Shown here one piece after another: positions 1 through 64,000 of a stretch of DNA of 64,000 bases (position 1 is its first letter; each line of letters starts with the position of its first letter). Location of the stretch: NCBI GenBank assembly GCA_951394045.1, contig OX595992.1, forward strand, positions 868,001 to 932,000, read 5' to 3'. Under the pieces are notes generated by a model. The model saw only the letters and a list, made by a program, of their open reading frames with translations. It was not told the origin of the DNA and made no database searches. The DNA is from Nitzschia sp. DOCU1. Its lineage: Eukaryota; Bacillariophyta; Bacillariophyceae; Bacillariales; Bacillariaceae. A program made the translations under genes and the position numbers.

Positions 1-749
1 GTCCTTGGTGGGGTAGACGGTGGGCGTGATGTTGACTATTCTATCCTGCATTTCTTTGCCTTCCGAGTCGATCGGGGGCAGTCCCAGCTGAGGGTCGGTA
101 GAATCCACGTACTCTCGCTCCATGTGTTGCTTGGTTGCCTCACAGTAGTGCACTGATTTGACCACCTTCGGCTTGATAGCGGAAACTTTGGTTGCAACAC
201 CCTCCACACAAACAAGCTGACGCAAGGCGGACGAAGTCAAGGAACGAGGACTCATTGGCGTAGCTCCCACAGGACCCGATAAGGCCACTTTGATTTTGAC
301 GCCTTTATTGATAGTTCAGTGCGTTAGCAGATGTTTCATTCACCAAAACCGACAGTACAGCAAGCAATGTTAACATTCTTACCAGTCTTATCGTAACCAG
401 GACGAGATTCGTTAGCAATCTCGTGGCATGCTGCTTCCAATGCTCTCATGTGGCGCAAAGGGTCCAACCGCAAACGAGTGCTCAGCTTTCCATTGTCTTG
501 AGATCGCAAGTCCGCCATTCCGATCTCCACACGAGGGCATCCCCATCCCTTGACACTCAAGCGCCGACTACGGTCATTATAATCGTCAATAGCAGTGCTG
601 ATTTTGTCGACATAACCAAAACGCTGATAGAAACAAGAAAAGGTGTGAATCAGAACAGCTGTGACGCATTTTTACTCGATTCTCAGTGAACTCACTTCTT
701 GACGAAGAAAGACGTCATATTCGTCGCGTAATTCCATCAACGTCGTCAT
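1..749 (-). CDS. MCM3: MCM3 replicative helicase subunit, N-terminal part (partial)
   Basis: Exons on the minus strand are 749-696, 623-383 and 302 to the window edge. Introns are 695-624 and 382-303, both GT-AG and in phase. The 199 residues seen match the MCM3 N-terminal domain: the RVEIGMADLR segment, then SPRSLTS, LVCVEGVATKVS, KPKVVKSVHYC and a VYPTKD segment. These are hallmarks of MCM3 within the MCM2-7 ring, which unwinds DNA at replication origins in the nucleus. The AAA+ domain lies outside the window. The start at 749 (MTTLMELRDEY) is the first ATG of the exon; a second in-frame ATG lies at 737. The first exon encodes only 18 residues, so an even earlier exon is possible. The gene is divergent from the AP endonuclease at 1350, a plausible pairing of replication and repair genes on a shared 600 bp promoter. 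Confidence 0.9.
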
Positions 750-1349
750 TGTTCTACTTTCCGTCTACGCGTGGTTGTTATTATTATGATTCAAGAATTG
801 CAACAGCAATAGCCAAAGAGACACCCACAACAACAACCCAAACGAAACAACAGCCCAGAACGGAAATGTGATGTTGGCGGAGGTCCGCGCAGAGAGTTCA
901 TGAACGCAACGAGCAGATCATGAAAGTCAGTTTGAAATGTGTCGCAGGTCGGCCCGCGATCCTACCAAAGTTCTACGGCACGACTACCTAAAAAGTCAAA
1001 CCGTCCTGAAATTCAAACAAGTAAAAACTAACTCTGTCTTTTTGTTATTGCCCTTTTGGGTCGGCTGGCTCATCCAAAATGCCGCCCATTATGTCTTTGT
1101 ACTTGGTAAACGTCTACCAAAGGCGGTCTGGCGCCCAATTTCACGCGCGGCCAACGCCCCGCGATGGGCGGCAAATGGACCCAACAGACTCCAGTTCTGT
1201 CAAGTGGCAGCAACTTTTGGCGCGGTTCCGTCACGCATTTTGGCGGTAAAGCTTTTGTCGGTATCCATAGACCCAAACGATGATGAGGGGTGGGCCACAG
1301 TCAGAGCTTTCTTTTGTGATCCTGCCGCATTGATCGCTGAATAGAGACC
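750..1349. other. Intergenic, divergent promoter region
   Basis: This 600 bp stretch separates the MCM3 start from the AP endonuclease start. It is rich in CAA/ACA near 820-860. I see no supported gene or RNA in it. Confidence 0.6.
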
Positions 1350-2716
1350 ATGACAGATGTACAACCTGTTGCTAAGCGGCAAAAAACGGATGCGCCGACA
1401 TCGCCCCGGACGATCATTACTTGGAACTGCAATGGTAATCATCTTTGAAACGCATTGTTCCGCCGGCATACTTTTGCCGCTCTCAACAACACGTCGTCCA
1501 TCCATCCACAGGATTCACGTCTCGATCTCGTTGGAATGCTGCCGATATCCAAAAATTGCTGCAAGATACAAATTATCCCGACATGATTTGCTTGCAGGAA
1601 GCACGCTTAAAGGCCTTTGATTCACACACACGGTCCCGACCAACGCCATCCGAATACAAGGAGGTTCAAGACGCTGTGGAATCCCTATTCGCAGACTATC
1701 AACCTGTTTGGTCCTTGGCAGATACAAAGTATGCAGGAACCTTGACATTTGTTCACCGGCGTTTGCAAGCATTGGATGTCAAGTCGCAATGTGCGTTTTC
1801 GGTAGATTGGGCAGTGGATTTGCTATTGACCAAATTCAAGGTCACTCGAAAGCAAGTGGGCTTGTCGGAAACACCAACAACAACATTAGCGGCATCCAAG
1901 AGATCAGACTCTTCGCCAAAAGTGGTAAAGCAAATGTCCATGAAAGCTTTCTTTGCACCGAAACCAAAGGCTACTAGTACGACGACCACGGCACCTTCGT
2001 GTACTGGCACGCATCATCCAGAGGGCCGATTCCAATTTTTTTGCTTTTCCGACATGGACGTACTCCAGACATATGTTCCTAACAATGGTACCAAAGCCGA
2101 GTCGTTTCGTAGGAGGCGCGACTGGGATGAAGCCATGCTGCAGTTGCTTAAGGATCGACGAACGATTCTGGAACACTGTCAGCAGACGGAACGGCCACTG
2201 CTTTGGTGTGGAGATTTCAACGTTGCCCGAGACTACAAGGATGGGACGCACTGGGAGGAGCGACCGGATGGATCTATCTATGAGTTTTGGACAGACTCGG
2301 AAAAGTGCTTTGTAGGCAAGAAAGGTTCTGTACCAACTCCTGACGACCCAGACGATGTGGGGATTCCAAGTTTTACGGCCGCGGAACGGCGACGATTTGC
2401 AGCTTTACTCAAAGAAGGAGATTTTGTAGATGCATGGAGAGCACTTCACCCCAACGGAGTGACCGATTCTACATTGCCAAAGTGGGATCGACCCGGCTAC
2501 ACGTGGAGAGGACATCTGGCAAAGACAAACGCCTACAACGCAAAGTTTCAGGGAAAGGGGCAAAGACTAGATTATTTCCTCCTTAGCCCGTCCAAGCTTA
2601 TCAAGAGTGTTCAAACCTGCCAGATTCTGGGTTATGGCGAGCAGCGAGAGGGACATTATTGTGGTTCGGACCACTGTGCTGCTCTGCTGATACTCAATGA
2701 TAATCTCAGATTGTGA
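1350..2716 (+). CDS. AP endonuclease, exonuclease III family, with PIP box
   Basis: Exons are 1350-1434 and 1512-2716, with a 77 bp GT-AG intron in phase 1; the product is 429 aa. The splice restores the family signature TWNCNGF at the start of the exonuclease/endonuclease/phosphatase fold. Other family motifs are LQEARLK (metal-binding Glu), WCGDFNVA (catalytic Asp/Asn), RLDYFLLS and a terminal GSDHCA. It should cut the backbone 5' of abasic sites in base excision repair. A low-complexity insertion in the middle of the fold, absent from short APE1 proteins, holds QMSMKAFF followed by basic residues, which fits the PCNA-interacting consensus. There is no C-terminal GRF zinc finger, so it is not a standard APE2. 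Basic residues near the N-terminus (KRQK) could be a nuclear signal. Confidence 0.9.
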
Positions 2717-2801
2717 GAAAGAGTAGAAACCGGCATGGGGTCAAGATGTGAGTGATGAATCAACGGGGGTAACATCTCAAACACGGCAAGTGTATACTCG
2801 A

Positions 2802-3290
2802 TCATATTCGAAATGAGTCAGCGGCATCAAGCTCGGACTCTGAAACAGCCGAATGCCCCATGCAGGATGAAGAAGAGAAGTCCTTCTCGTCGCCATACAT
2901 GCTTTCGTCGTCGCTTCTGTCGTCGGATGACACCACGCTATAGCAGTCATCTGATATATAATTATCATACGCATTGACTTCTATTGTCATCGGGACGTCT
3001 GATGTTTCTCCCAGCTCGTAATCCATGATTGGGCCGGACTCTAACAGCTCAATCCAATCAAGAGTGTTCAGGCTTTCTCCATCAATACTTTCAGGCACTG
3101 GCATATTCGATTCTCCTGATAGCTCGCCATGATCGTATATATTTGGTTCGTCAATCGCTCCATGTTGATTACTCTCGCATTGTGAGATCTGTGGCTGATA
3201 ATAAGGACGGTAACACACGATGTTAGGAAATGCAAGTTTGTGCGACCGATTTGCGTTGCGTTCTACCCATTGGTTCGTACAAGGACTCAT
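2802..3290 (-). CDS. Acidic orphan protein, possibly missing a 5' exon
   Basis: The open frame runs from 3368 but its only ATG is at 3290, giving 162 aa. The product is acidic and serine-rich toward the C-terminus, with runs such as SSDDRSDDES. I recognise no domain. Upstream minus-strand frames stay open to about 3550, so a 5' exon may be missing here, but no convincing splice pair was found. It converges on the AP endonuclease and ends 85 bp from it. It could also be a chance open frame, although the composition looks like real disordered protein. Confidence 0.4.
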   Translation of the reverse strand: MSPCTNQWVERNANRSHKLAFPNIVCYRPYYQPQISQCESNQHGAIDEPNIYDHGELSGESNMPVPESIDGESLNTLDWIELLESGPIMDYELGETSDVPMTIEVNAYDNYISDDCYSVVSSDDRSDDESMYGDEKDFSSSSCMGHSAVSESELDAADSFRI

Positions 3291-4047
3291 GTGAACCTGC
3301 TGTTTTTCTATTGCTGTTCGATGGATTGTGAAAGGTTGCAAAGAGAGAGGAAAGCAAAAGGTTTCCAAGTTGCAATTTGAAGTTGATTGAGGTGGTGATG
3401 TGTGATGTAGGGAAAGTCTCTCTTCGTGGAGTGATGGAGGAACGTGATGACGACGGTGCCGTGGATGTTTTCTCTCCGAGTGTCGAAGAAGAAAAGGCGG
3501 CTTCGGAGTGATGAATTTCTCGTAGGCTCACGTAAAGAAGGTACTGGGATCAAATTTTACCGCCGCTTATCGATGATTCCCTCGAAGAAGAGAACCACTG
3601 CTGCAATTCTCTCGCGGTACTCAATGAGAGACATGTGCTCTTTGGATTCTCTGTCGTTTGCGCGTGAGGATTTTGCCTTTCTTCGAGATAAAACCGCTAA
3701 TTAGAGCAGCTGCGGAGATACGTCATTCAATCGTCTAAACACATTTGTTTTAAATGATTTTTTGTCGTTATCAAATTCACTCAATTCAGTGGCATATATA
3801 AATGAAGGTAATAAGTTCACACAACAGCGAACGACACGTCGTCCGGAAGGACATATGTGCTCGTGTCACATTTTTCTGAAAACGGGGTGCGTGCGCGTCC
3901 GTGCGTCGTGAAGGAACAGAGCGGACTCATTCGAACCAAATCATGCAGTCGATTGAAAAGTTTGTATCATGACTATCTGTAATATTGTTAGGGCAGCGAA
4001 TAGTCCTCTTTTAAGCTACTACTCGATAGAAGAGGAAAAGATCCTAA
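3291..4047. other. Intergenic
   Basis: This is a 757 bp gap. It holds AT-rich stretches near 3720-3800 and overlapping short open frames near 3300-3700 on both strands, none with a convincing start. No gene or RNA is supported. Confidence 0.5.
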
Positions 4048-6133
4048 TCATTCTAGCTTGAGATCCTTTTGGTACTCGCTGGAAGTCGGCTTCTTCATCA
4101 ATTCCCGCAAAGCAACTGTGGCATAGGAAGAGGACGGAAGCGTAAAGCCAACTAGCATTGCAATTTTCTTGCTTTGACCTTCGTCCGCTGGTGTGATCAC
4201 AATATTTTGATCCGTAAGCTTCATCAAGTCAGTCTGTAGCAACGGTTGCTTGGGATCGTAGTACTCCATAATCTCGTAGTCGAAGTCTGTGGGTCGGCAT
4301 AAAAGCTTTCGATAGTCACCGTTGAGAGCAAGATCCTTATCCTGAATTGTCTTGAAACTATCCAATGAAACGCCCAGATCATGCAGAAGGTCTTTCATGA
4401 GCTTGCCCATGTCGTTGGTAGGGAACTGGGATTTTCTTCCAATCAATGGTAGGACCACATCAATAATGGAAAAGCGCTTGTTTGTGATGTCATCTTCTGT
4501 CACTAAGTGAATTTTGGAAGTGTCGAACTCGTCTGTCATCACTAGATCGCCTGCCAGCACATCCACTTTGCTCATTTGGATGCGATGGGAAGCCGCCCGA
4601 TTCCATATCAAGCTTTGAACGGCGTGAAGAAACATCATCCGAAGTGTTTTCGGTATGCATGTAAAGGCTCGCTTGTAATCCCGGGGAAAGCGTGACAAAC
4701 TTTGCATGGCTGCATTTTCAGCTGTCATGAATCGATTCAAATGCCTCATAACTCGTTTGGCAGCCGCAGCTTCGTTTTCTGCAGTTTCTCCTTTTAGAAA
4801 TCGGTCTTGCCAGTCCTTTCGGCCTTGGGCGGCATCTGGTCTGTCATCGGGTTTGGGGGACATGAAAATATCAATTGCTTTCCGAAAGTCACCCTGAAGT
4901 ACAGCAATTCCAACCTATAGTGGTCAAGTGAGCCAACTGCTGGTGCGCAAACAACAGACCACGGTAATCCACTGCGATCCTACTCACTAGATGTGTATCT
5001 TGGTACTTTCCAAATCGTTGCGTCCCAAAGTAGTTGATAAAGCCATAGTTCTTCATGGCTGTTGCCGCATCCAAAAGAACCTGTTTGTTGGTAGTTTCGA
5101 CGCCTTCGTCTCCCGTCTTGACATTTCGCAGCACCAAATCGAACCGATTCCCCTTGAGCGTTCCCAGCCTCATTTCCTTTGAGACGTATTCGAAATTGCC
5201 AACTTGCACCACGGCAAATCCCTTCTGCTTACTATTGCCTCCTCCACCCACCCGGTCCCCCACGATTTGTTCTGGTTCGGTCCGATACATGGTGCAGAAT
5301 TGCGTTGTAATTCCTCGCTTGTCCTTCATCCCCGCAAATCCAATCCGCGCTTTGCTGCCTTTGCGACTCAATTCCTTCGTAGCGGTGGTTGTATCGATAT
5401 TCTCTTTGTAGAGAACAAACTGCAGAAAGTCAGGTCGTCCTTCAGGCCACGACTTCTTGTTGCGCTTATTAGGGTTGTTCGGGTTTCGATTGTCATTACC
5501 ACGTTTGTTGTTGCCGAAAGCTTTGTAATTGGACATTTCCTTTTCAAATTTTGCATGCCAGATACGTATCCTTCCGTCCAGACCATCGGAACGAGCGCAA
5601 GAAGAAAGCGATCCACGTACAAAGTCGTGAACGGGCTTGCGTTTTTCTTTTTCCAAAGCAGGAAGAACGACGAATTTGTTGTCACAAGGCTTGTTGTCGT
5701 TGTGAGCTTGCAGCATTGTTATGACTTTTTCGGCTACATCAGCATCATTGATCAAGTCATTGAGCTTCAACTGCAACGCGGGCCACTGAGTGTCTGCATC
5801 AGCAGTAGAAGGAGTGGCCAATGATTCTTCGGCTGGTTTTTCCTCAGCTTTCGTCTCGTTGTGTTCGGTCTCGGGGGAAGACGGAATGTCGCGACTTGTA
5901 AGGCGGGCTATGGTACCGTCCAAACCAACCTCGTGTACCACGAAATCAGAATATCGAGCTTTCATAACCCCAGAGAATCCGGAAACCGAAGGAGACATGA
6001 ACTCCGATATCCCCAAACCTTTTTCAATCTCATCGTAATCTGCCAAGGCAGAGACATGGGTCGTGATCTCGTCAGCACTGGCAATGTCCTCCTCGCCTGT
6101 GGCGCCGGAGTCAGCAGGTTCCGTCGACGACAT
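4048..6133 (-). CDS. PUS7: tRNA pseudouridine synthase, PUS7/TruD family
   Basis: Exons on the minus strand are 6133-4988 and 4914-4048, with a 73 bp GT-AG intron in phase 0; the product is 670 aa. The TruD signature GMKDKRGITTQ carries the presumed catalytic Asp at residue 271. Further along are the family segment NYFGTQRFG and a second half with the RMMFLHAVQSLIWNR stretch. These enzymes isomerise U13 in tRNAs, and in eukaryotes also sites in mRNA and snRNA. The start at 6133 (MSSTEPADS) is the first ATG of an open frame that extends slightly further upstream only through non-ATG codons. An N-terminal acidic and low-complexity insertion (about residues 75-115) separates the start of the fold from the core, as in eukaryotic PUS7. 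Confidence 0.92.
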
Positions 6134-6545
6134 CAAAGTGTAATTACGCAAAACAAAGACGGTTGTATTCACACTAAAATCGATTGCTGTGGGGTGTTTT
6201 GGGGAAAGCCCACAAGATTACTGCGAAACAAAATCTTTGGATTCGATGGGTGATTGGCCATCGTCGTCTCTTGGCATGAAATTCTGGCGGGGCATGGACT
6301 GACCGAAAAGATTCGCTTCGCATTCGACGGAAGGTACTAACTCAGTGCCGTATCTTTTCATTGACCGCGGCGGCGTATGATACCGTGTCTGCCTCATCAT
6401 CGCTATCTCCTTACCTTTTGATGCCAATGGCGGGTCTGAAGCAAAAGTTATATTTCGTGAAAGGCGGGTGTCAATGCCATGATGTTCATTAAGGCGAGGC
6501 AAAGAAAGAACAACTGTTGGTTGTCATTGATGGGTGGGCTCGAAG
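6134..6545. other. Intergenic, divergent promoter region
   Basis: This 412 bp stretch separates the pseudouridine synthase start from the histidine phosphatase start. No gene or RNA is supported. Confidence 0.5.
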
Positions 6546-7586
6546 ATGGATCGACCTCGCCGCATTCTCGTCTTTGTGGTGCGCCACGGTGAAAGGGAGG
6601 ATGAAGTCATGGATCGCTACAAGCGCCACCGGTTGCCACCGGCAAGACGTTTTGATCCCGCATTGACTCCTCAGGGTCACCAACAAGCCCAGCAAGCATG
6701 GAAGATTCTTATTCATTCGCTCACGTTGGTGCAGCCACCACCCCAAAAGGTCGCCATCTATGCATCCCCCCTTCGACGAGTCGTCGGCACGGCCATGATG
6801 ATATCGGATGCCATGTCATCATTCGAGTGTCCCTGGGAGGTTATCGTTCCGACCAACGATCCCAATCAATGTGGCGGGGTTGAAAGAAAGTCGTCAAATA
6901 CGAGCTCTATTCCGATTGTAGTCTGGAATTCACTATGTGACTGCGCCGCGCAGATTGAAAGTATGGGTGGACATCGAAACGCAATTCGAACAGGATTTGT
7001 TACATGTGCAGCGACACCAGAGCAAAACCCCGAAACGTTTTCAGAGAGTCCCATGGCAGCGACATGGGAAGAAATGAAACATGCGGCGATACAAGGGGCA
7101 CCTAACATAGTCCCCACGCGTCCTATTCAGTTCTGGAAGGCTGACCCGACGACATCGCAAATAATGCCCATGACACCCGATTTAACAATTGTCGATGACG
7201 GTGCTGCTACACGTCGCAGCCTGCAACGAACGGGCCCTCCTAGACCGCAGAGAGTTTATTCGCTGCCGCTTGTTGTGAAAGACGATCCTCCTATCGATCA
7301 GGTGGTACGCATGGCTATCCAATCTGGCTGCGATGTTTGTATAGTCGCATCTCATCGAGAAGAAATCCGTGAGCTCTACAAGTATCGATGTGGACCACAA
7401 ACAGTGCGAAAACAATTAGACTATTGCTGCATTGGTGCGTTTCAAGTAATGGCCAGAGAATCTGCCAATGACAACCCAACCTTGCCGTTGGAGTGGAGGC
7501 TTTACGATGTGATACCATGTTCTGCAATGACACCAGATATTGTTCAAGACATGGTCGACGGGCGCCATTCCGAACTGTCTCCCTGA
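6546..7586 (+). CDS. Histidine phosphatase superfamily protein
   Basis: This is a single-exon gene of 346 aa. The N-terminus MDRPRRILVFVVRHGER carries the RHG phosphoacceptor motif (His14). LTPQGHQQA and YASPLRRVVGTA match the next conserved elements of the phosphoglycerate mutase-like fold. CIVASHREE near residue 270 supplies the second active-site His. Substrate cannot be assigned, because the superfamily spans phosphosugar, phosphotyrosine and other phosphatases. The middle (about residues 100-230) is poorly conserved in sequence. The open frame begins 12 bp upstream at a GTG; the ATG at 6546 immediately precedes the first strand of the fold and is preferred. Confidence 0.8.
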   Translation: MDRPRRILVFVVRHGEREDEVMDRYKRHRLPPARRFDPALTPQGHQQAQQAWKILIHSLTLVQPPPQKVAIYASPLRRVVGTAMMISDAMSSFECPWEVIVPTNDPNQCGGVERKSSNTSSIPIVVWNSLCDCAAQIESMGGHRNAIRTGFVTCAATPEQNPETFSESPMAATWEEMKHAAIQGAPNIVPTRPIQFWKADPTTSQIMPMTPDLTIVDDGAATRRSLQRTGPPRPQRVYSLPLVVKDDPPIDQVVRMAIQSGCDVCIVASHREEIRELYKYRCGPQTVRKQLDYCCIGAFQVMARESANDNPTLPLEWRLYDVIPCSAMTPDIVQDMVDGRHSELSP

Positions 7587-8446
7587 AAATGGCCTTGCTG
7601 CACATGTCATTCGTTCCTGGAGAACACGTCCTTCGAGTCTGCCATGTGGTGGTGGCGGCAAGTGTTCTAACTTCAGCTAATGACGATAGTCTGGTTCATG
7701 AAATTCATTTGGAACACGCATTGGAGGTTTGGAGCAACGTGTTGCCCCTTGGGAAATTTTGTTGGAAGTTTGGTGCGCCGCTGCTATTCTGAAGAACAGC
7801 AAAGAGTCTCACCAATCATGTTATAAATGCTACTAGAGTCTAGTATTTAACGTTTTTCTCCTCTCTATTGGAATATGTACGTGGTGCAATGAATTAAAAT
7901 GCACTTGGTGCCAGCCGTCGCTCTCCATGCAATCCATATCGGCAAAACAACGGGCATCATCGCGTCTGGGATTGATAGTTCCATTTTCAAAATACGAACG
8001 CAAAATGTGAGCGCCTTTCGCATTGGACACACGGAGGGAATGCCCGGCTTGGAAAGGGCACTAATTAACTGCCGACCGGACACCTGGAACGTTAAATTGT
8101 ATCTGTTCACACGACAACGCTTGTGACTTACATCGATTTTCTACGACCGGACTGGCCTAAAAAAATCAAAATTGTGGAGAGCCTGCCAATCCAAATATCC
8201 CCTCATGAAGAAATTACAACATTCGTACACGACTGCATGTGTGTCAAAAATGCATCCAACAGATTTTGATCTTGGAGTATGGTGTTGTAAGGATTGTCGG
8301 CATCAGTTGAGCAACTCTTGAGGATGAAAGGAGTGCCGAGGGAAGGATCCAGATAGACAAAGCAACATTTGAAGAGCTCCAAACTACCCGAAAGCGATAC
8401 TCCCTGCTGCCATTCTGCTGTTGTGGGTCAACATCGTATCGTCATC
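7587..8446. other. Intergenic
   Basis: This is an 860 bp gap between two plus-strand genes. Short open frames on both strands near 7830-8130 lack codon or motif support. No RNA gene was recognised. Confidence 0.5.
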
Positions 8447-10085
8447 ATGGAGGAAGACACAATATTTATCTCGGTAGATGATAGCGGCTGCAGCATGCCT
8501 TGGGATGAAAAGAATGGCTGGCGGCCCACTCGCGCTTTGCAATTATTAGAAGAGGACGTTGAGAATGGTAATTCAATTGATGGCAACCTTAGTAGCCAAT
8601 GGCGCCGTATTGGAGAAGACTGGCGAAAGTTTCTCTTGGAGGAAGATCGGCGAAACGGTGGGACCAGCTTTGATTTGAATCCAACCTGCAACGTCAACCG
8701 ATACTTTCAAGTGGCTCGTCGGGTAAGTAGAGTGTTCGTGACCATGAAAACGTTAAGATCAACGTCGTCATTTACACTTATCACATCATTATCGTCTTCA
8801 GGCCTTGGAACAATTTCACCGAATGTATCAGGAAGGTGGCGACCTAGAAGAGACTTATATTATGGGCAATCGAATGGTTTGCTTTCTGACTGAATGTCTC
8901 CCGAATCACCCTGGTTTCCGAAGACCTGCAGTGGCCGAGCTACGAAGAACGAGCCGTATAGATTTGCAGACATTGCGAGAGTGCCTAGATGATCTGGCAC
9001 TGCGGATTGATGAGGAGCAGTGCGATAAGTTTGCTGAAGAGTTCGACCCGGTGGTTCCAGACGAAGATGATTCCGAAGATGGTGATGAGATGTCGGCTTC
9101 TTCTGGGAACGGCTGGGTCGCTTTTGAGGAGAACACGCATGGGAAACGTGAGGTGGTTTCTCCTACTAATACCATTGCAACAACGGGCACAAATTCTGTG
9201 GAAGTGATTGAATACGCATCATCCGATGACAGCATGCCAGAGCGAAAGATTGATTTTTCAGACTACGAGGAGTCTTCTGCCAGTCGTTCCATGTACTCGT
9301 GTACGATCGAATTAGGCACTGAGTTTCTTGAGAAGATTGCACGAGAGGAAGTAGAATATGAGTCGGATAGCGAAGCGGCCGATTCGTGGGCTCAGGGCGA
9401 CGACGCCGAAAGTTTTGCCCCGTCGTATTGTTCTGCGCAGGGCATCACTTGTGATCCTGCTCGCCGTGTGTTTCGAGACATGAAATCCCGGGTTCCAAAA
9501 GGCAACCTTCTGTCGCCCGTGAAGGGAGAAGATTTGGATCAATCAACATCATCTCGGGACGAAATGTCGCCTAAACGTCAAGATCCACCAGCGGAGATTT
9601 CCAGACTGCCATCTCGGGAAGGGCGGGAATACCCAGAAGGCTTTCATTCTCCTCCCAAGACGCCTAACCGTCATAGCGGCGATGTCCGAGCTCAGGAAGG
9701 GTGGGGATACCCAGAAGGCTTTCATTCTCCTCCTAAGACGCCAAACCGTAACACAGACGATGTCCGGGCGTCGGCCGTGGTTTCTGAGATTCAACGTTTC
9801 TTGGATGCTTCCTTTGAGTACGATCCAAGCAGAGTCTTTGATTCTTCTATGGAGAGATTCAGTCGGGTGAGCACCTCCAAAAGTTTTTCCACCGAGACTT
9901 ATCGACGTACTAACGGCAGCCGCCGATCGAGGGATCCTTTTGCGCTGGTTGAGAATGACAACTCCTCGTTTTCGGTGGACGATCTGGAGAGCCAAGGTTG
10001 GGTTAGCTTTGACGCTAGCCTGGGACCGTCTCGAAACTTTCGGGCGCCCGACTTTTACGGCAGAGTGCACACACACACGATGTAG
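8447..10085 (+). CDS. Orphan, acidic and disordered protein with a 26-residue duplication
   Basis: Exons are 8447-8722 and 8802-10085, with a 79 bp GT-AG intron in phase 0; the product is 519 aa. The splice joins VARR to ALEQFHRMYQE, giving a continuous helical segment. The first 200 residues look folded (conserved-looking helix with CFLTECLPNHPGF). The rest is acidic and Ser-rich. Two 78 bp copies near 9613-9768 encode YPEGFHSPPKTPNR twice, a possible proline-directed phosphorylation site (SPPKTP). I recognise no family. Similar disordered orphans are common in diatoms, and a signalling or scaffold role would be pure inference. Confidence 0.7.
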
Positions 10086-10281
10086 TTTCAGGTCAAGTAT
10101 CTGCGATGGTCGGCAACGGACACACATACATGCATAACATGAGTGTACAGTTTTATGTTGCACCATTGTCGGGATATATTCGATGATGTTGCCCGACAAT
10201 GCCTACCGTACTAGTTTGACGTTAAGGGTGAATAGAATAGATTGCATGACGAGTTTGATTCCTGGTAGCTTCTCATACAGT

Positions 10282-11430
10282 CTATTCGCATTGAATCACA
10301 TCTTTCGGGGTTAGGACACATGGTCTCCGTACCGAGGAACCATCCGCGAGAACGAATTCTTCTCTTTGCCGCTTCATCGTCCAGGTATAGTCAAAGAATG
10401 CAACGGCTTTTCCCCCAACTTGCTGCCACAAGACTCCTTCCCTACTGTTTGGGTTAGGTGTCAAAAAGACTGCGATGCGTGACAAAGCGTCAATCGTGTC
10501 GTCGTCTATCTTTTGATACTCGGTAATGGTCTCTTGATCGGTTGTCACGACAACGCCAGGTCCCAAGATAACTGTTCGACTGCGTTCGGCAGCACAAAAG
10601 ACAGACCCATCGTCACTGAGTTCTGATTGCCTGGCCGTCAGGTATACTTCTGCTCGACGTTGCCCAAGTGGGCGCATATCTTCGGCTAGTGGAGCCGCTC
10701 CGAAGCGAAAGGTAAGGCGAGTAGGGTCTGCCCGGTAGTCCCAATCAACTTCTTCCACGGGTGCCAATTGCTGATACCCTCGGCTCATGGATACCGCATT
10801 GAAAGCACGATCGGCGATTATTTTTGTTTCTGGCACTCCCAAGCCCAAATTCACCGTCAGCTGGTTGGCAGTTGTATCAGCGAGTGTGGAAAAGAAGTGG
10901 AGTTGAAACGACGCTTGATTGTCTATTTGTTCGTTGCGACTTCTCGGGGATCCTTCCACTAGTGACTTCGCAGGAGCCAGGGACGTGCCGTAAGGATAAA
11001 TTTTTTCTCGTAATGTTGTCGTCACATTCCAAGATCCAAACAGAAAAGGTGGGTAGTAGAGCTCTTGGCTAGCGAAAGGGTTGTTCTGTTGAAGAGGTGA
11101 TAGCGATGTTGCAAGTATTCGGGATGAACCAAGTTTGGTTCTTAATTCTTTCGGAAGCGACCAGCCCTCTGTGGTCTCGGAATAGGGTTGGAAAATGGCT
11201 TGGCTGCCGGCTGGGAGGAACGCATTGTATGGGTCGGCTATCGCAGCGGGGACCATGGAGCTTACAGCTGTTGCTGATGCCATCCCAGCGACGAACTGGC
11301 GTCGAGATGAAAAATGCGCCGAAAATTCAAGAGAGTTGCCATATCGAACCGAAAGCAACCCAAGAATGAGGCGACGAACGATCGGAATGAGAAATCTCGC
11401 GGCAGGACCTTTCGCTCGCGTCGCAGCCAT
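10282..11430 (-). CDS. Probable plastid (thylakoid lumen) protein with twin-arginine leader
   Basis: This is a single-exon gene of 382 aa. The N-terminus is basic with a hydrophobic stretch (LIPIVRRLILGLL), then an SSRRQFVAG segment followed by a hydrophobic run ending in AIADPYNAFLP. That resembles a twin-arginine thylakoid transfer signal with an AxA-type cleavage site. The body has YYPPFLFGSWNVTTTL and beta-rich repeats, resembling uncharacterised thylakoid lumen families (possibly the DUF6816 type, from memory and uncertain). A bipartite plastid import signal is expected in diatoms. A phenylalanine flanked by small residues near residue 40 (FSAHF) could be the signal-peptide junction, but it is not a perfect ASAFAP motif. 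Function unknown. Confidence 0.7.
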   Translation of the reverse strand: MAATRAKGPAARFLIPIVRRLILGLLSVRYGNSLEFSAHFSSRRQFVAGMASATAVSSMVPAAIADPYNAFLPAGSQAIFQPYSETTEGWSLPKELRTKLGSSRILATSLSPLQQNNPFASQELYYPPFLFGSWNVTTTLREKIYPYGTSLAPAKSLVEGSPRSRNEQIDNQASFQLHFFSTLADTTANQLTVNLGLGVPETKIIADRAFNAVSMSRGYQQLAPVEEVDWDYRADPTRLTFRFGAAPLAEDMRPLGQRRAEVYLTARQSELSDDGSVFCAAERSRTVILGPGVVVTTDQETITEYQKIDDDTIDALSRIAVFLTPNPNSREGVLWQQVGGKAVAFFDYTWTMKRQREEFVLADGSSVRRPCVLTPKDVIQCE

Positions 11431-12088
11431 TGATCGAAGAAATACTCCTGGATGCAGAGTTCGAATAGGTCTATGCTCTCCAGTAGCAGCAGATGTTTTG
11501 GGTTGAATTCGAGACTGGTGGACAGTCGATTCGACGATTGTAGGTTATTACGTGAAACCGAGAGGAGGTTATGGTGTCCCTGCCCCATCATCATCACCCA
11601 CCCTCTGTGCCCTGACGGCCGGTGATGACGTTTTTGCCGCCGACAGAAAGGATCGAAAGGGTCGGGCGGTTGATCATCGCTCGCTTAGTGTCCGGCGAGT
11701 CGACGATCGGAGGACTTGATTAGTCGAGTCAGTCGATGCATGAGGACCCATCAACCAAGTAGTATCATACTACTTGGTTGGGTCCTCATACATCACTGAG
11801 TGGTAGTAGGCAGATGCCTCATTACACTGCTCCGATAGGGCCGCAAGGCTTGTTCTATTGAAAACAAAGGGAAGGGAATGGGATAGTTTGGTCGATCTGC
11901 GGCTAGCCCTGCGGTTAGCCCTCCTTATCCATAGGTGCCAATGAAAGAATTTCGGCCAACCCTGAAAAGTGACGAACACGAACGGGCCTCTGCTGGCTGT
12001 ATGAAGCTTAATTTTGGACCGAACGATCGCTGCTAGTGATGGCAGAAACTAGAATAGATGCTGATAAACCTAGGAAACCTAATTTTGC
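11431..12088. other. Intergenic with long hairpin
   Basis: This 658 bp stretch lies between the 3' end of eL28 and the start of the lumen-type protein. It contains the 60 bp inverted repeat listed separately. No gene supported. Confidence 0.5.
11735..11794. repeat. Near-perfect 60 bp inverted repeat
   Basis: The left arm begins GATGCATGAGGACCCA and continues CAACCAAGTAGTA. The right arm is its reverse complement apart from one mismatch and a 3-base insertion in the left arm. The loop is 3 bases. It could form a strong hairpin or be a tiny inverted-repeat element. Confidence 0.75.
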
Positions 12089-12541
12089 TTAATTGGTACC
12101 ACGCCCCTTCTTGGCGGGAACAACCTTCTTGATTCCCTTTGCCTTTCGGTTTGCTTGGTATACCTTGGTCCACTTTCCGAGCAAAGCGGCCTGAAGATCA
12201 CGTCGGTAGTAAACATCGCTTGTGGTCTTCTTGATGACACTCTCCACCCGCTTGAAATCCTTGTTCACAGGGATGACAGCCTTGCTCTTCTTGGGCTGTG
12301 TGGCGGCCTTGGAGGCAGTCTTGATGATCAACGTAGCGCGGTTCTCATCTGTGCAAACAATATCAAGGGCCTTGGAGTTGGCAAGTCCCGAATACTTGAA
12401 GAGGTTCAACGACTTGACATTTCCCTTTTCAGTCGAGAATTGAACGGCACCAGAGCGCTTGGTTCGGCCATTCTTCTTCTTCATGAAGGAAGTGTTGCGT
12501 CGGGTAAGCTCCCAAACCAAAGAATCCGGACAAGTAACCAT
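12089..12541 (-). CDS. RPL28: 60S ribosomal protein eL28
   Basis: This is a single-exon gene of 150 aa, the usual eL28 length. It has the typical start (DSLVWELTRRNTSF), then the SLNLFKYSGLANSKALDI segment that matches the family FRYNGL core, and a basic tail ending KKGRGTN. It is a structural component of the large cytosolic ribosomal subunit. The codons look strongly biased toward C-ending and AAG, as expected for a highly expressed gene. The start at 12541 is supported by family length. It is divergent from eL15 across a 713 bp spacer. Confidence 0.93.
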   Translation of the reverse strand: MVTCPDSLVWELTRRNTSFMKKKNGRTKRSGAVQFSTEKGNVKSLNLFKYSGLANSKALDIVCTDENRATLIIKTASKAATQPKKSKAVIPVNKDFKRVESVIKKTTSDVYYRRDLQAALLGKWTKVYQANRKAKGIKKVVPAKKGRGTN

Positions 12542-13254
12542 TTTGAAATAAATTTACTGCAGGTTGCAGGAGAAATAGAGATAGAGTGAGTGTATCTGTC
12601 TAAAGAAGGAATAACAACGTATCCCCGTGTACCATCGTTGTATTCATCACAAGCTTGCTACCCCTTCGTAAATAAAACTGCCCGACAAGAAAACAGCTCT
12701 CGGAGAACTATTCATCTTATTGGCACAAAGACTACACCCTTCCTTCGCATCGTCATCGTCGTCCTCACCTGAAAGAGACTCGTGAAAATTGAGACACCAA
12801 CTACAGTTGCTTCGGTCCCTCGTCGTCCTCATCGCCGCCATCGACGACGGGGCGCCGACGGTTCACAAATTTCGGGGCGTTTGGACTAGATCGACTGAAA
12901 TTATTAGTATTGCGGTAAGAAGACGTAGTACTGGATCCTACACGGAATTACGTAGATCGGTTCTGCGCCGCCCGACAGACACCAACCGCGCAACCATGGC
13001 TCTCATCATCATCACTCCCCTCAACACAATTTGATTTCTGTTTGTCAAGGTACGATGATCATGGCCGTCTCTTCCGTTGCTTGGAGTTACAGCGGATAAC
13101 ATATACTGTTATCGTAACCTGCTGCTGCTTCCTCTAGCAACGCACTGTATGAAATACCTAGATTTCGTTCACCTTTTCCTGATTCCACTTATCATCTCAC
13201 ACCACCTCTCCACCCTTGCTTTGCCGACATTCCAGTTGAAACAACACTACAATC
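12542..13254. other. Shared upstream region of eL28 and eL15
   Basis: This 713 bp stretch separates two divergent ribosomal protein genes and probably holds both promoters. Pyrimidine-rich tracts precede both starts. A 5' untranslated intron for eL15 is possible, but I could not place it. No other gene supported. Confidence 0.5.
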
Positions 13255-13872
13255 ATGGGTGCTTACAAGTATATGGAAGAGCTTTGGCGCCACAAGCAAT
13301 CGGATGCCCTCCGATTCTTGATGCGTGTCCGCGCCTGGGAATACCGTCAACGTCCCAACATTTTGACCTGCAACCGTCCTGCTCGTACTGAGAAGGCCCA
13401 CCGTCTTGGATACAAGGCCAAGCAGGGATTTGTTATTGTCCGTGCAGGTGTCCGCCGTGGAGGACGCAAGAGACAGAACCACCGTGGTATGGTTTTTGGT
13501 AAGCCCAAGAACCAAGGTATTACTCAACTCAAGTTTGAACGCAATCTTCAGTCTGTCGCTGAAGAAAAGGCCGGTCGTCGTTACGCCAACTTGCGTGTAT
13601 TGAACTCGTATTGGGTGAACCAAGACGCCACCATGAAGTATTACGAAGTGATCATGGTCGATCCTGCGCACCAAAAGATCCGCAACGACCCCCGCATCAA
13701 CTGGATCGTCAACGGAGTCCACAAGCACCGCGAATGCCGAGGACTTACCAGCGCTGGACGCCATGGCCGAGGTCTCCGCAAGAGTGGACACCGTGCAAAT
13801 GGAATCAAAGGAGGATCTTTCAAAGCTGCATGGAAGCGTCAAAACACTCAGCGCCTCAAGCGTTACCGTTAA
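13255..13872 (+). CDS. RPL15: 60S ribosomal protein eL15
   Basis: This is a single-exon gene of 205 aa, the usual length. The family start [17 protein letters not shown], the RVRAWEYRQ block and the [18 protein letters not shown] region (here [14 protein letters not shown]) are all present, followed by a basic C-terminus. It is a core rRNA-binding protein of the large cytosolic ribosomal subunit. The codons are strongly biased, like those of eL28, with which it shares the divergent upstream region. Confidence 0.96.
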
Positions 13873-14224
13873 ACATTTACTACTTAAGTGGTTTGAGTTA
13901 CTGCTTGGCTCAAAAAGCATGGATCATAACTTGTGTACTTCTGTAGCCTTTTACGCTCATTCGTCGTCATATCGATTTATAGCCTCGCAGCCAGTGTTTG
14001 AGTTTGTGACATGGCTCTATCCTCGTGCGCTCCAGTTCCGCAGACGTCTCCTCTGTGGAAGAGAAGATAACGACAGGAGTTCCTCCCTACAGCAACTCAC
14101 AGTCATTCACTGTCTTGTTGCGGGAGAATGCGAGTATCATACAACTTACAAACGTAGCACTGTGTAGACTAACATCCTTTTACATCGACTAGATACATAA
14201 AAAGGCGTGCCTTCTTTGCACGGG
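13873..14224. other. Intergenic between convergent genes
   Basis: This is a 352 bp spacer between the eL15 stop and the stop of the membrane orphan. No gene or RNA is seen. Confidence 0.5.
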
Positions 14225-15172
14225 TTACATTCGAGACCAATCCGTCCCCATCGTTGAGGACATCTTCACATTTCGCAGCGCAAACATCTCTCGTTGTTTG
14301 CTACTAAGCGTAGCAAGTGACTCCATGCTAGAAGTCCGTGATATTCCCGACACACTGTAGGCAAGTTTGGGTGGTTCTTCGTAAATCGAATCATCTTCGA
14401 TCGTTTTCGTCGTGGACGCTTTACTGGCTTGGAAGGTGACCTTGTACAGCACCAAACAGGCATAAAATAGGCTTTCTGCTGCATATGCGGGAATCCAACA
14501 ATCCAAGTGTTCCATAATGTAAATGTCATGACCAATGTAAAAGAATCCAGGCTTGCCGGTGTTGTACATATTCTGAGTCATACTCCACAATCGAGAGTAG
14601 AGATAGGACGAGACAATCACGGGCCAGCTCAAAAAGATATCAGCTGCCGTTCCACCTCGTTGCTTGTGCCGTCTCCAAAAGTAGTAAGTCAATAACGGAT
14701 GGAGCAAAATATCCAGAGTGTGTGAAAGCGCCATCATTTGCAAAGCTTTCGTCGAATGATATTGGATTTCTCCAGTTTGGGGATGAAAGATATGATCTTT
14801 CATGGCACTTGGCATATTCTGATACAGAGTCCAACAAAAGTGGTCATATTGAATGGCGGAATACCCCAGAGCGCTGTACCATCCGAGGCAAATCGACATT
14901 CCCGTAGTGACCTGAAAGCGTTCCAAAAAGTCCCATTTCGTCAGGATATACAGGACAGCCACCCAGTGAAACCATTGCGTAAAGCCGCGATTGATATAGC
15001 ACCAAGTGGGTAGAAATGGAACGAGCGAGATTACCAAGAGCGGTGATAGACGTGGCAATGACCAGGAACGGCCATCCTCCTCCTTATTGGGTATCTTCTT
15101 GGCCGTCGGCGGAACTTTCAAGGTACTGCTGCTGTTGGCACCAGATTCCAAGGTCGCTGTAGGGCGACACAT
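14225..15172 (-). CDS. Polytopic membrane protein, unknown
   Basis: This is a single-exon gene of 315 aa. About six hydrophobic segments are visible at roughly residues 44-62, 66-82, 90-107, 145-165, 177-195 and 224-245. They are followed by a polar Ser-rich tail that ends TDWSRM. Conserved-looking polar residues lie between segments (HTLDILLHPLLTYYFWRR; IMEHLDCWIPAY). The protein is not one I recognise. The first ATG in the frame is at 15172. The tail sequence SGISRTSSMESL looks phosphorylatable, which is inference only. Confidence 0.65.
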   Translation of the reverse strand: MCRPTATLESGANSSSTLKVPPTAKKIPNKEEDGRSWSLPRLSPLLVISLVPFLPTWCYINRGFTQWFHWVAVLYILTKWDFLERFQVTTGMSICLGWYSALGYSAIQYDHFCWTLYQNMPSAMKDHIFHPQTGEIQYHSTKALQMMALSHTLDILLHPLLTYYFWRRHKQRGGTAADIFLSWPVIVSSYLYSRLWSMTQNMYNTGKPGFFYIGHDIYIMEHLDCWIPAYAAESLFYACLVLYKVTFQASKASTTKTIEDDSIYEEPPKLAYSVSGISRTSSMESLATLSSKQREMFALRNVKMSSTMGTDWSRM

Positions 15173-15474
15173 GGAGCTTATAGCAGGGATATAACAGAGA
15201 TAAAGAGAAAGAAAGATGCCTAGCTAGATCTCTGCTCCCGAGGCCCAAGACTTCAAGAATCCGTTGTCCTATTCTTGAAACGAAAGGAAGAAGAAAAATG
15301 ATATGACCGGAAATTTGCGTTGGCGAAAAAGAGCAGTTGTCCTCGTAGAATTCAACGAAATCCGACTACGATAGAGACTTTCTCCTTTGTGGGAAAGGCA
15401 TCGACGTCGTCGGGCCCTACCCATCAAAGAGAAAAAGACTTTAAGAAGTTTAATTACCCCTAATGCCGTCAGAT
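15173..15474. other. Intergenic upstream of tRNA-Ser
   Basis: These 302 bp lie between the membrane orphan start and the tRNA. No gene seen. Confidence 0.5.
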
Positions 15475-15567
15475 GACACCTTGGCCGAGTGGTTAAGGCG
15501 ATCGACTAGAATGATTCTTGCTATCGATTGGATTTATTCCGCACAGGTTCGAGTCCTGTAGGTGTCG
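15475..15567 (+). tRNA. tRNA-Ser(AGA) with an 11-nt intron
   Basis: Acceptor arms GACACCT and AGGTGTC pair perfectly, followed by discriminator G at 15567. The D arm contains the A box GGCCGAGTGG. The anticodon stem ATCGA (15501-15505) pairs with TCGAT (15524-15528). The loop is CT-AGA-A plus A at 15523, interrupted by intron 15512-15522, which sits one base 3' of the anticodon, the canonical eukaryotic position. A long variable arm (about 15529-15542) identifies a class II tRNA. The T arm ACAGG-TTCGAGT-CCTGT carries the B box. A T-rich tract (TTTCTTTTTT) just downstream is a Pol III terminator. Mature length is 82 nt before CCA. Confidence 0.95.
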
Positions 15568-15582
15568 TCTTTCTTTTTTGAC
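15568..15582 (+). terminator. Pol III terminator of tRNA-Ser
   Basis: A thymidine-rich run starts immediately after the discriminator base and includes TTTTTT. Confidence 0.7.
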
Positions 15583-15746
15583 TTTCATTTTTTCACAAGA
15601 ACACCAACGTCATACGGATGAAGCGAGAATTTGAAAGTGTGGCGTCGTCCATCAATCAACCTCTCGTAGACAAACTTCTTGACCCCATCAACTCAAGCCT
15701 TCCCATTCAATCAACTCGTCAATAGCAGCATAGTGTAAGTATCACC

Positions 15747-17057
15747 ATGACAGCATCCACCGATAACAAAAAGGGCCCTGTGGACAGCCATTTGCATCAC
15801 ATCTGGATCCTAGAGCCCAAAATTCCGAAAGGCGGAGTGCTGTCCGAGGACGGTTTGACACAAATTGCAAATCACAAGTATCAAGCAGGAAGCTACACGC
15901 GTTTGGATAATTATTTAAGTCCCACGCTATGGCAGCCGTTGACGGATATGCTGCCTCTATGGCTGGCGCCGAATGTCGTTACTACCATTGGTGGCACCTA
16001 TTGCCTGATGTCATTCCTCTTGAGCACCTGGTACCTCAATGCGTCCACCGGTGACAACGCGGATGTCATTCCTCGATGGCTGTACATTAGCAATGGCGTA
16101 TGCATGTTTCTCTACTACACTTTTGATTGCATGGATGGAAAGCAGGCGAGGCGCACTGGAAGCTCGAGTCCTCTCGGTCAGTTATTTGATCATGGAATGG
16201 ACTGCATTTGCAATTTGAGTCATTTGCAATTGGTTCAATGCATTGTCTTGTTGCCCCCACGATTACTGGTGATTCTACAGTGCAGTTTACAATTTACCTT
16301 CTGGCAAGCTCAGTGGGAAGAATACTATACCGGCATTTTGCCCCATGCAACGGGAGAGTATTGTGGCGTGACAGAAGTCAACTATGGTCTAGCCCTGTGG
16401 AGTTTGACGGCAGGATTCTTTGGACAGCAAATGTATGACACGATTCTGATAGATACGGAAACACTTGTAAGATGGAACATTCCGGGCTTGAATTGGCTCC
16501 TGACTTTGGAGGATTCCGACAAGATTTCTCCCTTTGAAGCTCGCCACATGGCGGCTGTTGGCTGGGCGGTTATGATTCTCTGTCTTGTCACTCTTTCTTG
16601 GACACGCGTCTACCGTCATCTCAATGATACTCGAGCATTTGCATCTGCCATGAGCAAGTTGGCGAGTCCTCTCTTGCTTTGTGTGGTTGCCGTTGTGGCG
16701 ACGGATTCGTATCATCGATACATTCCCAACGTGTCTTACACTGGGTACATTTCATCCTGCTGGCTGGCTTTGGGACTGTGTTATTGTTTGATCACTATCA
16801 AGATTATTGTGTATAGTATGGCACACATGGCTTATGCGACGTTTCAGCTGGAAATTGTTCCGTTTTCTGTCGTGGCCTTGTTGATCCATTCGGCTGATGC
16901 TGGCAAGACGCTCCCCATAAACCCATCATATCTCTGGGCTATCTTGGATATCTACTACTTTTGGCGGCTGGTGTATTGGATTCGTCGTGCGATTGCACAG
17001 CTTTGCAGTCATTTGAAAATCCAGCTATTTCGCATCAAAGAAAAGAAGGAGCAGTAG
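15747..17057 (+). CDS. CDP-alcohol phosphotransferase (ethanolamine/choline phosphotransferase type)
   Basis: This is a single-exon gene of 436 aa. The CDP-alcohol phosphatidyltransferase motif D-G-x2-A-R-x8-G-x3-D-x3-D is exact: Asp130, Gly131, Ala134, Arg135, Gly144, Asp148, Asp152. The N-terminal YLSPTLWQPLTDMLPLWLAPN segment and many hydrophobic helices match the eukaryotic EPT1/CPT1 family. That family transfers phosphoethanolamine or phosphocholine from the CDP-alcohol to diacylglycerol in the ER or Golgi, the last step of the Kennedy pathway. Ethanolamine versus choline preference cannot be told from sequence. The start ATG gives a short soluble N-terminus of usual length. A C-terminal KEKKEQ could act as an ER-type basic tail. 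Confidence 0.9.
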   Translation: MTASTDNKKGPVDSHLHHIWILEPKIPKGGVLSEDGLTQIANHKYQAGSYTRLDNYLSPTLWQPLTDMLPLWLAPNVVTTIGGTYCLMSFLLSTWYLNASTGDNADVIPRWLYISNGVCMFLYYTFDCMDGKQARRTGSSSPLGQLFDHGMDCICNLSHLQLVQCIVLLPPRLLVILQCSLQFTFWQAQWEEYYTGILPHATGEYCGVTEVNYGLALWSLTAGFFGQQMYDTILIDTETLVRWNIPGLNWLLTLEDSDKISPFEARHMAAVGWAVMILCLVTLSWTRVYRHLNDTRAFASAMSKLASPLLLCVVAVVATDSYHRYIPNVSYTGYISSCWLALGLCYCLITIKIIVYSMAHMAYATFQLEIVPFSVVALLIHSADAGKTLPINPSYLWAILDIYYFWRLVYWIRRAIAQLCSHLKIQLFRIKEKKEQ

Positions 17058-17126
17058 GCGTTGTTGAGGTCCTAATTGCGAAGATAACAATTTTATGGTT
17101 TGTTCCAACTATCGCCCTACAAACTG

Positions 17127-18680
17127 TTAGCTGTAACCATTAACTTGTGGCATTTGACGATAGCGGTCAAAGAGAGGTCCAAAGCGGCGGACCTGCTTTG
17201 TCCAATACTCTAGATGCAGCGCCACCACATCTGGATACCTGTCGGGCATGGTCAAGTCATCATCCACTTTTAGCTTCCATCCCTCCTTCGTTCGCGTTCC
17301 CACTTGCTCGAGCAACATCAAGAGAACTTCCGATGTTACTTGCGTATCACCGTGATAGACATGCTCCAGTCGTGGCCGATGCACCACCTCCACAGTTTGA
17401 AATAGAAAAAGTAGAAAGGTGCGCGCTTGGGCTACCGCTACTGGAAGTGGCATGAGCCGTGATTGCAGAACAAAATTGCCTCGAACCAAGACGGCACAGG
17501 TGCTCAAGGCCTGCAACAGGACGTCGTCCGAGTACAAGGCAGGATCAAAGCGATCACGGAGTACCGAGTACGGTATCGGCCACCCCAGGTGCATCAACTG
17601 TACCATCCTGGTAACCACTGTCGAAGCCAAATCCTGTGGTGTTGCACTATCCATATCCACGTCCACTGCACCACTTGATTGGCTTTGGGTAGATGGTAGA
17701 TAGTTGAGGCTTTGGATATAGGCGGCTAGGGAAGAGGACACAGTTGGTGCTGATAGCGCAGCCGAAGCATGTTGGGTAGACAGGGACACAGGGGCTGAGG
17801 GTATGCCATGGGCAGGATCCACCAAGGGGGAAATAACATTGTCATTGTTTGGTATTCCCAATAAAAGATTTTGATTGGGAGCCTGGCAGGCCACTTTTTC
17901 CAACTTGCGTTTCGATTCTACTGATTGTTCAGAATGCACTTCGAGAGGAATCCAAATTTCCGACTCTTCGCTAGCTTTCTTGAACGCATAGCTTGACTTG
18001 CGAGCCAATGCAGCTCGCTCCGTCTCTTTCTTTTGAAAAGTCAACGGTCGACGTCCGTCCAAAGAGGACGATGGCACCGACTCGGGATCGTCGTCTGACG
18101 AAGGAGACATGTTCAAAGTCGCTTCGTTGACGTGTTGAAAATTCGGCCGCATTTGTGTTATCCGTGTCAACGGTACTAAGTGCAAACCGGGTGCAGCTGA
18201 CCCATCAGCTACAAATTTCCCCAGTGTCATGTGCGTCGTAAGAGGTATCGTCTGACTTGAAAAGGTGCGAGTGGTAATGTAATAAAGGCCATTGTCCTTC
18301 CCGTCGTCTTCCTCATCACCACCGCTTGGTTTAGTCGAGTAGTCCAGTTCAATCATACAATGACGGGGCTTTATTCGTGCCGCTTCTGGCTTGTCTCTTC
18401 GTGCTGTGCTGGTGGCGGATTCTGACGCGGAAGGCTGCCGTTGCAGTGGAAATTGCATCAGGTAAAGGTGCCTGGACAGCTCTGGTGACAAGTAAACGTC
18501 GATCTCTCTAACGATTTCATCCTCTTCGTCGTCGTTTACAACTCGATCAACTTCATCCATGTCGAGATCCATGGGTGGGAGATCTGCTGTCGCCTGCTCC
18601 GCAAGCGAAGCGGTGGCACGCGGTGGAAGCGATGCCGACGACGATTCCTGGGTATCTTCTATCTTCACCCGCACGGGCAT
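17127..18680 (-). CDS. RPC5: RNA polymerase III subunit RPC5
   Basis: This is a single-exon gene of 517 aa. After an acidic segment (DEVDRVVNDDEEDEIVREI) comes VYLSPELSRHLYLMQFPLQ, the RPC5 (POLR3E/Rpc37) dimerisation-domain start. ARIKPRHCMIELDYS and later RTFSSQTIPLTTHMTLGKF match the same domain. This half pairs with RPC4 in the TFIIF-like Pol III subcomplex that aids initiation and termination. The C-terminal part includes winged-helix-like text (about residues 370-500). The open frame extends to a GTG at 18707, but the ATG at 18680 (MPVRVKIEDTQ) is preferred. It ends close to the phosphotransferase gene, convergent with a 69 bp spacer. Confidence 0.85.
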   Translation of the reverse strand: MPVRVKIEDTQESSSASLPPRATASLAEQATADLPPMDLDMDEVDRVVNDDEEDEIVREIDVYLSPELSRHLYLMQFPLQRQPSASESATSTARRDKPEAARIKPRHCMIELDYSTKPSGGDEEDDGKDNGLYYITTRTFSSQTIPLTTHMTLGKFVADGSAAPGLHLVPLTRITQMRPNFQHVNEATLNMSPSSDDDPESVPSSSLDGRRPLTFQKKETERAALARKSSYAFKKASEESEIWIPLEVHSEQSVESKRKLEKVACQAPNQNLLLGIPNNDNVISPLVDPAHGIPSAPVSLSTQHASAALSAPTVSSSLAAYIQSLNYLPSTQSQSSGAVDVDMDSATPQDLASTVVTRMVQLMHLGWPIPYSVLRDRFDPALYSDDVLLQALSTCAVLVRGNFVLQSRLMPLPVAVAQARTFLLFLFQTVEVVHRPRLEHVYHGDTQVTSEVLLMLLEQVGTRTKEGWKLKVDDDLTMPDRYPDVVALHLEYWTKQVRRFGPLFDRYRQMPQVNGYS

Positions 18681-19337
18681 TTTTCGTCGTGCTACCGTCG
18701 CATTCACAACTCAAAGAAAGGGCAGGAAATTGGTCGAGCGCTTGAATAAAGAGCCTCAAGGTTGATTCTATTTTGTTCGCAACATGTAATGCTCTTTGGC
18801 ATGAAAGAGTGTGTTTGACTCCTTGTCTATGCGTAAGGAAAGAGAGGGTCTCAAAACAAAATCGCAGATCGTTTTCTTGGTGGGAGAGAGGCCGCGATAT
18901 TTTTGTGGATGTCGGTTAACACTGAAGACAGACAGTCGGCGGGCTTATGATATGACGTCACATAGCTGAGTGACTCATTCGACTTTGGTATGTGATGTTT
19001 ATTCAAAAAAGAGAACATAGAATTCGTTCCGGCGCACCCGTACGAAAGCTACTACACGACGCTAACGGTAGCGATAACTGCAAGCAGCCAAAGATACGAT
19101 GGAATGTTGTTGTCACCCAAATTCGGAATACACCATTCTCAAAAAGTCCATGCATTCTGTTGCCATGGGCATGGGATTCAATGAGAAGCAAACCATCGGT
19201 TTCATCCTGTCCCGTAACTGTTCCTCCCAGAACTTATCATTAAATAAAAGGTGTCAAAGCAAGGGTTGTTGTTTTTAGTCGGTAGGATAGGAACCTGCTT
19301 TGATTTTTATTCGATTGAAAAATACTCGTTTCCCGCC
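18681..19337. other. Divergent upstream region of RPC5 and repeat gene 1
   Basis: These 657 bp contain a CRE and an AP-1-like site (listed separately). They also contain a leader from about 19259 to 19337 that is closely matched upstream of the paralogue at 23266. No additional gene is supported. Confidence 0.5.
18953..18977. promoter_or_regulatory. Paired CRE and AP-1-like bZIP sites
   Basis: A palindromic TGACGTCA (18953-18960) is followed ten bases later by TGACTCA (18971-18977). Both are classic bZIP targets. Diatom CO2/cAMP-responsive promoters use TGACGT-type elements, which is established for carbonic anhydrase genes. Relevance here is inference. Confidence 0.4.
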
Positions 19338-22300
19338 ATGAACAGTCAAAACAGTCACAGCCAGAATGGCCCAGGTGGAGTAAACCTAACATCATTCGGT
19401 CTCCATGGACGGCGACCGGCTTCTACTACAGCTGAGGGGCGGCGGAAACGACCTCGACCAGTCGTTTCGCTTGCCGGGATTAAAATCGTTGCCCTTCCGG
19501 AAAGTAGATTTCACAGGCCCAAGAAACCGAGAGGCGCAATCAGTCAAAGCGAGAACGAAAATAAGGCTACAGAAGTCAAAAGCGCTGCAAAAGCGCCACC
19601 TCCGCCAGCAAATCTGGCTTCTGATAAGAATGTAGCTCAAGCTCCTATCCAAGCTGAGGCACGGGCTGCTTCGGGCGGTTCGCAGTCTGTGCCAGGGCCA
19701 CACTGGTCAAAGTCACCATCGCAGATGGAAGGAACTCGACCTGTAGGAGCCTTGGCAAGCAAATGGCCTGCAAAAGCGCCACCTCCGCCAGCAAATCTGG
19801 CTTCTGATAAGAATGTTGCTGAATCTCCTGTCCAAGATACAAACAGGGCTACTTCGGGCGGTGGTTTTGATTCGCAGTCTGTGCTTAGGCCACACTGGTC
19901 AAAGTCACCGTCGCAGATCGAAGCAACTCGACCTGTTGCAGCTTTGGCGGGCAAATGGCCTGCAAAAGCGCCACCTCCCCCGGCAAATCAAGCTTCTGTT
20001 GAAAATGTTGCTGAATCTCCTTTCCAGGCTGAATTCAGGGCAACTTCAGGCTATGGTTTGCAGTCTGTACTATTGCCACACTGGTCAAAATCTCCGTCGC
20101 AGTTGGAGACCACTCGACCTGTTGCAGCTTCAGCAAGCAAATGCCCTGCAAAAGCGCCACCTCCGCCAGAAAATCTGGATTCTGCTAAGAAGGTTGCTGA
20201 ATCTCCTGTCCAAGATACAGACAGGGCTACTTCGGGCGATGATTTTGATTCGCAGTCTGTGCTTAGGCCACACTGTTCAAAGTCAACGTCGCAGTTGGAA
20301 GCAACTCGACCTGTTGCAGCTCCGGCAAGCAAACGCCCTGCAAAAGCGCCACCTCCGCCGGCAAATCAGCATGCACAAGCTGCCAAATGGGGTGGCGAGA
20401 AGTGTGACGTTGTCAATAGTCCCGATGCATCAGCATTTCTGTGCATTGACCGGTCGCCACCATCCCCAGTGATGCCTCTGGAAGAGATTGATATTCTGAA
20501 TCGTATTGAGACGTCAATTTTATTAGCTGAAGAGGAGGCTGTACTTGAAAGATTGGACAGCGATGTCCGCCGGGCAGAGAAAAAGAAGCGGCGAGGGAAG
20601 GGGAGACGGAAACCCAATCCACAAGAGCCACAAGCAGTTCCAGAAGAGAGTGGCAGAAATACGTCGCCTGTAGATGTCGGGCAAAGCCCACCTACGTCCC
20701 ACAAACATCACCGAGTCTCACCGTGTAGTCCACAGACATCCAGAATCAAAAAGCGTGTAACCTTCGCGGAATTGCCCCCATCGATCCGTCAACGAGATGC
20801 GCCAAATAGTCCGACCCAGAAGGACGCCGTTTCGAGCCCACCCAAATTGATCATCACGAAGTACAACGATTTCGAGAAAACCTTTGATTCCACGAGGCCA
20901 CTGGGGGCTTTCTTTGTCACGGAGTCGAAAGGAGCTGGCGAAAAAGTGTGCATGGTGCATTCAACATGGATTGGCGGTCAGATGGATCCCGACAAACGGA
21001 TCAAGCAAGGTATCAAAAAGCTTACGATGTTTTCGAACTAAATGCGGTCCTCTTCGCTGTTCTAATTGTTTTTTCTGATCATTAAAGGAACGATTGTTGA
21101 TGCCGTTGTCATTGGGGCTAGACGACAGCGCGTTCGGGGTCATCGTGAACTCTATCGATTCTTTGACGAATCGACAAAGGCCAAGCGTAAGATTACATTG
21201 GCCTTGAAGACTCCCGAATCGACTGGGAAGGACAATGTTGCCACTGTTGACAAGTCTTGGACATTCGATGGGAAGTGGGATGGTTTGTTGAAGGATGGGT
21301 GGGCAGGTGGTGCTGCCATGGTCAGGAGGCGCGAGACAAATGCGAGTTTAGAGACTTCAGAATTTGGCAATTTTGCTGGTCGAACACATGGCCCTGAACC
21401 TTTGCCTAGGAATGCTTCCGGGACTTTGAACGGAAATGGAATTGTCGAGAATAAAACGCATCTAGATCCGAAGGCCATTTTTTCGACCCCGCTGAACCCT
21501 TCCATACAAAGTTTGGAGGCTGCTGTGCGGGATATGACATGCAAGGAGCTCGTACAGGTGCTTGAAACCGGTGTGTCGCAGGATCCTGCGGTGATTGATG
21601 GAGGACTACAGCAGTGCTACAATGTTGTCAAGGAACTTATTTCTGCAAACGAAAGGGAATTGCAATTGCATCCATTCGCAGAAAGGCTGAAAGATCGTGC
21701 TGAGGATCTGTTAGCGAAGAAGACCGTATTGAATGTCTATATCAACTCACTTTACAACATGGATAAAGCGTTTGCATTGGAGCATTGGGGTCTTTTTGCA
21801 CTGCGTGTTGTGGCTGCTGATCTGAACTTGAAGAACGACAAATTGATAGCAGGAAAAGCCAGCGTTTTCGGCAAAGTACGTCTTGTTTTTGGAAACGGTG
21901 TTTGCGGAGGGCAAGTGGTAAGTAGAGCATCAAGAGCAATGCATGGCTGCGGCCAAAGGAAAGTCGTCTCACCAGTTCACCCCGATGGCCATTGATGAGA
22001 CAGGGAGAGCTGCAGCACCAACCGCTTTGCGAGTTTCTCCTCTTTGATGAAGATACCCAGACACGTGAAATGTTATTCATGAACAATCCTTTCATCCGTA
22101 TGGAGAAGCGAAGCCTTCAAGTCGACCTCCTTGTATCCGAAAATGGCAAAATGAACAATGAAACCCTTTTGTGCCGCTTTGAGCTGCCCTGTGATAGAGT
22201 GTCGGAAGATAGCGACGTCTATGACACGCCAGTTTCTATGAAAATTTCATCGGAGCATTGTAACCAAAAGTATCTCCAGTCAGGGGAACTTTCCATCCAA

Positions 22301-22729
22301 ATCAGTCGCCGTAGAATGGATCGTGACTACATTGAAAATAAGAAACAAGAAGTGGTACATTCTGTGTCGGAGCAGCTCGACAATATTGCCCGATTCAATA
22401 ATGATCAAATGGACAAAATCTTTCTTGCTCCGGGCATTCAAGGTCGATTCGGCAAATCGAATATCCATGCGGCGATTCACCTTAAAAATCTTCCGCTGAT
22501 TGAGAAGCTATGCGGTCTTGGTGCTAGATTTTTTGACGACGGCGGGCCGGGTACTCCATTGGCTGTTGTCAAATCCAGAAGGGATCAGATCCATGAGGAC
22601 TTTCAGAGCCTGGAAGTATCGCCGGATAGTAACAAGACTGCCGTCGAAGCAACGCGGAAGCTGCTGGCGAATTTCGACAAGATGGTCGAGTTCGTGGGTC
22701 AGATGGCCTGTCCCCCTCCACCATCATAG
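19338..22729 (+). CDS. Repeat gene 1: PDZ-like protein with proline-rich tandem repeats
   Basis: Exons are 19338-21009, 21088-21917 and 22004-22729. Introns are 78 and 86 bp, GT-AG, phases 1 and 0. The product is 1075 aa. After a basic N-terminus with a likely nuclear signal (GRRKRPRP) come four units of 61-64 residues and a partial fifth. Each opens with KAPPPPAN and contains PHWSKSPSQ. A coiled, charged segment (about residues 390-440) follows. Next is a PDZ-like module split by intron 1 (PLGAFFVTE, IGGQMDPDKRIKQG, then VDAVVIG). The C-terminal exon ends with an ankyrin-like stretch (HAAIHLKNLPLIEKLCGLGA). The start is fixed by identity with its paralogue (MNSQNS-SQNGPGG). It is a tandem duplicate of the gene at 23266. 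Function unknown. Confidence 0.8.
19590..20372 (+). repeat. Four-plus coding repeats of 183-192 bp
   Basis: Units start with the AAA codon at 19590, 19773, 19965, 20151 and 20343 (partial). Lengths are 183, 192, 186 and 192 bp, all multiples of three, so the frame is kept. They encode the KAPPPP units of repeat gene 1. Confidence 0.9.
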
Positions 22730-23265
22730 TTACATTCCAGTGCAGATCTATCTGTCGCTTTCGCAGCTCCCTTGGTGGTTTAAGAACGGGAGAGTCGCGT
22801 TGCATTATATAAGTAGCATATATAACTTCTACACATCTACCAGTAGATATACTCTAGCTTTCAGCACTTGAACGGTCGTCGTGGCAGCTCAAGGATCGCC
22901 TCTTATCATTGTTTGGCATTCTGCTACTGGATAGGGTCTTCCCAAACGGTACTCGTGAATGGTGAATCGTGAATGATCAACCGAAAGTCGACAAGATGGA
23001 CCAAACGTGGTGGGCGGACAGACGTGGCACTGACTCGAGTTTTAGCGTTGAGAGATTCGAAGATCTTTGAAGAACTTTTGAGAACGCTTTGACGCTGTCA
23101 AGATGGTAGGTAGTGAGTGGATGCTTCTGTCTCGATATTATTGTTAAAAGGTCTTCCATCTTTTCCCCACAGCACTTTATCATTCGCCAAAGAAAGGGGT
23201 GTTGTTTTGAGTCGGTAGGATAGGAACTCGCTTTGATTTTTATTCGATCGAGAATTTCTCCCGCC
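22730..23265. other. Intergenic between tandem paralogues
   Basis: These 536 bp end with a leader (about 23194-23265) nearly identical to that upstream of repeat gene 1. A minus-strand open frame at 22977-23267 crosses the promoter and start of the paralogue and is not considered real. Confidence 0.5.
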
Positions 23266-26200
23266 ATGAACAGTCAGAACAGTCAGAGCCAGAATGGCCC
23301 AGGTGGAATAAACTCATCATCATCCGGGGTCCATGGACGGCGACCGGCTCCTACTACAGCTGAGGGGCGGCGAAAACGTCTTCGACCAGTCATTTCGCTT
23401 GCCGGAATTAAAGTCATTGCCCCGCCGGAAAGTAGATTTCACAAGCCTAAAGTGAAAGTCACCAGCGCAATCAGTCCGAGCGCGAACGAAAATAAGGCTA
23501 CAGAAGGAGTTCAGCAAACGACAGCAACGACGTCCGCTACGATGGTACCCCGGGAGAAGGAAGCGATTCATTCTACGGCAACAGCCGACGAGGTATCGGT
23601 CGAGCCCCGGCCTGTTCCAGCACAAAATCCAAGCGTTCTTCTGCCATTGAATGAGCACAAGAACAGGAGCGATAGCAATGATGCGTCCGCCCTGATCCGC
23701 GAACCAGCCGACTCCCATCACTATTCCATGCGTGGATCTGAAGAAGGACAAAACCCACGCCGATCTCCTGACCCAGAAGCTCCAACTACTGGTGCAGGCT
23801 CTAAGACAGTTGATCCTGAGAGATTCCCGCCATCCGCTGCACCAGCACCCTCTGGTGGGATTTTGGACGAACCTATTCCCCATGACAAATTAGTATCCCC
23901 TATTGACCAGGATAGCAGGAAAGAAAGAGAACCGTGTTCCCCTGAACAATCTACTGCGACACCATTGGAAGAGTTGAGTCATTTATATGAATCCCCGCCA
24001 CAGTTGGAGGAGGAAAACGACTTATTGGAACGCTTGGATCGAGAAATCTGTCGAGCAGAAGAAGAGGATATACTTCAACGACTAGAACAAGAGATAGTCG
24101 AGGCGGAGAAAGCGGCAGCCGCATCGAAACTTCGACAAATAGAAAAAGAGATAGTCGGGGCGGAGAAACCGGCAGCCGAATTTGGACAAGTATTACAGAC
24201 CATTTCCCTTCCAGCGACGACGTCTTTGCATGCGCAATCCACTGAATCATCTAGCGCTGCGTCCATTCCAGCGAAAAGGCCATCCATTGATCTGCAGAAA
24301 ATGCAAATGTCAACATCTTCCGCAGACCCTCCAAGTCCATCTAAAACAACGATTCACATATCCTCAAAGCCAGTAGCGGGGTCTTCTCTCAGTGGTGCCG
24401 CAACAAATGAACCAAGAACTGTCGGCAGCGCGACGACTGCCCCCGGCGGGAGCACACCACTTGCAGACACATCACCCACTGGTGGCCCACAATCAAGCAG
24501 ACCTTCCGATGGAAGGCAAATGACAGGAAGAAGTAGCACTGGCACTCCAATGGAATCGATCCAGGCTGAAAAAGGGAAGAAAGCAGTGGCTGAGCAATGC
24601 AAAGAATCAGCTTCCAGTAAAGCTGACGGAGACGATGCTGAGAAATGGGCAACGCTTCGCTCGATCCTCGATGACGACGAAAGTCAAGTGATGGATGTCG
24701 TTGTGAGACCTCATCAGAGTCTTGGAGTGCTATTCAAGCATCCTAGCCCCGAATTTTTGGCAACTAAAGGTCAGCAGAAGTGTGAAGGACTACTGTGTGA
24801 AGTATTGAATAATGACCGTGGTCTCGTTTCGCAAACTCTCGGGCCTGGGGTTTCAGTGCCTGCTGCCGTCGTTGTGGCTGTTAATGGCTTCACCTTCGAC
24901 GACCCCGACCTGCTGGCGGATTATTTCAAACAGAAGAAAAAACAATGCGTATCGGTGAAATTCACTTTCTGTTTCAGCAAAAGCACTGATTTGTCGAAGG
25001 CTTCTGATATCTGGTCAAAACCTCGACCAATGAGCGGTGTTCGACGCGTTCAAACGTCACCCCGTATCGCTATCCAAGATAGTCCTGCCATAGACAGAAC
25101 GGCTATTTCGAGTCCCAATGGCGAGGCGCATAATGAAAGTGCGGGCGGTGTAACGACGACCGTGGAAGGGCACCGCTTATTGGTGGATGGATCGAAAGGT
25201 AGTGACGTCAGAATGGAACCAATGAAAGCATCGGAGAAGCAGTTCGACACCCGTAGCAACGATACAGAGTCCAATGAGTTGCTAGAATATCCACCTTCTG
25301 GCTTCGTCTACACATCAGCACTTCCGGAGTCGAATCCGGTAAAAGCGGACGAAGCCGAAAAAGCAATTGAGTTGATCATGGGGAACGAAAGAAGTGTGGA
25401 AATCGAAGTGCTCATGCCATCATCGGAGGATATTGGTGCCAAGCTTTACTGCCCGGAGGGTGGTCCTGGTTGGCTCTCTCGCTTCAAAGAAGGAGAGGCC
25501 CTGACAACGGCACTGGGAACGAAGTACGGAGATTATGGTGCCGTACTACTTGAATTGAATGATAGCAAAATCACGAGTTTGTCCGACTTCAGATCAAAGA
25601 AGAGCGCCGTGGGCGATGCCAAGTACTACCGTCTTCGACTTTGCTGCTATGATGGGGTTGACCTTAGTGACTTCGACCGGTCAAGACTTGTTGGCGCGCC
25701 ACGACGTCGCAATGGTGAGAGATACCCGTTGCATCTGTCTCGGGATATCGACGCTACCAAGGACGTAAATGATCCTTCAGCGGAAACGACCCACGGATTG
25801 ATTGAGAACGAAACGAACAAACGAACCGCTCGAATGTTGGATGATCTTTCGGGTGAGAGAAACCAGGCGAACAGGCCACCCCCTTCGGACAGCGAAAGTT
25901 CCTTCGAAGTAACGCAGGACGCGGGTGAGGAGAGTCCTCCTGTACAGCGCAAGCGTGGGAGAAACGCGGCTCCAAGTCACGGGCGAATTGGCACTGAACA
26001 ACCGATGCCGAAGCCTCTTGAAACGATCAATCACTCCGCACCACCACAATCGGCGACCCCAACAGAAAGGAATGACGCTATTAAGCAAATCATGGGCAGT
26101 GAACAAAGTGTGGAAGGGGAGTTTGTCTTGCCTGCTTCGGAGCGCCTTGGTGCGCTTCTTTATTTTCCACCAAACAGACAAGGACCTGGATGGTTGCACG

Positions 26201-29200
26201 ACATTAATACCGACGGGAAGCTTGGACGTCTGATTGGGAAGGATGCTGCCAAACTGGGCTGCGTGGTTCGTGCTGTGAACGGGGTTGAGATCCACAGCTT
26301 GGAAGAGTTCAGAGACGCCAAGATGAAACAAGTCGTTTGCAGGTTGCATTTGATCTTCTTTGGGGGCACCGATCTAAGTACCGCAACGCCGGCCAGAGGC
26401 CTTCATCGCAGAAACGGCGAGCCGTATGATACCAAGCCGTCCAAAAGGACCCCCCAGGTGCGTCAGGTGTCCAAGGGGGGCCAAGCTGAAAAATCCGATA
26501 GTTCAGCTGCCGCCCCGGCTACTTCCCCGGGTGAAATCATTGTTTTGGAGGACACCGACTCGGAACCTGAAATTACTCGTCCAAGCTACAATGCGACAAA
26601 TAATCGAACTTCTGTTCTACCTCGGGGTGCCGCATCGAAGGAACATCACGCTCCCCCAACACAGGCGCAACAGAAGATCTGGGGTTCAGGGCTTGACAAA
26701 GAAAAGACGTCAATGAGCGACTCGTGGCATCAAGCGCCTGCAGGTAAGGCGCAACAAAAGACCTGGGGTTCAGGGCTCGACAAAGAAAAGACGTCAACGA
26801 GCGACTCGTGGCATCAAGCGTCCGCAGGTAAGGCGCAACAAACGACCTGGGGCTCAAGGCTCGACAAAGAAAAGACGTCAATGAGCGATTCGTGGCATCA
26901 GGCGCCCGCAGGCAAGGCGCAACAAAGGACCTGGGGCTCAGGGCTCGACAAAGCAAAGACGTCCACGAGCAGCTCTTGGCATCAGGCGCCCGCAGGCAAG
27001 GCACAACAAACGACGTGGGGTTCAGGGCTCAACAAAGAGAAGACGTCAATGAGCGACTCATGGCATCATAATCAACGTTCTTCCGCGCTGGATGGCCCAA
27101 GCCCTCCAGCTTCGCCGGAGCCCGCATCCAACGATCTGGAACAGCGCATACCGAAGAAAAGATCTTTGTCCGCGACTTCTGAGAACAGGTCTTCATTGAT
27201 ATTGCACGGTCCCAATGGCCCTCCTTCTTCCCCCATGGGTAGCGATTCGTGGCATCAAGCGCCCGCAGGCACTGCACAACAAACGACCTGGGATTCAAAG
27301 CTCGACAAAGAAAAGACGCCCATGAGCGATTCGTGGCAGCAGACGCCCGCAGGAAAGGCACAACAAACGACCTGGGGTTCAGGGCTCAACAAAGAGAAGA
27401 CGTCAACGAGCGACTCGTGGCATCAAGCGCCTGCAGGCAAGGCGCAACAAACGACCTGGGGCTCAGGGCTTGACAAAGAAAAGACGGCAATGAGCGATTC
27501 GTGGCATCAGGCGCCCGCAGGAAAGGCACAACAAACGACCTGGGGCTCAGGGCTTGACAAAGAAAAGACGGCAATGAGCGATTCGTGGCATCAGGCGCCC
27601 GCAGGCAAGGCACAACAAACGACCTGGGGTTCAGGGCTCAACAAAGAGAAGACGTCAACGAGCGACTCGTGGCATCAGGCGCCCGCAGGTAAGGCGCAAC
27701 AAACGACCTGGGGCTCAGGGCTCGACAAAGAAAAGACGTCAACGAGCGACTCGTGGCATCAACCGTCCGCAGGTAAGGCGCAACAAACGACCTGGGGCTC
27801 AGGGCTCGACAAAGCAAAGACGTCAACGAGCGACTCGTGGCATCAAGCGCCGGCAGGTAAGGCGCAAGAAACGACCTGGGGCTCAGGGCTCGACAAAGAA
27901 AAGACGTCCACGAGCGACTCCTGGCATCAAGCGTCCGCAGGCAAGGCGCAACAAACGACCTGGGGCTCAGGGCTCGACAAAGAAAAGACGTCCACGAGCG
28001 ACTCCTGGCATCAAGCGTCCGCAGGCAAGGCGCAACAAACGACCTGGGGCTCAGGGCTCGACAAAGAAAAGACGTCCACGAGCGACTCCTGGCATCAAGC
28101 GTCCGCAGGCAAGGCGCAACAAACGACCTGGGGCTCAGGGCTCGCCAAAGAAAAGACGTCCATGAGCGACTCATGGCATCAGGCGTCCGCAGGCAAGGCA
28201 CAACAAACGACCGGGGGTTCAGGGCTCAACAAAGAAAAGACGTCTACGAGCGACTCGTGGCATCAAGCGCCTGCAGCTAAGGCGCAACAAACGACCTGGG
28301 GCTCAGGGCTCGACAGAGCAAAGACGTCAACGAGCGACTCATGGCATCAGGCGCCCGCAGGCAAGGCACAACAAACGACCTGGGGTTCAGGGCTCAACAA
28401 AGAAAAGACGTCAACGAGCGACTCATGGCATCAGAATCAACGTACTTCCGCGCTGGATGGCGCAAGCCCTCCAGCTTCGCCAGAGCCCGCGTCCAACGAT
28501 CAGGTACAGCGCATACCAAAGAAAAGATCTTTGTCCGTGACTTCTGAGAACAGTTCTTCCTTGATATTGCACGGTCCCAATGACCCTCCTTCGCCCCCCA
28601 TGGGCAAGAGTAAGGCTATTCTTCTGGGGACCAAGAAACTTCGTCGTGTGGGACCTGCTACCGGTAGCCCGCAAGCGTTCAAACCCCTTAAAACTTCTGT
28701 TTTTTCGAGCCTGCTCAAATCGATCACGAAATCCGACGATTTCGATCAATCGTTTGATTCGACGAAACCGCTGGGAGCATTCTTTGTCACTGAATCGTTG
28801 GACTCTGGGGCGAAGGCGTGCAAAGTTCGATCGATCTACGTCGGTGGTCAGATCGGCTGCGATAATCGCATCAAACCAGGTGAGCTTTTATGCTGTGTTG
28901 TCTGCATGAACCGAAGCGATTATTGGACTCTCAAAGTGACCTTGCTTCCTCCCGTTGCCATTTAGGTTCGATCGTAGATTCCGTTGTTATTGGAACTAGT
29001 CGCCAACCCGTTCGGGGTCATAGGGAGCTCTCCAAATTCTACGAGAAAGCAAGAAAAGCCAAGGGAAAGCTAACGCTGGCCTTCAAAACACCCCAAACAG
29101 TAAACAATGATGTCAATATGTTGGTGGACAAAACTTGGACATTTGATGGAAAGTGGGAAGGCACGTCCGAGGATGGATGGCCTGGAGGGGCTGTTGTAGC

Positions 29201-30769
29201 AAAGGTGGGCTCAATGGTTCCTGGACTTGAAGATCAACCCATTGGCGTTCCGCCGGCTTCAGGATTACTTTCGAGAAGTACTTCCTGTTCCAGTGCCCTG
29301 ACAGTTGGAGATGAAATTGAAATCGCCACATTTCCGGATCCAATTGAGCCGGCCCCTTCTGATCGAAAACGTAGCATAACATTTGGTTCATCGAAGGCCA
29401 AAATTATCCCTTCCCTCGAAGCTGTAATTGAGGACGACCAAGTTGACGATTTTCCCCAGATGGGAGACGAAGCCGAGAATGAGCCCGTCCAGGATACCAC
29501 GCCTTTGATGAAATTGAAAGATGCCGTGAAGAGCAGAACATGCAAGGAGGTCATAATGGAGTTGGAAGCCGGTGCATCGTGCGATCCCGAGGTGATCGAA
29601 CAAGGGCTGCAAGACTGCGACGACATGGTGAAGGATCTGATTGCAGATACAAACAGAATGGTGGAGTCAGAACCCGATTCCTCAAGTTTGAAAAATCTTT
29701 CAGAAGATTTGTCCGCAAAAAAGACGGTTTTAGGGGTCTACATGGAATCGATGATCGCCTTGGAGAGCGCTTTCACTTTGGAGCACTGGAGCTACTTTGG
29801 ATTGCGCGTTCTTAATGCCGATCTTCGATTCACGGACGATTCCAGGATTGCGAGAAACGAGCTAATTTACGGCACCATCGCCGTCAAAGTCAAAGGCAAG
29901 GGGTCCTTTAAGCTGGTAAGTAGTCAGGGCGCCAATGGTCCGGCAGAGCGTTCATCCGCTTTCTAAACATTGCACGACGACGTGATCACTGGGCGAAAAA
30001 TTTGCAGGGTGACTTGCACCATCAACAACTCGACGAAAATTTCCTAGTCTTTGAGAACTTGCAGCCTCAAGGCATGTCACTCCACATCAATCCCAAGTCG
30101 ACCATGGAGCCTAAATACCTTAAAGTTGATTTCTATGTTGCAGGAAGCGTATCAGACATTGAAGGAGGGAAAGGAAGACTTCTTTGCCAATTCGAGCTGG
30201 AATGCACTTTTATCGCTGATAAGTGTCCTCCCAACTACGGACAGGGTGTAAACGTTGAGATTGCAGTGCAGCTTCCAAACCAGGAACTCAAATCGGGTGA
30301 ATTGACCATAGAAGTTGTGCGGAAAAAGATCGACCGCGACTACACGAATACGAAGACGTACGAGATTGCGAAGCGTTTGTCAAACCAGCTTGACATTGTT
30401 GCTAAATTCAACGAAGAACACAGAGGAGACCCCTGCCTCTCCCCCGGTGGGATTCGGGGTCGCTTCGGGCGTTCGTACATTGATGCTGCGATTCACCTTC
30501 GCAATACCAGTCTTGTTGCAAAGCTGCTGAAACTCGGCGCGCGATTCTACGACGACGGTGGTGCAGAGAGTCCCTTGGTTAAGGCTAAAAGCTTTAGGGA
30601 TCGCACCAAGAAAAAGCTTCAAGATTCGGAGGCAAATGGTGGCGACAGGGATAGCATCGCGGCAAGGCGACAAGCACTGGCCGATTTCGAGTACATGGTG
30701 GATTGTGTCGCAAAGATGGCCACTCCACTGCCCGCTTCAGAAACGACAGAGGCCGTACATTCTGATTGA
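23266..30769 (+). CDS. Repeat gene 2: giant PDZ-like protein with 28-residue tandem repeats
   Basis: Exons are 23266-28879, 28966-29915 and 30008-30769. Introns are 86 and 92 bp in phases 1 and 0, at the same positions as in repeat gene 1. The product is 2441 aa. The basic N-terminus matches the paralogue. A coiled-coil-like stretch lies at about 250-310 (LERLDREI, LQRLEQEIVEAEK). Three divergent PDZ-like modules follow at about 475-570, 708-820 and 946-1060 (LGVLF, IGAKLYC, LGALLYF; each with a VNG or LND turn). The 28-residue array covers about 1135-1724, and a fourth, intron-split module is at about 1825-1930 (PLGAFFVTE, GGQIG). The ankyrin-like C-terminus matches the paralogue. Array units read SDSWHQAPAGKAQQTTWGSG plus LDKEKTST. 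It ends six bases before a convergent ankyrin gene. Function unknown; a scaffold is plausible. Confidence 0.82.
26668..28437 (+). repeat. 84 bp coding tandem array in two blocks
   Basis: Block 1 has a partial unit plus four full units (26716-27051). Block 2 has 14 full units (27241-28416). Each block is followed by the same roughly 170 bp unique tail (27073-27240 and about 28438-28608), so a higher-order unit was duplicated before or during expansion. Units are near-identical at the DNA level. Confidence 0.95.
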
Positions 30770-30774
30770 TGATC

Positions 30775-31950
30775 TCACGTGCTCGCGGATGAAAATCCGG
30801 GTTGCACCACTTGCGGCGCAAGTCGCAACAACTCGTAGGTGGTGGACAGATGCAGTCGGCTCTGATATGCGTCAATGGCACTTTCCAAGGCAGGAACGAG
30901 TCGACTACGAGGATCGGCTAAAGTCAAGACTTCGGTCGCTGCCAGTGCCAAATGCTGGACGCCTCCTTTATACCAAGTCATGCCCCGATCTCGAATCAAG
31001 ACATGGAGTGGTAGCAACTGGCCCTCTGGTCGAAATGGAACCAAAGCGGCTTGTGGATACTCATCCACTAGTCGTTCGATCAGAAAGGAGGTGTAGGCCG
31101 TCGGATCGGCTTCGTCACTACTGAGAACGGCATAGTGCAACGGCAGAAGTCCATTTAGGGGATTCGGCGTTGCAATATCGCGACTGTGAATCGTCAAGAT
31201 GCGGCTGACGTAATCACGTGGGCATCGAATTTTGCATACCGCACACACTATAGGGAACGGATCTTGTGAAAACCTATCTCCTTCTTCCATAATTGTCCCC
31301 AAAAACGCTGCCCTTAACAACAATTCCATTTTGGCCAAGGAATCTTCCAGGGCAGCTGGACTCTGATCCTTGAGCTGTGCATTCCAGAGTAATTCTAAGG
31401 GAGTTTCTGTTGTACTTTGCTGCCGTGCAGGCCCGTTATCATCGTCCTTGCAGTAGCCTTGCGTCACTAGGGACGGCGCCACCCGCAACATGCTACGCAG
31501 GACAGAAATGGTGGCGTTTGTCTCACAGGCAATATGGAACGGCGTCTTGGCCTTGTAGCCTGTTTGCAGTCGCATTGTCACTGCCTCGGGATGGGCAAGG
31601 ACGAGCTTGCGTAACAGGTCACCAGTCGCAATATTGGTCCTCCACAAGAGGCGCTTTTCGCATGCAAGATGCAGTGGCGTCCACGAAGCCTCATTCGCAC
31701 ATCCCACGAGCGTAGGATCAACGGCCAAAATCGAATCAATAGCTCGAGACAAGGGATCTCCCACTTGGCGAGAGGAACACAGAATATGAAGAGCGTTGGA
31801 ACCATATCGATCCGCCCAGTAAACATCTTGAGGGTTTGCTCTAACATGGACTGGAATTTCCCCATAACGTCGTTCCGATGCCAAGCGATAAACAGTTGGA
31901 CCAGGAAGGGGGGCGTCGTTGTTCTCACGATATCGTAAATGATTCATCAT
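30775..31950 (-). CDS. Ankyrin-repeat-type protein
   Basis: This is a single-exon gene of 391 aa. Several ankyrin-like units are visible: YGSNALHILCSSR, SWTPLHLACEKR, AKTPFHIACETN and NGLLPLHYAVLSS. This is the degenerate style common in diatom ankyrin proteins. The likely role is protein-protein interaction, partner unknown. Two adjacent in-frame ATGs (31950, 31947) make the start secure to within a codon. Its stop lies six bases from the stop of repeat gene 2, so the 3' untranslated regions must overlap. It is divergent from the prolyl hydroxylase gene. Confidence 0.82.
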   Translation of the reverse strand: MMNHLRYRENNDAPLPGPTVYRLASERRYGEIPVHVRANPQDVYWADRYGSNALHILCSSRQVGDPLSRAIDSILAVDPTLVGCANEASWTPLHLACEKRLLWRTNIATGDLLRKLVLAHPEAVTMRLQTGYKAKTPFHIACETNATISVLRSMLRVAPSLVTQGYCKDDDNGPARQQSTTETPLELLWNAQLKDQSPAALEDSLAKMELLLRAAFLGTIMEEGDRFSQDPFPIVCAVCKIRCPRDYVSRILTIHSRDIATPNPLNGLLPLHYAVLSSDEADPTAYTSFLIERLVDEYPQAALVPFRPEGQLLPLHVLIRDRGMTWYKGGVQHLALAATEVLTLADPRSRLVPALESAIDAYQSRLHLSTTYELLRLAPQVVQPGFSSAST

Positions 31951-32722
31951 GGTAACGAAACTTTAGAGAACAATCGTGAACGTGAGCAGATTCAGAATAT
32001 GGGGACTGCTAAGACTCAAGCCTGAAACAAGGAGATTCTCTCCTTATCTAATGATCTCACCAGGCACTTCAATACTCTAGCAGGATAAGCGATCTAGAGC
32101 ACGTGCTATCACTTTACTGAAGTTTTGGTAGGTTCGAAAGCACAAAAGTTGAGTCAGTCATCGTCGATCGTATCCTTCATTCATACCAGGTTCTCGTGAT
32201 GAAAGTCACCAACGCGAAGAGCTCTTCATCGACAGGTCGACTTTCCATGACGTCAGAAAATATGCAGTACACTACCTACGATAGGTACAGTGGTCATTCA
32301 GTTGGGATCCTCATTCATCAATCATTCGTTCGTTTTCATTCATAGTTCATGATGCGACTACCTCGAATGAACAAACTCGGGTTAGTCATCGAACGAGAGT
32401 TCTTGTCGACAATGACCGACGACTCGACTCGGCTTCGGCTTTGAAAAAAACTGCATGTGAAGGTTGGAACACTGCTCAAAGACGACGACCACCGCTTCTC
32501 ATTCTTCTACCCCAAGTTCTGAGCGGCACCACCACCGACCGTAGCGAAAAATCCTTGCTTGTATGCATCCAAGATCCTCGGTGTGAAATTTGCGAAGGAA
32601 CACACATTCCGAGTTCGGAACTTGACCTCTTCTCTCTCCTGTTAGAGGCTTCTTTCGCGGCCCACTATTCGAACCCACAAAACAATCTTTTGATTCGGAT
32701 CCAATTAAATCCTCCCTTGGCA
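31951..32722. other. Divergent upstream region
   Basis: This 772 bp spacer between the ankyrin and prolyl hydroxylase starts holds a TGACGTCA palindrome and CATTC-rich sequence near 32310-32345. The open frame from 32441 leading into the hydroxylase contains no ATG that would give a better start. Confidence 0.5.
32248..32255. promoter_or_regulatory. CRE palindrome TGACGTCA
   Basis: This is an exact bZIP/CRE consensus, 293 bp from the ankyrin start and 468 bp from the hydroxylase start. Function is inferred. Confidence 0.35.
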
Positions 32723-34420
32723 ATGACCGTTCGACGCTCTCTTCTGTCGGCCTTTTCCCTTCTGGGAGCGCTACTGGTAGCGATTTCTCCCTGCAATGCT
32801 GCCGCCGTCGACGTATCAGACGGGGTTTTGCAAGAACAATCCTGCTCCTGGGAGGATCGTGAGACTTGTGCCGCTGCCGGACAAGAATACCGAGACCCGA
32901 ATCTTGTTCCGATGACGGTCGATTTCGGGGATCGCCAGGACACCGTCTTGGTCTATGTCACGCCCAACGTTGCCACTTTTTACAATCAGACTCCTGGTTC
33001 CATGCAAAAGGTGGAAACGACATTCAATGGGCAATTTGGCAAATTTATCAATTTGAGCCCCAAGCCGGTGCGCGTGCATTGGATCTCAAATTCAGGAGAA
33101 AAGCAATACATTGCCGATCTTGCTCCTTTTGGAGCGGCAGGGACTGCCACTTATCCAAACCACGAGTTTGTAGTGACGGAACGAAATGATCCTGATGCTG
33201 TCTTGAAAAAATGGAAGATCAAGTCGTTTACTTCCTTGTACTTTTATGATCCTTACGGCTCACTGGAGAAGGCACAGGCCGAACTCAAGAGTGGTCACTA
33301 CAAGTTGTACAAACTTCAGCGCGATAATTTGGCCTTTGATCGTGCCTATCTTCACAAGACAGGACGTCAGTGGCTGGCATTATATGGGCGCAAGCATGCA
33401 CCTAGGTTCCCCATGTGGCCGGCCGATTCGTTTGGCCAGATGCATCAAGTCGTTACCAATGAGACCCATTTCATCACGCAGCCTCCTGACGAGATAGCCA
33501 AACAGCACATGTCCTCTGTTCCTACTGACAAAGATTTCGAAGTCCGAGAACAACTCAAGCCGTACCGTTCTCCTGAAGAGACATTGACATTGAACATGAC
33601 TGTTCTTTCGGTAGTACCCCGCGTTTTTGAGATTCGAAACTTTTTATCCATTGAAGAAGTCACGCACCTTCTCGAGATTGCCATGGGCGTCACACTGTCC
33701 CGATCGACGACCAAAGCCGGGGATGCTGCCGATGCAACTTCCAATGATCTCACGCGGACCTCTCGAAATTCGTGGATTGCTCGACAACGTACAGCCGTGG
33801 TGGATTCCATATATCGCCGTGCAGCTGATCTCCTACAGATTGACGAAGCTTGCTTTCGAAATCGACGAGAACACGAACTCGAGTTGGTACCCAATAGTAC
33901 GGGACCAGTGACCGAGAGATTGCAGTTGGTGCACTACGACGTCGGACAACAATACACCCCACACCATGTAAGTACGGCTGATGTAGGATATAAAGGGCAA
34001 AACACGACCATGAAAGAGTGTGCTCACGCAGTTGCTCTCGCTCTCTCCATTAGGACTTTTCGGTGCCGGACCTGAGGGAAGGACAGCCATCGCGCTTCGC
34101 CACTCTCTTGCTCTATTTGAACGAAAACATGACTGGTGGAGAGACTTCCTTCCCTCGCTGGCTCAATGGTGAAACGGAACAAGTGCTGGAAGTCAAGCCA
34201 GAAGTAGGAAAGGCAATCCTCTTCTACAATGTCTTACCGGATGGCAATTATGATGAGCGAAGCCAACATGCTGCAAAGCCAGTCATAGAGGGGGAGAAGT
34301 GGTTGACAAATCTCTGGGTGTGGGTAAGTGCTTCATTTGGAAGAAGCTACTCTAGTCTCCTTGGTTTTGATCTTCTAACTCCTTACATTTCTAATTTTAC
34401 AGGACCCCTTCATGTGGTAA
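32723..34420 (+). CDS. Prolyl 4-hydroxylase-type 2OG-Fe(II) dioxygenase, secretory
   Basis: Exons are 32723-33967, 34054-34323 and 34403-34420; introns are 86 and 79 bp, both phase 0. The product is 510 aa. A clear signal peptide (SLLSAFSLLGALLVAI, ending NAAA) argues for ER entry and for the ATG at 32723. The catalytic domain is C-terminal: Y-T-P-H-H-D-F gives iron ligands His414 and Asp416 across the first splice, and YLNENMTGGETSFPR follows. The distal His487 and 2OG-binding Lys497 lie in SQHAAKPVIEGEKW. The last exon is only five codons plus stop (DPFMW), restoring the usual WVWDP ending. The N-terminal half (about residues 50-250) is a conserved-looking non-catalytic domain. It probably hydroxylates proline in secreted or wall proteins. 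Confidence 0.9.
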
Positions 34421-34528
34421 TTGATCTTAAATTTCGCACCTGACATGGTTCCAAAGTAAAAGTAGCTTCCAAGCCGTCGATGTTGCACCAACATATTGCA
34501 AAAATCAAAGGAGCAAAACCATATTGCC

Positions 34529-36327
34529 CTACAAAATGTATCGAGATACATCTGCCTTCATAGTAACGTCCTTCAGACGCTCTAATACGATCGCTTTGCT
34601 GACTGTAACCTTCTGCAGTAGTCATAAATGAATGGCACTGGTGAGACCTCTCCAGCCCCGTGATGCGTAGCGCTGCGCCATCGTGCACTTACCGATCCGG
34701 CCTCCATTTCGGCCGCTTCGAAACTGATAGTTTCCATAATTCGCTCCAGTACTGTATGAAGCCGTCTTGCACCGATATTTTCCACCGTCTTGTTCAACTG
34801 AGCTGCCATGCGAGCCATTTCCCTAATTGCGTCGTCATCGAATTCCAGCTCGACACCCTCAGCCCCAATGAGCTCTTTCTGTTGCCGGAGAAGCTGCCGT
34901 GCAAAAACAAGGAAGATCACAATGTGAGTACAAGGCACAAGATGTCCATTTGCCTACGAGATGCGTGCGGATTTCTACCAACGTACATTGGCGACAGGTT
35001 CTGTCAAAATCTTGTAGAGGTCCTCTTCCGTCAAGCCAGCAAGTTCCACGCGAATTGGCAGTCTACCTTGAAGCTCTGGAAGCAAGTCGCTCACTTTAAC
35101 TGCATGGAAGGCTCCACTGGCAATGAACAAGATGTAGTCCGTATTGACATTTCCGTGTTTGGTATTGATCGTCGTACCCTCGATCAACGGAAGCAGATCG
35201 CGTTGCACGCCCTCTGCACTGGCGTCGGCTGACCGCGAGGAGAATCCTTCCCTGGGGGAACAAATTTTGTCGATTTCATCAATGAACACAATCCCACTTT
35301 CTTCCACAGCCGCGACAGCACTCTTTTTGAGATCGACGTTTTCCAGCATACGCTCGAGCTCAATTTCCAAAATAATGTTTCTTGCCTCCGAGATCGGCAA
35401 CTTCTTGCGCTCTGACTGTGCCTTCTTTCCTCCAGTCGCCAAACGTTGCATGAAGTCACTCATCGCAACTATTTGGGGGTTGCTATTGTCAACATCGCTC
35501 TGGGGTGGTTTCGTTGGAACATCTACATCAATTTCCTGGTCGTCCAACAACCCCTGACGCAACATGTCTCGAAAGGAGTCCCTGCCCCGAGCTGCAGTCT
35601 CCGATGATGGTCCAGCGAGAATGTCAAGAATACGTTCTTCCGCTACTTTCTCCGCCTGTTCCTTCAGCTGCTCCGTATGTTTCTTCTTCGCAAGCTGCAT
35701 GGAAACATCCATCAAGTCGCGAATAATCTGATCTACGTCCCTTCCATGATAACCCACTTCTGTGAATTTGGTAGCCTCCACCTTCAGGAAGGGTGCATCA
35801 TTCATCATGGCCATACGGCGAGCAACCTCCGTCTTTCCACATCCTTTACATAGAAGAGAAAGAATTTCGAAATGAGCAAGTACGCACGCAGTTTCAAAAG
35901 CAAAACACTTAATCACCAACGTACCCGTAGGTCCGACCAACAGCACATTCCTAGGGGTAACTTCTTTGCGAAGCTCATCTGGCAATTGACGCCGACGCCA
36001 TCGGTTTCTCATTGCGATTGCTACCGCCTTTTTAGCATCTTGTTGTCCCACAATATGGCGATCCAAAGCGGCCACAATCTCCGATGGCTTCAAGTTATTC
36101 TTGAGCTCTTCGGCTCGGCTGTTGTTAATCGAGGAAAGATCCTTTCCAGGTGCCGCCACCGGAGGAGGTGCTGGGACCTCCACTGGTGGGGGAGCCTCGG
36201 CATCCGTAGGTACCGTGGCAAACCAACGAGCTACATTGGTAGCGGCAGGTGCTACCTTGACTTTGCCGGATAATAGCAAAGATCGCGAGGTGACGCGCCG
36301 CATGGAACCCGAAACAAGCATCAACAT
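34529..36327 (-). CDS. HSLU: HslU, ATPase of the mitochondrial HslUV protease
   Basis: Exons on the minus strand are 36327-35925, 35843-34987, 34893-34693 and 34609-34529, with introns of 81, 93 and 83 bp. The product is 513 aa. The N-terminus is Arg/Ser-rich and acid-free, as in mitochondrial presequences. Then come LDRHIVGQQDAKKAVA, the Walker A GPTGCGKT restored across intron 1 (Lys138), VFIDEIDK (Walker B, Asp323) and the HslU-specific I domain between them. The sensor region TENIGARRLHTVLER follows, in the variant ENIGARRLHTVLERIME. The last exon supplies the C-terminal DVSRYIL, equivalent to the bacterial DLSRFIL that docks into HslV. Such bacterial-type proteases persist in mitochondria of many protists. 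The HslV partner is not in this window. Confidence 0.93.
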
Positions 36328-36761
36328 AGTGGGAACAATCCGAATCCTACAGTACTTCCAACCGATATCTTAACTCTCGGTTTGACCAAGTTTGTACAGC
36401 TGTTGATAAGCTTTATTCTAGCTCGTTCAGAACAACGATGCAAGAAGATGTGCGGCAAGTGATTTGAGATGTAATGTCCGGGAAGAAAGGGTACCACCGC
36501 CATCACACTATCTTCGCTTCGGATCCTCGCCTTTCCTTCGTTTTGCGTGCGATCGCAGTGGAAGTGTCATCGGCGGTGCGGCGGCGCGGCGGCGCGGAAA
36601 GATTTTGGGGGTAAAAAGTGATGCCCTCCTTCTATTTTTGGGAACGGTGATGACTACTTCGACCACCCACTGCAATGCAACAGTCGCCTATTCTACGGAC
36701 CTCACTAGATAGTACAATGTTCTAGAGGACTAGCTGTAGCGAGAGGAGCTTACCAATCGTC
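36328..36761. other. Upstream region of HslU
   Basis: This 434 bp region contains a GC-rich CGG-repeat-like stretch near 36568-36600. No gene is supported. Confidence 0.45.
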
Positions 36762-37058
36762 ATGGTTTTACAGTATTTGAAACCGGAATCCCCTACAGGA
36801 CCGGTAGTACTTGTTGGGAGTCGCTACACGGATGAGGCACAGGCCCCCCCTCTTGAAATCAGAAAAGTTCAGATTCTTCAAAAGCCAGTCCCTTCCGTTG
36901 ATTTTCATCCCCATCCTACGTACCAGGAGCAAGATTTTCTAGCAATGCCTGCGATTGATGAAATACTTAGTCTATTCCCACAACATATAAACAATCCTAA
37001 CAGTTACACTTTTCGAGCCTTATCAATTTGCGCCAGCACTGCCTGCTTCGTCACCTGA
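36762..37058 (+). CDS. Doubtful small protein, 98 aa
   Basis: This is an ATG-started open frame whose last 55 bp overlap the 3' end of the convergent AKTIP-like gene. The product is proline-rich at the start with no recognised motif. Its composition is compatible with coding but gives no positive proof. It could be the first exon of nothing, or chance. Confidence 0.3.
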   Translation: MVLQYLKPESPTGPVVLVGSRYTDEAQAPPLEIRKVQILQKPVPSVDFHPHPTYQEQDFLAMPAIDEILSLFPQHINNPNSYTFRALSICASTACFVT

Positions 37059-37865
37059 CTTTCATTACGAATGTGATGTTTCAATAGATCCCGCAATACT
37101 CGATGGCTGACTTGCTCTTCCGTGAACTTGGCCATCGAATTTTCTTCATTGACGTACATGTTCTTTTGCGATTCCCGGACGCAATGGTCGACCTTCTTTC
37201 GGTAGCCTTCTAGGTCATTTTCCGCCAACTTTTTGGCCTCCATATTCGCTTTGGCATCCGAAAAGTTCTTGGAATAGAAAATCTTTTTCAAAAACGTCAA
37301 GACAGTCACAAGATAGTGACGAGAAGGATCCCAGCTGGGATAGGCGGATTGAATGTCCAGAGCCCCTGTCTTTTCATCGACGTAGGGGTTGTAAACATAG
37401 CTAGAAAACGTAATCTCGGGCCACATATTGACGTCATTGTACTTTGGTGGAAGCTTAAGTTGAAACTTGAAAATACCATTCGTATAAGGCCCGCGGCGAA
37501 CAAAAATGATCCCATAGAAATTTCTCAAATTGTCCATCGAAGGGATAAGATAGACGCCACCTTTTTGACGAGTGAACAGTGAGAACGATGTTTCAATTAC
37601 CACGTTGTTTTCTGATGCATAACTCACCCGGAGCATGAGACTTGAGATGCTTGTACTCAATCGTCACCTTATAATCACGAAGGGCTTGCTCGCGTTCCTC
37701 CTTGATGATTTGAGATATCGTGGGGTCGTCGCGCAGCAGCGGTGGCAGCAAAGGAGACGGTGAAGGCGAGGATGAGTGAGTGAGCCGCTTGTAATGCGAA
37801 AAACAATCCTTTAAAATTCTAGTAAAGGACGGCGAGGCACTTGCACGGTCGACAATCGATTTCAT
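37004..37865 (-). CDS. AKTIP: AKTIP/FTS-like inactive ubiquitin-conjugating variant
   Basis: Exons on the minus strand are 37865-37628 and 37560-37004, with a 67 bp GT-AG intron in phase 1; the product is 264 aa. The splice restores APGGVYLIPS. The UBC fold follows: GIIFVRRGPYTNGIFKF, then LPPKYNDV, PEITFSSYVYNPYVDEKTG and a DPSRHYLVTVL helix. At the place of the active-site cysteine (after the NPYVD strand) there is ALDIQ and no cysteine, as in AKTIP/FTS of the Hook-FTS-FHIP vesicle-transport complex. The enzyme is therefore predicted to be catalytically dead. A basic, coiled C-terminal extension follows. The start at 37865 gives a short disordered N-terminus (SSPSPSP). Confidence 0.85.
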
Positions 37866-37904
37866 GCTGCAGCAAGAAGCGGTTTCAACAACAGCTCATT
37901 TCGA

Positions 37905-38397
37905 ATGAAAGGCAATCGCATTTTCCACAAACGAATCGCGTTTCTGCACAAGAGGCAACAATGGGAGTTTCATTCATCATCGTGGCTACTCACTTCGGAA
38001 GCGATGGGAGAGATTGGAATTCTCGACGGCGTGCCACCGGGCGCTGGACTCTTCATCATGTTCGACAAAAAAGACAGTCGTACCGTTGGCTCAGTTGAAG
38101 AATGTGCTGTGACAATACGTACAACGGACCATTGATGCCGCACCTTGTCGCCATGGTCAGTTTCAAGTCGTTTGGCTCCATGACACTCAAGAGGAAGAAG
38201 GGTCGGCCCAAAAGGCGTTAAATAACGGTTTCTACTCCTACGAATTCCTTCTGATGACGAATGCTAATACGCGGTCAGTCCTTCGATTTCAACCAAGACA
38301 TGCGCCTGCGCCTCCTGCCAGCGGAGTTGGTCTCACTCCCACAAACAGCGGGAACACTCTTTCTCAAGTAAATTCGGCGTCCTCGAAGCAAGAATAA
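37905..38397 (+). CDS. Small orphan with a frame break (unplaced short intron or frameshift)
   Basis: The first segment starts at an ATG at 37905 and runs open to a TGA at 38133 (ending KKDSRTVGSVEECAV...). A second, different frame is open from 38113 to a TAA at 38395 and reads FQVVWLHDTQEEEGSAQ and FYSYEFLLMTNANTRS, which looks like folded protein. The two may be joined by a short intron ending at the AG at 38160, with possible donors at 38085 or 38094 giving 67-76 bp. Alternatively, a one-base change near 38131 broke the frame. No family recognised. The start lies only 39 bp from the divergent AKTIP-like start, which argues for caution. Confidence 0.35.
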
Positions 38398-38798
38398 GCG
38401 GCTTTTCCCCAGGACAAGCCATCATTTTCCTGAAGCAAGTGTTGTAAGTGAATCTTTGTCACTGGAATTTGCAAGTGGTAGTGCCATTGTCTGGATTTGA
38501 GGGTCGAAAAAGAACGCATTCTTGGATTCAACACCAGAGGCGCAAAGTCGGCCACTGCAGATTTTCGAGCGCGCCCGGCTCCCTGACCCACACTTTGTAC
38601 CAGAGTTGACGTCACGTCGATTTTTTTGGACGACTGTTGAGAAGTGATCTTCGAACTACATAGTGGAGGCAAGACCAAAACTCAAAGTTGCATTTCGCAG
38701 CTTGAAGAGACCACGTGGAGACGTCATTCACTGACTTGATTGCTGTTGTTGCCTTGACCCCATTTGTAGAAGCATTGGCGTAGTTATTGGGATCTACC
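38398..38798. other. Upstream region of the two-exon orphan
   Basis: This 401 bp region contains a TGACGTCA palindrome at 38607-38614. A minus-strand open frame at 38364-38678 lacks support. Confidence 0.45.
38607..38614. promoter_or_regulatory. CRE palindrome TGACGTCA
   Basis: This is an exact bZIP consensus 185 bp upstream of the orphan start at 38799. Role inferred only. Confidence 0.35.
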
Positions 38799-40723
38799 AT
38801 GTCGTCGGCTTCCGATAAAAATACTGAAATTTGGTCGACACGACTGCAACGAGAATTGCTGGCGTTGACGAGCGACAATGCTCCTGGTGACACAAAGGAA
38901 GCTTTGCAAACCGTTTTGCCTCCCTTTGTATCTATGCGGGACCATGTTTTGGATATTGAAAAGGGTAACTGCACTGTTTCCTTCTTGGTGGATTTGCCTC
39001 CCAAGGAAGGCGCGGTGGATCCTGCAGAGATTGTAGTAGCTTTGGACTTGTCGCTTCAGAAAAAGTCAGATGGTTCCGTGGACCCAGTTGCAGTTGCTTA
39101 CCCCTTCGTTAAGCCTACAGCAATTCTCCACTCTGGGTCTAGTCGCTTTCCAGAGGGTTCGTCCATCACAGACGGTGATGAAATCGAGATCGAAATGGAC
39201 TGGACCCCTAGCCTTCATCTGACTGACGCCATTCTTAATATTGGCCTGAAAATCAAGGAATCCATATCACAGGGTGAGCCGTTCCACCCTGCTCCGCCAA
39301 AGCCGAAAGATACTGTTGGAGATATGGTAGATCGAGCCAAGAGATTGGGCACTTCGTTTAGCAAAGGGATTCGAGGACTGGCCGAAAAGGCAGACCCAAC
39401 CAAGGAGAAGAAAGGCACGGGTATGCGACTACCGACGGTACCAGGTAGAAAGTCAAAGACGAAGCCTACCAAATCTCCCAGGGCGGCTACACCTGGCGAG
39501 GTGCGAATTGGAGACGAAATCAATATGCTGGAAGCGCCGTGGGTAGACTGCCAGGGAGTGTATTCATGCAAAGCGATTCGGCGACCGGCCTTTGTTGACG
39601 AAGCCATGGCAGTAGCGGCTCAAATGAATGCGAGCAAGAGCCCGAGTGGTGATCAGCAGGTGAGCTTGTCTGATGCTGGCGATGGCACGATTCCAGATGA
39701 TTTGAAGGATTTTATGCAAGCACAAGCCGTGGGCCTCACGAAGGTGTGTTGGCTTTTGCCCGCCTCAATTTGTTTTGTCTTATTGCTCACTCTGCTTATT
39801 TTTCTCCCCGTTTTCAGGCGGCCAGTGCGGGATTCGCTGGGGCTGGAGCGATGTTCCGCACATTTACACAATCGGCGCGAAGTGTGCTAGAAGAATCCTT
39901 CCTAATGATTACGGAAACCCACATCATTGAAATGCGATCGAACAAGTTGAATTTGAGCACTGGAATCGTCACCTTTGCTATCCCCATTGACATGTTGGCC
40001 AAGCTCAAGTTTCGGCGCCAAGAATCCATATCGCTTTTCTTCAAACCGGCACCCGATGATCCTTTAATTTATATGTGTCCCGACAGTGCTGACTGTGTAC
40101 ATCAAATCCAATCCGTGTTGAAGCGACACGGTGTCAAGGGAAAACACACCAATGCTGCAACTCACCGAGCTATCAACCAAGCTCTTCATTTGGTGCAAGA
40201 AATCCAGACAAAGGAACTTGCTTTGAAGCACGATCCCAATGTCGAACGCGTTAACGAAATCATGGATCTGTATCGTCAGGCAGCGGAACGTTTTGAGGCC
40301 GCTGGTGATGTGAGACACGAAGAAGTTGTGACGCATATGCGAAAGTTTTTGGCGCTACCACTTACCGCCAGCATTCTAGATGGCACGTATCAGAAGCCAG
40401 ATGGTGAAGCTCCAATTTCGACCAAAGAAGGTGAGGGTGTGGTGCTCGAGTCTGGTCCGATGGACGACGACACACCAGCGATGGCGGCACCAAAGCGAAC
40501 GAATAGTGAAGATCGAGCCTTCGAAGAAAATATGGAAAATATTCTTAAGGAAGCAGAGGCAGACTTGGCCAACATGAAGGTAGAAGAAGAAGACCCAGAG
40601 TTTGAGGCCATGTTTGAAGAGACTACCGGTCTTGGTGACGGTGACGAAGACGATGCCATTGCAGACTTTGAAAATATGCTCAAGGAGGCCGATAATGAAC
40701 TTGCCGAATTGATGGCATCATAA
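38799..40723 (+). CDS. Orphan, two-exon conserved-looking protein
   Basis: Exons are 38799-39743 and 39818-40723, with a 74 bp GT-AG intron in phase 0; the product is 616 aa. Residues about 1-150 look folded and carry a beta-rich stretch with HVLDIEKGNCTVSFLVDLPP and a later DEIEIEMDW. The middle is a basic linker (GRKSKTKPTKSP). Exon 2 begins with a beta-strand-rich region resembling a PH/GRAM-like fold (ESFLMITETHIIEMR, VTFAIPIDMLAKLKFRR, ISLFFKP), then helices and an acidic C-terminus (EEEDPEFEAMFEE). A lipid- or vesicle-related adaptor is a guess from the PH-like look only. The start is the first ATG of the frame. Confidence 0.72.
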
Positions 40724-41090
40724 CATTGAAGATGGATCAAGACGAGTTACTTTGAACTAGCTAAAGAACAAAATGGTACAGATTGACTTTTGTGAGACTT
40801 TGATGAGGAAGGACACAGAGAGTAGAGTACATGCTGAAATCGTAGATACATTGTGCACCTACCTGTAGCTTTTCCGTAGTCAAAGTGGTCAAGCAACCAT
40901 TGCGCGTCTGGGACGCGCGAGCAATGATCGCACGTCACAAACGCACGTGACGCGGGCGTAGTGGCTCTTACTTCACCGAAATCCTCTTCACCATCACGTT
41001 CCGCCTTCCGAAGGAATCTTTCTCCTTCGTCCCCATAGTTATTCGCCTTGCCAATCGTGATTGCAACATCACATCATTGACAACAAGAAA
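40724..41090. other. Spacer with two palindromes
   Basis: This 367 bp region lies between two plus-strand genes. A hairpin at 40898-40926 (CATTGCGCGTC / GACGCGC...GCAATG) is followed by CGTCAC...GTGACG, the latter including a CACGTG box at 40944-40949. These could serve the AMP deaminase promoter, 145-190 bp upstream of its start. Confidence 0.5.
40944..40949. promoter_or_regulatory. CACGTG box within an inverted repeat
   Basis: This is a bHLH/bZIP-type G-box inside a CGTCAC...GTGACG inverted repeat, 141 bp before the AMP deaminase start. Role inferred. Confidence 0.35.
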
Positions 41091-43612
41091 ATGGCTAACA
41101 GCAGAAGATCTAGCATGACCTTTCAGGAAGGAGGGCCACCTGACCCGATTAACTTTCTACGTCGCGTCTCTGGTGATGATGACGGTGACAATTTTCGTCG
41201 TTCCGATTCGGCGGATGACCTACTGCAGTCGGACGACGAGGGATTCGACGACGAGGCACTCGTCACGGATGTACCAGACGTCCCTCCGCCTCCTCATCGC
41301 CACTCTCGTCAGATTAGTGGTCGTCGCAAGCAGGATCCTCCTGCACGTGAACGTCCTTTGCCAGGGCAACCTTGGCCGTATCGTGACACCTTATCGTTCA
41401 CTCGTACGTTGATCTTTTATGGAGCGGGGTCCATTACGCACGAAAGTGAACGGGCTTGTGTACAAATTCAAGAAGCTCGGGAGCTTCGCCAAAAGTACTA
41501 TGGATGCAATGGCAGTAAGACCGCATCCGATGAATTTCTAACGGAAGAAAATCTTCAATTTGGATTTGGCAAGGAAGGCATCATTGAAATTTACCGCGCG
41601 TCTGACGTTGACAAGTTGGACAATTTAGTTCAAGTCCCGAATGAAGATGAGTTCCACAAGGATTATCACCGCTTGGTGAATATTGCTAATGATGGTTCAG
41701 TGAGATCGTTCTCTTTTCAACGACTTCAGCTGTTGTCGTCCGCGTTTCGCATGCACAATACTATGAACGGGCCTGCTGAGGCGGCAGAGCAAAGCAATCT
41801 GCTTGGGACTGACTTTTATCGAACCTTCAAAATCGACAATCACATTCATGCCGCAGCGGCACCGACTGCGAGGCAATTTGTTGATTTCGTCACCAGAAAG
41901 CTGGAGACGGAACCCGATGCTGTCGTTTCTCCTGATGGCAAAACTCTGAGGGAAGTATTCACTGAGGCTGGAATCGACAAGGATCACTTGACGATTGACG
42001 CTTTCAATGTTCTGGCGGACTACTCTGTCTATCAGCGCTTTGATAATTTCAACGCCAAGTACAGTCCCTTTCGCATGGCAGATTTGCGGCGCATCTTTCT
42101 CAAAACGTCCAATTCCATGGGAGGGCGCTACTTTGCAGAACTCATGAAGCTTGTTCTCAGTCGTCACGAAGAGGGCAAGGGTCATAAATCTGGAGCTGAG
42201 ATGCGCCTCAGCATTTACGGTATGGAACGCCACGAATGGCAGGATTTAGCTGAGTGGATGTTGACAGACTGGGGAGGGGATTTTCCCGGGCCTGTCATTT
42301 CCACCAACAACCGATGGTTGATTCAGATTCCTCGGTTGTGGCGTATCTACAGCTGCAAGCCAGGAACTTGCAATCGATCGTACATTGAAATGTTGGAGAA
42401 TATCTTCATTCCCATGTTTGAAGCCACATTGTATCCAGATAAGCATCCAAAACTTGCAGAGTGCTTAACCCACATCGTTGGAATCGATTCAGTAGACGAC
42501 GAAGGAGAGCCAGAGGTAAGTTGGGAGACGGCATGGATTATCATGCATGTTAATCTTGTTACTCATTTTTGATTTGCAGGAATCGACGGGAGGACTTCGA
42601 CCTCATGAATGGACAAGGCAAGAAAATCCTTCGTATTGGTGGCAGCTCTACTACCTTTGGTCAAATCTGGAGGTTTTGAATACGCTTCGAAAGGCGCGAG
42701 GGTTGAATACGATTGCCCTGCGTCCTCACGCGGGAGAAACAGGCAACCCGATGCACCTCGCTTCTACCTATCTTTGCTGCGAGTCTATCAACCACGGGTA
42801 AGTGCTGTCTGCTAGAATCACGTTGAGCCCTTGTTATCATTGCGGTTCTTCGACTAATATTTTCAACACTCTCTTTCTGAACAGAATCAATCTAGATATG
42901 CAAGTGAGCTTGCAGTACCTGTACTATCTGGATCAGGTACGTCTCTGAGTCATTTCTTCGTTAATCTCTGCCATGGTGATATGGTGTGCTCATCCAATTT
43001 CGTTGTCGAACAGATCGGTCTTTCTATCAGTCCCCTTTCGAACAACTTTCTTTTCCGCAAAATTGCGGAGAATCCATTCCAAAAGTTCTTTCGCAGGGGT
43101 TTGAATGTGACTTTGTCCACGGACGATCCATTACTGTTCCACATGTCTGATGACGCGTTGCTAGAAGAGTACTCGGTGGCTCGGGCCACCTTTGATCTCT
43201 CAATGACGGACTTGATGGTGAGTTACTTGACAGGGTACCCCCCTCCATGTTTTGAGATGCTCGAGCTAATACCTACCTTTTCCTTTGCAACCGTCAGGAA
43301 ATTGCTCGCAACTCGATTCTGCAATCGGGATTTGAAGAAGAATTCAAACAGAAGTACTTGGGAAAGGACTATCGTAAGGGTGTAACTCACTGTGACGAGC
43401 AAATGACCCACGTGCCTCTCATCCGAGCCAAGTTTCGAGCGGAGCACCTGGCTATTGAGCATATGATTTGTCATTTGGTAGCTGCTGGAAAGGGCAAGGC
43501 TGTTTTGGAGGAAATGAAAGTTCAATTTGGTTTGGCTCGGGATGCTCACCGCAATGTGCTGTTTGACAATATGGACGAAGTTCCCCACTTCCCCGAGCAG
43601 AGTCAGTTGTAA
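41091..43612 (+). CDS. AMPD: AMP deaminase
   Basis: Exons are 41091-42515, 42580-42797, 42885-42936, 43014-43217 and 43298-43612, with introns of 64, 87, 77 and 80 bp. The product is 737 aa. The metal-binding DNHIHAAAA (His251, His253) starts the TIM-barrel core. NAKYSPF, RLSIYGMERHEW, GNPMHLASTYLCCESINHG and the catalytic region NVTLSTDDPLLFH follow, then EEYSVA and ARNSILQSGF. It hydrolyses AMP to IMP and ammonia in the purine nucleotide cycle in the cytosol. The N-terminal 100 residues are acidic and disordered, as in other family members. Introns 2-4 crowd the 3' half, and exon 3 is only 52 bp; the SINHG-INL join is exact to the family. Confidence 0.96.
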
Positions 43613-44058
43613 GCTTCTTTCTCCATTCGAAACATTGGTTCCAAGATATTGTTAAGACGTGGGGGGTGGCGCATATGGCCACACTATTCGACGGGAGCGA
43701 AAACTAAAGCTAATATAAAATTGAGTTGAACGTGGATACTACCACGAAAGAGGGCTTTGGCATAACCTCAAGTCCATAGCAAGTCGACGAGCTACGACAT
43801 GATCGTGTAGATCTTTTGGTTGCATAGGTATTTAGCATAAGTATATACATAGCTAAGAGAACTCGTTCGTCACAGAAAATGCACTACGAGTAGTACTATT
43901 GGCGTTCGGGTTGACACCACCGGGAAATCCCATTGACAACCCTTTTCTTCAAAAACACTGCTGGAACTTCTCTTGGATCATTTCTTGTTATCGAACCACA
44001 AGTCTCACAAATCGAAAGGCACACAACTTAAACGCAGCACGGCCACCTTCCATACACA
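43613..44058. other. Intergenic
   Basis: These 446 bp lie between AMP deaminase and the small repeat protein. They are AT-richer near 43710-43860 and hold no supported gene. Confidence 0.5.
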
Positions 44059-44415
44059 ATGTTCTCCGCCCTCGCCGACTTCGCCAACCGCTCCAGCATC
44101 TACAAGAGACACGAGGCTAGGAGCTCCCTCAACCACGGAAATGAAGCTCAACAACCTATCCATGCCCCCCATGTCCCTACCGATCAATCGATGAGCGAAA
44201 CTTTTAGCAAATTGATGAGACGATCGACCATTTACAATAAACATGAGGTCGACCACCAAGAACTGAAGCACGACCCCCATGCCGGAGAACGACACATGCC
44301 GGTCATTGGCCCAAACCAGGATAATGGAATGTTAGGTACCTTGCAAAGGTTGAACACAAAATCTTCCATTTACGATCGCAACTCTCGCCGCAATCAATTT
44401 CTGCATGATGCATGA
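44059..44415 (+). CDS. Small protein with three SSIY repeats
   Basis: This is a single-exon gene of 118 aa. Three copies of a short module are visible: FANRSSIYKRHE (about 8-19), LMRRSTIYNKHE (about 52-63) and LNTKSSIYDRNS (about 97-108). The pattern is L/F-x2-[RK]-S-[ST]-I-Y-x-[RK]-[HN], a plausible phosphosite or short linear motif. The spacers are rich in His and Asn. No family recognised. The ATG is the first in a clean frame and the downstream gene is 1 kb away. Confidence 0.6.
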   Translation: MFSALADFANRSSIYKRHEARSSLNHGNEAQQPIHAPHVPTDQSMSETFSKLMRRSTIYNKHEVDHQELKHDPHAGERHMPVIGPNQDNGMLGTLQRLNTKSSIYDRNSRRNQFLHDA

Positions 44416-45459
44416 ATAACGAAATGCTTTCCGATCTGAGCAGGATCCCGTCCCAGTCTTTTTTTCTCTGAACACATTACTCTAGACAACCAATTTTCCA
44501 AACGCACGTGGTTGGTGCGCGCCATACTTTCTTTCATTTTTCACCTCTTGAGGATACCATTCGAATCTCGCGACAGAACTTGATAGTCGAATGTCAGGGC
44601 TTGTATCGTTGCACCCTCCCAAGCAAACCCCAATGTAGGCTTGCTGCAGGAACGGTATCTCCTCACAGCTGCATGTAGCTCCGAAATCTTACCTCGTGTA
44701 CACAATACTGCTGCTCATGTAGAATTGTGATTTGTTGCTAGTATGAACAACTCCGACGGAAACCATCAATAACAGCAGCTCTACTTAAGAAGATAGCCGG
44801 GTACTATTGTCATTCGAACTACAGTACGAATGGAGTTCCAAAAAGTACCCCAAGGGGCGGTTCGGCAAGTGGGAACAAACAAGTGCAGTACAGGTACCTT
44901 AGGCAGGTCAGTCGCACCCGGGAGTCGAACATACAACTGACTACTCTAGTAGAGTAGAGAATCGATTGTACACAAAAAGCGAGAATGTACACCGTTCTTT
45001 CGAGTTTCCCCCGCTAGTAGCAACTTTTCGATGATTTGGCTTCTCTAGCTGGTAGTCGAGTACACTGCCACGTTGCCCTGCCCCTATGTGTTGCATCGTC
45101 TTGTTGAGTGTAGTGACGGATCGTCAACTTCACTACGTGCGCAGAGGGGGGCAGAGGGGAGACTACCTGGTACATACAGCGCCCGAGACACTGCTGAAAA
45201 GGCTTGATGCCTCAGCTAGTATCATAGCTCACCCGTCCTCCAGCAGTCCATCATTCATATGATACGTACTATGTCACGGTATCATAGTTGTATATACAAT
45301 TCTTTTTAAGTACCAAACTTTTAAGCGAATATTTGGCGACCGAAGCCCCTACCCACCACTCCATCTAGTCCTCGATTGCCACTCACCCTTCGGTCATCCT
45401 CAGGGGGTGTGTCACGTCCCCACATTCCTACCCCAACCAAGCAACGTCACCTTTGAGCA
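44416..45459. other. Spacer before the mobile block
   Basis: These 1044 bp carry no supported gene. They hold a short palindrome CTACTCT-AGT-AGAGTAG at 44941-44957, nearby direct TGTACAC copies (about 44967 and 44989), and direct GTATCATAG copies (about 45219 and 45280). The left end of the mobile element should lie in this stretch, but no terminal repeat was identified. Confidence 0.45.
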
Positions 45460-48021
45460 ATGGATGGTCAGATTGCCTTTTCTGACTCCTCGTTAGCCAA
45501 CCCTCCACAATTTTCCAAGAGTTCCAACATGCCACCTTCCAACCTACCCAATCCAGCTCCAGACCCGGCACTATGGCAGGATACTTCATTTCACTTCTCA
45601 CTAGATGCCCGCTGCATGGATAGGTTCATCAACCGATACCTAGGACAAAAGGTGATTGATGGGCTAGTCGCCGCCGCCGAAAGATTAAGAATCCAGATCC
45701 CTGATTGCAATATCCTCTGGCTCACCAACCATGCTGGCAGGTACCAGCAATATGCTGATCCAGATGACCGAAAAACACAGGAACAACTTCAACAAGCATG
45801 TTTTGCAGGGTTGTCGACAGAGGAACGGGATACACAGTTCCTGTCCAAATACCACAAGGAGGTGGCTTCTTCCCCTCGCTTTCGTGGTTCCAGTCTCAAG
45901 CCCACAACCACCAATTCCTACGAGGATAAGCTAGGCAAGCTTTGGATGTTCCTAGCAATGTTGGGCGATTACGAGAGTATGTTGATTCTTCTTGCAACAC
46001 CCCCCATTGCATTTATTCCATCCATAAATGCAGACCACCTTAAGGCATATTGCGACCATCGATTTCTGCTAAAGAAGTCCCCACTGTTCTGCCCCAATAC
46101 AAGCGATCAACCACTCTGTGATGTTCATGATGTACCAATTCTTGCAGAAGGTGGAACCTTCAACCACCACCGGTTTCAAAGTTTATTTGCGGCTGTCACC
46201 TTTCTATGCACCAAGCACAAGAATGGTGGGAACTACACCCCTCGCTGCGAAAACTGCTTCAACCATTTTATCAACCGTCAACTGACCCCCTGCCAATATC
46301 ACCCAATCCAGAACTTCTGTAACACAGGCAATCCAATTTGCTCTGATGTAGCTAAAATGCTAAGAAAGTGGCTTATGGCCGAGAACAACCGGCGAAACTA
46401 CTGTGTCCGAAAACGTGACGTACTTCTTCCCTCCGATCTTGTGGACATTCACCACCATGTTACCCAGGCTGACTTCCACATCACCCAGTTCCAATTTTAT
46501 GTGATGTTACTCAATGCCCTTGATGGGGCCCTCCGATTTGATGGTCTGCACGACGTATCTTTTCAGGATTTTGAGAAAGACGAACATCGGCAACTTTGGC
46601 AAGTCAATAGTCACTGTGGAATTAAGTACCTGGTTCAAGGTGTAAAGGAGAAAAACGACAACCAGGTTCACCTTTACAAAATTTCCTTTAAAGATGACTT
46701 TCCCGAGCAATGCTATCTCCGCCATCTCCTTATTTTCATTCACTGTGCAACTCATGACTCAGGTCACGTTTTCCGACGTCACGTTTTTGCACATCCAGGC
46801 AACCCGGCACCGGGCAACGTTGACAATGAACCACCCATAGGGGACGACCACCCTGTGCCTCATCAATCATTCCACAACTGGATCTGCTCACGTCTCCGCC
46901 TAAACTGCCGCCACACTCTCAAACCTGGCCTGCTGAAGTGGGGCACTCATTCCCTAAGGCGTACCTTTTATTTCTTCTGGGCACTGGGTGGTGGCGAGTT
47001 CGAAGCTGCCAAGAGAAACGCTCGCCACAAGGACACTGCTACTGCCCTTGGCTACCAGGCGGACTCTGCAGTCCTAGTTCGGGAAATCCATTCCAACCCC
47101 AAAGCAGCCATTATACAACGAATTTGGCCAGCACAAGAGCGCCTCTTGTGCCAAGGCGGACACTCCCTTATGCGAATTCACCAATTTTCTGCAGACATCC
47201 CAATCGAGCTAGGTGGACTTTCAGAAGCGGCAAGTTATTTTGTTACCAAAATGCTGGGTGTGCCTAGCAACAGCCCCATCTATCGCAATGCGGGGCAGTT
47301 GTGCCAACTTTCCTATACCAGAAAATTTACAGACAACAGGGCTAAAGCCTCATACCTGGAGTGGGTCGAGGAAAGTTTAAACCCAGATCAACGCCAAAAA
47401 GCTCTATCCCTTTTTCACAATGCGGTGGAAGAGGAGGTATCTTTACAATTGCAAGGCAGTTCCCCTGAATCTACTGCTCCAAGTCCTGCAGCTGCACGAG
47501 GTACCATCCAACCATCCCCGACAGATGAACACAAGCCAGCAGCCAGCAATGCCTCCCAAGCAACCACTCCCTCAACACTACCTCCCACGCTACCAGGTTT
47601 CCACTTTACAGGTGTCACTGACCACGGATCAATTATTCCTCTGGAAATACTAGTCAAGGCAGGTACAACCACAACAGGTAGAGTTCAATACAAAGTCAAG
47701 CCTGACATCCTTCCAAGGCTTTCAGGGCACCATGGTGAATTGGTGATCAGGGTTCTGTATAGACTCATGCATGAGGTTGCCAGCATCGCTTTTGACGGTC
47801 AGCAGCCACCTGTACCCTTCGACCTACTCTACGAACAAGGGCGCAAAAAATGTCGACCATCCAGACACATTTTCAAGAAGTACCTCAACGCACTGCACCT
47901 TTGTATCCGAGTTTGTCATTCCAACAATATCAACAGCTTCATTGATGCTAACCCATCTTGGTGTATCAGCAATCCCCCTGTTTGCATCAAATGCTACCCA
48001 CAAGTCCTACCCTCTAGTTAA
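45460..48021 (+). CDS. Tyrosine recombinase, Crypton-like
   Basis: This is an intronless gene of 853 aa. The C-terminal catalytic domain has Arg359 (GALRFDG), Lys396 (GVKEKND), H497-S-L-R500 (THSLRRT), His523 (ARHKDTA) and Tyr532 (TALGYQAD), the R-K-H-R-H-Y set of tyrosine recombinases. The N-terminal half holds many Cys/His pairs (about residues 200-310: CENCFNH, CQYH), perhaps a zinc-binding insertion in the SAM-like core-binding domain. The long C-terminal tail (about 650-853) is Pro/Thr-rich, then folded with more Cys. Eukaryotic elements using only a tyrosine recombinase are Cryptons, which are known in stramenopiles. Length is well above usual Crypton proteins. Transposition through a circular intermediate is expected for the family. 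Confidence 0.8.
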   Translation: MDGQIAFSDSSLANPPQFSKSSNMPPSNLPNPAPDPALWQDTSFHFSLDARCMDRFINRYLGQKVIDGLVAAAERLRIQIPDCNILWLTNHAGRYQQYADPDDRKTQEQLQQACFAGLSTEERDTQFLSKYHKEVASSPRFRGSSLKPTTTNSYEDKLGKLWMFLAMLGDYESMLILLATPPIAFIPSINADHLKAYCDHRFLLKKSPLFCPNTSDQPLCDVHDVPILAEGGTFNHHRFQSLFAAVTFLCTKHKNGGNYTPRCENCFNHFINRQLTPCQYHPIQNFCNTGNPICSDVAKMLRKWLMAENNRRNYCVRKRDVLLPSDLVDIHHHVTQADFHITQFQFYVMLLNALDGALRFDGLHDVSFQDFEKDEHRQLWQVNSHCGIKYLVQGVKEKNDNQVHLYKISFKDDFPEQCYLRHLLIFIHCATHDSGHVFRRHVFAHPGNPAPGNVDNEPPIGDDHPVPHQSFHNWICSRLRLNCRHTLKPGLLKWGTHSLRRTFYFFWALGGGEFEAAKRNARHKDTATALGYQADSAVLVREIHSNPKAAIIQRIWPAQERLLCQGGHSLMRIHQFSADIPIELGGLSEAASYFVTKMLGVPSNSPIYRNAGQLCQLSYTRKFTDNRAKASYLEWVEESLNPDQRQKALSLFHNAVEEEVSLQLQGSSPESTAPSPAAARGTIQPSPTDEHKPAASNASQATTPSTLPPTLPGFHFTGVTDHGSIIPLEILVKAGTTTTGRVQYKVKPDILPRLSGHHGELVIRVLYRLMHEVASIAFDGQQPPVPFDLLYEQGRKKCRPSRHIFKKYLNALHLCIRVCHSNNINSFIDANPSWCISNPPVCIKCYPQVLPSS

Positions 48022-48124
48022 TTCCAGGACCTTGACCTTCCACCCTGTTCCGAGTTTGAACCCCCCCCAACAATTCAACGGAGTACATCATGTAATGAAC
48101 CAAACACACTATAGCAACACAGCA

Positions 48125-49157
48125 GTCCAATCCAATAACAAGTAATGGTCCAACCTTAGTATACCATTTCAACAGGTTGCTATCCACTTTTTAGCAATCT
48201 ATTAGTAGAATTCACTAAGCTAGCTACCAAATAGCACGTTTTTGCCCGTTTCTACGAGCTTTTCCGCCTATCCACACATTTTTGACAACTACCTGACACC
48301 CAAGGGTCAAATCCAATAACGAGTAATGGTCCAACCTTAGTATACCATTTCCACAGGTTGCTATCCACTTTTTAGCAATCTATTAGTAGAATTCACTAAG
48401 CTAGCTACCAAATAGCACGTTTTTGCCCGTTTCTACGAGCTTTTCCGCCTATCCACACATTTTTGACAACTACCTGACACCCAAGGGTCTAATCCAATAA
48501 CGAGTAATGGTCTAACCATAGTATACCATTTCCACAGGTTGCTATCCACTTTTTAGCAATCTATTAGTAGAATTCACTAAGCTAGCTACCAAATAGCACG
48601 TTTTTGCCCGTTTCTACGAGCTTTTCCGCCTATCCACACATTTTTGACAACTACCTGACACCCAAGGGTCTAATCCAATAACGAGTAATGGTCTAACCAT
48701 AGTATACCATTTCAACAGGTTGCTATCCACTTTTTAGCAATCTATTAGTAGAATTCACTAAGCTAGCTACCAAATAGCACGTTTTTGCCCGTTTCTACGA
48801 GCTTTTCCGCCTATCCACACATTTTTGACAACTACCTGACACCCAAGGGTCAAATCCAATAACGAGTAATGGTCCAACCTTAGTATACCATTTCCACAGG
48901 TTGCTATCCACTTTTTAGCAATCTATTAGTAGAATTCACTAAGCTAGCTACCAAATAGCACGTTTTTGCTCGTTTATACGAGCTCTTCCGCCTATCCACA
49001 CATTTTTGACAACTACCTGACACCCAAGGGTCAAATCCAATAACGAGTAATGGTCTAACCTTAGTATACCATTTCAACAGGTTGCTATCCACTTTTTAGC
49101 AATCTATTAGTAGAATTCACTAAGCTAGCTACCAAATAGCACGTTTTTGCCCGTTTC
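48125..49157. repeat. 181 bp tandem array, 5.7 copies
   Basis: Unit starts are at 48125, 48306, 48487, 48668, 48849 and 49030, exactly 181 bp apart. Copies are about 95 percent identical by eye. The array begins about 100 bp after the recombinase stop. The last copy breaks off after CCCGTTTCT, where the 87 bp array starts. No open frame spans it. Confidence 0.95.
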
Positions 49158-49418
49158 TGAGTTGACCAAATGGATTAGTCTTAACGCAAGCTACCCCGTT
49201 GGTCAAAGGCCACCTACCAGTTTGACTGCTAGGATCGCAATTTCTGATTGGACCAAATGGATTCGTCTTAACGCAAGCTACCCCGTTGGTCAAAGGCCAC
49301 CTACCAGTTTGACTGCTAGGATCGCAATTTCTGATTGGACCAAATGGATTCGTCTTAACGCACGCTACCCCGTTGGTCAAAGGCCACCTACCAGTTCGAC
49401 TGCTAGGATCACCATCCA
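49158..49418. repeat. 87 bp tandem array, 3 copies
   Basis: Copies start at 49158, 49245 and 49332. Each contains GGCCACCTACCA (reverse complement TGGTAGGTGGCC) and GACCAAATGGATT. The array abuts the truncated 181 bp unit and precedes the 3' end of the giant minus-strand gene. Confidence 0.95.
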
Positions 49419-49508
49419 TTGTAAATCCAAACAACTACATGGCTAGTAGGATTAACTAAATGCCTAGTAGGACTAACACATATACTAAAACCATTACTGT
49501 TTGGAATC

Positions 49509-52500
49509 CTATACCGGCACAGGCTCCCACTCGGTTGATCCAAAATACTTTACCATGGGTGCACCCTTGTTGGAAAGTCTGAACAATGACTGTCCTATGA
49601 AATACCGGTCAAACTTCTGGCAAAGACGACCATCCCTTGACTCGCAAAGGATATTCTCGACCTCATCCAGGTGAATGGGCCTAGTACCCACCGAAAGGGA
49701 TGTTCTTATGTCCTCTAGGACCTGTGTCATATCCTCTTTCCCTATACCCGCCATCAGAAGGTGGTCGTGCCCCCCGCTCCCCTCCAGTGGGACGAAGACA
49801 CTGCGCAATTGTTTCCGCGCCTTCACGCCAAGTCCCAAGTGAGCATCAGCTTGCACACACAGCATCAGACGGAAACCGCCCAGTTGACACAATATTCTCG
49901 CCTTTATATTTTTGTTGGTGTGCAGCAATGTTGTTGTGACATTTTCCATATTCGGTTCCACGATTTGGTTCATGTTTGACGCAAGTAAACGCAGCTCCTC
50001 CACCACAAAGTCCACCAGTTCCTTTTTGGGATTAACGTCTGTCCCAAAAGTTACCGCAAAATCAATAGCCGCCGGTCCGAATCGTGGGGTCGACCCACCA
50101 ATCATCCGTGCACAGGGTTTCTTGTCCTCGAACAATATGGTTGCCACGCGGTAGTACTCAAAAATAGGGTAGTTAACGTCGAAGTCAGGGTTTCTCAACA
50201 TTTGTTGGCAGACCTGGTGAAAATTCACAAAGCTGTTCTGCCACACCAGGACTAACACCAGCTGGTAGAGACCTGAGACTGGCACTCTCAACTTCGTTTT
50301 GAGTTCCAAAATGTCCGACAAAGCTAGGGACATCCAGAATCCACGACCGATTCCTGTCAGCAGGGTGAAGCTTCCGTCGGTGTCCCATGGAGTCATAGCC
50401 GACAACGAGAAATCGTCCACACAGTACCACCGTGGGATGTTTTTTCCTTGGTACCCGCCTTGGTGTGCCTCCACCCAACGCACGTAAGCCTGGTCCAGAC
50501 TGTTGAGGTAAGTGCTAGCGGCCAGCATGACCTTGTTCACAGCCGATGCCTTGGCTCCGTAGTAATCGCCAATTTTGCGGCGATAGCCCGTGATCAACTT
50601 CAGAGACCAAAGCGAGCCGGTCGCATCCACCAGATTGATCACTTTGACGACAACCCGGTCGTACGAGGGCCTGTGATCGTTGAATTGATCACGGTGTTCC
50701 TCACCCCCCTCTCCAGCAGATAAATTCAACAACTGTAAGGTGACGAACTCCACGTCGGACTTGCCAGAATAAAAATAGTCGGCGAGATGCGACGCATAAT
50801 CCTGATAGCGGCGGTGGTTGATTGTAACCGGTAGCTTGAGACAGTCCGACATTTCTCTCCCCATTGGACACAGTCCATCCAACAGTTGCCCGATGACTTT
50901 TCTCACCAAGTGGTCTTCAGGTTCAGTGTCGGAGAATACCTCGGTGCCGCAAAGCGTCCTTGGCCGAAAGCTCCCATCCGGTAGGGCGTCGTACGCCTGT
51001 CCTCCATTCATTACGTCGATGCGCCGGCCTCCAGATCTTTTCTCCTGTCTACCACCCTTTTTTTTCAGGAAATTGAAAAGACAATCAAGCCCCTTGTACT
51101 GGCTGCCCTCTTCCGGGAAGTGTCGTTTAAATATACTACTTTCCGGGCGTGCCACGTAAAATTCATTGCCCACCATTGCACGGGGGCATTGGTCGCCAAC
51201 AACAATAAGAGGCGCGTCCGAACGTTCGAAGTGTTCGGGAGGACAGTCACCCATGTTTTGATATTGGTGGTTGTATTCGCCCAGTTTGCGTGCAAAATAC
51301 ACCTCCACCGGAGCGTGGTACAGCATAATAATGTCTTCGGTCCGCCTTACCACCAGGCGGTGATGAAGTTTCCTGGTTTCCTCCAATGTTGCAACGCGAA
51401 GGGGTTTACTGTCTTCAAGTGACGGGTCCCCTTGGCAGCTCGGACTTGCAGTCGGGCTCTGGGTGACGGCCCTGGGAGTGGGTCGGTGAGCCACTGACAC
51501 TGCCTTGGTGAGGGCACGGCGGTCCTTATCAAAAAGTGATGGGGCTGCTTGGAGGCTTGCAAGAACAGCGGTGGGCACGGGCAGTTGCCGTCGACTACGC
51601 TCTCCAATCTTGATTTCCACCTCGGTGCTTTGCTTGCGGTAGGACGTAAGACGATTGATAGTCATGGATGACTCTCTCCTCTTATCTAGCTCCATTGTCA
51701 CGGCAAGCCTGACCAACGTTCTCTGAGCTGGCCATTGACGTTCGTCCATTTTGGAGCATGCACGAAGGAAATGTGTCTTCAACTGAACATTCAAGTCTTG
51801 CTTGTATTCGAAGAAAGATTGCGATTTAGACCGCGCAGAGACCTTTTGGCGGATTGTCGCGGGGTCGTCGAGGAGCTCCCTCATCATGGTCTTATTCTCG
51901 ATGATTACATCGTGGGTCGGACACATCATCAGGAGGTCTTGACAGGACTCAAGGACCATACGCTTGGTGGAACAATCCAAAAAAATCAGGGTAAATAGCT
52001 TCTTCATCACATCCTCGTCCTCAAATATCTCAGTACGAAGAACTGGCTCAAAACAACACTGCATCGTCCTCCAGGCTAGCTGGAGAATTTTTTGACGTTC
52101 AACCAGATTCCTCCAAGAAGACAGCTCTGTGAAAAGTTTAGAAACAAGGCGGTCCTTCTCCGAATGTCTGTTGGGACCGGTAATTTTTTTTTTTTTGGGC
52201 AAAGGACCAAGCGTACTGCTATCGGTCACGTCGTCGGTGGCCATGCTGTAGGTTCCTCCTTCGCCTTGGCTCCAGCTGGTGTCGTCGAAATCCTCCTCCT
52301 CGTAGTCGCCCTTTGAGTCTTCGTCGTCGTAGTCGTCTGTGGATTCTTCCTCATCGTCTTCGGATTCCGAATCATTCGCCTCACTCTGGATGGTTGTAGT
52401 ATTACCAGGCCCACCTGCCAATCTAGATACGTGCGAGTTAGCAGGTTTGCCGCCGGCCGTAGCATCCTTGGCACCGATACCCATTTGGTCCGGCACGGTT

Positions 52501-53276
52501 GTAGTGTAAACAGATAATGTTGCGGCGGCCCCGCCTCCTTTGCTGTGTAACACGGATTTGGTCTCTCCCAAATCGGTGGAGGGCGGCGGGAAAAGTTCAT
52601 CACTTTGGAGCACTTTGTAGAGCGACTCCATCATGGTCGCCGCTCGATAATACATCTGCGCCTTGTCGCCGCCAATCAACTTCAGGCAGTTGTGGATGCG
52701 GACGTAGGACACATGTACGTGACCTTGCGCCACCTTAGCCTGCCAGCCACGTAAACGCAGGAAGGTGGCTAACGACATTTTGAGTTCGTTAGAAAATACC
52801 GTGCAGGCGTAAATGCTATCACGGAAAAAAGATTTCTTGCGCTTCTTCGAAAATAGAATAAGACCGAGAGCAACCATGCCCTGTGAGGGCAAATAAGGAC
52901 TTTGTGTCCGATTCATCTCCTTTCGCTTTTTTGTCTCGACGACCTTGGAAACGGCCTGGGTGAGGTTGACATCGTTGACATCACCGCCGTTGGAGAATGC
53001 AACAACATCGTTTCCCAGCGCTGCGGTGAGTAGGTCCATTTCCTCATCCAAAAATAAATTCCTGATCGTCTGACCAGCGACGGTGGGTTGCGTCGGTCCC
53101 GTGGTAAAATCGGGGTCAGGGCGCACAACGGCGTCAAAATTAACCAAGTCGCTTGTCGGCCAATCGATGGTGCCTACCGCCCTACCGAGAACTGTATCTG
53201 CCGTCAAACTATCATCATCTATCAGGGAGACTGATTTGTATTGTTCTTTGAGACGTCGTCTGAGTGTAACTACCAT
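49509..53276 (-). CDS. Giant element protein A, 1255 aa, unknown, with HxD motif
   Basis: This is an intronless gene whose ATG at 53276 gives MVVTLRRRLKEQYKS; the frame extends 48 bp further only by a TTG. An acidic linker lies at about residues 295-340. A segment with EEHRDQFNDH (His861, Asp863) is followed by VVVKVINLVD and TGYRRKIGDYY. This layout resembles the HxD strand of 2OG-Fe(II) dioxygenases, but the distal His and 2OG-binding Arg were not located, so the assignment is tentative. No DDE or recombinase signature was recognised. It is divergent from protein B across 402 bp, suggesting co-expression. It could be a transposase of an unrecognised type or a DNA-modifying accessory protein. 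Confidence 0.75.
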   Translation of the reverse strand: MVVTLRRRLKEQYKSVSLIDDDSLTADTVLGRAVGTIDWPTSDLVNFDAVVRPDPDFTTGPTQPTVAGQTIRNLFLDEEMDLLTAALGNDVVAFSNGGDVNDVNLTQAVSKVVETKKRKEMNRTQSPYLPSQGMVALGLILFSKKRKKSFFRDSIYACTVFSNELKMSLATFLRLRGWQAKVAQGHVHVSYVRIHNCLKLIGGDKAQMYYRAATMMESLYKVLQSDELFPPPSTDLGETKSVLHSKGGGAAATLSVYTTTVPDQMGIGAKDATAGGKPANSHVSRLAGGPGNTTTIQSEANDSESEDDEEESTDDYDDEDSKGDYEEEDFDDTSWSQGEGGTYSMATDDVTDSSTLGPLPKKKKITGPNRHSEKDRLVSKLFTELSSWRNLVERQKILQLAWRTMQCCFEPVLRTEIFEDEDVMKKLFTLIFLDCSTKRMVLESCQDLLMMCPTHDVIIENKTMMRELLDDPATIRQKVSARSKSQSFFEYKQDLNVQLKTHFLRACSKMDERQWPAQRTLVRLAVTMELDKRRESSMTINRLTSYRKQSTEVEIKIGERSRRQLPVPTAVLASLQAAPSLFDKDRRALTKAVSVAHRPTPRAVTQSPTASPSCQGDPSLEDSKPLRVATLEETRKLHHRLVVRRTEDIIMLYHAPVEVYFARKLGEYNHQYQNMGDCPPEHFERSDAPLIVVGDQCPRAMVGNEFYVARPESSIFKRHFPEEGSQYKGLDCLFNFLKKKGGRQEKRSGGRRIDVMNGGQAYDALPDGSFRPRTLCGTEVFSDTEPEDHLVRKVIGQLLDGLCPMGREMSDCLKLPVTINHRRYQDYASHLADYFYSGKSDVEFVTLQLLNLSAGEGGEEHRDQFNDHRPSYDRVVVKVINLVDATGSLWSLKLITGYRRKIGDYYGAKASAVNKVMLAASTYLNSLDQAYVRWVEAHQGGYQGKNIPRWYCVDDFSLSAMTPWDTDGSFTLLTGIGRGFWMSLALSDILELKTKLRVPVSGLYQLVLVLVWQNSFVNFHQVCQQMLRNPDFDVNYPIFEYYRVATILFEDKKPCARMIGGSTPRFGPAAIDFAVTFGTDVNPKKELVDFVVEELRLLASNMNQIVEPNMENVTTTLLHTNKNIKARILCQLGGFRLMLCVQADAHLGLGVKARKQLRSVFVPLEGSGGHDHLLMAGIGKEDMTQVLEDIRTSLSVGTRPIHLDEVENILCESRDGRLCQKFDRYFIGQSLFRLSNKGAPMVKYFGSTEWEPVPV

Positions 53277-53678
53277 CGTATTCGCCTGTAGCTGAAAACG
53301 GTGTGTGCGGAAATTATCGCGCAAATGCGAGACGTAGTGAAAAACAAAAATCTGGGATTTCGGTTTTTCACCATTATTCGCCCTACGCTAAGTTACGCGT
53401 AGAGATTTGTACCAAGTTCAATTGACTGAATCTGAGAATTATGACAGGCAAGTGGACACCGCCGTGCTCTTGCGCGCGTCCGCCCGTGGGGTGGTTTGCT
53501 AAGTAGCCGGTGCTGTTTGGCAGTTGCATGACGAATAAGACTCACCTGGCCATCGAAATATTGTGCACTATCCAGTTTATATTCTAAATTTGTCGAAGGT
53601 GCTCTTATGTACATAAGGAAGTTAGTATTTTGAACGTTGGGAGAATGTGTGCACTCCCCCTGTGGAAAGTTTCATGTG
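53277..53678. other. Divergent promoter region of proteins A and B
   Basis: These 402 bp lie between the two giant genes. They hold no ATG frame that would extend protein B upstream. A lost 5' exon encoding the missing His of its first C48 module could be here but was not found. Confidence 0.45.
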
Positions 53679-56600
53679 ATGTCGCAGTTTGTGGACTGCT
53701 TGTACAACCACCGCTCTGCCCCTTGGCAAATGGTATTTCCAAAGAAAGAGGAGGTGCCCCAACAAGTGAACTCCTGGGATTGTGGCGTTTATGCCATCAT
53801 GATTCTGTTGGAAGTTGCAAGGTCACAACCCATTGGCTGGATTACACCGACCGACGTGGGGAATGCGCGTCAGTACTTTTTGAAACTGATCATTGCATTG
53901 GGTAAGAAAAAACATTGTCAGTTTGATGAAGAAAAGTTGGACATTGACGAGCGGGCTATGTTGGACGTCTACAAGGTCCATTTTGTGCAGCGTGCGGGTG
54001 CTGGAATTGGTGAGGGGGAGACAAAAAAAGGAGCTGCAGGGCGTAGGTCGGGCTATCCACTACGAATCAGGAAGGAAACAATCGCGAAGGACAGTACGAA
54101 AGAGGAGGTAATATTGATAGCAGAAACTCCACCAGATACTCCGCCAAAGAAGCAAAGAAGGAATGCCCTCACTGGTGATGAAGAGAGGGAGGACGATTCA
54201 AAAAAACCACCAGCAAAGCGACGGTCCGACTACCGACTACGCAGCAAGGAGGCAAGCACCATGGTGTCCACACGGAGTGGGGACAAAGCGACTAAGGTCT
54301 CCACCAAGGTACCAAAGAAGGGCCCCACCAAGACGGCAAAGCAGAGGGGCAGGCTGACCAAGAAATCAAAGGCCGCCGCAAAGGAAAACAACGGCGGCAA
54401 AGCCCTGGGACGGGACAACGTTCAAGAAATCGAAGCAGAGCTGGAGGATCCATATTTCGACTCCCCGTCCTTTTCATTGGACTCCTCCATATGCTCATCA
54501 GTTCGCGGATCTTTGAATGCTGACACCGACGACCAGGAATGGAACAAAAAGTGCGCAAGGGCGATGCAACCGTTTGGTGAATTCGGGTTCCAGATTGAGT
54601 TGAAGTCACTGCATTTCCCCCCACTGTTAAAACCAGGAGAAAACTGGGACGAGGCACTGCTCAACACTGGCCTTGGGCTGCTCGCCGCAGTATGCCAGCA
54701 AAAAGAGGAAGGCTTTTATATTTACCCCACAGTTCTATCTGGCGCTTACTCCTTCAAAGAGGGTTATGCTGCCAAGCCAACGGACCTGGGCGGCGCTAAA
54801 GTGGTTTTCATCCCTCTCCAGGTAGACGAACCTACCGAGCACTTTTTCCTCCTCAGAGTGGAAAAAGGGCCCTCCGAATCTGCGTCGGCACAGATGAATG
54901 TGACGTTATTCGAGGCCGTCGTTCGGGAAGACGGGGGTGCACCCAAAACCCTGGAGGAACTCGAGGCGGATGACCCAGACTTCTTTGTAACTGCTCAAGA
55001 GCTAGCAAAGACAGCCACGCGGTGGATTGGTTTGGAAGGAGAAGCCCGGCTGACTGGGTACGAGAACATCGCTTCCGCCCCGACTGATAGTAACAGTTGC
55101 GGTCCGGCCATCTTGCTGAAGCTGAACCAGGAAGTTGGTTGTCCTAATTGGGAGGACTGGCCCTCTGGAGGTGACGCTAGGTGGACCACAAAGGCAAAAG
55201 CGCTTCGGCTTGTCAGCAATGCCCTCCTTCATTTCTGGGACAAGCTAGTGCCAAACGGTGGTGAGGACAGCAACAATTGGGCAGTCTGCAAAGAGATCAG
55301 TCTGAGCCTCCATAGGTTGACCCCCCGATCCTTCATCGGGCTCATCAGCCGACTCAAATGTTCCCCCTGCGTCTGCGTGGAGAAAGTACAATCCCAGTTT
55401 GTCTCGCTAGGTTGCTGCTTCCGCAGAATGCACTCCCAATGCTTTCTTGCGGAATGGACGCAAAGGGGGCAGGAGAGGGCTGGAACTCGGCCATTGTGCA
55501 GTAGCTGCAACGGGCAAATCGAAGAGATCCAGCTCATCAACGAGAATCTTGAGAATGAAATGTCAAAATGGTACCCACCGCCACGGGGCCCTTATGAAGA
55601 GGATTTCAAGGAGTGGCTGGAGGATTTGCAGAAGAAGCCGATGGTGGAGGACCCAATTCTCCCCATCGAAGAATTGCCCCAGGTCGCCCCTCAACTCACT
55701 GCCTCCCCTACGAGCAGCAATATTCTGACCTCGCCAGTGGTCACTTCGAAGACGCCAATAGGGTTAAAAGGGAGCACAGTGCCGGTCCAACAAGAACAGT
55801 TGAGTGTCCATGCCGGTGTGGAGGACGGAGAAGAAGATTCAAAAAAACAATCAGCAGCCAAGGATCAGGGTGAAGAAGATTCAAAAAAACAATCAGCAGC
55901 CAAGGAAGGTGGAGACTGCGAAATGGACGTTGACGTGGCCGAGCCAGGGGAAAATCAGCAAGGCAAGCCTTACCGGGGCAGAACCATGCAGACACTAGAT
56001 GTTGGGAGGAAAGACGGGGAAAAATACCTGGTGTGTTGTTTTTGCCGCAATTTCTTTGGAAAGATCAATGCCGAATTGTCAAAGAACTACAGAAGTGACA
56101 ATGACGCAAGGATCATTTCCTATGTTTCTAATGAGATTGCCTGTTCCCAGCTGAGAAAAAAGAGCGGGTATAAAAGCATGGTCCAACACTTGTGGACATG
56201 TGGCCTTGCGAGGGGTAAAACAAGGGATGATTGGCCAGATTTCTTTGGTCCCTGCTATGGTGGTAAAAAAAGGAAGGGGGAACTGACAGATGCGGAGAAA
56301 AGGAGAACAGAGCCAAACAAAGCCAACAAAGGTCACGAGGGTAGGTGCAAGACCATAGCAGATGTGAACCTGACTGACCTGGTCCTTTGGTGCCCACACT
56401 GCGAGAGGGTTAAAGATGTGAAAAGAAATGTTGTGGAAGCCTTGTGCCCACACTGCCGACTGGATAAGAATGGTAAGAGAAAAGCCAAGGAAGCATTTTA
56501 CCCAAATTGCCCCAAGAATGCATTCAAGAAGGTCGGAGAACATTGGTTGGTTGCTGACCTAGAAATGGAAGCCCATCATTGCATTAGGAAGACTCATGCT

Positions 56601-56735
56601 TGGAAGAGGATGAGGGAGCATGTTCGGGATGATCATGTTATGATGGGAAGGCATGGATTGGAAAAGCATAGTCTGGAGGTGGAAAACTCACTACCACTGT
56701 TCTACCGTCACAAAGACACACCTAGCTTACCATAA
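53679..56735 (+). CDS. Giant element protein B: two C48/Ulp1-like modules, RING-like and BED-like zinc motifs
   Basis: This is an intronless gene of 1018 aa. Module 1 is at the N-terminus: PQQVNSWDCGVYAI supplies the Gln and Cys35 of Ulp1 (C48) proteases, but the His/Asp half is absent, so it is truncated or its exon is missing. A basic linker (KRRSDYRLRSKE) follows. Module 2 is complete in outline: HFFLLRVE (His388), NVTLFEAVV (Glu412 in the Asp position), and DSNSCGPAI (Cys474). Residues 561-610 form a RING/PHD-like cluster (CSPC, CCFRRMHSQC, CSSC). Two copies of EEDSKKQSAAK follow. C786-x2-C...H837-x3-C841 is BED-finger-like. Zinc-ribbon CPHC pairs and a C2H2-like end complete it. Ulp1-type proteases accompany several eukaryotic DNA transposon superfamilies. 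Confidence 0.8.
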   Translation: MSQFVDCLYNHRSAPWQMVFPKKEEVPQQVNSWDCGVYAIMILLEVARSQPIGWITPTDVGNARQYFLKLIIALGKKKHCQFDEEKLDIDERAMLDVYKVHFVQRAGAGIGEGETKKGAAGRRSGYPLRIRKETIAKDSTKEEVILIAETPPDTPPKKQRRNALTGDEEREDDSKKPPAKRRSDYRLRSKEASTMVSTRSGDKATKVSTKVPKKGPTKTAKQRGRLTKKSKAAAKENNGGKALGRDNVQEIEAELEDPYFDSPSFSLDSSICSSVRGSLNADTDDQEWNKKCARAMQPFGEFGFQIELKSLHFPPLLKPGENWDEALLNTGLGLLAAVCQQKEEGFYIYPTVLSGAYSFKEGYAAKPTDLGGAKVVFIPLQVDEPTEHFFLLRVEKGPSESASAQMNVTLFEAVVREDGGAPKTLEELEADDPDFFVTAQELAKTATRWIGLEGEARLTGYENIASAPTDSNSCGPAILLKLNQEVGCPNWEDWPSGGDARWTTKAKALRLVSNALLHFWDKLVPNGGEDSNNWAVCKEISLSLHRLTPRSFIGLISRLKCSPCVCVEKVQSQFVSLGCCFRRMHSQCFLAEWTQRGQERAGTRPLCSSCNGQIEEIQLINENLENEMSKWYPPPRGPYEEDFKEWLEDLQKKPMVEDPILPIEELPQVAPQLTASPTSSNILTSPVVTSKTPIGLKGSTVPVQQEQLSVHAGVEDGEEDSKKQSAAKDQGEEDSKKQSAAKEGGDCEMDVDVAEPGENQQGKPYRGRTMQTLDVGRKDGEKYLVCCFCRNFFGKINAELSKNYRSDNDARIISYVSNEIACSQLRKKSGYKSMVQHLWTCGLARGKTRDDWPDFFGPCYGGKKRKGELTDAEKRRTEPNKANKGHEGRCKTIADVNLTDLVLWCPHCERVKDVKRNVVEALCPHCRLDKNGKRKAKEAFYPNCPKNAFKKVGEHWLVADLEMEAHHCIRKTHAWKRMREHVRDDHVMMGRHGLEKHSLEVENSLPLFYRHKDTPSLP

Positions 56736-57648
56736 TACATTAATAGAGGTCCAAGATTTAGGTAAACATTGACTTAGTTGTCCAGATTCATGAAGGTGCT
56801 TATGTGCCTAACTACCACATCTGAATTGGAATTTAGTGCTCATACAAGTCATATTGGTAGGTGGACTTGAATATTCTGTAATGGGAAGGAAGGGACAAAA
56901 CTGCTCGGTCAAAATCGACTTAAAGTCGAATTGGTCCAATTGGTAGGTGGCCTTAGCCTGGGGTTGGGGCGAAGAAATTTGATTGGTTGCCTTCCAGTCA
57001 AATGAGTCCGATTGCCTTAAAGTCGAATTGGTCCAATTGGTAGGTGGCCTTAGCCTGAGGTCGGAGCGAAGAAATCCAATTGGTTGCCTTATAGTCAAAT
57101 GAGTCGGATTGACTTAAAGTCGAATTGGTCCAATTGGTAGGTGGACTTAGTCTGAGGTCGGAGAGAAGAAATCCAATTGGTTGCCTTCCAGTCGAATGAG
57201 TCCGATTGACTTAAAGTCGAATTGGTCCAATTGGTAGGTGGCCTTAGCCTGGGGTCGGAGCGAAGTCGAAATGGTCCAATTGGTAGGTGATGTTTGCCCG
57301 GGGTCGGAGGGAAAAAATCCAATTGGTTGCCTTACAGTCAAATGAGTCCAATTGGTAGGAGGCCCTCGTTGGGGATGAAAGAGAAGACATTCAACTGGTC
57401 GTACCAGTCTAATTAATTTGGTGAAATTGATCCAATCAGTCAAAATTGGTTTGTGGTCACGTGGGTCGCTTTGGTAGTTTGGGTGGACCTAAGTAGGGAT
57501 GATCAAGGGTTTAAAAAAAATGATGGGCAGGTGGGCATGTGCCCCAACAATGACAAAAACTGGGAGGGCCAAAACGAGTTGGGGAAACGGTGTTACATCA
57601 GTCTAAAGAAGAGATTGGTTTTAAAGAGAAGAAGATTGAAATAAGAAA
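56736..57648. other. Repeat-bearing spacer
   Basis: This 913 bp spacer includes the 97 bp array and an isolated TTGGTAGGTGGACTT copy near 56855. No gene supported. Confidence 0.6.
56919..57306. repeat. 97 bp tandem array, 4 copies plus degenerate tail
   Basis: CTTAAAGTCGAATTGG starts copies at 56919, 57016, 57113 and 57210, exactly 97 bp apart. Each contains CCAATTGGTAGGTGG and most have TGGTAGGTGGCCTTAG. Degenerate fragments continue to about 57370. Confidence 0.93.
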
Positions 57649-58587
57649 ATGTTGGAACCTGGGGAGTTGGTTATGTTGGAAGAAGTCATGGAAGAAACTG
57701 TCAAAAATGATTCCAATGATACGGATGGGCATGCTAAACAGAAGGTAAATGCCCCGTCAGCTGTCCGTTTGAAACCAATAATGGAGGAGCTTTATGCAGA
57801 CATAGACGCATTGGAGATGATTGACCCGCACAGGTCCAGGGCAGTTGAACAACAATTCATTGAAGAGATTAAGGCAATTATTGCTCAGGCTCGTGATAAA
57901 TTACGAAAAGGTGAAGAGACTAAAATTCCAGTGGAAACCACTGACGTTGTGGTGGATGGTAAACAAGGGAGTGGTGAAATGCGCCAGGAGGTTAGCAAAG
58001 AAACGCAAACAAGAGATGACAGTGTTAGCGTAAAAATGGATAAAGTGGAAGAAAGTGAGTGTGCTCATGTTGAGAAAAAAAGGAAGATGAATTACGAGGA
58101 GTGGGAAGCACCGCCGGTGGAAAATGGGGAGTGGTTGGAGGCAGAAGGGTTTGGAGCATTACGTAGGTCCCTGGAGGTGGGAGTCCCGGATGATGTCGAG
58201 GAGGCTGCATTTGTAGAGTGGGATGAAGAGGAAGAGGCCAGGAGGTTGGAGTTTAAACGTAGGGGTAACAGGCTGTGCGAGCAGTGTGGTTCTGACCCAT
58301 GTTGCCTTGACAATTACTCGCGTGGCAAAGATGGGAAGGAAAGAAGGCTTGGACATGACATGATAAGTTTGGGGGAAGGAATGAAGGATAGAGATGGAAT
58401 GAGTAATTTGGAAGTACGCCATAAATTGGAAATTTTTGCGAAGAGCTTCATGAAAAATCTGGTGGACGACAGGTTTAAAGACAAACTTCCAAAGTGCATT
58501 GAGGAAGAAATAAAGAAAAGTTACCCGGAGAGGGGGGTGAATGTGAAGAATACCTTCAAACAAGGGTATATGTATTTCTTGGATTAG
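57649..58587 (+). CDS. Element protein C, 312 aa, Cys-motif orphan
   Basis: This is an intronless, very acidic gene product in its first 200 residues. CEQCGSDPCCLDNY (Cys210, 213, 218, 219) is followed after a spacer by SNLEVRHKLEIFAKSF, LPKCIEEEIKKSYP and NTFKQGYMYF. From memory, a similar C-x2-C...P-C...LP-x-C-[IV] layout recurs in diatom repeat-associated proteins, so this is probably a lineage-specific family carried by mobile DNA. Function unknown. It converges with protein D, 11 bp apart. Confidence 0.65.
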   Translation: MLEPGELVMLEEVMEETVKNDSNDTDGHAKQKVNAPSAVRLKPIMEELYADIDALEMIDPHRSRAVEQQFIEEIKAIIAQARDKLRKGEETKIPVETTDVVVDGKQGSGEMRQEVSKETQTRDDSVSVKMDKVEESECAHVEKKRKMNYEEWEAPPVENGEWLEAEGFGALRRSLEVGVPDDVEEAAFVEWDEEEEARRLEFKRRGNRLCEQCGSDPCCLDNYSRGKDGKERRLGHDMISLGEGMKDRDGMSNLEVRHKLEIFAKSFMKNLVDDRFKDKLPKCIEEEIKKSYPERGVNVKNTFKQGYMYFLD

Positions 58588-58598
58588 TTTAAAAAATC

Positions 58599-59123
58599 TT
58601 AATTTTGTGGTTCCCAGTTGAACTCATTCTCCTCGATGTCAGAAGTGCTAGCAGCAGATGCATGGGTGGTGGTGGAATTGGTAGCAGCAGTATGTCTGGT
58701 GGTAATTTTCCTGGCCTTAGTTCTCTTGCGAATGTGGGGTGTGGCTGATTTGGCTATGGAAAAAAATTGGTCGAGGGAGTGCTGCTTGCCTTTCTTTACT
58801 TCTTTCAATGCTTGACGTTTGACTTTTTTGGCTGCACGTTCTTCGAATTGGTAGGATTCGTATCGTTCCCTGGCCGTTTGCATGGGGGGGAGCTTGTTGA
58901 GGTAGAGGTGGCACTGGGGACAGTGACAGTCTTTGGATTGGTGTTCGATGACAACTCGAGGGTCATAGGTAGGGTCGATTAGCCGGCGGGAGAACTTCAC
59001 TTGGGGTGGACTACTCTCTGGAGATGAGGTCATATTGGGGGATAAGGAGGATATGGTTGTAACGATGAGGATAGGGTAAACAGGCTCGATGAGGGTGGTT
59101 TTTTGGCATGCTCCACACAACAT
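58599..59123 (-). CDS. Element protein D, 174 aa, zinc-type protein with PIP box
   Basis: The ATG at 59123 gives MLCGACQKT; the frame extends a few codons further only by a TTG. A CGAC pair (Cys3, Cys6) and CHCPQCHLYL suggest a bound zinc. A coiled basic helix (RERYESYQFEERAAKKVK) precedes QHSLDQFF (Gln114, Leu117, Phe120, Phe121), an exact match to the PCNA-interacting consensus Q-x2-[ILM]-x2-F-F. The tail is Thr/Ser/Ala-rich and acidic. PCNA or sliding-clamp binding is established for some transposition proteins, so a role coupling the element to replication or repair is reasonable inference. It converges with protein C. Confidence 0.65.
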   Translation of the reverse strand: MLCGACQKTTLIEPVYPILIVTTISSLSPNMTSSPESSPPQVKFSRRLIDPTYDPRVVIEHQSKDCHCPQCHLYLNKLPPMQTARERYESYQFEERAAKKVKRQALKEVKKGKQHSLDQFFSIAKSATPHIRKRTKARKITTRHTAATNSTTTHASAASTSDIEENEFNWEPQN

Positions 59124-59808
59124 TGCAAAATCGAAAATCAATGAGTGGGCGACTGGCCTTTTGTCATTGGTGGTTTGGTGCTAAGGCTATAGCTATTTAG
59201 CCTGATAAGGCCATTTATGAGATGGAAATCGCTGGGGCAATCACCTCCGTGGGGAAAACGAGGTTGGGGAAATCAGTTGTTATCGAGTAAGTAGGGCCAG
59301 GTACCAGTTGATGGATAGGAAATGGTAGCTGGCCCTTGTGTGTCCAGTAAAGACTATCGTAAGAAGGGCCAGATACCAATTGATACATCAAAATTGGTAG
59401 TTGGCCCTTGTGTGTCAGGTAAAGAGGATTCGATCGCCAAGGTTTGGTGATGGATCGCCTTTTGGAAATGAACACATGGTACTAATTCTACATACGTCGA
59501 CTGATAGTAGACGTAGTACTGACTGTCTGTGATATCATCCCGCAAAACCAAGCCCGACGAATGTGAGCCGTTCACAACGTTTACAGTTATTTCGGTATCT
59601 TTTACTATGCTGGATGGAAATTTTGCGCGCGCTAAATATTGTCGCGTTCCAACAACTCGCGCCTATTTTATCAGATCGCACCAACCACAAGAAGCAATTG
59701 TGATCCTCAACGTCGTGAAATACATATCACCCACGAAGCATCAGGTTAGAATCACCGGCCTCTTGCGGGTTATGTTGGTCTTATGCGTCCAATCATTCAG
59801 GGACTACG
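59124..59808. other. Spacer at the right side of the mobile block
   Basis: These 685 bp hold two related copies (about 59293 and 59365, 72 bp apart) with GGGCCAGGTACCAGTTGAT and TGGTAG[CT]TGGCCCTTGTG. They are followed by an imperfect palindromic stretch near 59490-59515. The right end of the element probably lies here. Confidence 0.5.
59293..59430. repeat. 72 bp direct repeat, 2 copies
   Basis: Two diverged copies start at 59293 and 59365. Both contain a GGTAG[CT]TGGCC core related to the motif in the 87 and 97 bp arrays. Confidence 0.75.
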
Positions 59809-61038
59809 ATGAACGCAGACACAATTAGAATGGAACGGACATCATTTTGTTCAACGCTGGATTCAACGAGGAATCTCCTCCAAAGGAAACCCAGTGTCGA
59901 ATTTGAACAAATTGCGGCGAATCACACGGAAGAAGCTATCGAAGATGGCTTGATCGAAGATTTCATAGCAGGAACAAAGAGCGTGGATGCAGTTCCGTTT
60001 GACAAAATCGAAGCGATTTCTGATGGAGCTCCCATGGAAAACCTGTATTTCGAGAGTGATACTTCGTCACAAGTAAGCATCATGACACTGCTTTCGGCCA
60101 TGGGACCTTCATGTATCTTGCCTTATCAGATCGGGGCCACTGGCGACAAATCAGCGACCAGTAAAATGGAAGATTTCATGGCAGGGGCAGCCAACTTCGT
60201 CATGTATACGATGAACGGAGTTATGGAGGACATGGCTGAATCAATTGATCCAGATGTTTTGGAAGAATGCCAGGACCGTACAAGATCTATGCTCAGCAAG
60301 TCATGGGGCGTGGCTTTTGAAAATAAGAATACTCGTCATTTCCCGAGGTTGCCCTCCTCCATTTTCAGTTTGGAAAGTAGCCAACGCCAAAGGGTCTTCG
60401 TCATCGAGGCATCGGGAATTGATGTCCATGGTGATTCTTCGCCCAAGGGTGGAAAACATGAGCCATGTCGGTGCCCTTCTATTTCTACCACAGGTGATCT
60501 CACCGACGATAGTTCTTCCCAAGGAGATAGCACCCCCGAGGTCGGGATTGAATTAACGCAACAAGGTGATGTAATCGAAAATGGAGATTTGGGCGAAGAA
60601 GTTGAAGTATCTGTGCACTGCAACGACTTAGTGTTGGACTGTCGAGACATGACGGCAGAAGTATTGCCATCTCCAGAACTTGATGAGGATGCTGGTTTGA
60701 ACGCAAATATTGGTGAGTTCAAAGAAGAGAAGAAGACGTCGGAAGGTGTTTTTACGGAACACAAACCGTCAATGGAAGTAATCGAAGTGCGACGCCTATC
60801 AAACATCAAGTGCATGTTCAAAGTTAAGATGCGAAAGACCGACAGCAACGAAGCAGTAAAGAGAAAGTCATCACCTTTTAAGCCTCTTCGGTCTTCAATA
60901 CCAACCACCATAAGGAAGGGTAGCAAGGGAAGTGGAAAAACAGTTTCTACGGTTTTAAGTGACGAGTCGTCAACAACACACACAGATGATCCGTCGTGGA
61001 TTCAGGATGAAGACATCAAACGCATACTTCAGCTTTAG
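59809..61038 (+). CDS. Orphan, 409 aa
   Basis: This is a single-exon gene starting at the first ATG of the frame. The N-terminal 150 residues are mixed and partly hydrophobic (VSIMTLLSAMGPSCILPYQIG; FMAGAANFVMYTMNGVMEDM). The rest is acidic then basic at the end (KRKSSPFKPLRSSIP), probably disordered. No domain recognised. It lies just outside the mobile block, with codon use like the chromosomal orphans. Confidence 0.6.
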   Translation: MNADTIRMERTSFCSTLDSTRNLLQRKPSVEFEQIAANHTEEAIEDGLIEDFIAGTKSVDAVPFDKIEAISDGAPMENLYFESDTSSQVSIMTLLSAMGPSCILPYQIGATGDKSATSKMEDFMAGAANFVMYTMNGVMEDMAESIDPDVLEECQDRTRSMLSKSWGVAFENKNTRHFPRLPSSIFSLESSQRQRVFVIEASGIDVHGDSSPKGGKHEPCRCPSISTTGDLTDDSSSQGDSTPEVGIELTQQGDVIENGDLGEEVEVSVHCNDLVLDCRDMTAEVLPSPELDEDAGLNANIGEFKEEKKTSEGVFTEHKPSMEVIEVRRLSNIKCMFKVKMRKTDSNEAVKRKSSPFKPLRSSIPTTIRKGSKGSGKTVSTVLSDESSTTHTDDPSWIQDEDIKRILQL

Positions 61039-62050
61039 AAGAAGGGACAGTTCCGCATTTTTTGAAGCTGCGCAGCCATTCAATAATGCATAGGACCGGT
61101 CGCCATGTCAAGCTAAATGAATTCACAATAGGGTGCATGGGCTACTCCAGTTTTTTCTATCGAGCTACCGGTAGCTAGTAGTAGTAGTAGTAGTAATAAA
61201 TATAGAGTAACGCTCGAACATGCTAAATCATTTTCAAAGCACACCTAATTAGGTCGTTCATTGTATACAGCGAAGGGATTGATCCTCTTCGGTCGTCGAG
61301 ACAATTTGCTATAATAGGGTGGTGCGTGCTCTACGCTGCTTAACCCCAATTAGTTTACGGGTTTATCTTGGTTCTATGGCCTTTTCCGACCAAAATAGCT
61401 AGACTTTAGTTCATGTCGTTTCAGTCCAGCACTTCCATGCCGGCCTCCCTCTCGACTCTCGGAGTTTGTATGGTCCAAATAATGAGGGGTTTCATTCGCA
61501 ATGCAGCACTGGCATACTCACATGCGATGTGCATTAGAGTACCAGGTACAACGGAAAGTTACATGCTCAATCATGCAAAGTATGTCGCAATTCGATTCAA
61601 TAGATATGCCCTGCCCTGCAGGAATGAAAATGTGAAAGCCCCAAGCCCACAAGAACTTTCCCGCACGATCTGAAAATGTGAAATCACCAAGCCCACCGGA
61701 ACTTTTGCGCTGATTCATGGATTGGCCGTGACCTACATGTACCTATGTTGGGGCATATGAATTAATGTCTGCCATGTCAAAAGCTTTCTGTTCATTAATA
61801 TTGAATATCCTAAGTATCCAAAATAAGTTATTCATACATGAGGATATTTTAGAAAAATTTGCACTGAAAGGCACATTCTGGTTGATTTACTGAAATTTTT
61901 GAAACCTTGAAAACTTGGTTGAAGCAGTTTCCCTCCGACAGGAATAATGTCAGTTTTTTGTTACTCCTTTGCTTTCCTACAGGAGCTTCGAACCAAGATA
62001 GATCTTGCATCTTGCCTCAGTACAACTGTCTGTATTATTATACCGTAAAG
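61039..62050. other. Intergenic with short repeats
   Basis: These 1012 bp contain a (TAG)6 microsatellite at 61176-61193 and a 46 bp tandem duplication at 61625-61716 (TGAAAATGTGAAA...CCAAGCCCAC). An ORF at 61413-61673 overlaps the duplication and is not supported. Confidence 0.55.
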
Positions 62051-64000
62051 ATGAAATACGAAAAGCAACCACTAGACACAGACATAGTCGAGGGTGCAAA
62101 CAGAACAACAGGCATCAATGTCGATGCCGCACCTCGACGGATGCCGTTTGGTAGACTTCTTACAAGGCGCAAGGCTGACAACGAGCCCACTTATCCCCCT
62201 CGTGTCATAACTACATCTTCTTCCCCCCTTCGTACCGTAGCCCAAACGTTTGCCGGGAAGCCCATGCCTGCACTGGATCGGTCTTTTTCTGACAGCGACA
62301 AGGAGTCGGGTGATGATTCCTCCGCCTCCACCAACATTTCTGACAAGTCTGGTTCCTGGTTATGGGCGTTTGATGATTTAATAAGCAAACTCGGGAAAAA
62401 GGTTACTTGTGTGGATGAGCTCCTGGACGTTCTTTTGGATACAGGAGAAGATGAGCAGGCTACTCGTCGCTTTCAAATCATGGTTGAAACACGCAACTCA
62501 GGGCAACCTTCCGACATCGCGCCCGAGAAGTGTGGAGTCCAACGTGCGCGAAGCGGCGGTGGCGTGATCCATGAAGGATACTGTTTCTGTGTGGACACGG
62601 CATGTTTCTGGGACACAGTTCAATCGACCATGGACGTTGACTGCGTTGATGATGTCCCAGCAGAATTCTGTCAAATGGTGAAGGCAAGATCAACAGTTGC
62701 TGAGAAAGGTGTGGGTATTAAGTACCAGCTTTACACGAAAGATTTTGCAGATTTGAATGTGGACGATGCATCGGTGGGCTCTATCGAGCATATCGAGGGA
62801 GAAGAGCCTGATGAGCCCCATCGCGGCTTCCTCATGACCCCGTTGAGATTCCGCATCAGTAGCCCAAGCCGTAATAACAAATCGGAAGGAAATGGTGATA
62901 CGACTTTGTGGACCTTTGCGGATACTCCAACCGAGACTAAGACCTGTGTCGTCGTTAAAAAATCAGCCGAGACAAGGTCTATATCCCGTGGGAAAGCATC
63001 GTCAGACACCAAGTCTCGTTCAAGCAGGAAGGCTTCAAGAGAGACAAAGTCTCCAACAGGCGGGAGAGCTTCAGCAGACACCATATCTCCATCACACAAG
63101 AAGGTTTCAGGAGGGACAACGCCTCTACCCCTTGGTACGACTTCAGCAGCTACAAAGTCATCATCACGCAAGAATTCTTCAAGAGCGAGGAAGTCTTAAC
63201 CCATTGCAAAGGCTCCATTAGAGCCAAAGTTGCATGCGCTTGGTATGACTTCAAAGGAGGCAAAGCCTAGATCACATGGAAAGATGGCCGCAGCCGACAC
63301 CAAGTCTCGACCTCTTGGTAAAGCACCGGTAGAGACAAAGTTTCTATCACGTAGAAAGGCGACACCAGCAAATACAAAGTCTCGACCCATTGTCAAGACT
63401 TCAAGAGCGACGCCGGCTCAACCACCCCTTGGAGCGAAGCCTCACAGTACCAAAGTGTCTTCCAACACCAACGAAGAGAAGTCTGGCGCCACGATCACAC
63501 CCCGGATGAGTTTTGACTTCGTATCTGCATTATTGATGGCGCAGCCTCAGAAGCAAGAAGCAAGTCCGAGGAAGGTACCATTGGAACCGACAACCATTCC
63601 AATCCAGGATGAGCCAGCAGATGTTGAGGAGGAACAGGAGCTTGACCAAGCCGCACTGACCAAAGGTCACGGGCGTGGTTTGGGCCGGTTACGTGTGTTT
63701 GTAAAGATTGCTGGGAAGCCCAAATCGCCCCGTCAAACTGCTTCAACCAGTACGAAGATTGCCAAACCAAAGAAAAGCTTTGTGTGGGCTTTGCTTCCTG
63801 GCCGTCGAAAACGCGATGTGCCTCCATCCAAGCCATTATTGCCAAAGGCATCTAACCCCCTTCTGCCCAAGATTAATACTTCGGACGGCGTCTTGCCCTC
63901 TCATAACGTGGAAACACCGATGACACCTCCGCAACAAGCAGTTGTCCATGATACCGGAACTGCGGACCATCACTCGTGCGAACATTTGTGCGGCAAATGC
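62051..64000 (+). pseudogene. Ser/Lys-repeat orphan with in-frame TAA, continuing past the window
   Basis: The first ATG at 62051 gives MKYEKQPLDTDIV and the frame runs to TAA at 63197-63199 (383 aa). The same frame then stays open for 267 further codons to the window edge. The text on both sides of the TAA is one repeat region built on 12-15 residue units such as DTKSRPLGKA and TKSRPIVKTS. The TAA replaces the CGA of the KS-R-P unit (AAG TCT TAA CCC ATT versus AAG TCT CGA CCC ATT). Residues about 90-270 look folded (FDDLISKLGKKVTCVDELLDVLL; YCFCVDTACFWDTVQS). The distal part has KPKKSFVWALLPGRRKR and a C-terminal Cys/His cluster (HHSCEHLCGKC). It could be a nonsense allele, recent pseudogene, readthrough gene or sequence error. 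Confidence 0.6.
62945..63440 (+). repeat. Degenerate Ser/Lys-rich coding repeat crossing the TAA
   Basis: About 36-48 bp units encode variants of KASADTKSRSSR. The array continues in frame on both sides of the stop at 63197. Confidence 0.7.

Follow-up and report, generated by a model that had tools for sequence, protein, structure and literature searches.

The block at 45287-59519 of the 64,000-nucleotide stretch of Nitzschia sp. DOCU1 DNA that we analysed (the window) is one mobile element of 14,233 bp, and it is probably a Crypton-like tyrosine recombinase (YR) DNA transposon that moves as a unit, carries one or more Plavaka-associated accessory genes and has a YR in the place of a DDE transposase. 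Besides the window copy, the same 52-Mb genome holds six more: five long ones that are nearly identical and one with an internal deletion. The genome gave 63 light-harvesting matches, which point to a photosynthetic eukaryote. Here, family A denotes the window element with its six copies, and family B a diverged relative family. The six long family-A copies measure 14.2-15.8 kb. Identity between copies reaches 99.9% over kilobases, as would also follow if an ordinary chromosomal block had undergone segmental duplication, but all seven copies end on the same two bases, have unrelated flanks on both sides and are spread over six contigs, which makes duplication barely credible. Since copies with common ends and unrelated flanks mark a single mobile element, chance clustering of the genes is discounted.

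The sequence-only reading had proposed one large composite element and a search for further copies, with single-copy synteny as the opposing case. The six further copies with common ends, each a copy of the unit elsewhere in the genome, bear the proposal out and exclude single-copy synteny. The five long uninterrupted ORFs and several tandem arrays listed in that reading were found where it had placed them (Table 1), while its extent, 45460..59430, was corrected by comparison of the copies, which sets the ends at 45287 and 59519.

Table 1. Features of the element and its target site in the window (position 1 is the first nucleotide of the window).
Feature	Position	Strand	Remarks
Left half of target site	45279..45286	+	RTA at -8..-6 (here GTA), then 5 incompletely conserved bases
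Left element end, 7-bp core GTTGTAT	45287..45293	+	Identical in 7/7 family-A copies; flanks diverge outward
YR gene, 853 aa	45460..48021	+	Catalytic motif set; family A-B pN 0.29 vs pS 0.78
181-bp tandem array, 5.7 units	48125..49158	.	About 2.1 kb, longer, in the C1:2730 kb copy
87-bp array with iteron TGGTAGGTGGCCTT	49154..49410	-	Iteron on minus strand, 3 exact copies
Giant protein gene, 1255 aa	49509..53276	-	HxDxxNDxR invariant in three members; family is the convergent partner of Plavaka-type transposases
Deletion scar, ~1.12 kb lost from window copy	53666..53669	.	4 bp common to both sides
C48 (Ulp1-type) peptidase/zinc-motif protein gene, 1018 aa, 5'-truncated here	53679..56735	+	PF02902
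97/49-bp array with iteron TGGTAGGTGGCCTT	56917..57313	+	3 exact copies on plus strand; orientation opposite to that in the 49154 array
312-aa protein gene	57649..58587	+	C-terminal part (about 192-309) with 49 weaker dispersed genome matches
174-aa protein gene, PIP box QHSLDQFF (residues 114-121)	58599..59123	-	Motif in ORF
72-bp subterminal array	59287..59425	.	Iteron-like sites (2-3 mismatches), paired in opposite orientation
Right element end, 7-bp core GTAGTAC (RTMGTAY across copies)	59513..59519	+	Read as target-derived

The two cores form a 7-bp imperfect terminal direct repeat in all seven family-A copies, and every one of these insertions shows the target pattern RTA-N5-RTMGTAY. As background, the window has 80 RTNGTAY sites beyond the element, and only 2 of them have RTA at the matching place. 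Neither a terminal inverted repeat at the tips nor a target duplication of fixed length across the seven copies was found, the sole inverted match reported being 18 bp long (15/18 identical) and lying 46 and 79 bp inside the ends. Judged from the sequence, core and target pattern appear as expected for a YR. The enzyme would recombine the 7-bp core of the joined element ends, presumably in a circular intermediate, with a chromosomal RTA-N5-RTMGTAY site, so that the left core would retain element sequence and the right core target sequence; such an origin of the cores would leave neither a terminal inverted repeat nor a duplication of fixed length. In family B, where the left end was compared, the core is CTTGTAT, and RTA at -8 is missing in one of two left flanks.

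The claim of a full tyrosine recombinase stands at the level of motifs, the complete R-K-H-R-H-Y set being present (R359, K396, H497-x-x-R500, H523 and Y532). R359 and K396 are kept in all four aligned YRs and the remaining residues in the three that cover them, and this conservation holds at 34% identity. The protein matched no Pfam family at E <= 1, including the C-terminal GCR1_C domain of CryptonF and DUF3435, the mark of the Starship captain YR, and an AlphaFold model of the YR core with one homolog (pLDDT 32, pTM 0.20) was too poor for fold assignment; the assignment therefore rests on motif, spacing and ends. A protein database search returned one JGI metagenome protein (P0001, 35%), and a PDB search gave no meaningful match. 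No reverse transcriptase family matched any of the five window proteins at E <= 1, which is in keeping with a Crypton and not with DIRS or Ngaro.

What links the element to a second superfamily is the 1255-aa gene, which belongs to a family that accompanies Plavaka-type DDE transposases elsewhere in the genome. Of 25 Plavaka-like loci, 11 have a relative of the giant gene in convergent (tail to tail) position at most 1 kb away, and these include all eight that exceed the PF18759 Pfam cut-off. As five of the 11 are 97-100% copies of a single element, they represent about seven distinct lineages. The PIP-box protein has relatives 7-10 kb downstream, in opposite orientation, at five weaker Plavaka-like loci, none of them among the 11; these match the 1236-aa query weakly (24-28% identity), two matching PF18759 below the cut-off and three having no PF18759 match. 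For each association random placement would give about 0.1, in a calculation that ignores the kinship of copies. In the window element, the YR occupies the slot held by the DDE transposase at Plavaka loci. This layout resembles a Plavaka element with a YR in the transposase slot, and a fusion or swap fits it better than a simple nested insertion; we infer that the YR replaces the DDE transposase on a partly conserved chassis.

A Plavaka-type transposon whose own DDE gene was lost and which Plavaka transposases now mobilise in trans, with the YR as a passenger, would likewise carry a giant gene of the Plavaka-associated family, and the genome does contain long Plavaka-type ORFs. The ends argue otherwise. 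In fungal Plavaka elements the ends form inverted pairs, TGT..ACA or CATCA..TGATG, accompanied by 2-3-bp duplications (Kojima 2025, PMC12730594, in the part available), but inverted termini and duplications of this type are absent here: the tips are not inverted, none of the seven family-A copies has a 3-bp duplication (a 2-bp match occurs in one), and the cores are YR-like. Moreover, the YR gene is open in five of the six long family-A copies, with pN well below pS. No PF18759 transposase was found among the five window proteins, and none of its ten matches in the genome lies inside the element. We regard mobilisation in trans as improbable.

The nested alternative, that a Crypton-like element captured a Plavaka gene block by insertion and that the captured genes are useless for movement, deserves more weight, although we still think it unlikely. 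The giant and C48 genes are bracketed by the same iteron in inverted orientation, which could represent the subterminal repeats of an inner element. In addition, neither giant nor Plavaka matches lie within 20 kb of two more distant YRs (C4:2007899 and C10:2266879), so that the partnership is not general in this YR lineage. Against capture, iteron-like sites also occur near the outer right end, the genes are laid out much as at Plavaka loci, save that the YR fills the transposase slot, and family B has kept all five genes with their order and orientation unchanged. Between families A and B, identity is 35-58% for the YR, giant and C48 proteins (58% for the YR and 51% for the giant protein), with pN of 0.29-0.45 against pS of 0.78-0.84 (saturated); for the 312-aa and 174-aa genes, dN is 0.07-0.09 against dS of 0.32-0.52. 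In the place of the 181-bp array family B has an array with a period of 182-183 bp and no detectable sequence match. The sequence-only suggestion that a second element had hit a Crypton-like one is half borne out: the YR-type ends and the Plavaka-associated giant family agree with it, and fusion or swap fits better than nested insertion.

The C48 gene of the window copy proved to have lost its 5' part in a deletion of ~1.12 kb. The missing piece is present in the five other long copies and contains the gene start together with a 163-bp array. In another copy a longer form of the gene reads as 1198 aa, and the PF02902 match improves from E 1.7e-4 for the window ORF to 2.2e-10 for the fuller reading from C7. 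Of the catalytic residues of the peptidase, the window ORF retains the Gln/Cys part and lacks the His/Asp part. A PDB search with the C48 protein gave weak SENP matches (best E 0.027). The protein had been described as a double C48-like protein with RING-like and BED-like motifs. The BED-like C-x2-C...H...C residues are conserved in families A and B; Pfam recognised neither the second C48-like domain nor the RING-like motif. Both sit in a central segment, which the family B protein lacks and which is roughly missing from the C1:2730 kb copy.

For the giant protein, Pfam profiles gave no known domain and supported no function. Its HxD motif, together with H1170 and H1172, is invariant in the three aligned members, as far as the earlier emphasis on HxD holds; in a check for a TET/JBP-type 2OG-Fe(II) fold, marked by HxD with a distal H and R, no profile matched and the model was poor, AlphaFold giving an unusable prediction for the C-terminal 543 residues (pLDDT 32, pTM 0.23). 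Searches of the protein database with the giant alone and with the three-member alignment found no match among 7,990 and 7,989 candidates scored, and the PDB search gave no meaningful match. A similarity to Rpc31 was rejected, since it is a match to an acidic stretch (residues 286-332) under the Pfam cut-off.

An endogenous virus or virus-like element with a YR integrase, of the virophage or polinton-like virus type dealt with in PMC12220804 and PMC7805220 (both available in part), would be similar in size, in its dense uninterrupted genes and in YR integration. However, none of the five proteins has a Pfam match to a capsid, packaging ATPase or polymerase, and IMG/VR scans with the giant protein and the YR found no relative. 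PHROGs, which covers only viruses of bacteria and archaea, gave nothing telling, and none of its profiles recognises the YR. We consider a viral origin very improbable.

In a Crypton-like transposon with Plavaka-associated genes, the giant and zinc/C48 proteins might bind the iterons and serve to build or protect the DNA complex, and the C48 peptidase might strip SUMO or a similar modifier off silencing or repair factors. The PIP-box protein, whose PCNA-type binding motif was confirmed, may couple mobilisation to PCNA at replication forks, in which case a conservative recombinase could still gain copies. The gene thus raises the question of copy gain by conservative YR transposons, possibly via replication coupling.

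Parts of this gene set have been described before. According to Kojima and Jurka (2011, PMC3212892), some CryptonS and oomycete CryptonF elements have an Ulp1/C48 peptidase as an extra gene beside the YR, the hosts on record being oomycetes and a diatom. In the available part of that paper, Cryptons have terminal direct repeats of 5-6 bp, against 7 bp and imperfect here, the majority CryptonS termini (TATGG) differ from our ends, and the description mentions no giant partner, PIP-box protein or internal arrays, all of which the window element has. With the Plavaka-type loci (PF18759) of this genome the element shares the tail-to-tail arrangement of giant and recombinase genes, but it has neither the PF18759 transposase nor the TGT..ACA or CATCA..TGATG ends with a 2-3-bp duplication that are described for Plavaka in the available part of PMC12730594. 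The same source offers a precedent in the TET/JBP dioxygenases captured by DNA transposons, an accessory gene shared among superfamilies, Plavaka included; its available text names neither Crypton nor tyrosine recombinase, and the window proteins have no TET/JBP profile match. The 'Plavaka giant repeats' of Amoebidium (PMC11244446, in part) are intron-poor clusters with a Plavaka transposase and many tyrosine recombinases, a likeness by description only. The two enzymes share a single region there, which can reach 50 kb and for which the text available gives no ends, whereas the window element has defined ends and the YR alone in the transposase slot. The view that no described superfamily has this set therefore needs qualifying for YR with C48 (PMC3212892) and for Plavaka with YR clusters in Amoebidium (PMC11244446), and otherwise holds for the full set in the text available. 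In the literature seen in part, Plavaka and Crypton were found together only as names of separate families. Our literature search found no paper on a PIP box with DNA transposons and none on integrase replacement.

The classification of eukaryotic DNA transposons follows the recombinase, and integrase exchange is known for some virus-like elements. A helper gene of one superfamily beside the recombinase of another suggests that the enzyme is exchangeable as a module and that mobile elements may swap the integration enzyme while retaining helper genes. That an accessory chassis (the giant protein, perhaps the C48/zinc and PIP-box proteins, and the iterons) is conserved while the recombinase is either a Plavaka DDE or a Crypton-type YR is an idea we take seriously without yet favouring it. 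If true, the accessory proteins would handle targeting, complex-building and replication coupling for two chemically unrelated integration reactions. This one small algal genome has families whose enzymes are of two kinds and whose helpers are related, and the six near-identical long copies, exact ends and readable target site make it a testable system.

The block between the AMP-deaminase gene and the ORF at 59809 was found to hold five long uninterrupted ORFs together with several tandem arrays, just as the sequence-only reading had claimed. With 63 matches to PF00504, the light-harvesting family, the genome (52.08 Mb, 63 contigs) is that of a photosynthetic host, perhaps a diatom or another ochrophyte. 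When three pieces of this block were used as DNA queries against it, all three hit one common set of five further places, with identities of 95-100%, and a seventh place was also recovered. The earlier proposal of one element was borne out by these six further places with common start and end bases: alignment of the seven copies (family A) set both ends, with start and stop at the same positions and the outside sequence unrelated in 7/7. The window block is a single mobile unit. About 1.12 kb that is present in the five other long copies (about 14.9-15.8 kb) is missing from the window copy, and 4 bp are common to both sides of the gap, which points most simply to a deletion in this copy. Lost with it were the start of the C48 (Ulp1-type peptidase/zinc-motif) gene and a 163-bp array. 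All five genes have a full or nearly full-length open reading in at least three copies: among the six long copies, the 853-aa tyrosine recombinase (YR) is open in 5, the 1255-aa HxD protein (giant) in 4, the 312-aa protein in 6, and the 174-aa protein in 5. The C48 gene reads through in three copies and has a single stop in another; the window version is truncated, and a central part is absent from the C1:2.73-Mb copy. The short C5 copy is internally deleted with both ends kept, a natural non-autonomous derivative.

Features of the element, its copies and its relatives (positions without a contig are those of the window, C8:868001-932000)
Feature	Location	Remarks
Window element	45287-59519	14,233 bp
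Gap in window copy	53666-53669	
Other long family A copies	C7:2.02 Mb, C3:2.89 Mb, C4:1.96 Mb, C1:2.67 Mb, C1:2.73 Mb	DNA search
Seventh place	C5:596 kb	left 1.5 kb and right end only; DNA search
Internally deleted derivative (the seventh place; locus L048)	C5:594500-599500	
Family B	C5:2.79-2.81 Mb	
Family A iteron TGGTAGGTGGCCTT	49206-49393	3 exact copies, minus strand
Family A iteron TGGTAGGTGGCCTT	56941-57245	3 exact copies, plus strand
Paired variants of the iteron	59293-59408	
18-bp inverted match (15/18)	45333-45350 and about 59423-59440	46 and 79 bp inside the ends
312-aa protein	57649-58587	
Low-divergence right module	57649-59123	corresponds to 5481-6836 of locus L047
Distant YRs	C4:2.008 Mb, C10:2.267 Mb	
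Plavaka-type element with convergent giant partner (loci L050, L051)	C8:1812500-1825349	PF18759, 1236 aa
Cluster with giant fragments	C9:167484-178807	about 11 kb
C48/zinc protein fragment	C11:2262249-2262588	89% identical to part of the protein
Plavaka-type gene near the fragment	C11:2255006-2258425	about 4 kb away
1899-aa ORF	23266-28965	no Pfam match at E <= 0.001

Because the 853-aa protein matched zero Pfam families at E <= 1, its assignment as a probable tyrosine recombinase rests on motifs (R359, K396, H497-x-x-R500, H523, and Y532). Family A was aligned with the diverged family B, the C4:2.008-Mb paralog, and a metagenome protein, the last two at 34% identity each; R and K were kept in 4/4 and the remaining motif residues in 3/3 covering that region. 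The H523-Y532 spacing is as expected for YRs.

The left end starts with GTTGTAT in 7/7 family A copies. At the right end the sequence is RTMGTAY, and variation among these otherwise near-identical copies is confined to its bases 1, 3, and 7. R-T-A stands at -8 to -6 of the left flank in 7/7 copies, compared with 2 of 80 RTNGTAY sites in the window outside the element. The tips carry no inverted repeat; an 18-bp inverted match further inside possibly represents binding sites. We found no target duplication of fixed length in the seven copies: the flanking triplets match in 0/7 and the last two flanking bases in 1/7 (C7, CG/CG). The simplest reading is integration by a tyrosine recombinase with a short overlap, in which the left core would derive from the element and the right core from the target. 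Family B speaks against this: its left core is CTTGTAT, only one of the two left flanks has RTA at -8, and a search for the right end was unsuccessful. For oomycete and diatom Cryptons, Kojima and Jurka (PMC3212892) describe 5-6-bp terminal direct repeats and, in some, a C48 peptidase.

Family B contains all five genes in the order and orientation of family A. Protein identity between the families is 58% for YR, 51% for the giant, and 35% for C48, with pN well below pS, but 83% for the 312-aa and 84-86% for the 174-aa protein; dS is 0.3-0.5 for these two genes and saturated for the other three. Since the right-hand genes are much closer than the left three, the right part was probably exchanged later between the families. 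The central C48-like/RING segment is missing in family B and roughly the same piece is missing in the C1:2.73-Mb copy, so this segment is variable. The YR-giant interval holds a 181-183 bp tandem array in both families with no detectable sequence match between them, and each family has its own motif repeated across several arrays (seen by eye). With up to three mismatches, the window contains 24 sites for the family A iteron against 4.2 expected; a protein of the element may bind these iterons.

The giant protein has at least 47 matches in its own genome, with 37 of 66 candidates scored; among the matches listed, nine fall in families A and B, and the remainder mostly lack a YR match nearby. 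At L050, the tail-to-tail neighbour of a giant relative is a 1236-aa protein whose match to PF18759, the Plavaka transposase family, exceeds the cut-off. This element type occurs at five places (C8, C11 twice, C3, and C9) at 97-100% protein identity, and the divergent 450-aa ORF beyond its giant gene had no Pfam match. PF18759 has 10 matches in the genome (8 above the cut-off) and the 1236-aa protein 45, and hand-merging gave 25 Plavaka-like loci, 29 giant loci outside families A and B, and 10 loci of the 174-aa protein outside them. The giant lies within 1 kb at 11/25 Plavaka-like loci, always downstream on the opposite strand and including 8/8 loci above the PF18759 cut-off; at the remaining 14 none was found within 1 kb. 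Random placement, which ignores copy relatedness, gave a mean of 0.11 and a maximum of 3 in 20,000 trials; five of the 11 loci are the 97-100% copies of one element, leaving about seven lineages behind the count. For the giant protein, no family match was convincing, the scored database candidates included no relative, and modelling gave no usable structure. Its HxD is invariant in the three members aligned. It is tempting to regard it as a TET/JBP-like enzyme, since TET/JBP genes are carried by some fungal Plavaka elements (PMC12730594), but the motif is the one feature in the present data that favours this.

The 174-aa protein carries a PIP box, QHSLDQFF, at residues 114-121, identical in family B and QHSLDTFF at the more distant, broken locus L020; in its eight most distant relatives the match ends at residue 122 (7/8) or 123 (1/8), just past the box position. 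The protein is predicted to bind PCNA. Binding of the sliding clamp is known for bacterial transposases (PMC4549789), as are interactions between transposons and host replication (PMC5371812). At five further Plavaka-like loci, where no convergent giant was detected, the opposite strand carries a 174-aa relative at 7-10 kb downstream; random placement predicts 0.13 within 11 kb (maximum 4 in 20,000 trials), and the other five of the 10 relatives are not so placed. These five Plavaka-like loci are 24-28% identical to the 1236-aa query, with PF18759 below the cut-off in 2/5 and unmatched in 3/5, and may be copies of one family. The PIP-box gene supports the Plavaka link less strongly than the giant gene.

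In the window element, YR is followed by the convergent giant; the 174-aa gene is on the strand opposite to YR, about 10.6 kb downstream of it. This arrangement matches that of the two kinds of Plavaka locus, except that the predicted YR occupies the transposase place. The block is a real YR transposon of composite type with near-identical copies. That the recombinase is exchangeable on a shared accessory chassis is in part favoured by the data, not proven, and we hold it tentatively, at a little under an even chance, a rating lowered by the weak Plavaka matches at the five 174-aa loci. The 20 kb around either distant YR contain no match to the giant, to Plavaka, or to the 174-aa protein, so the chassis is not present throughout the YR lineage. 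Transposon superfamilies have passed TET/JBP genes among themselves (PMC12730594). Among the results examined from searches of openly licensed papers, none described a Plavaka-type gene set in a YR element whose ends are defined.

The C9 cluster combines giant fragments, a Plavaka-type gene, and a YR-like match of 38 residues (E 7e-4); the two kinds may have met here. On C11, a C48/zinc protein fragment lies near a Plavaka-type gene. Residues about 192-309 of the 312-aa protein have 49 dispersed genome matches at 29-36% identity, and this C-terminal part is possibly an accessory family of other transposons. Elsewhere in the window, AT skew reaches 0.40 around the 1899-aa ORF.
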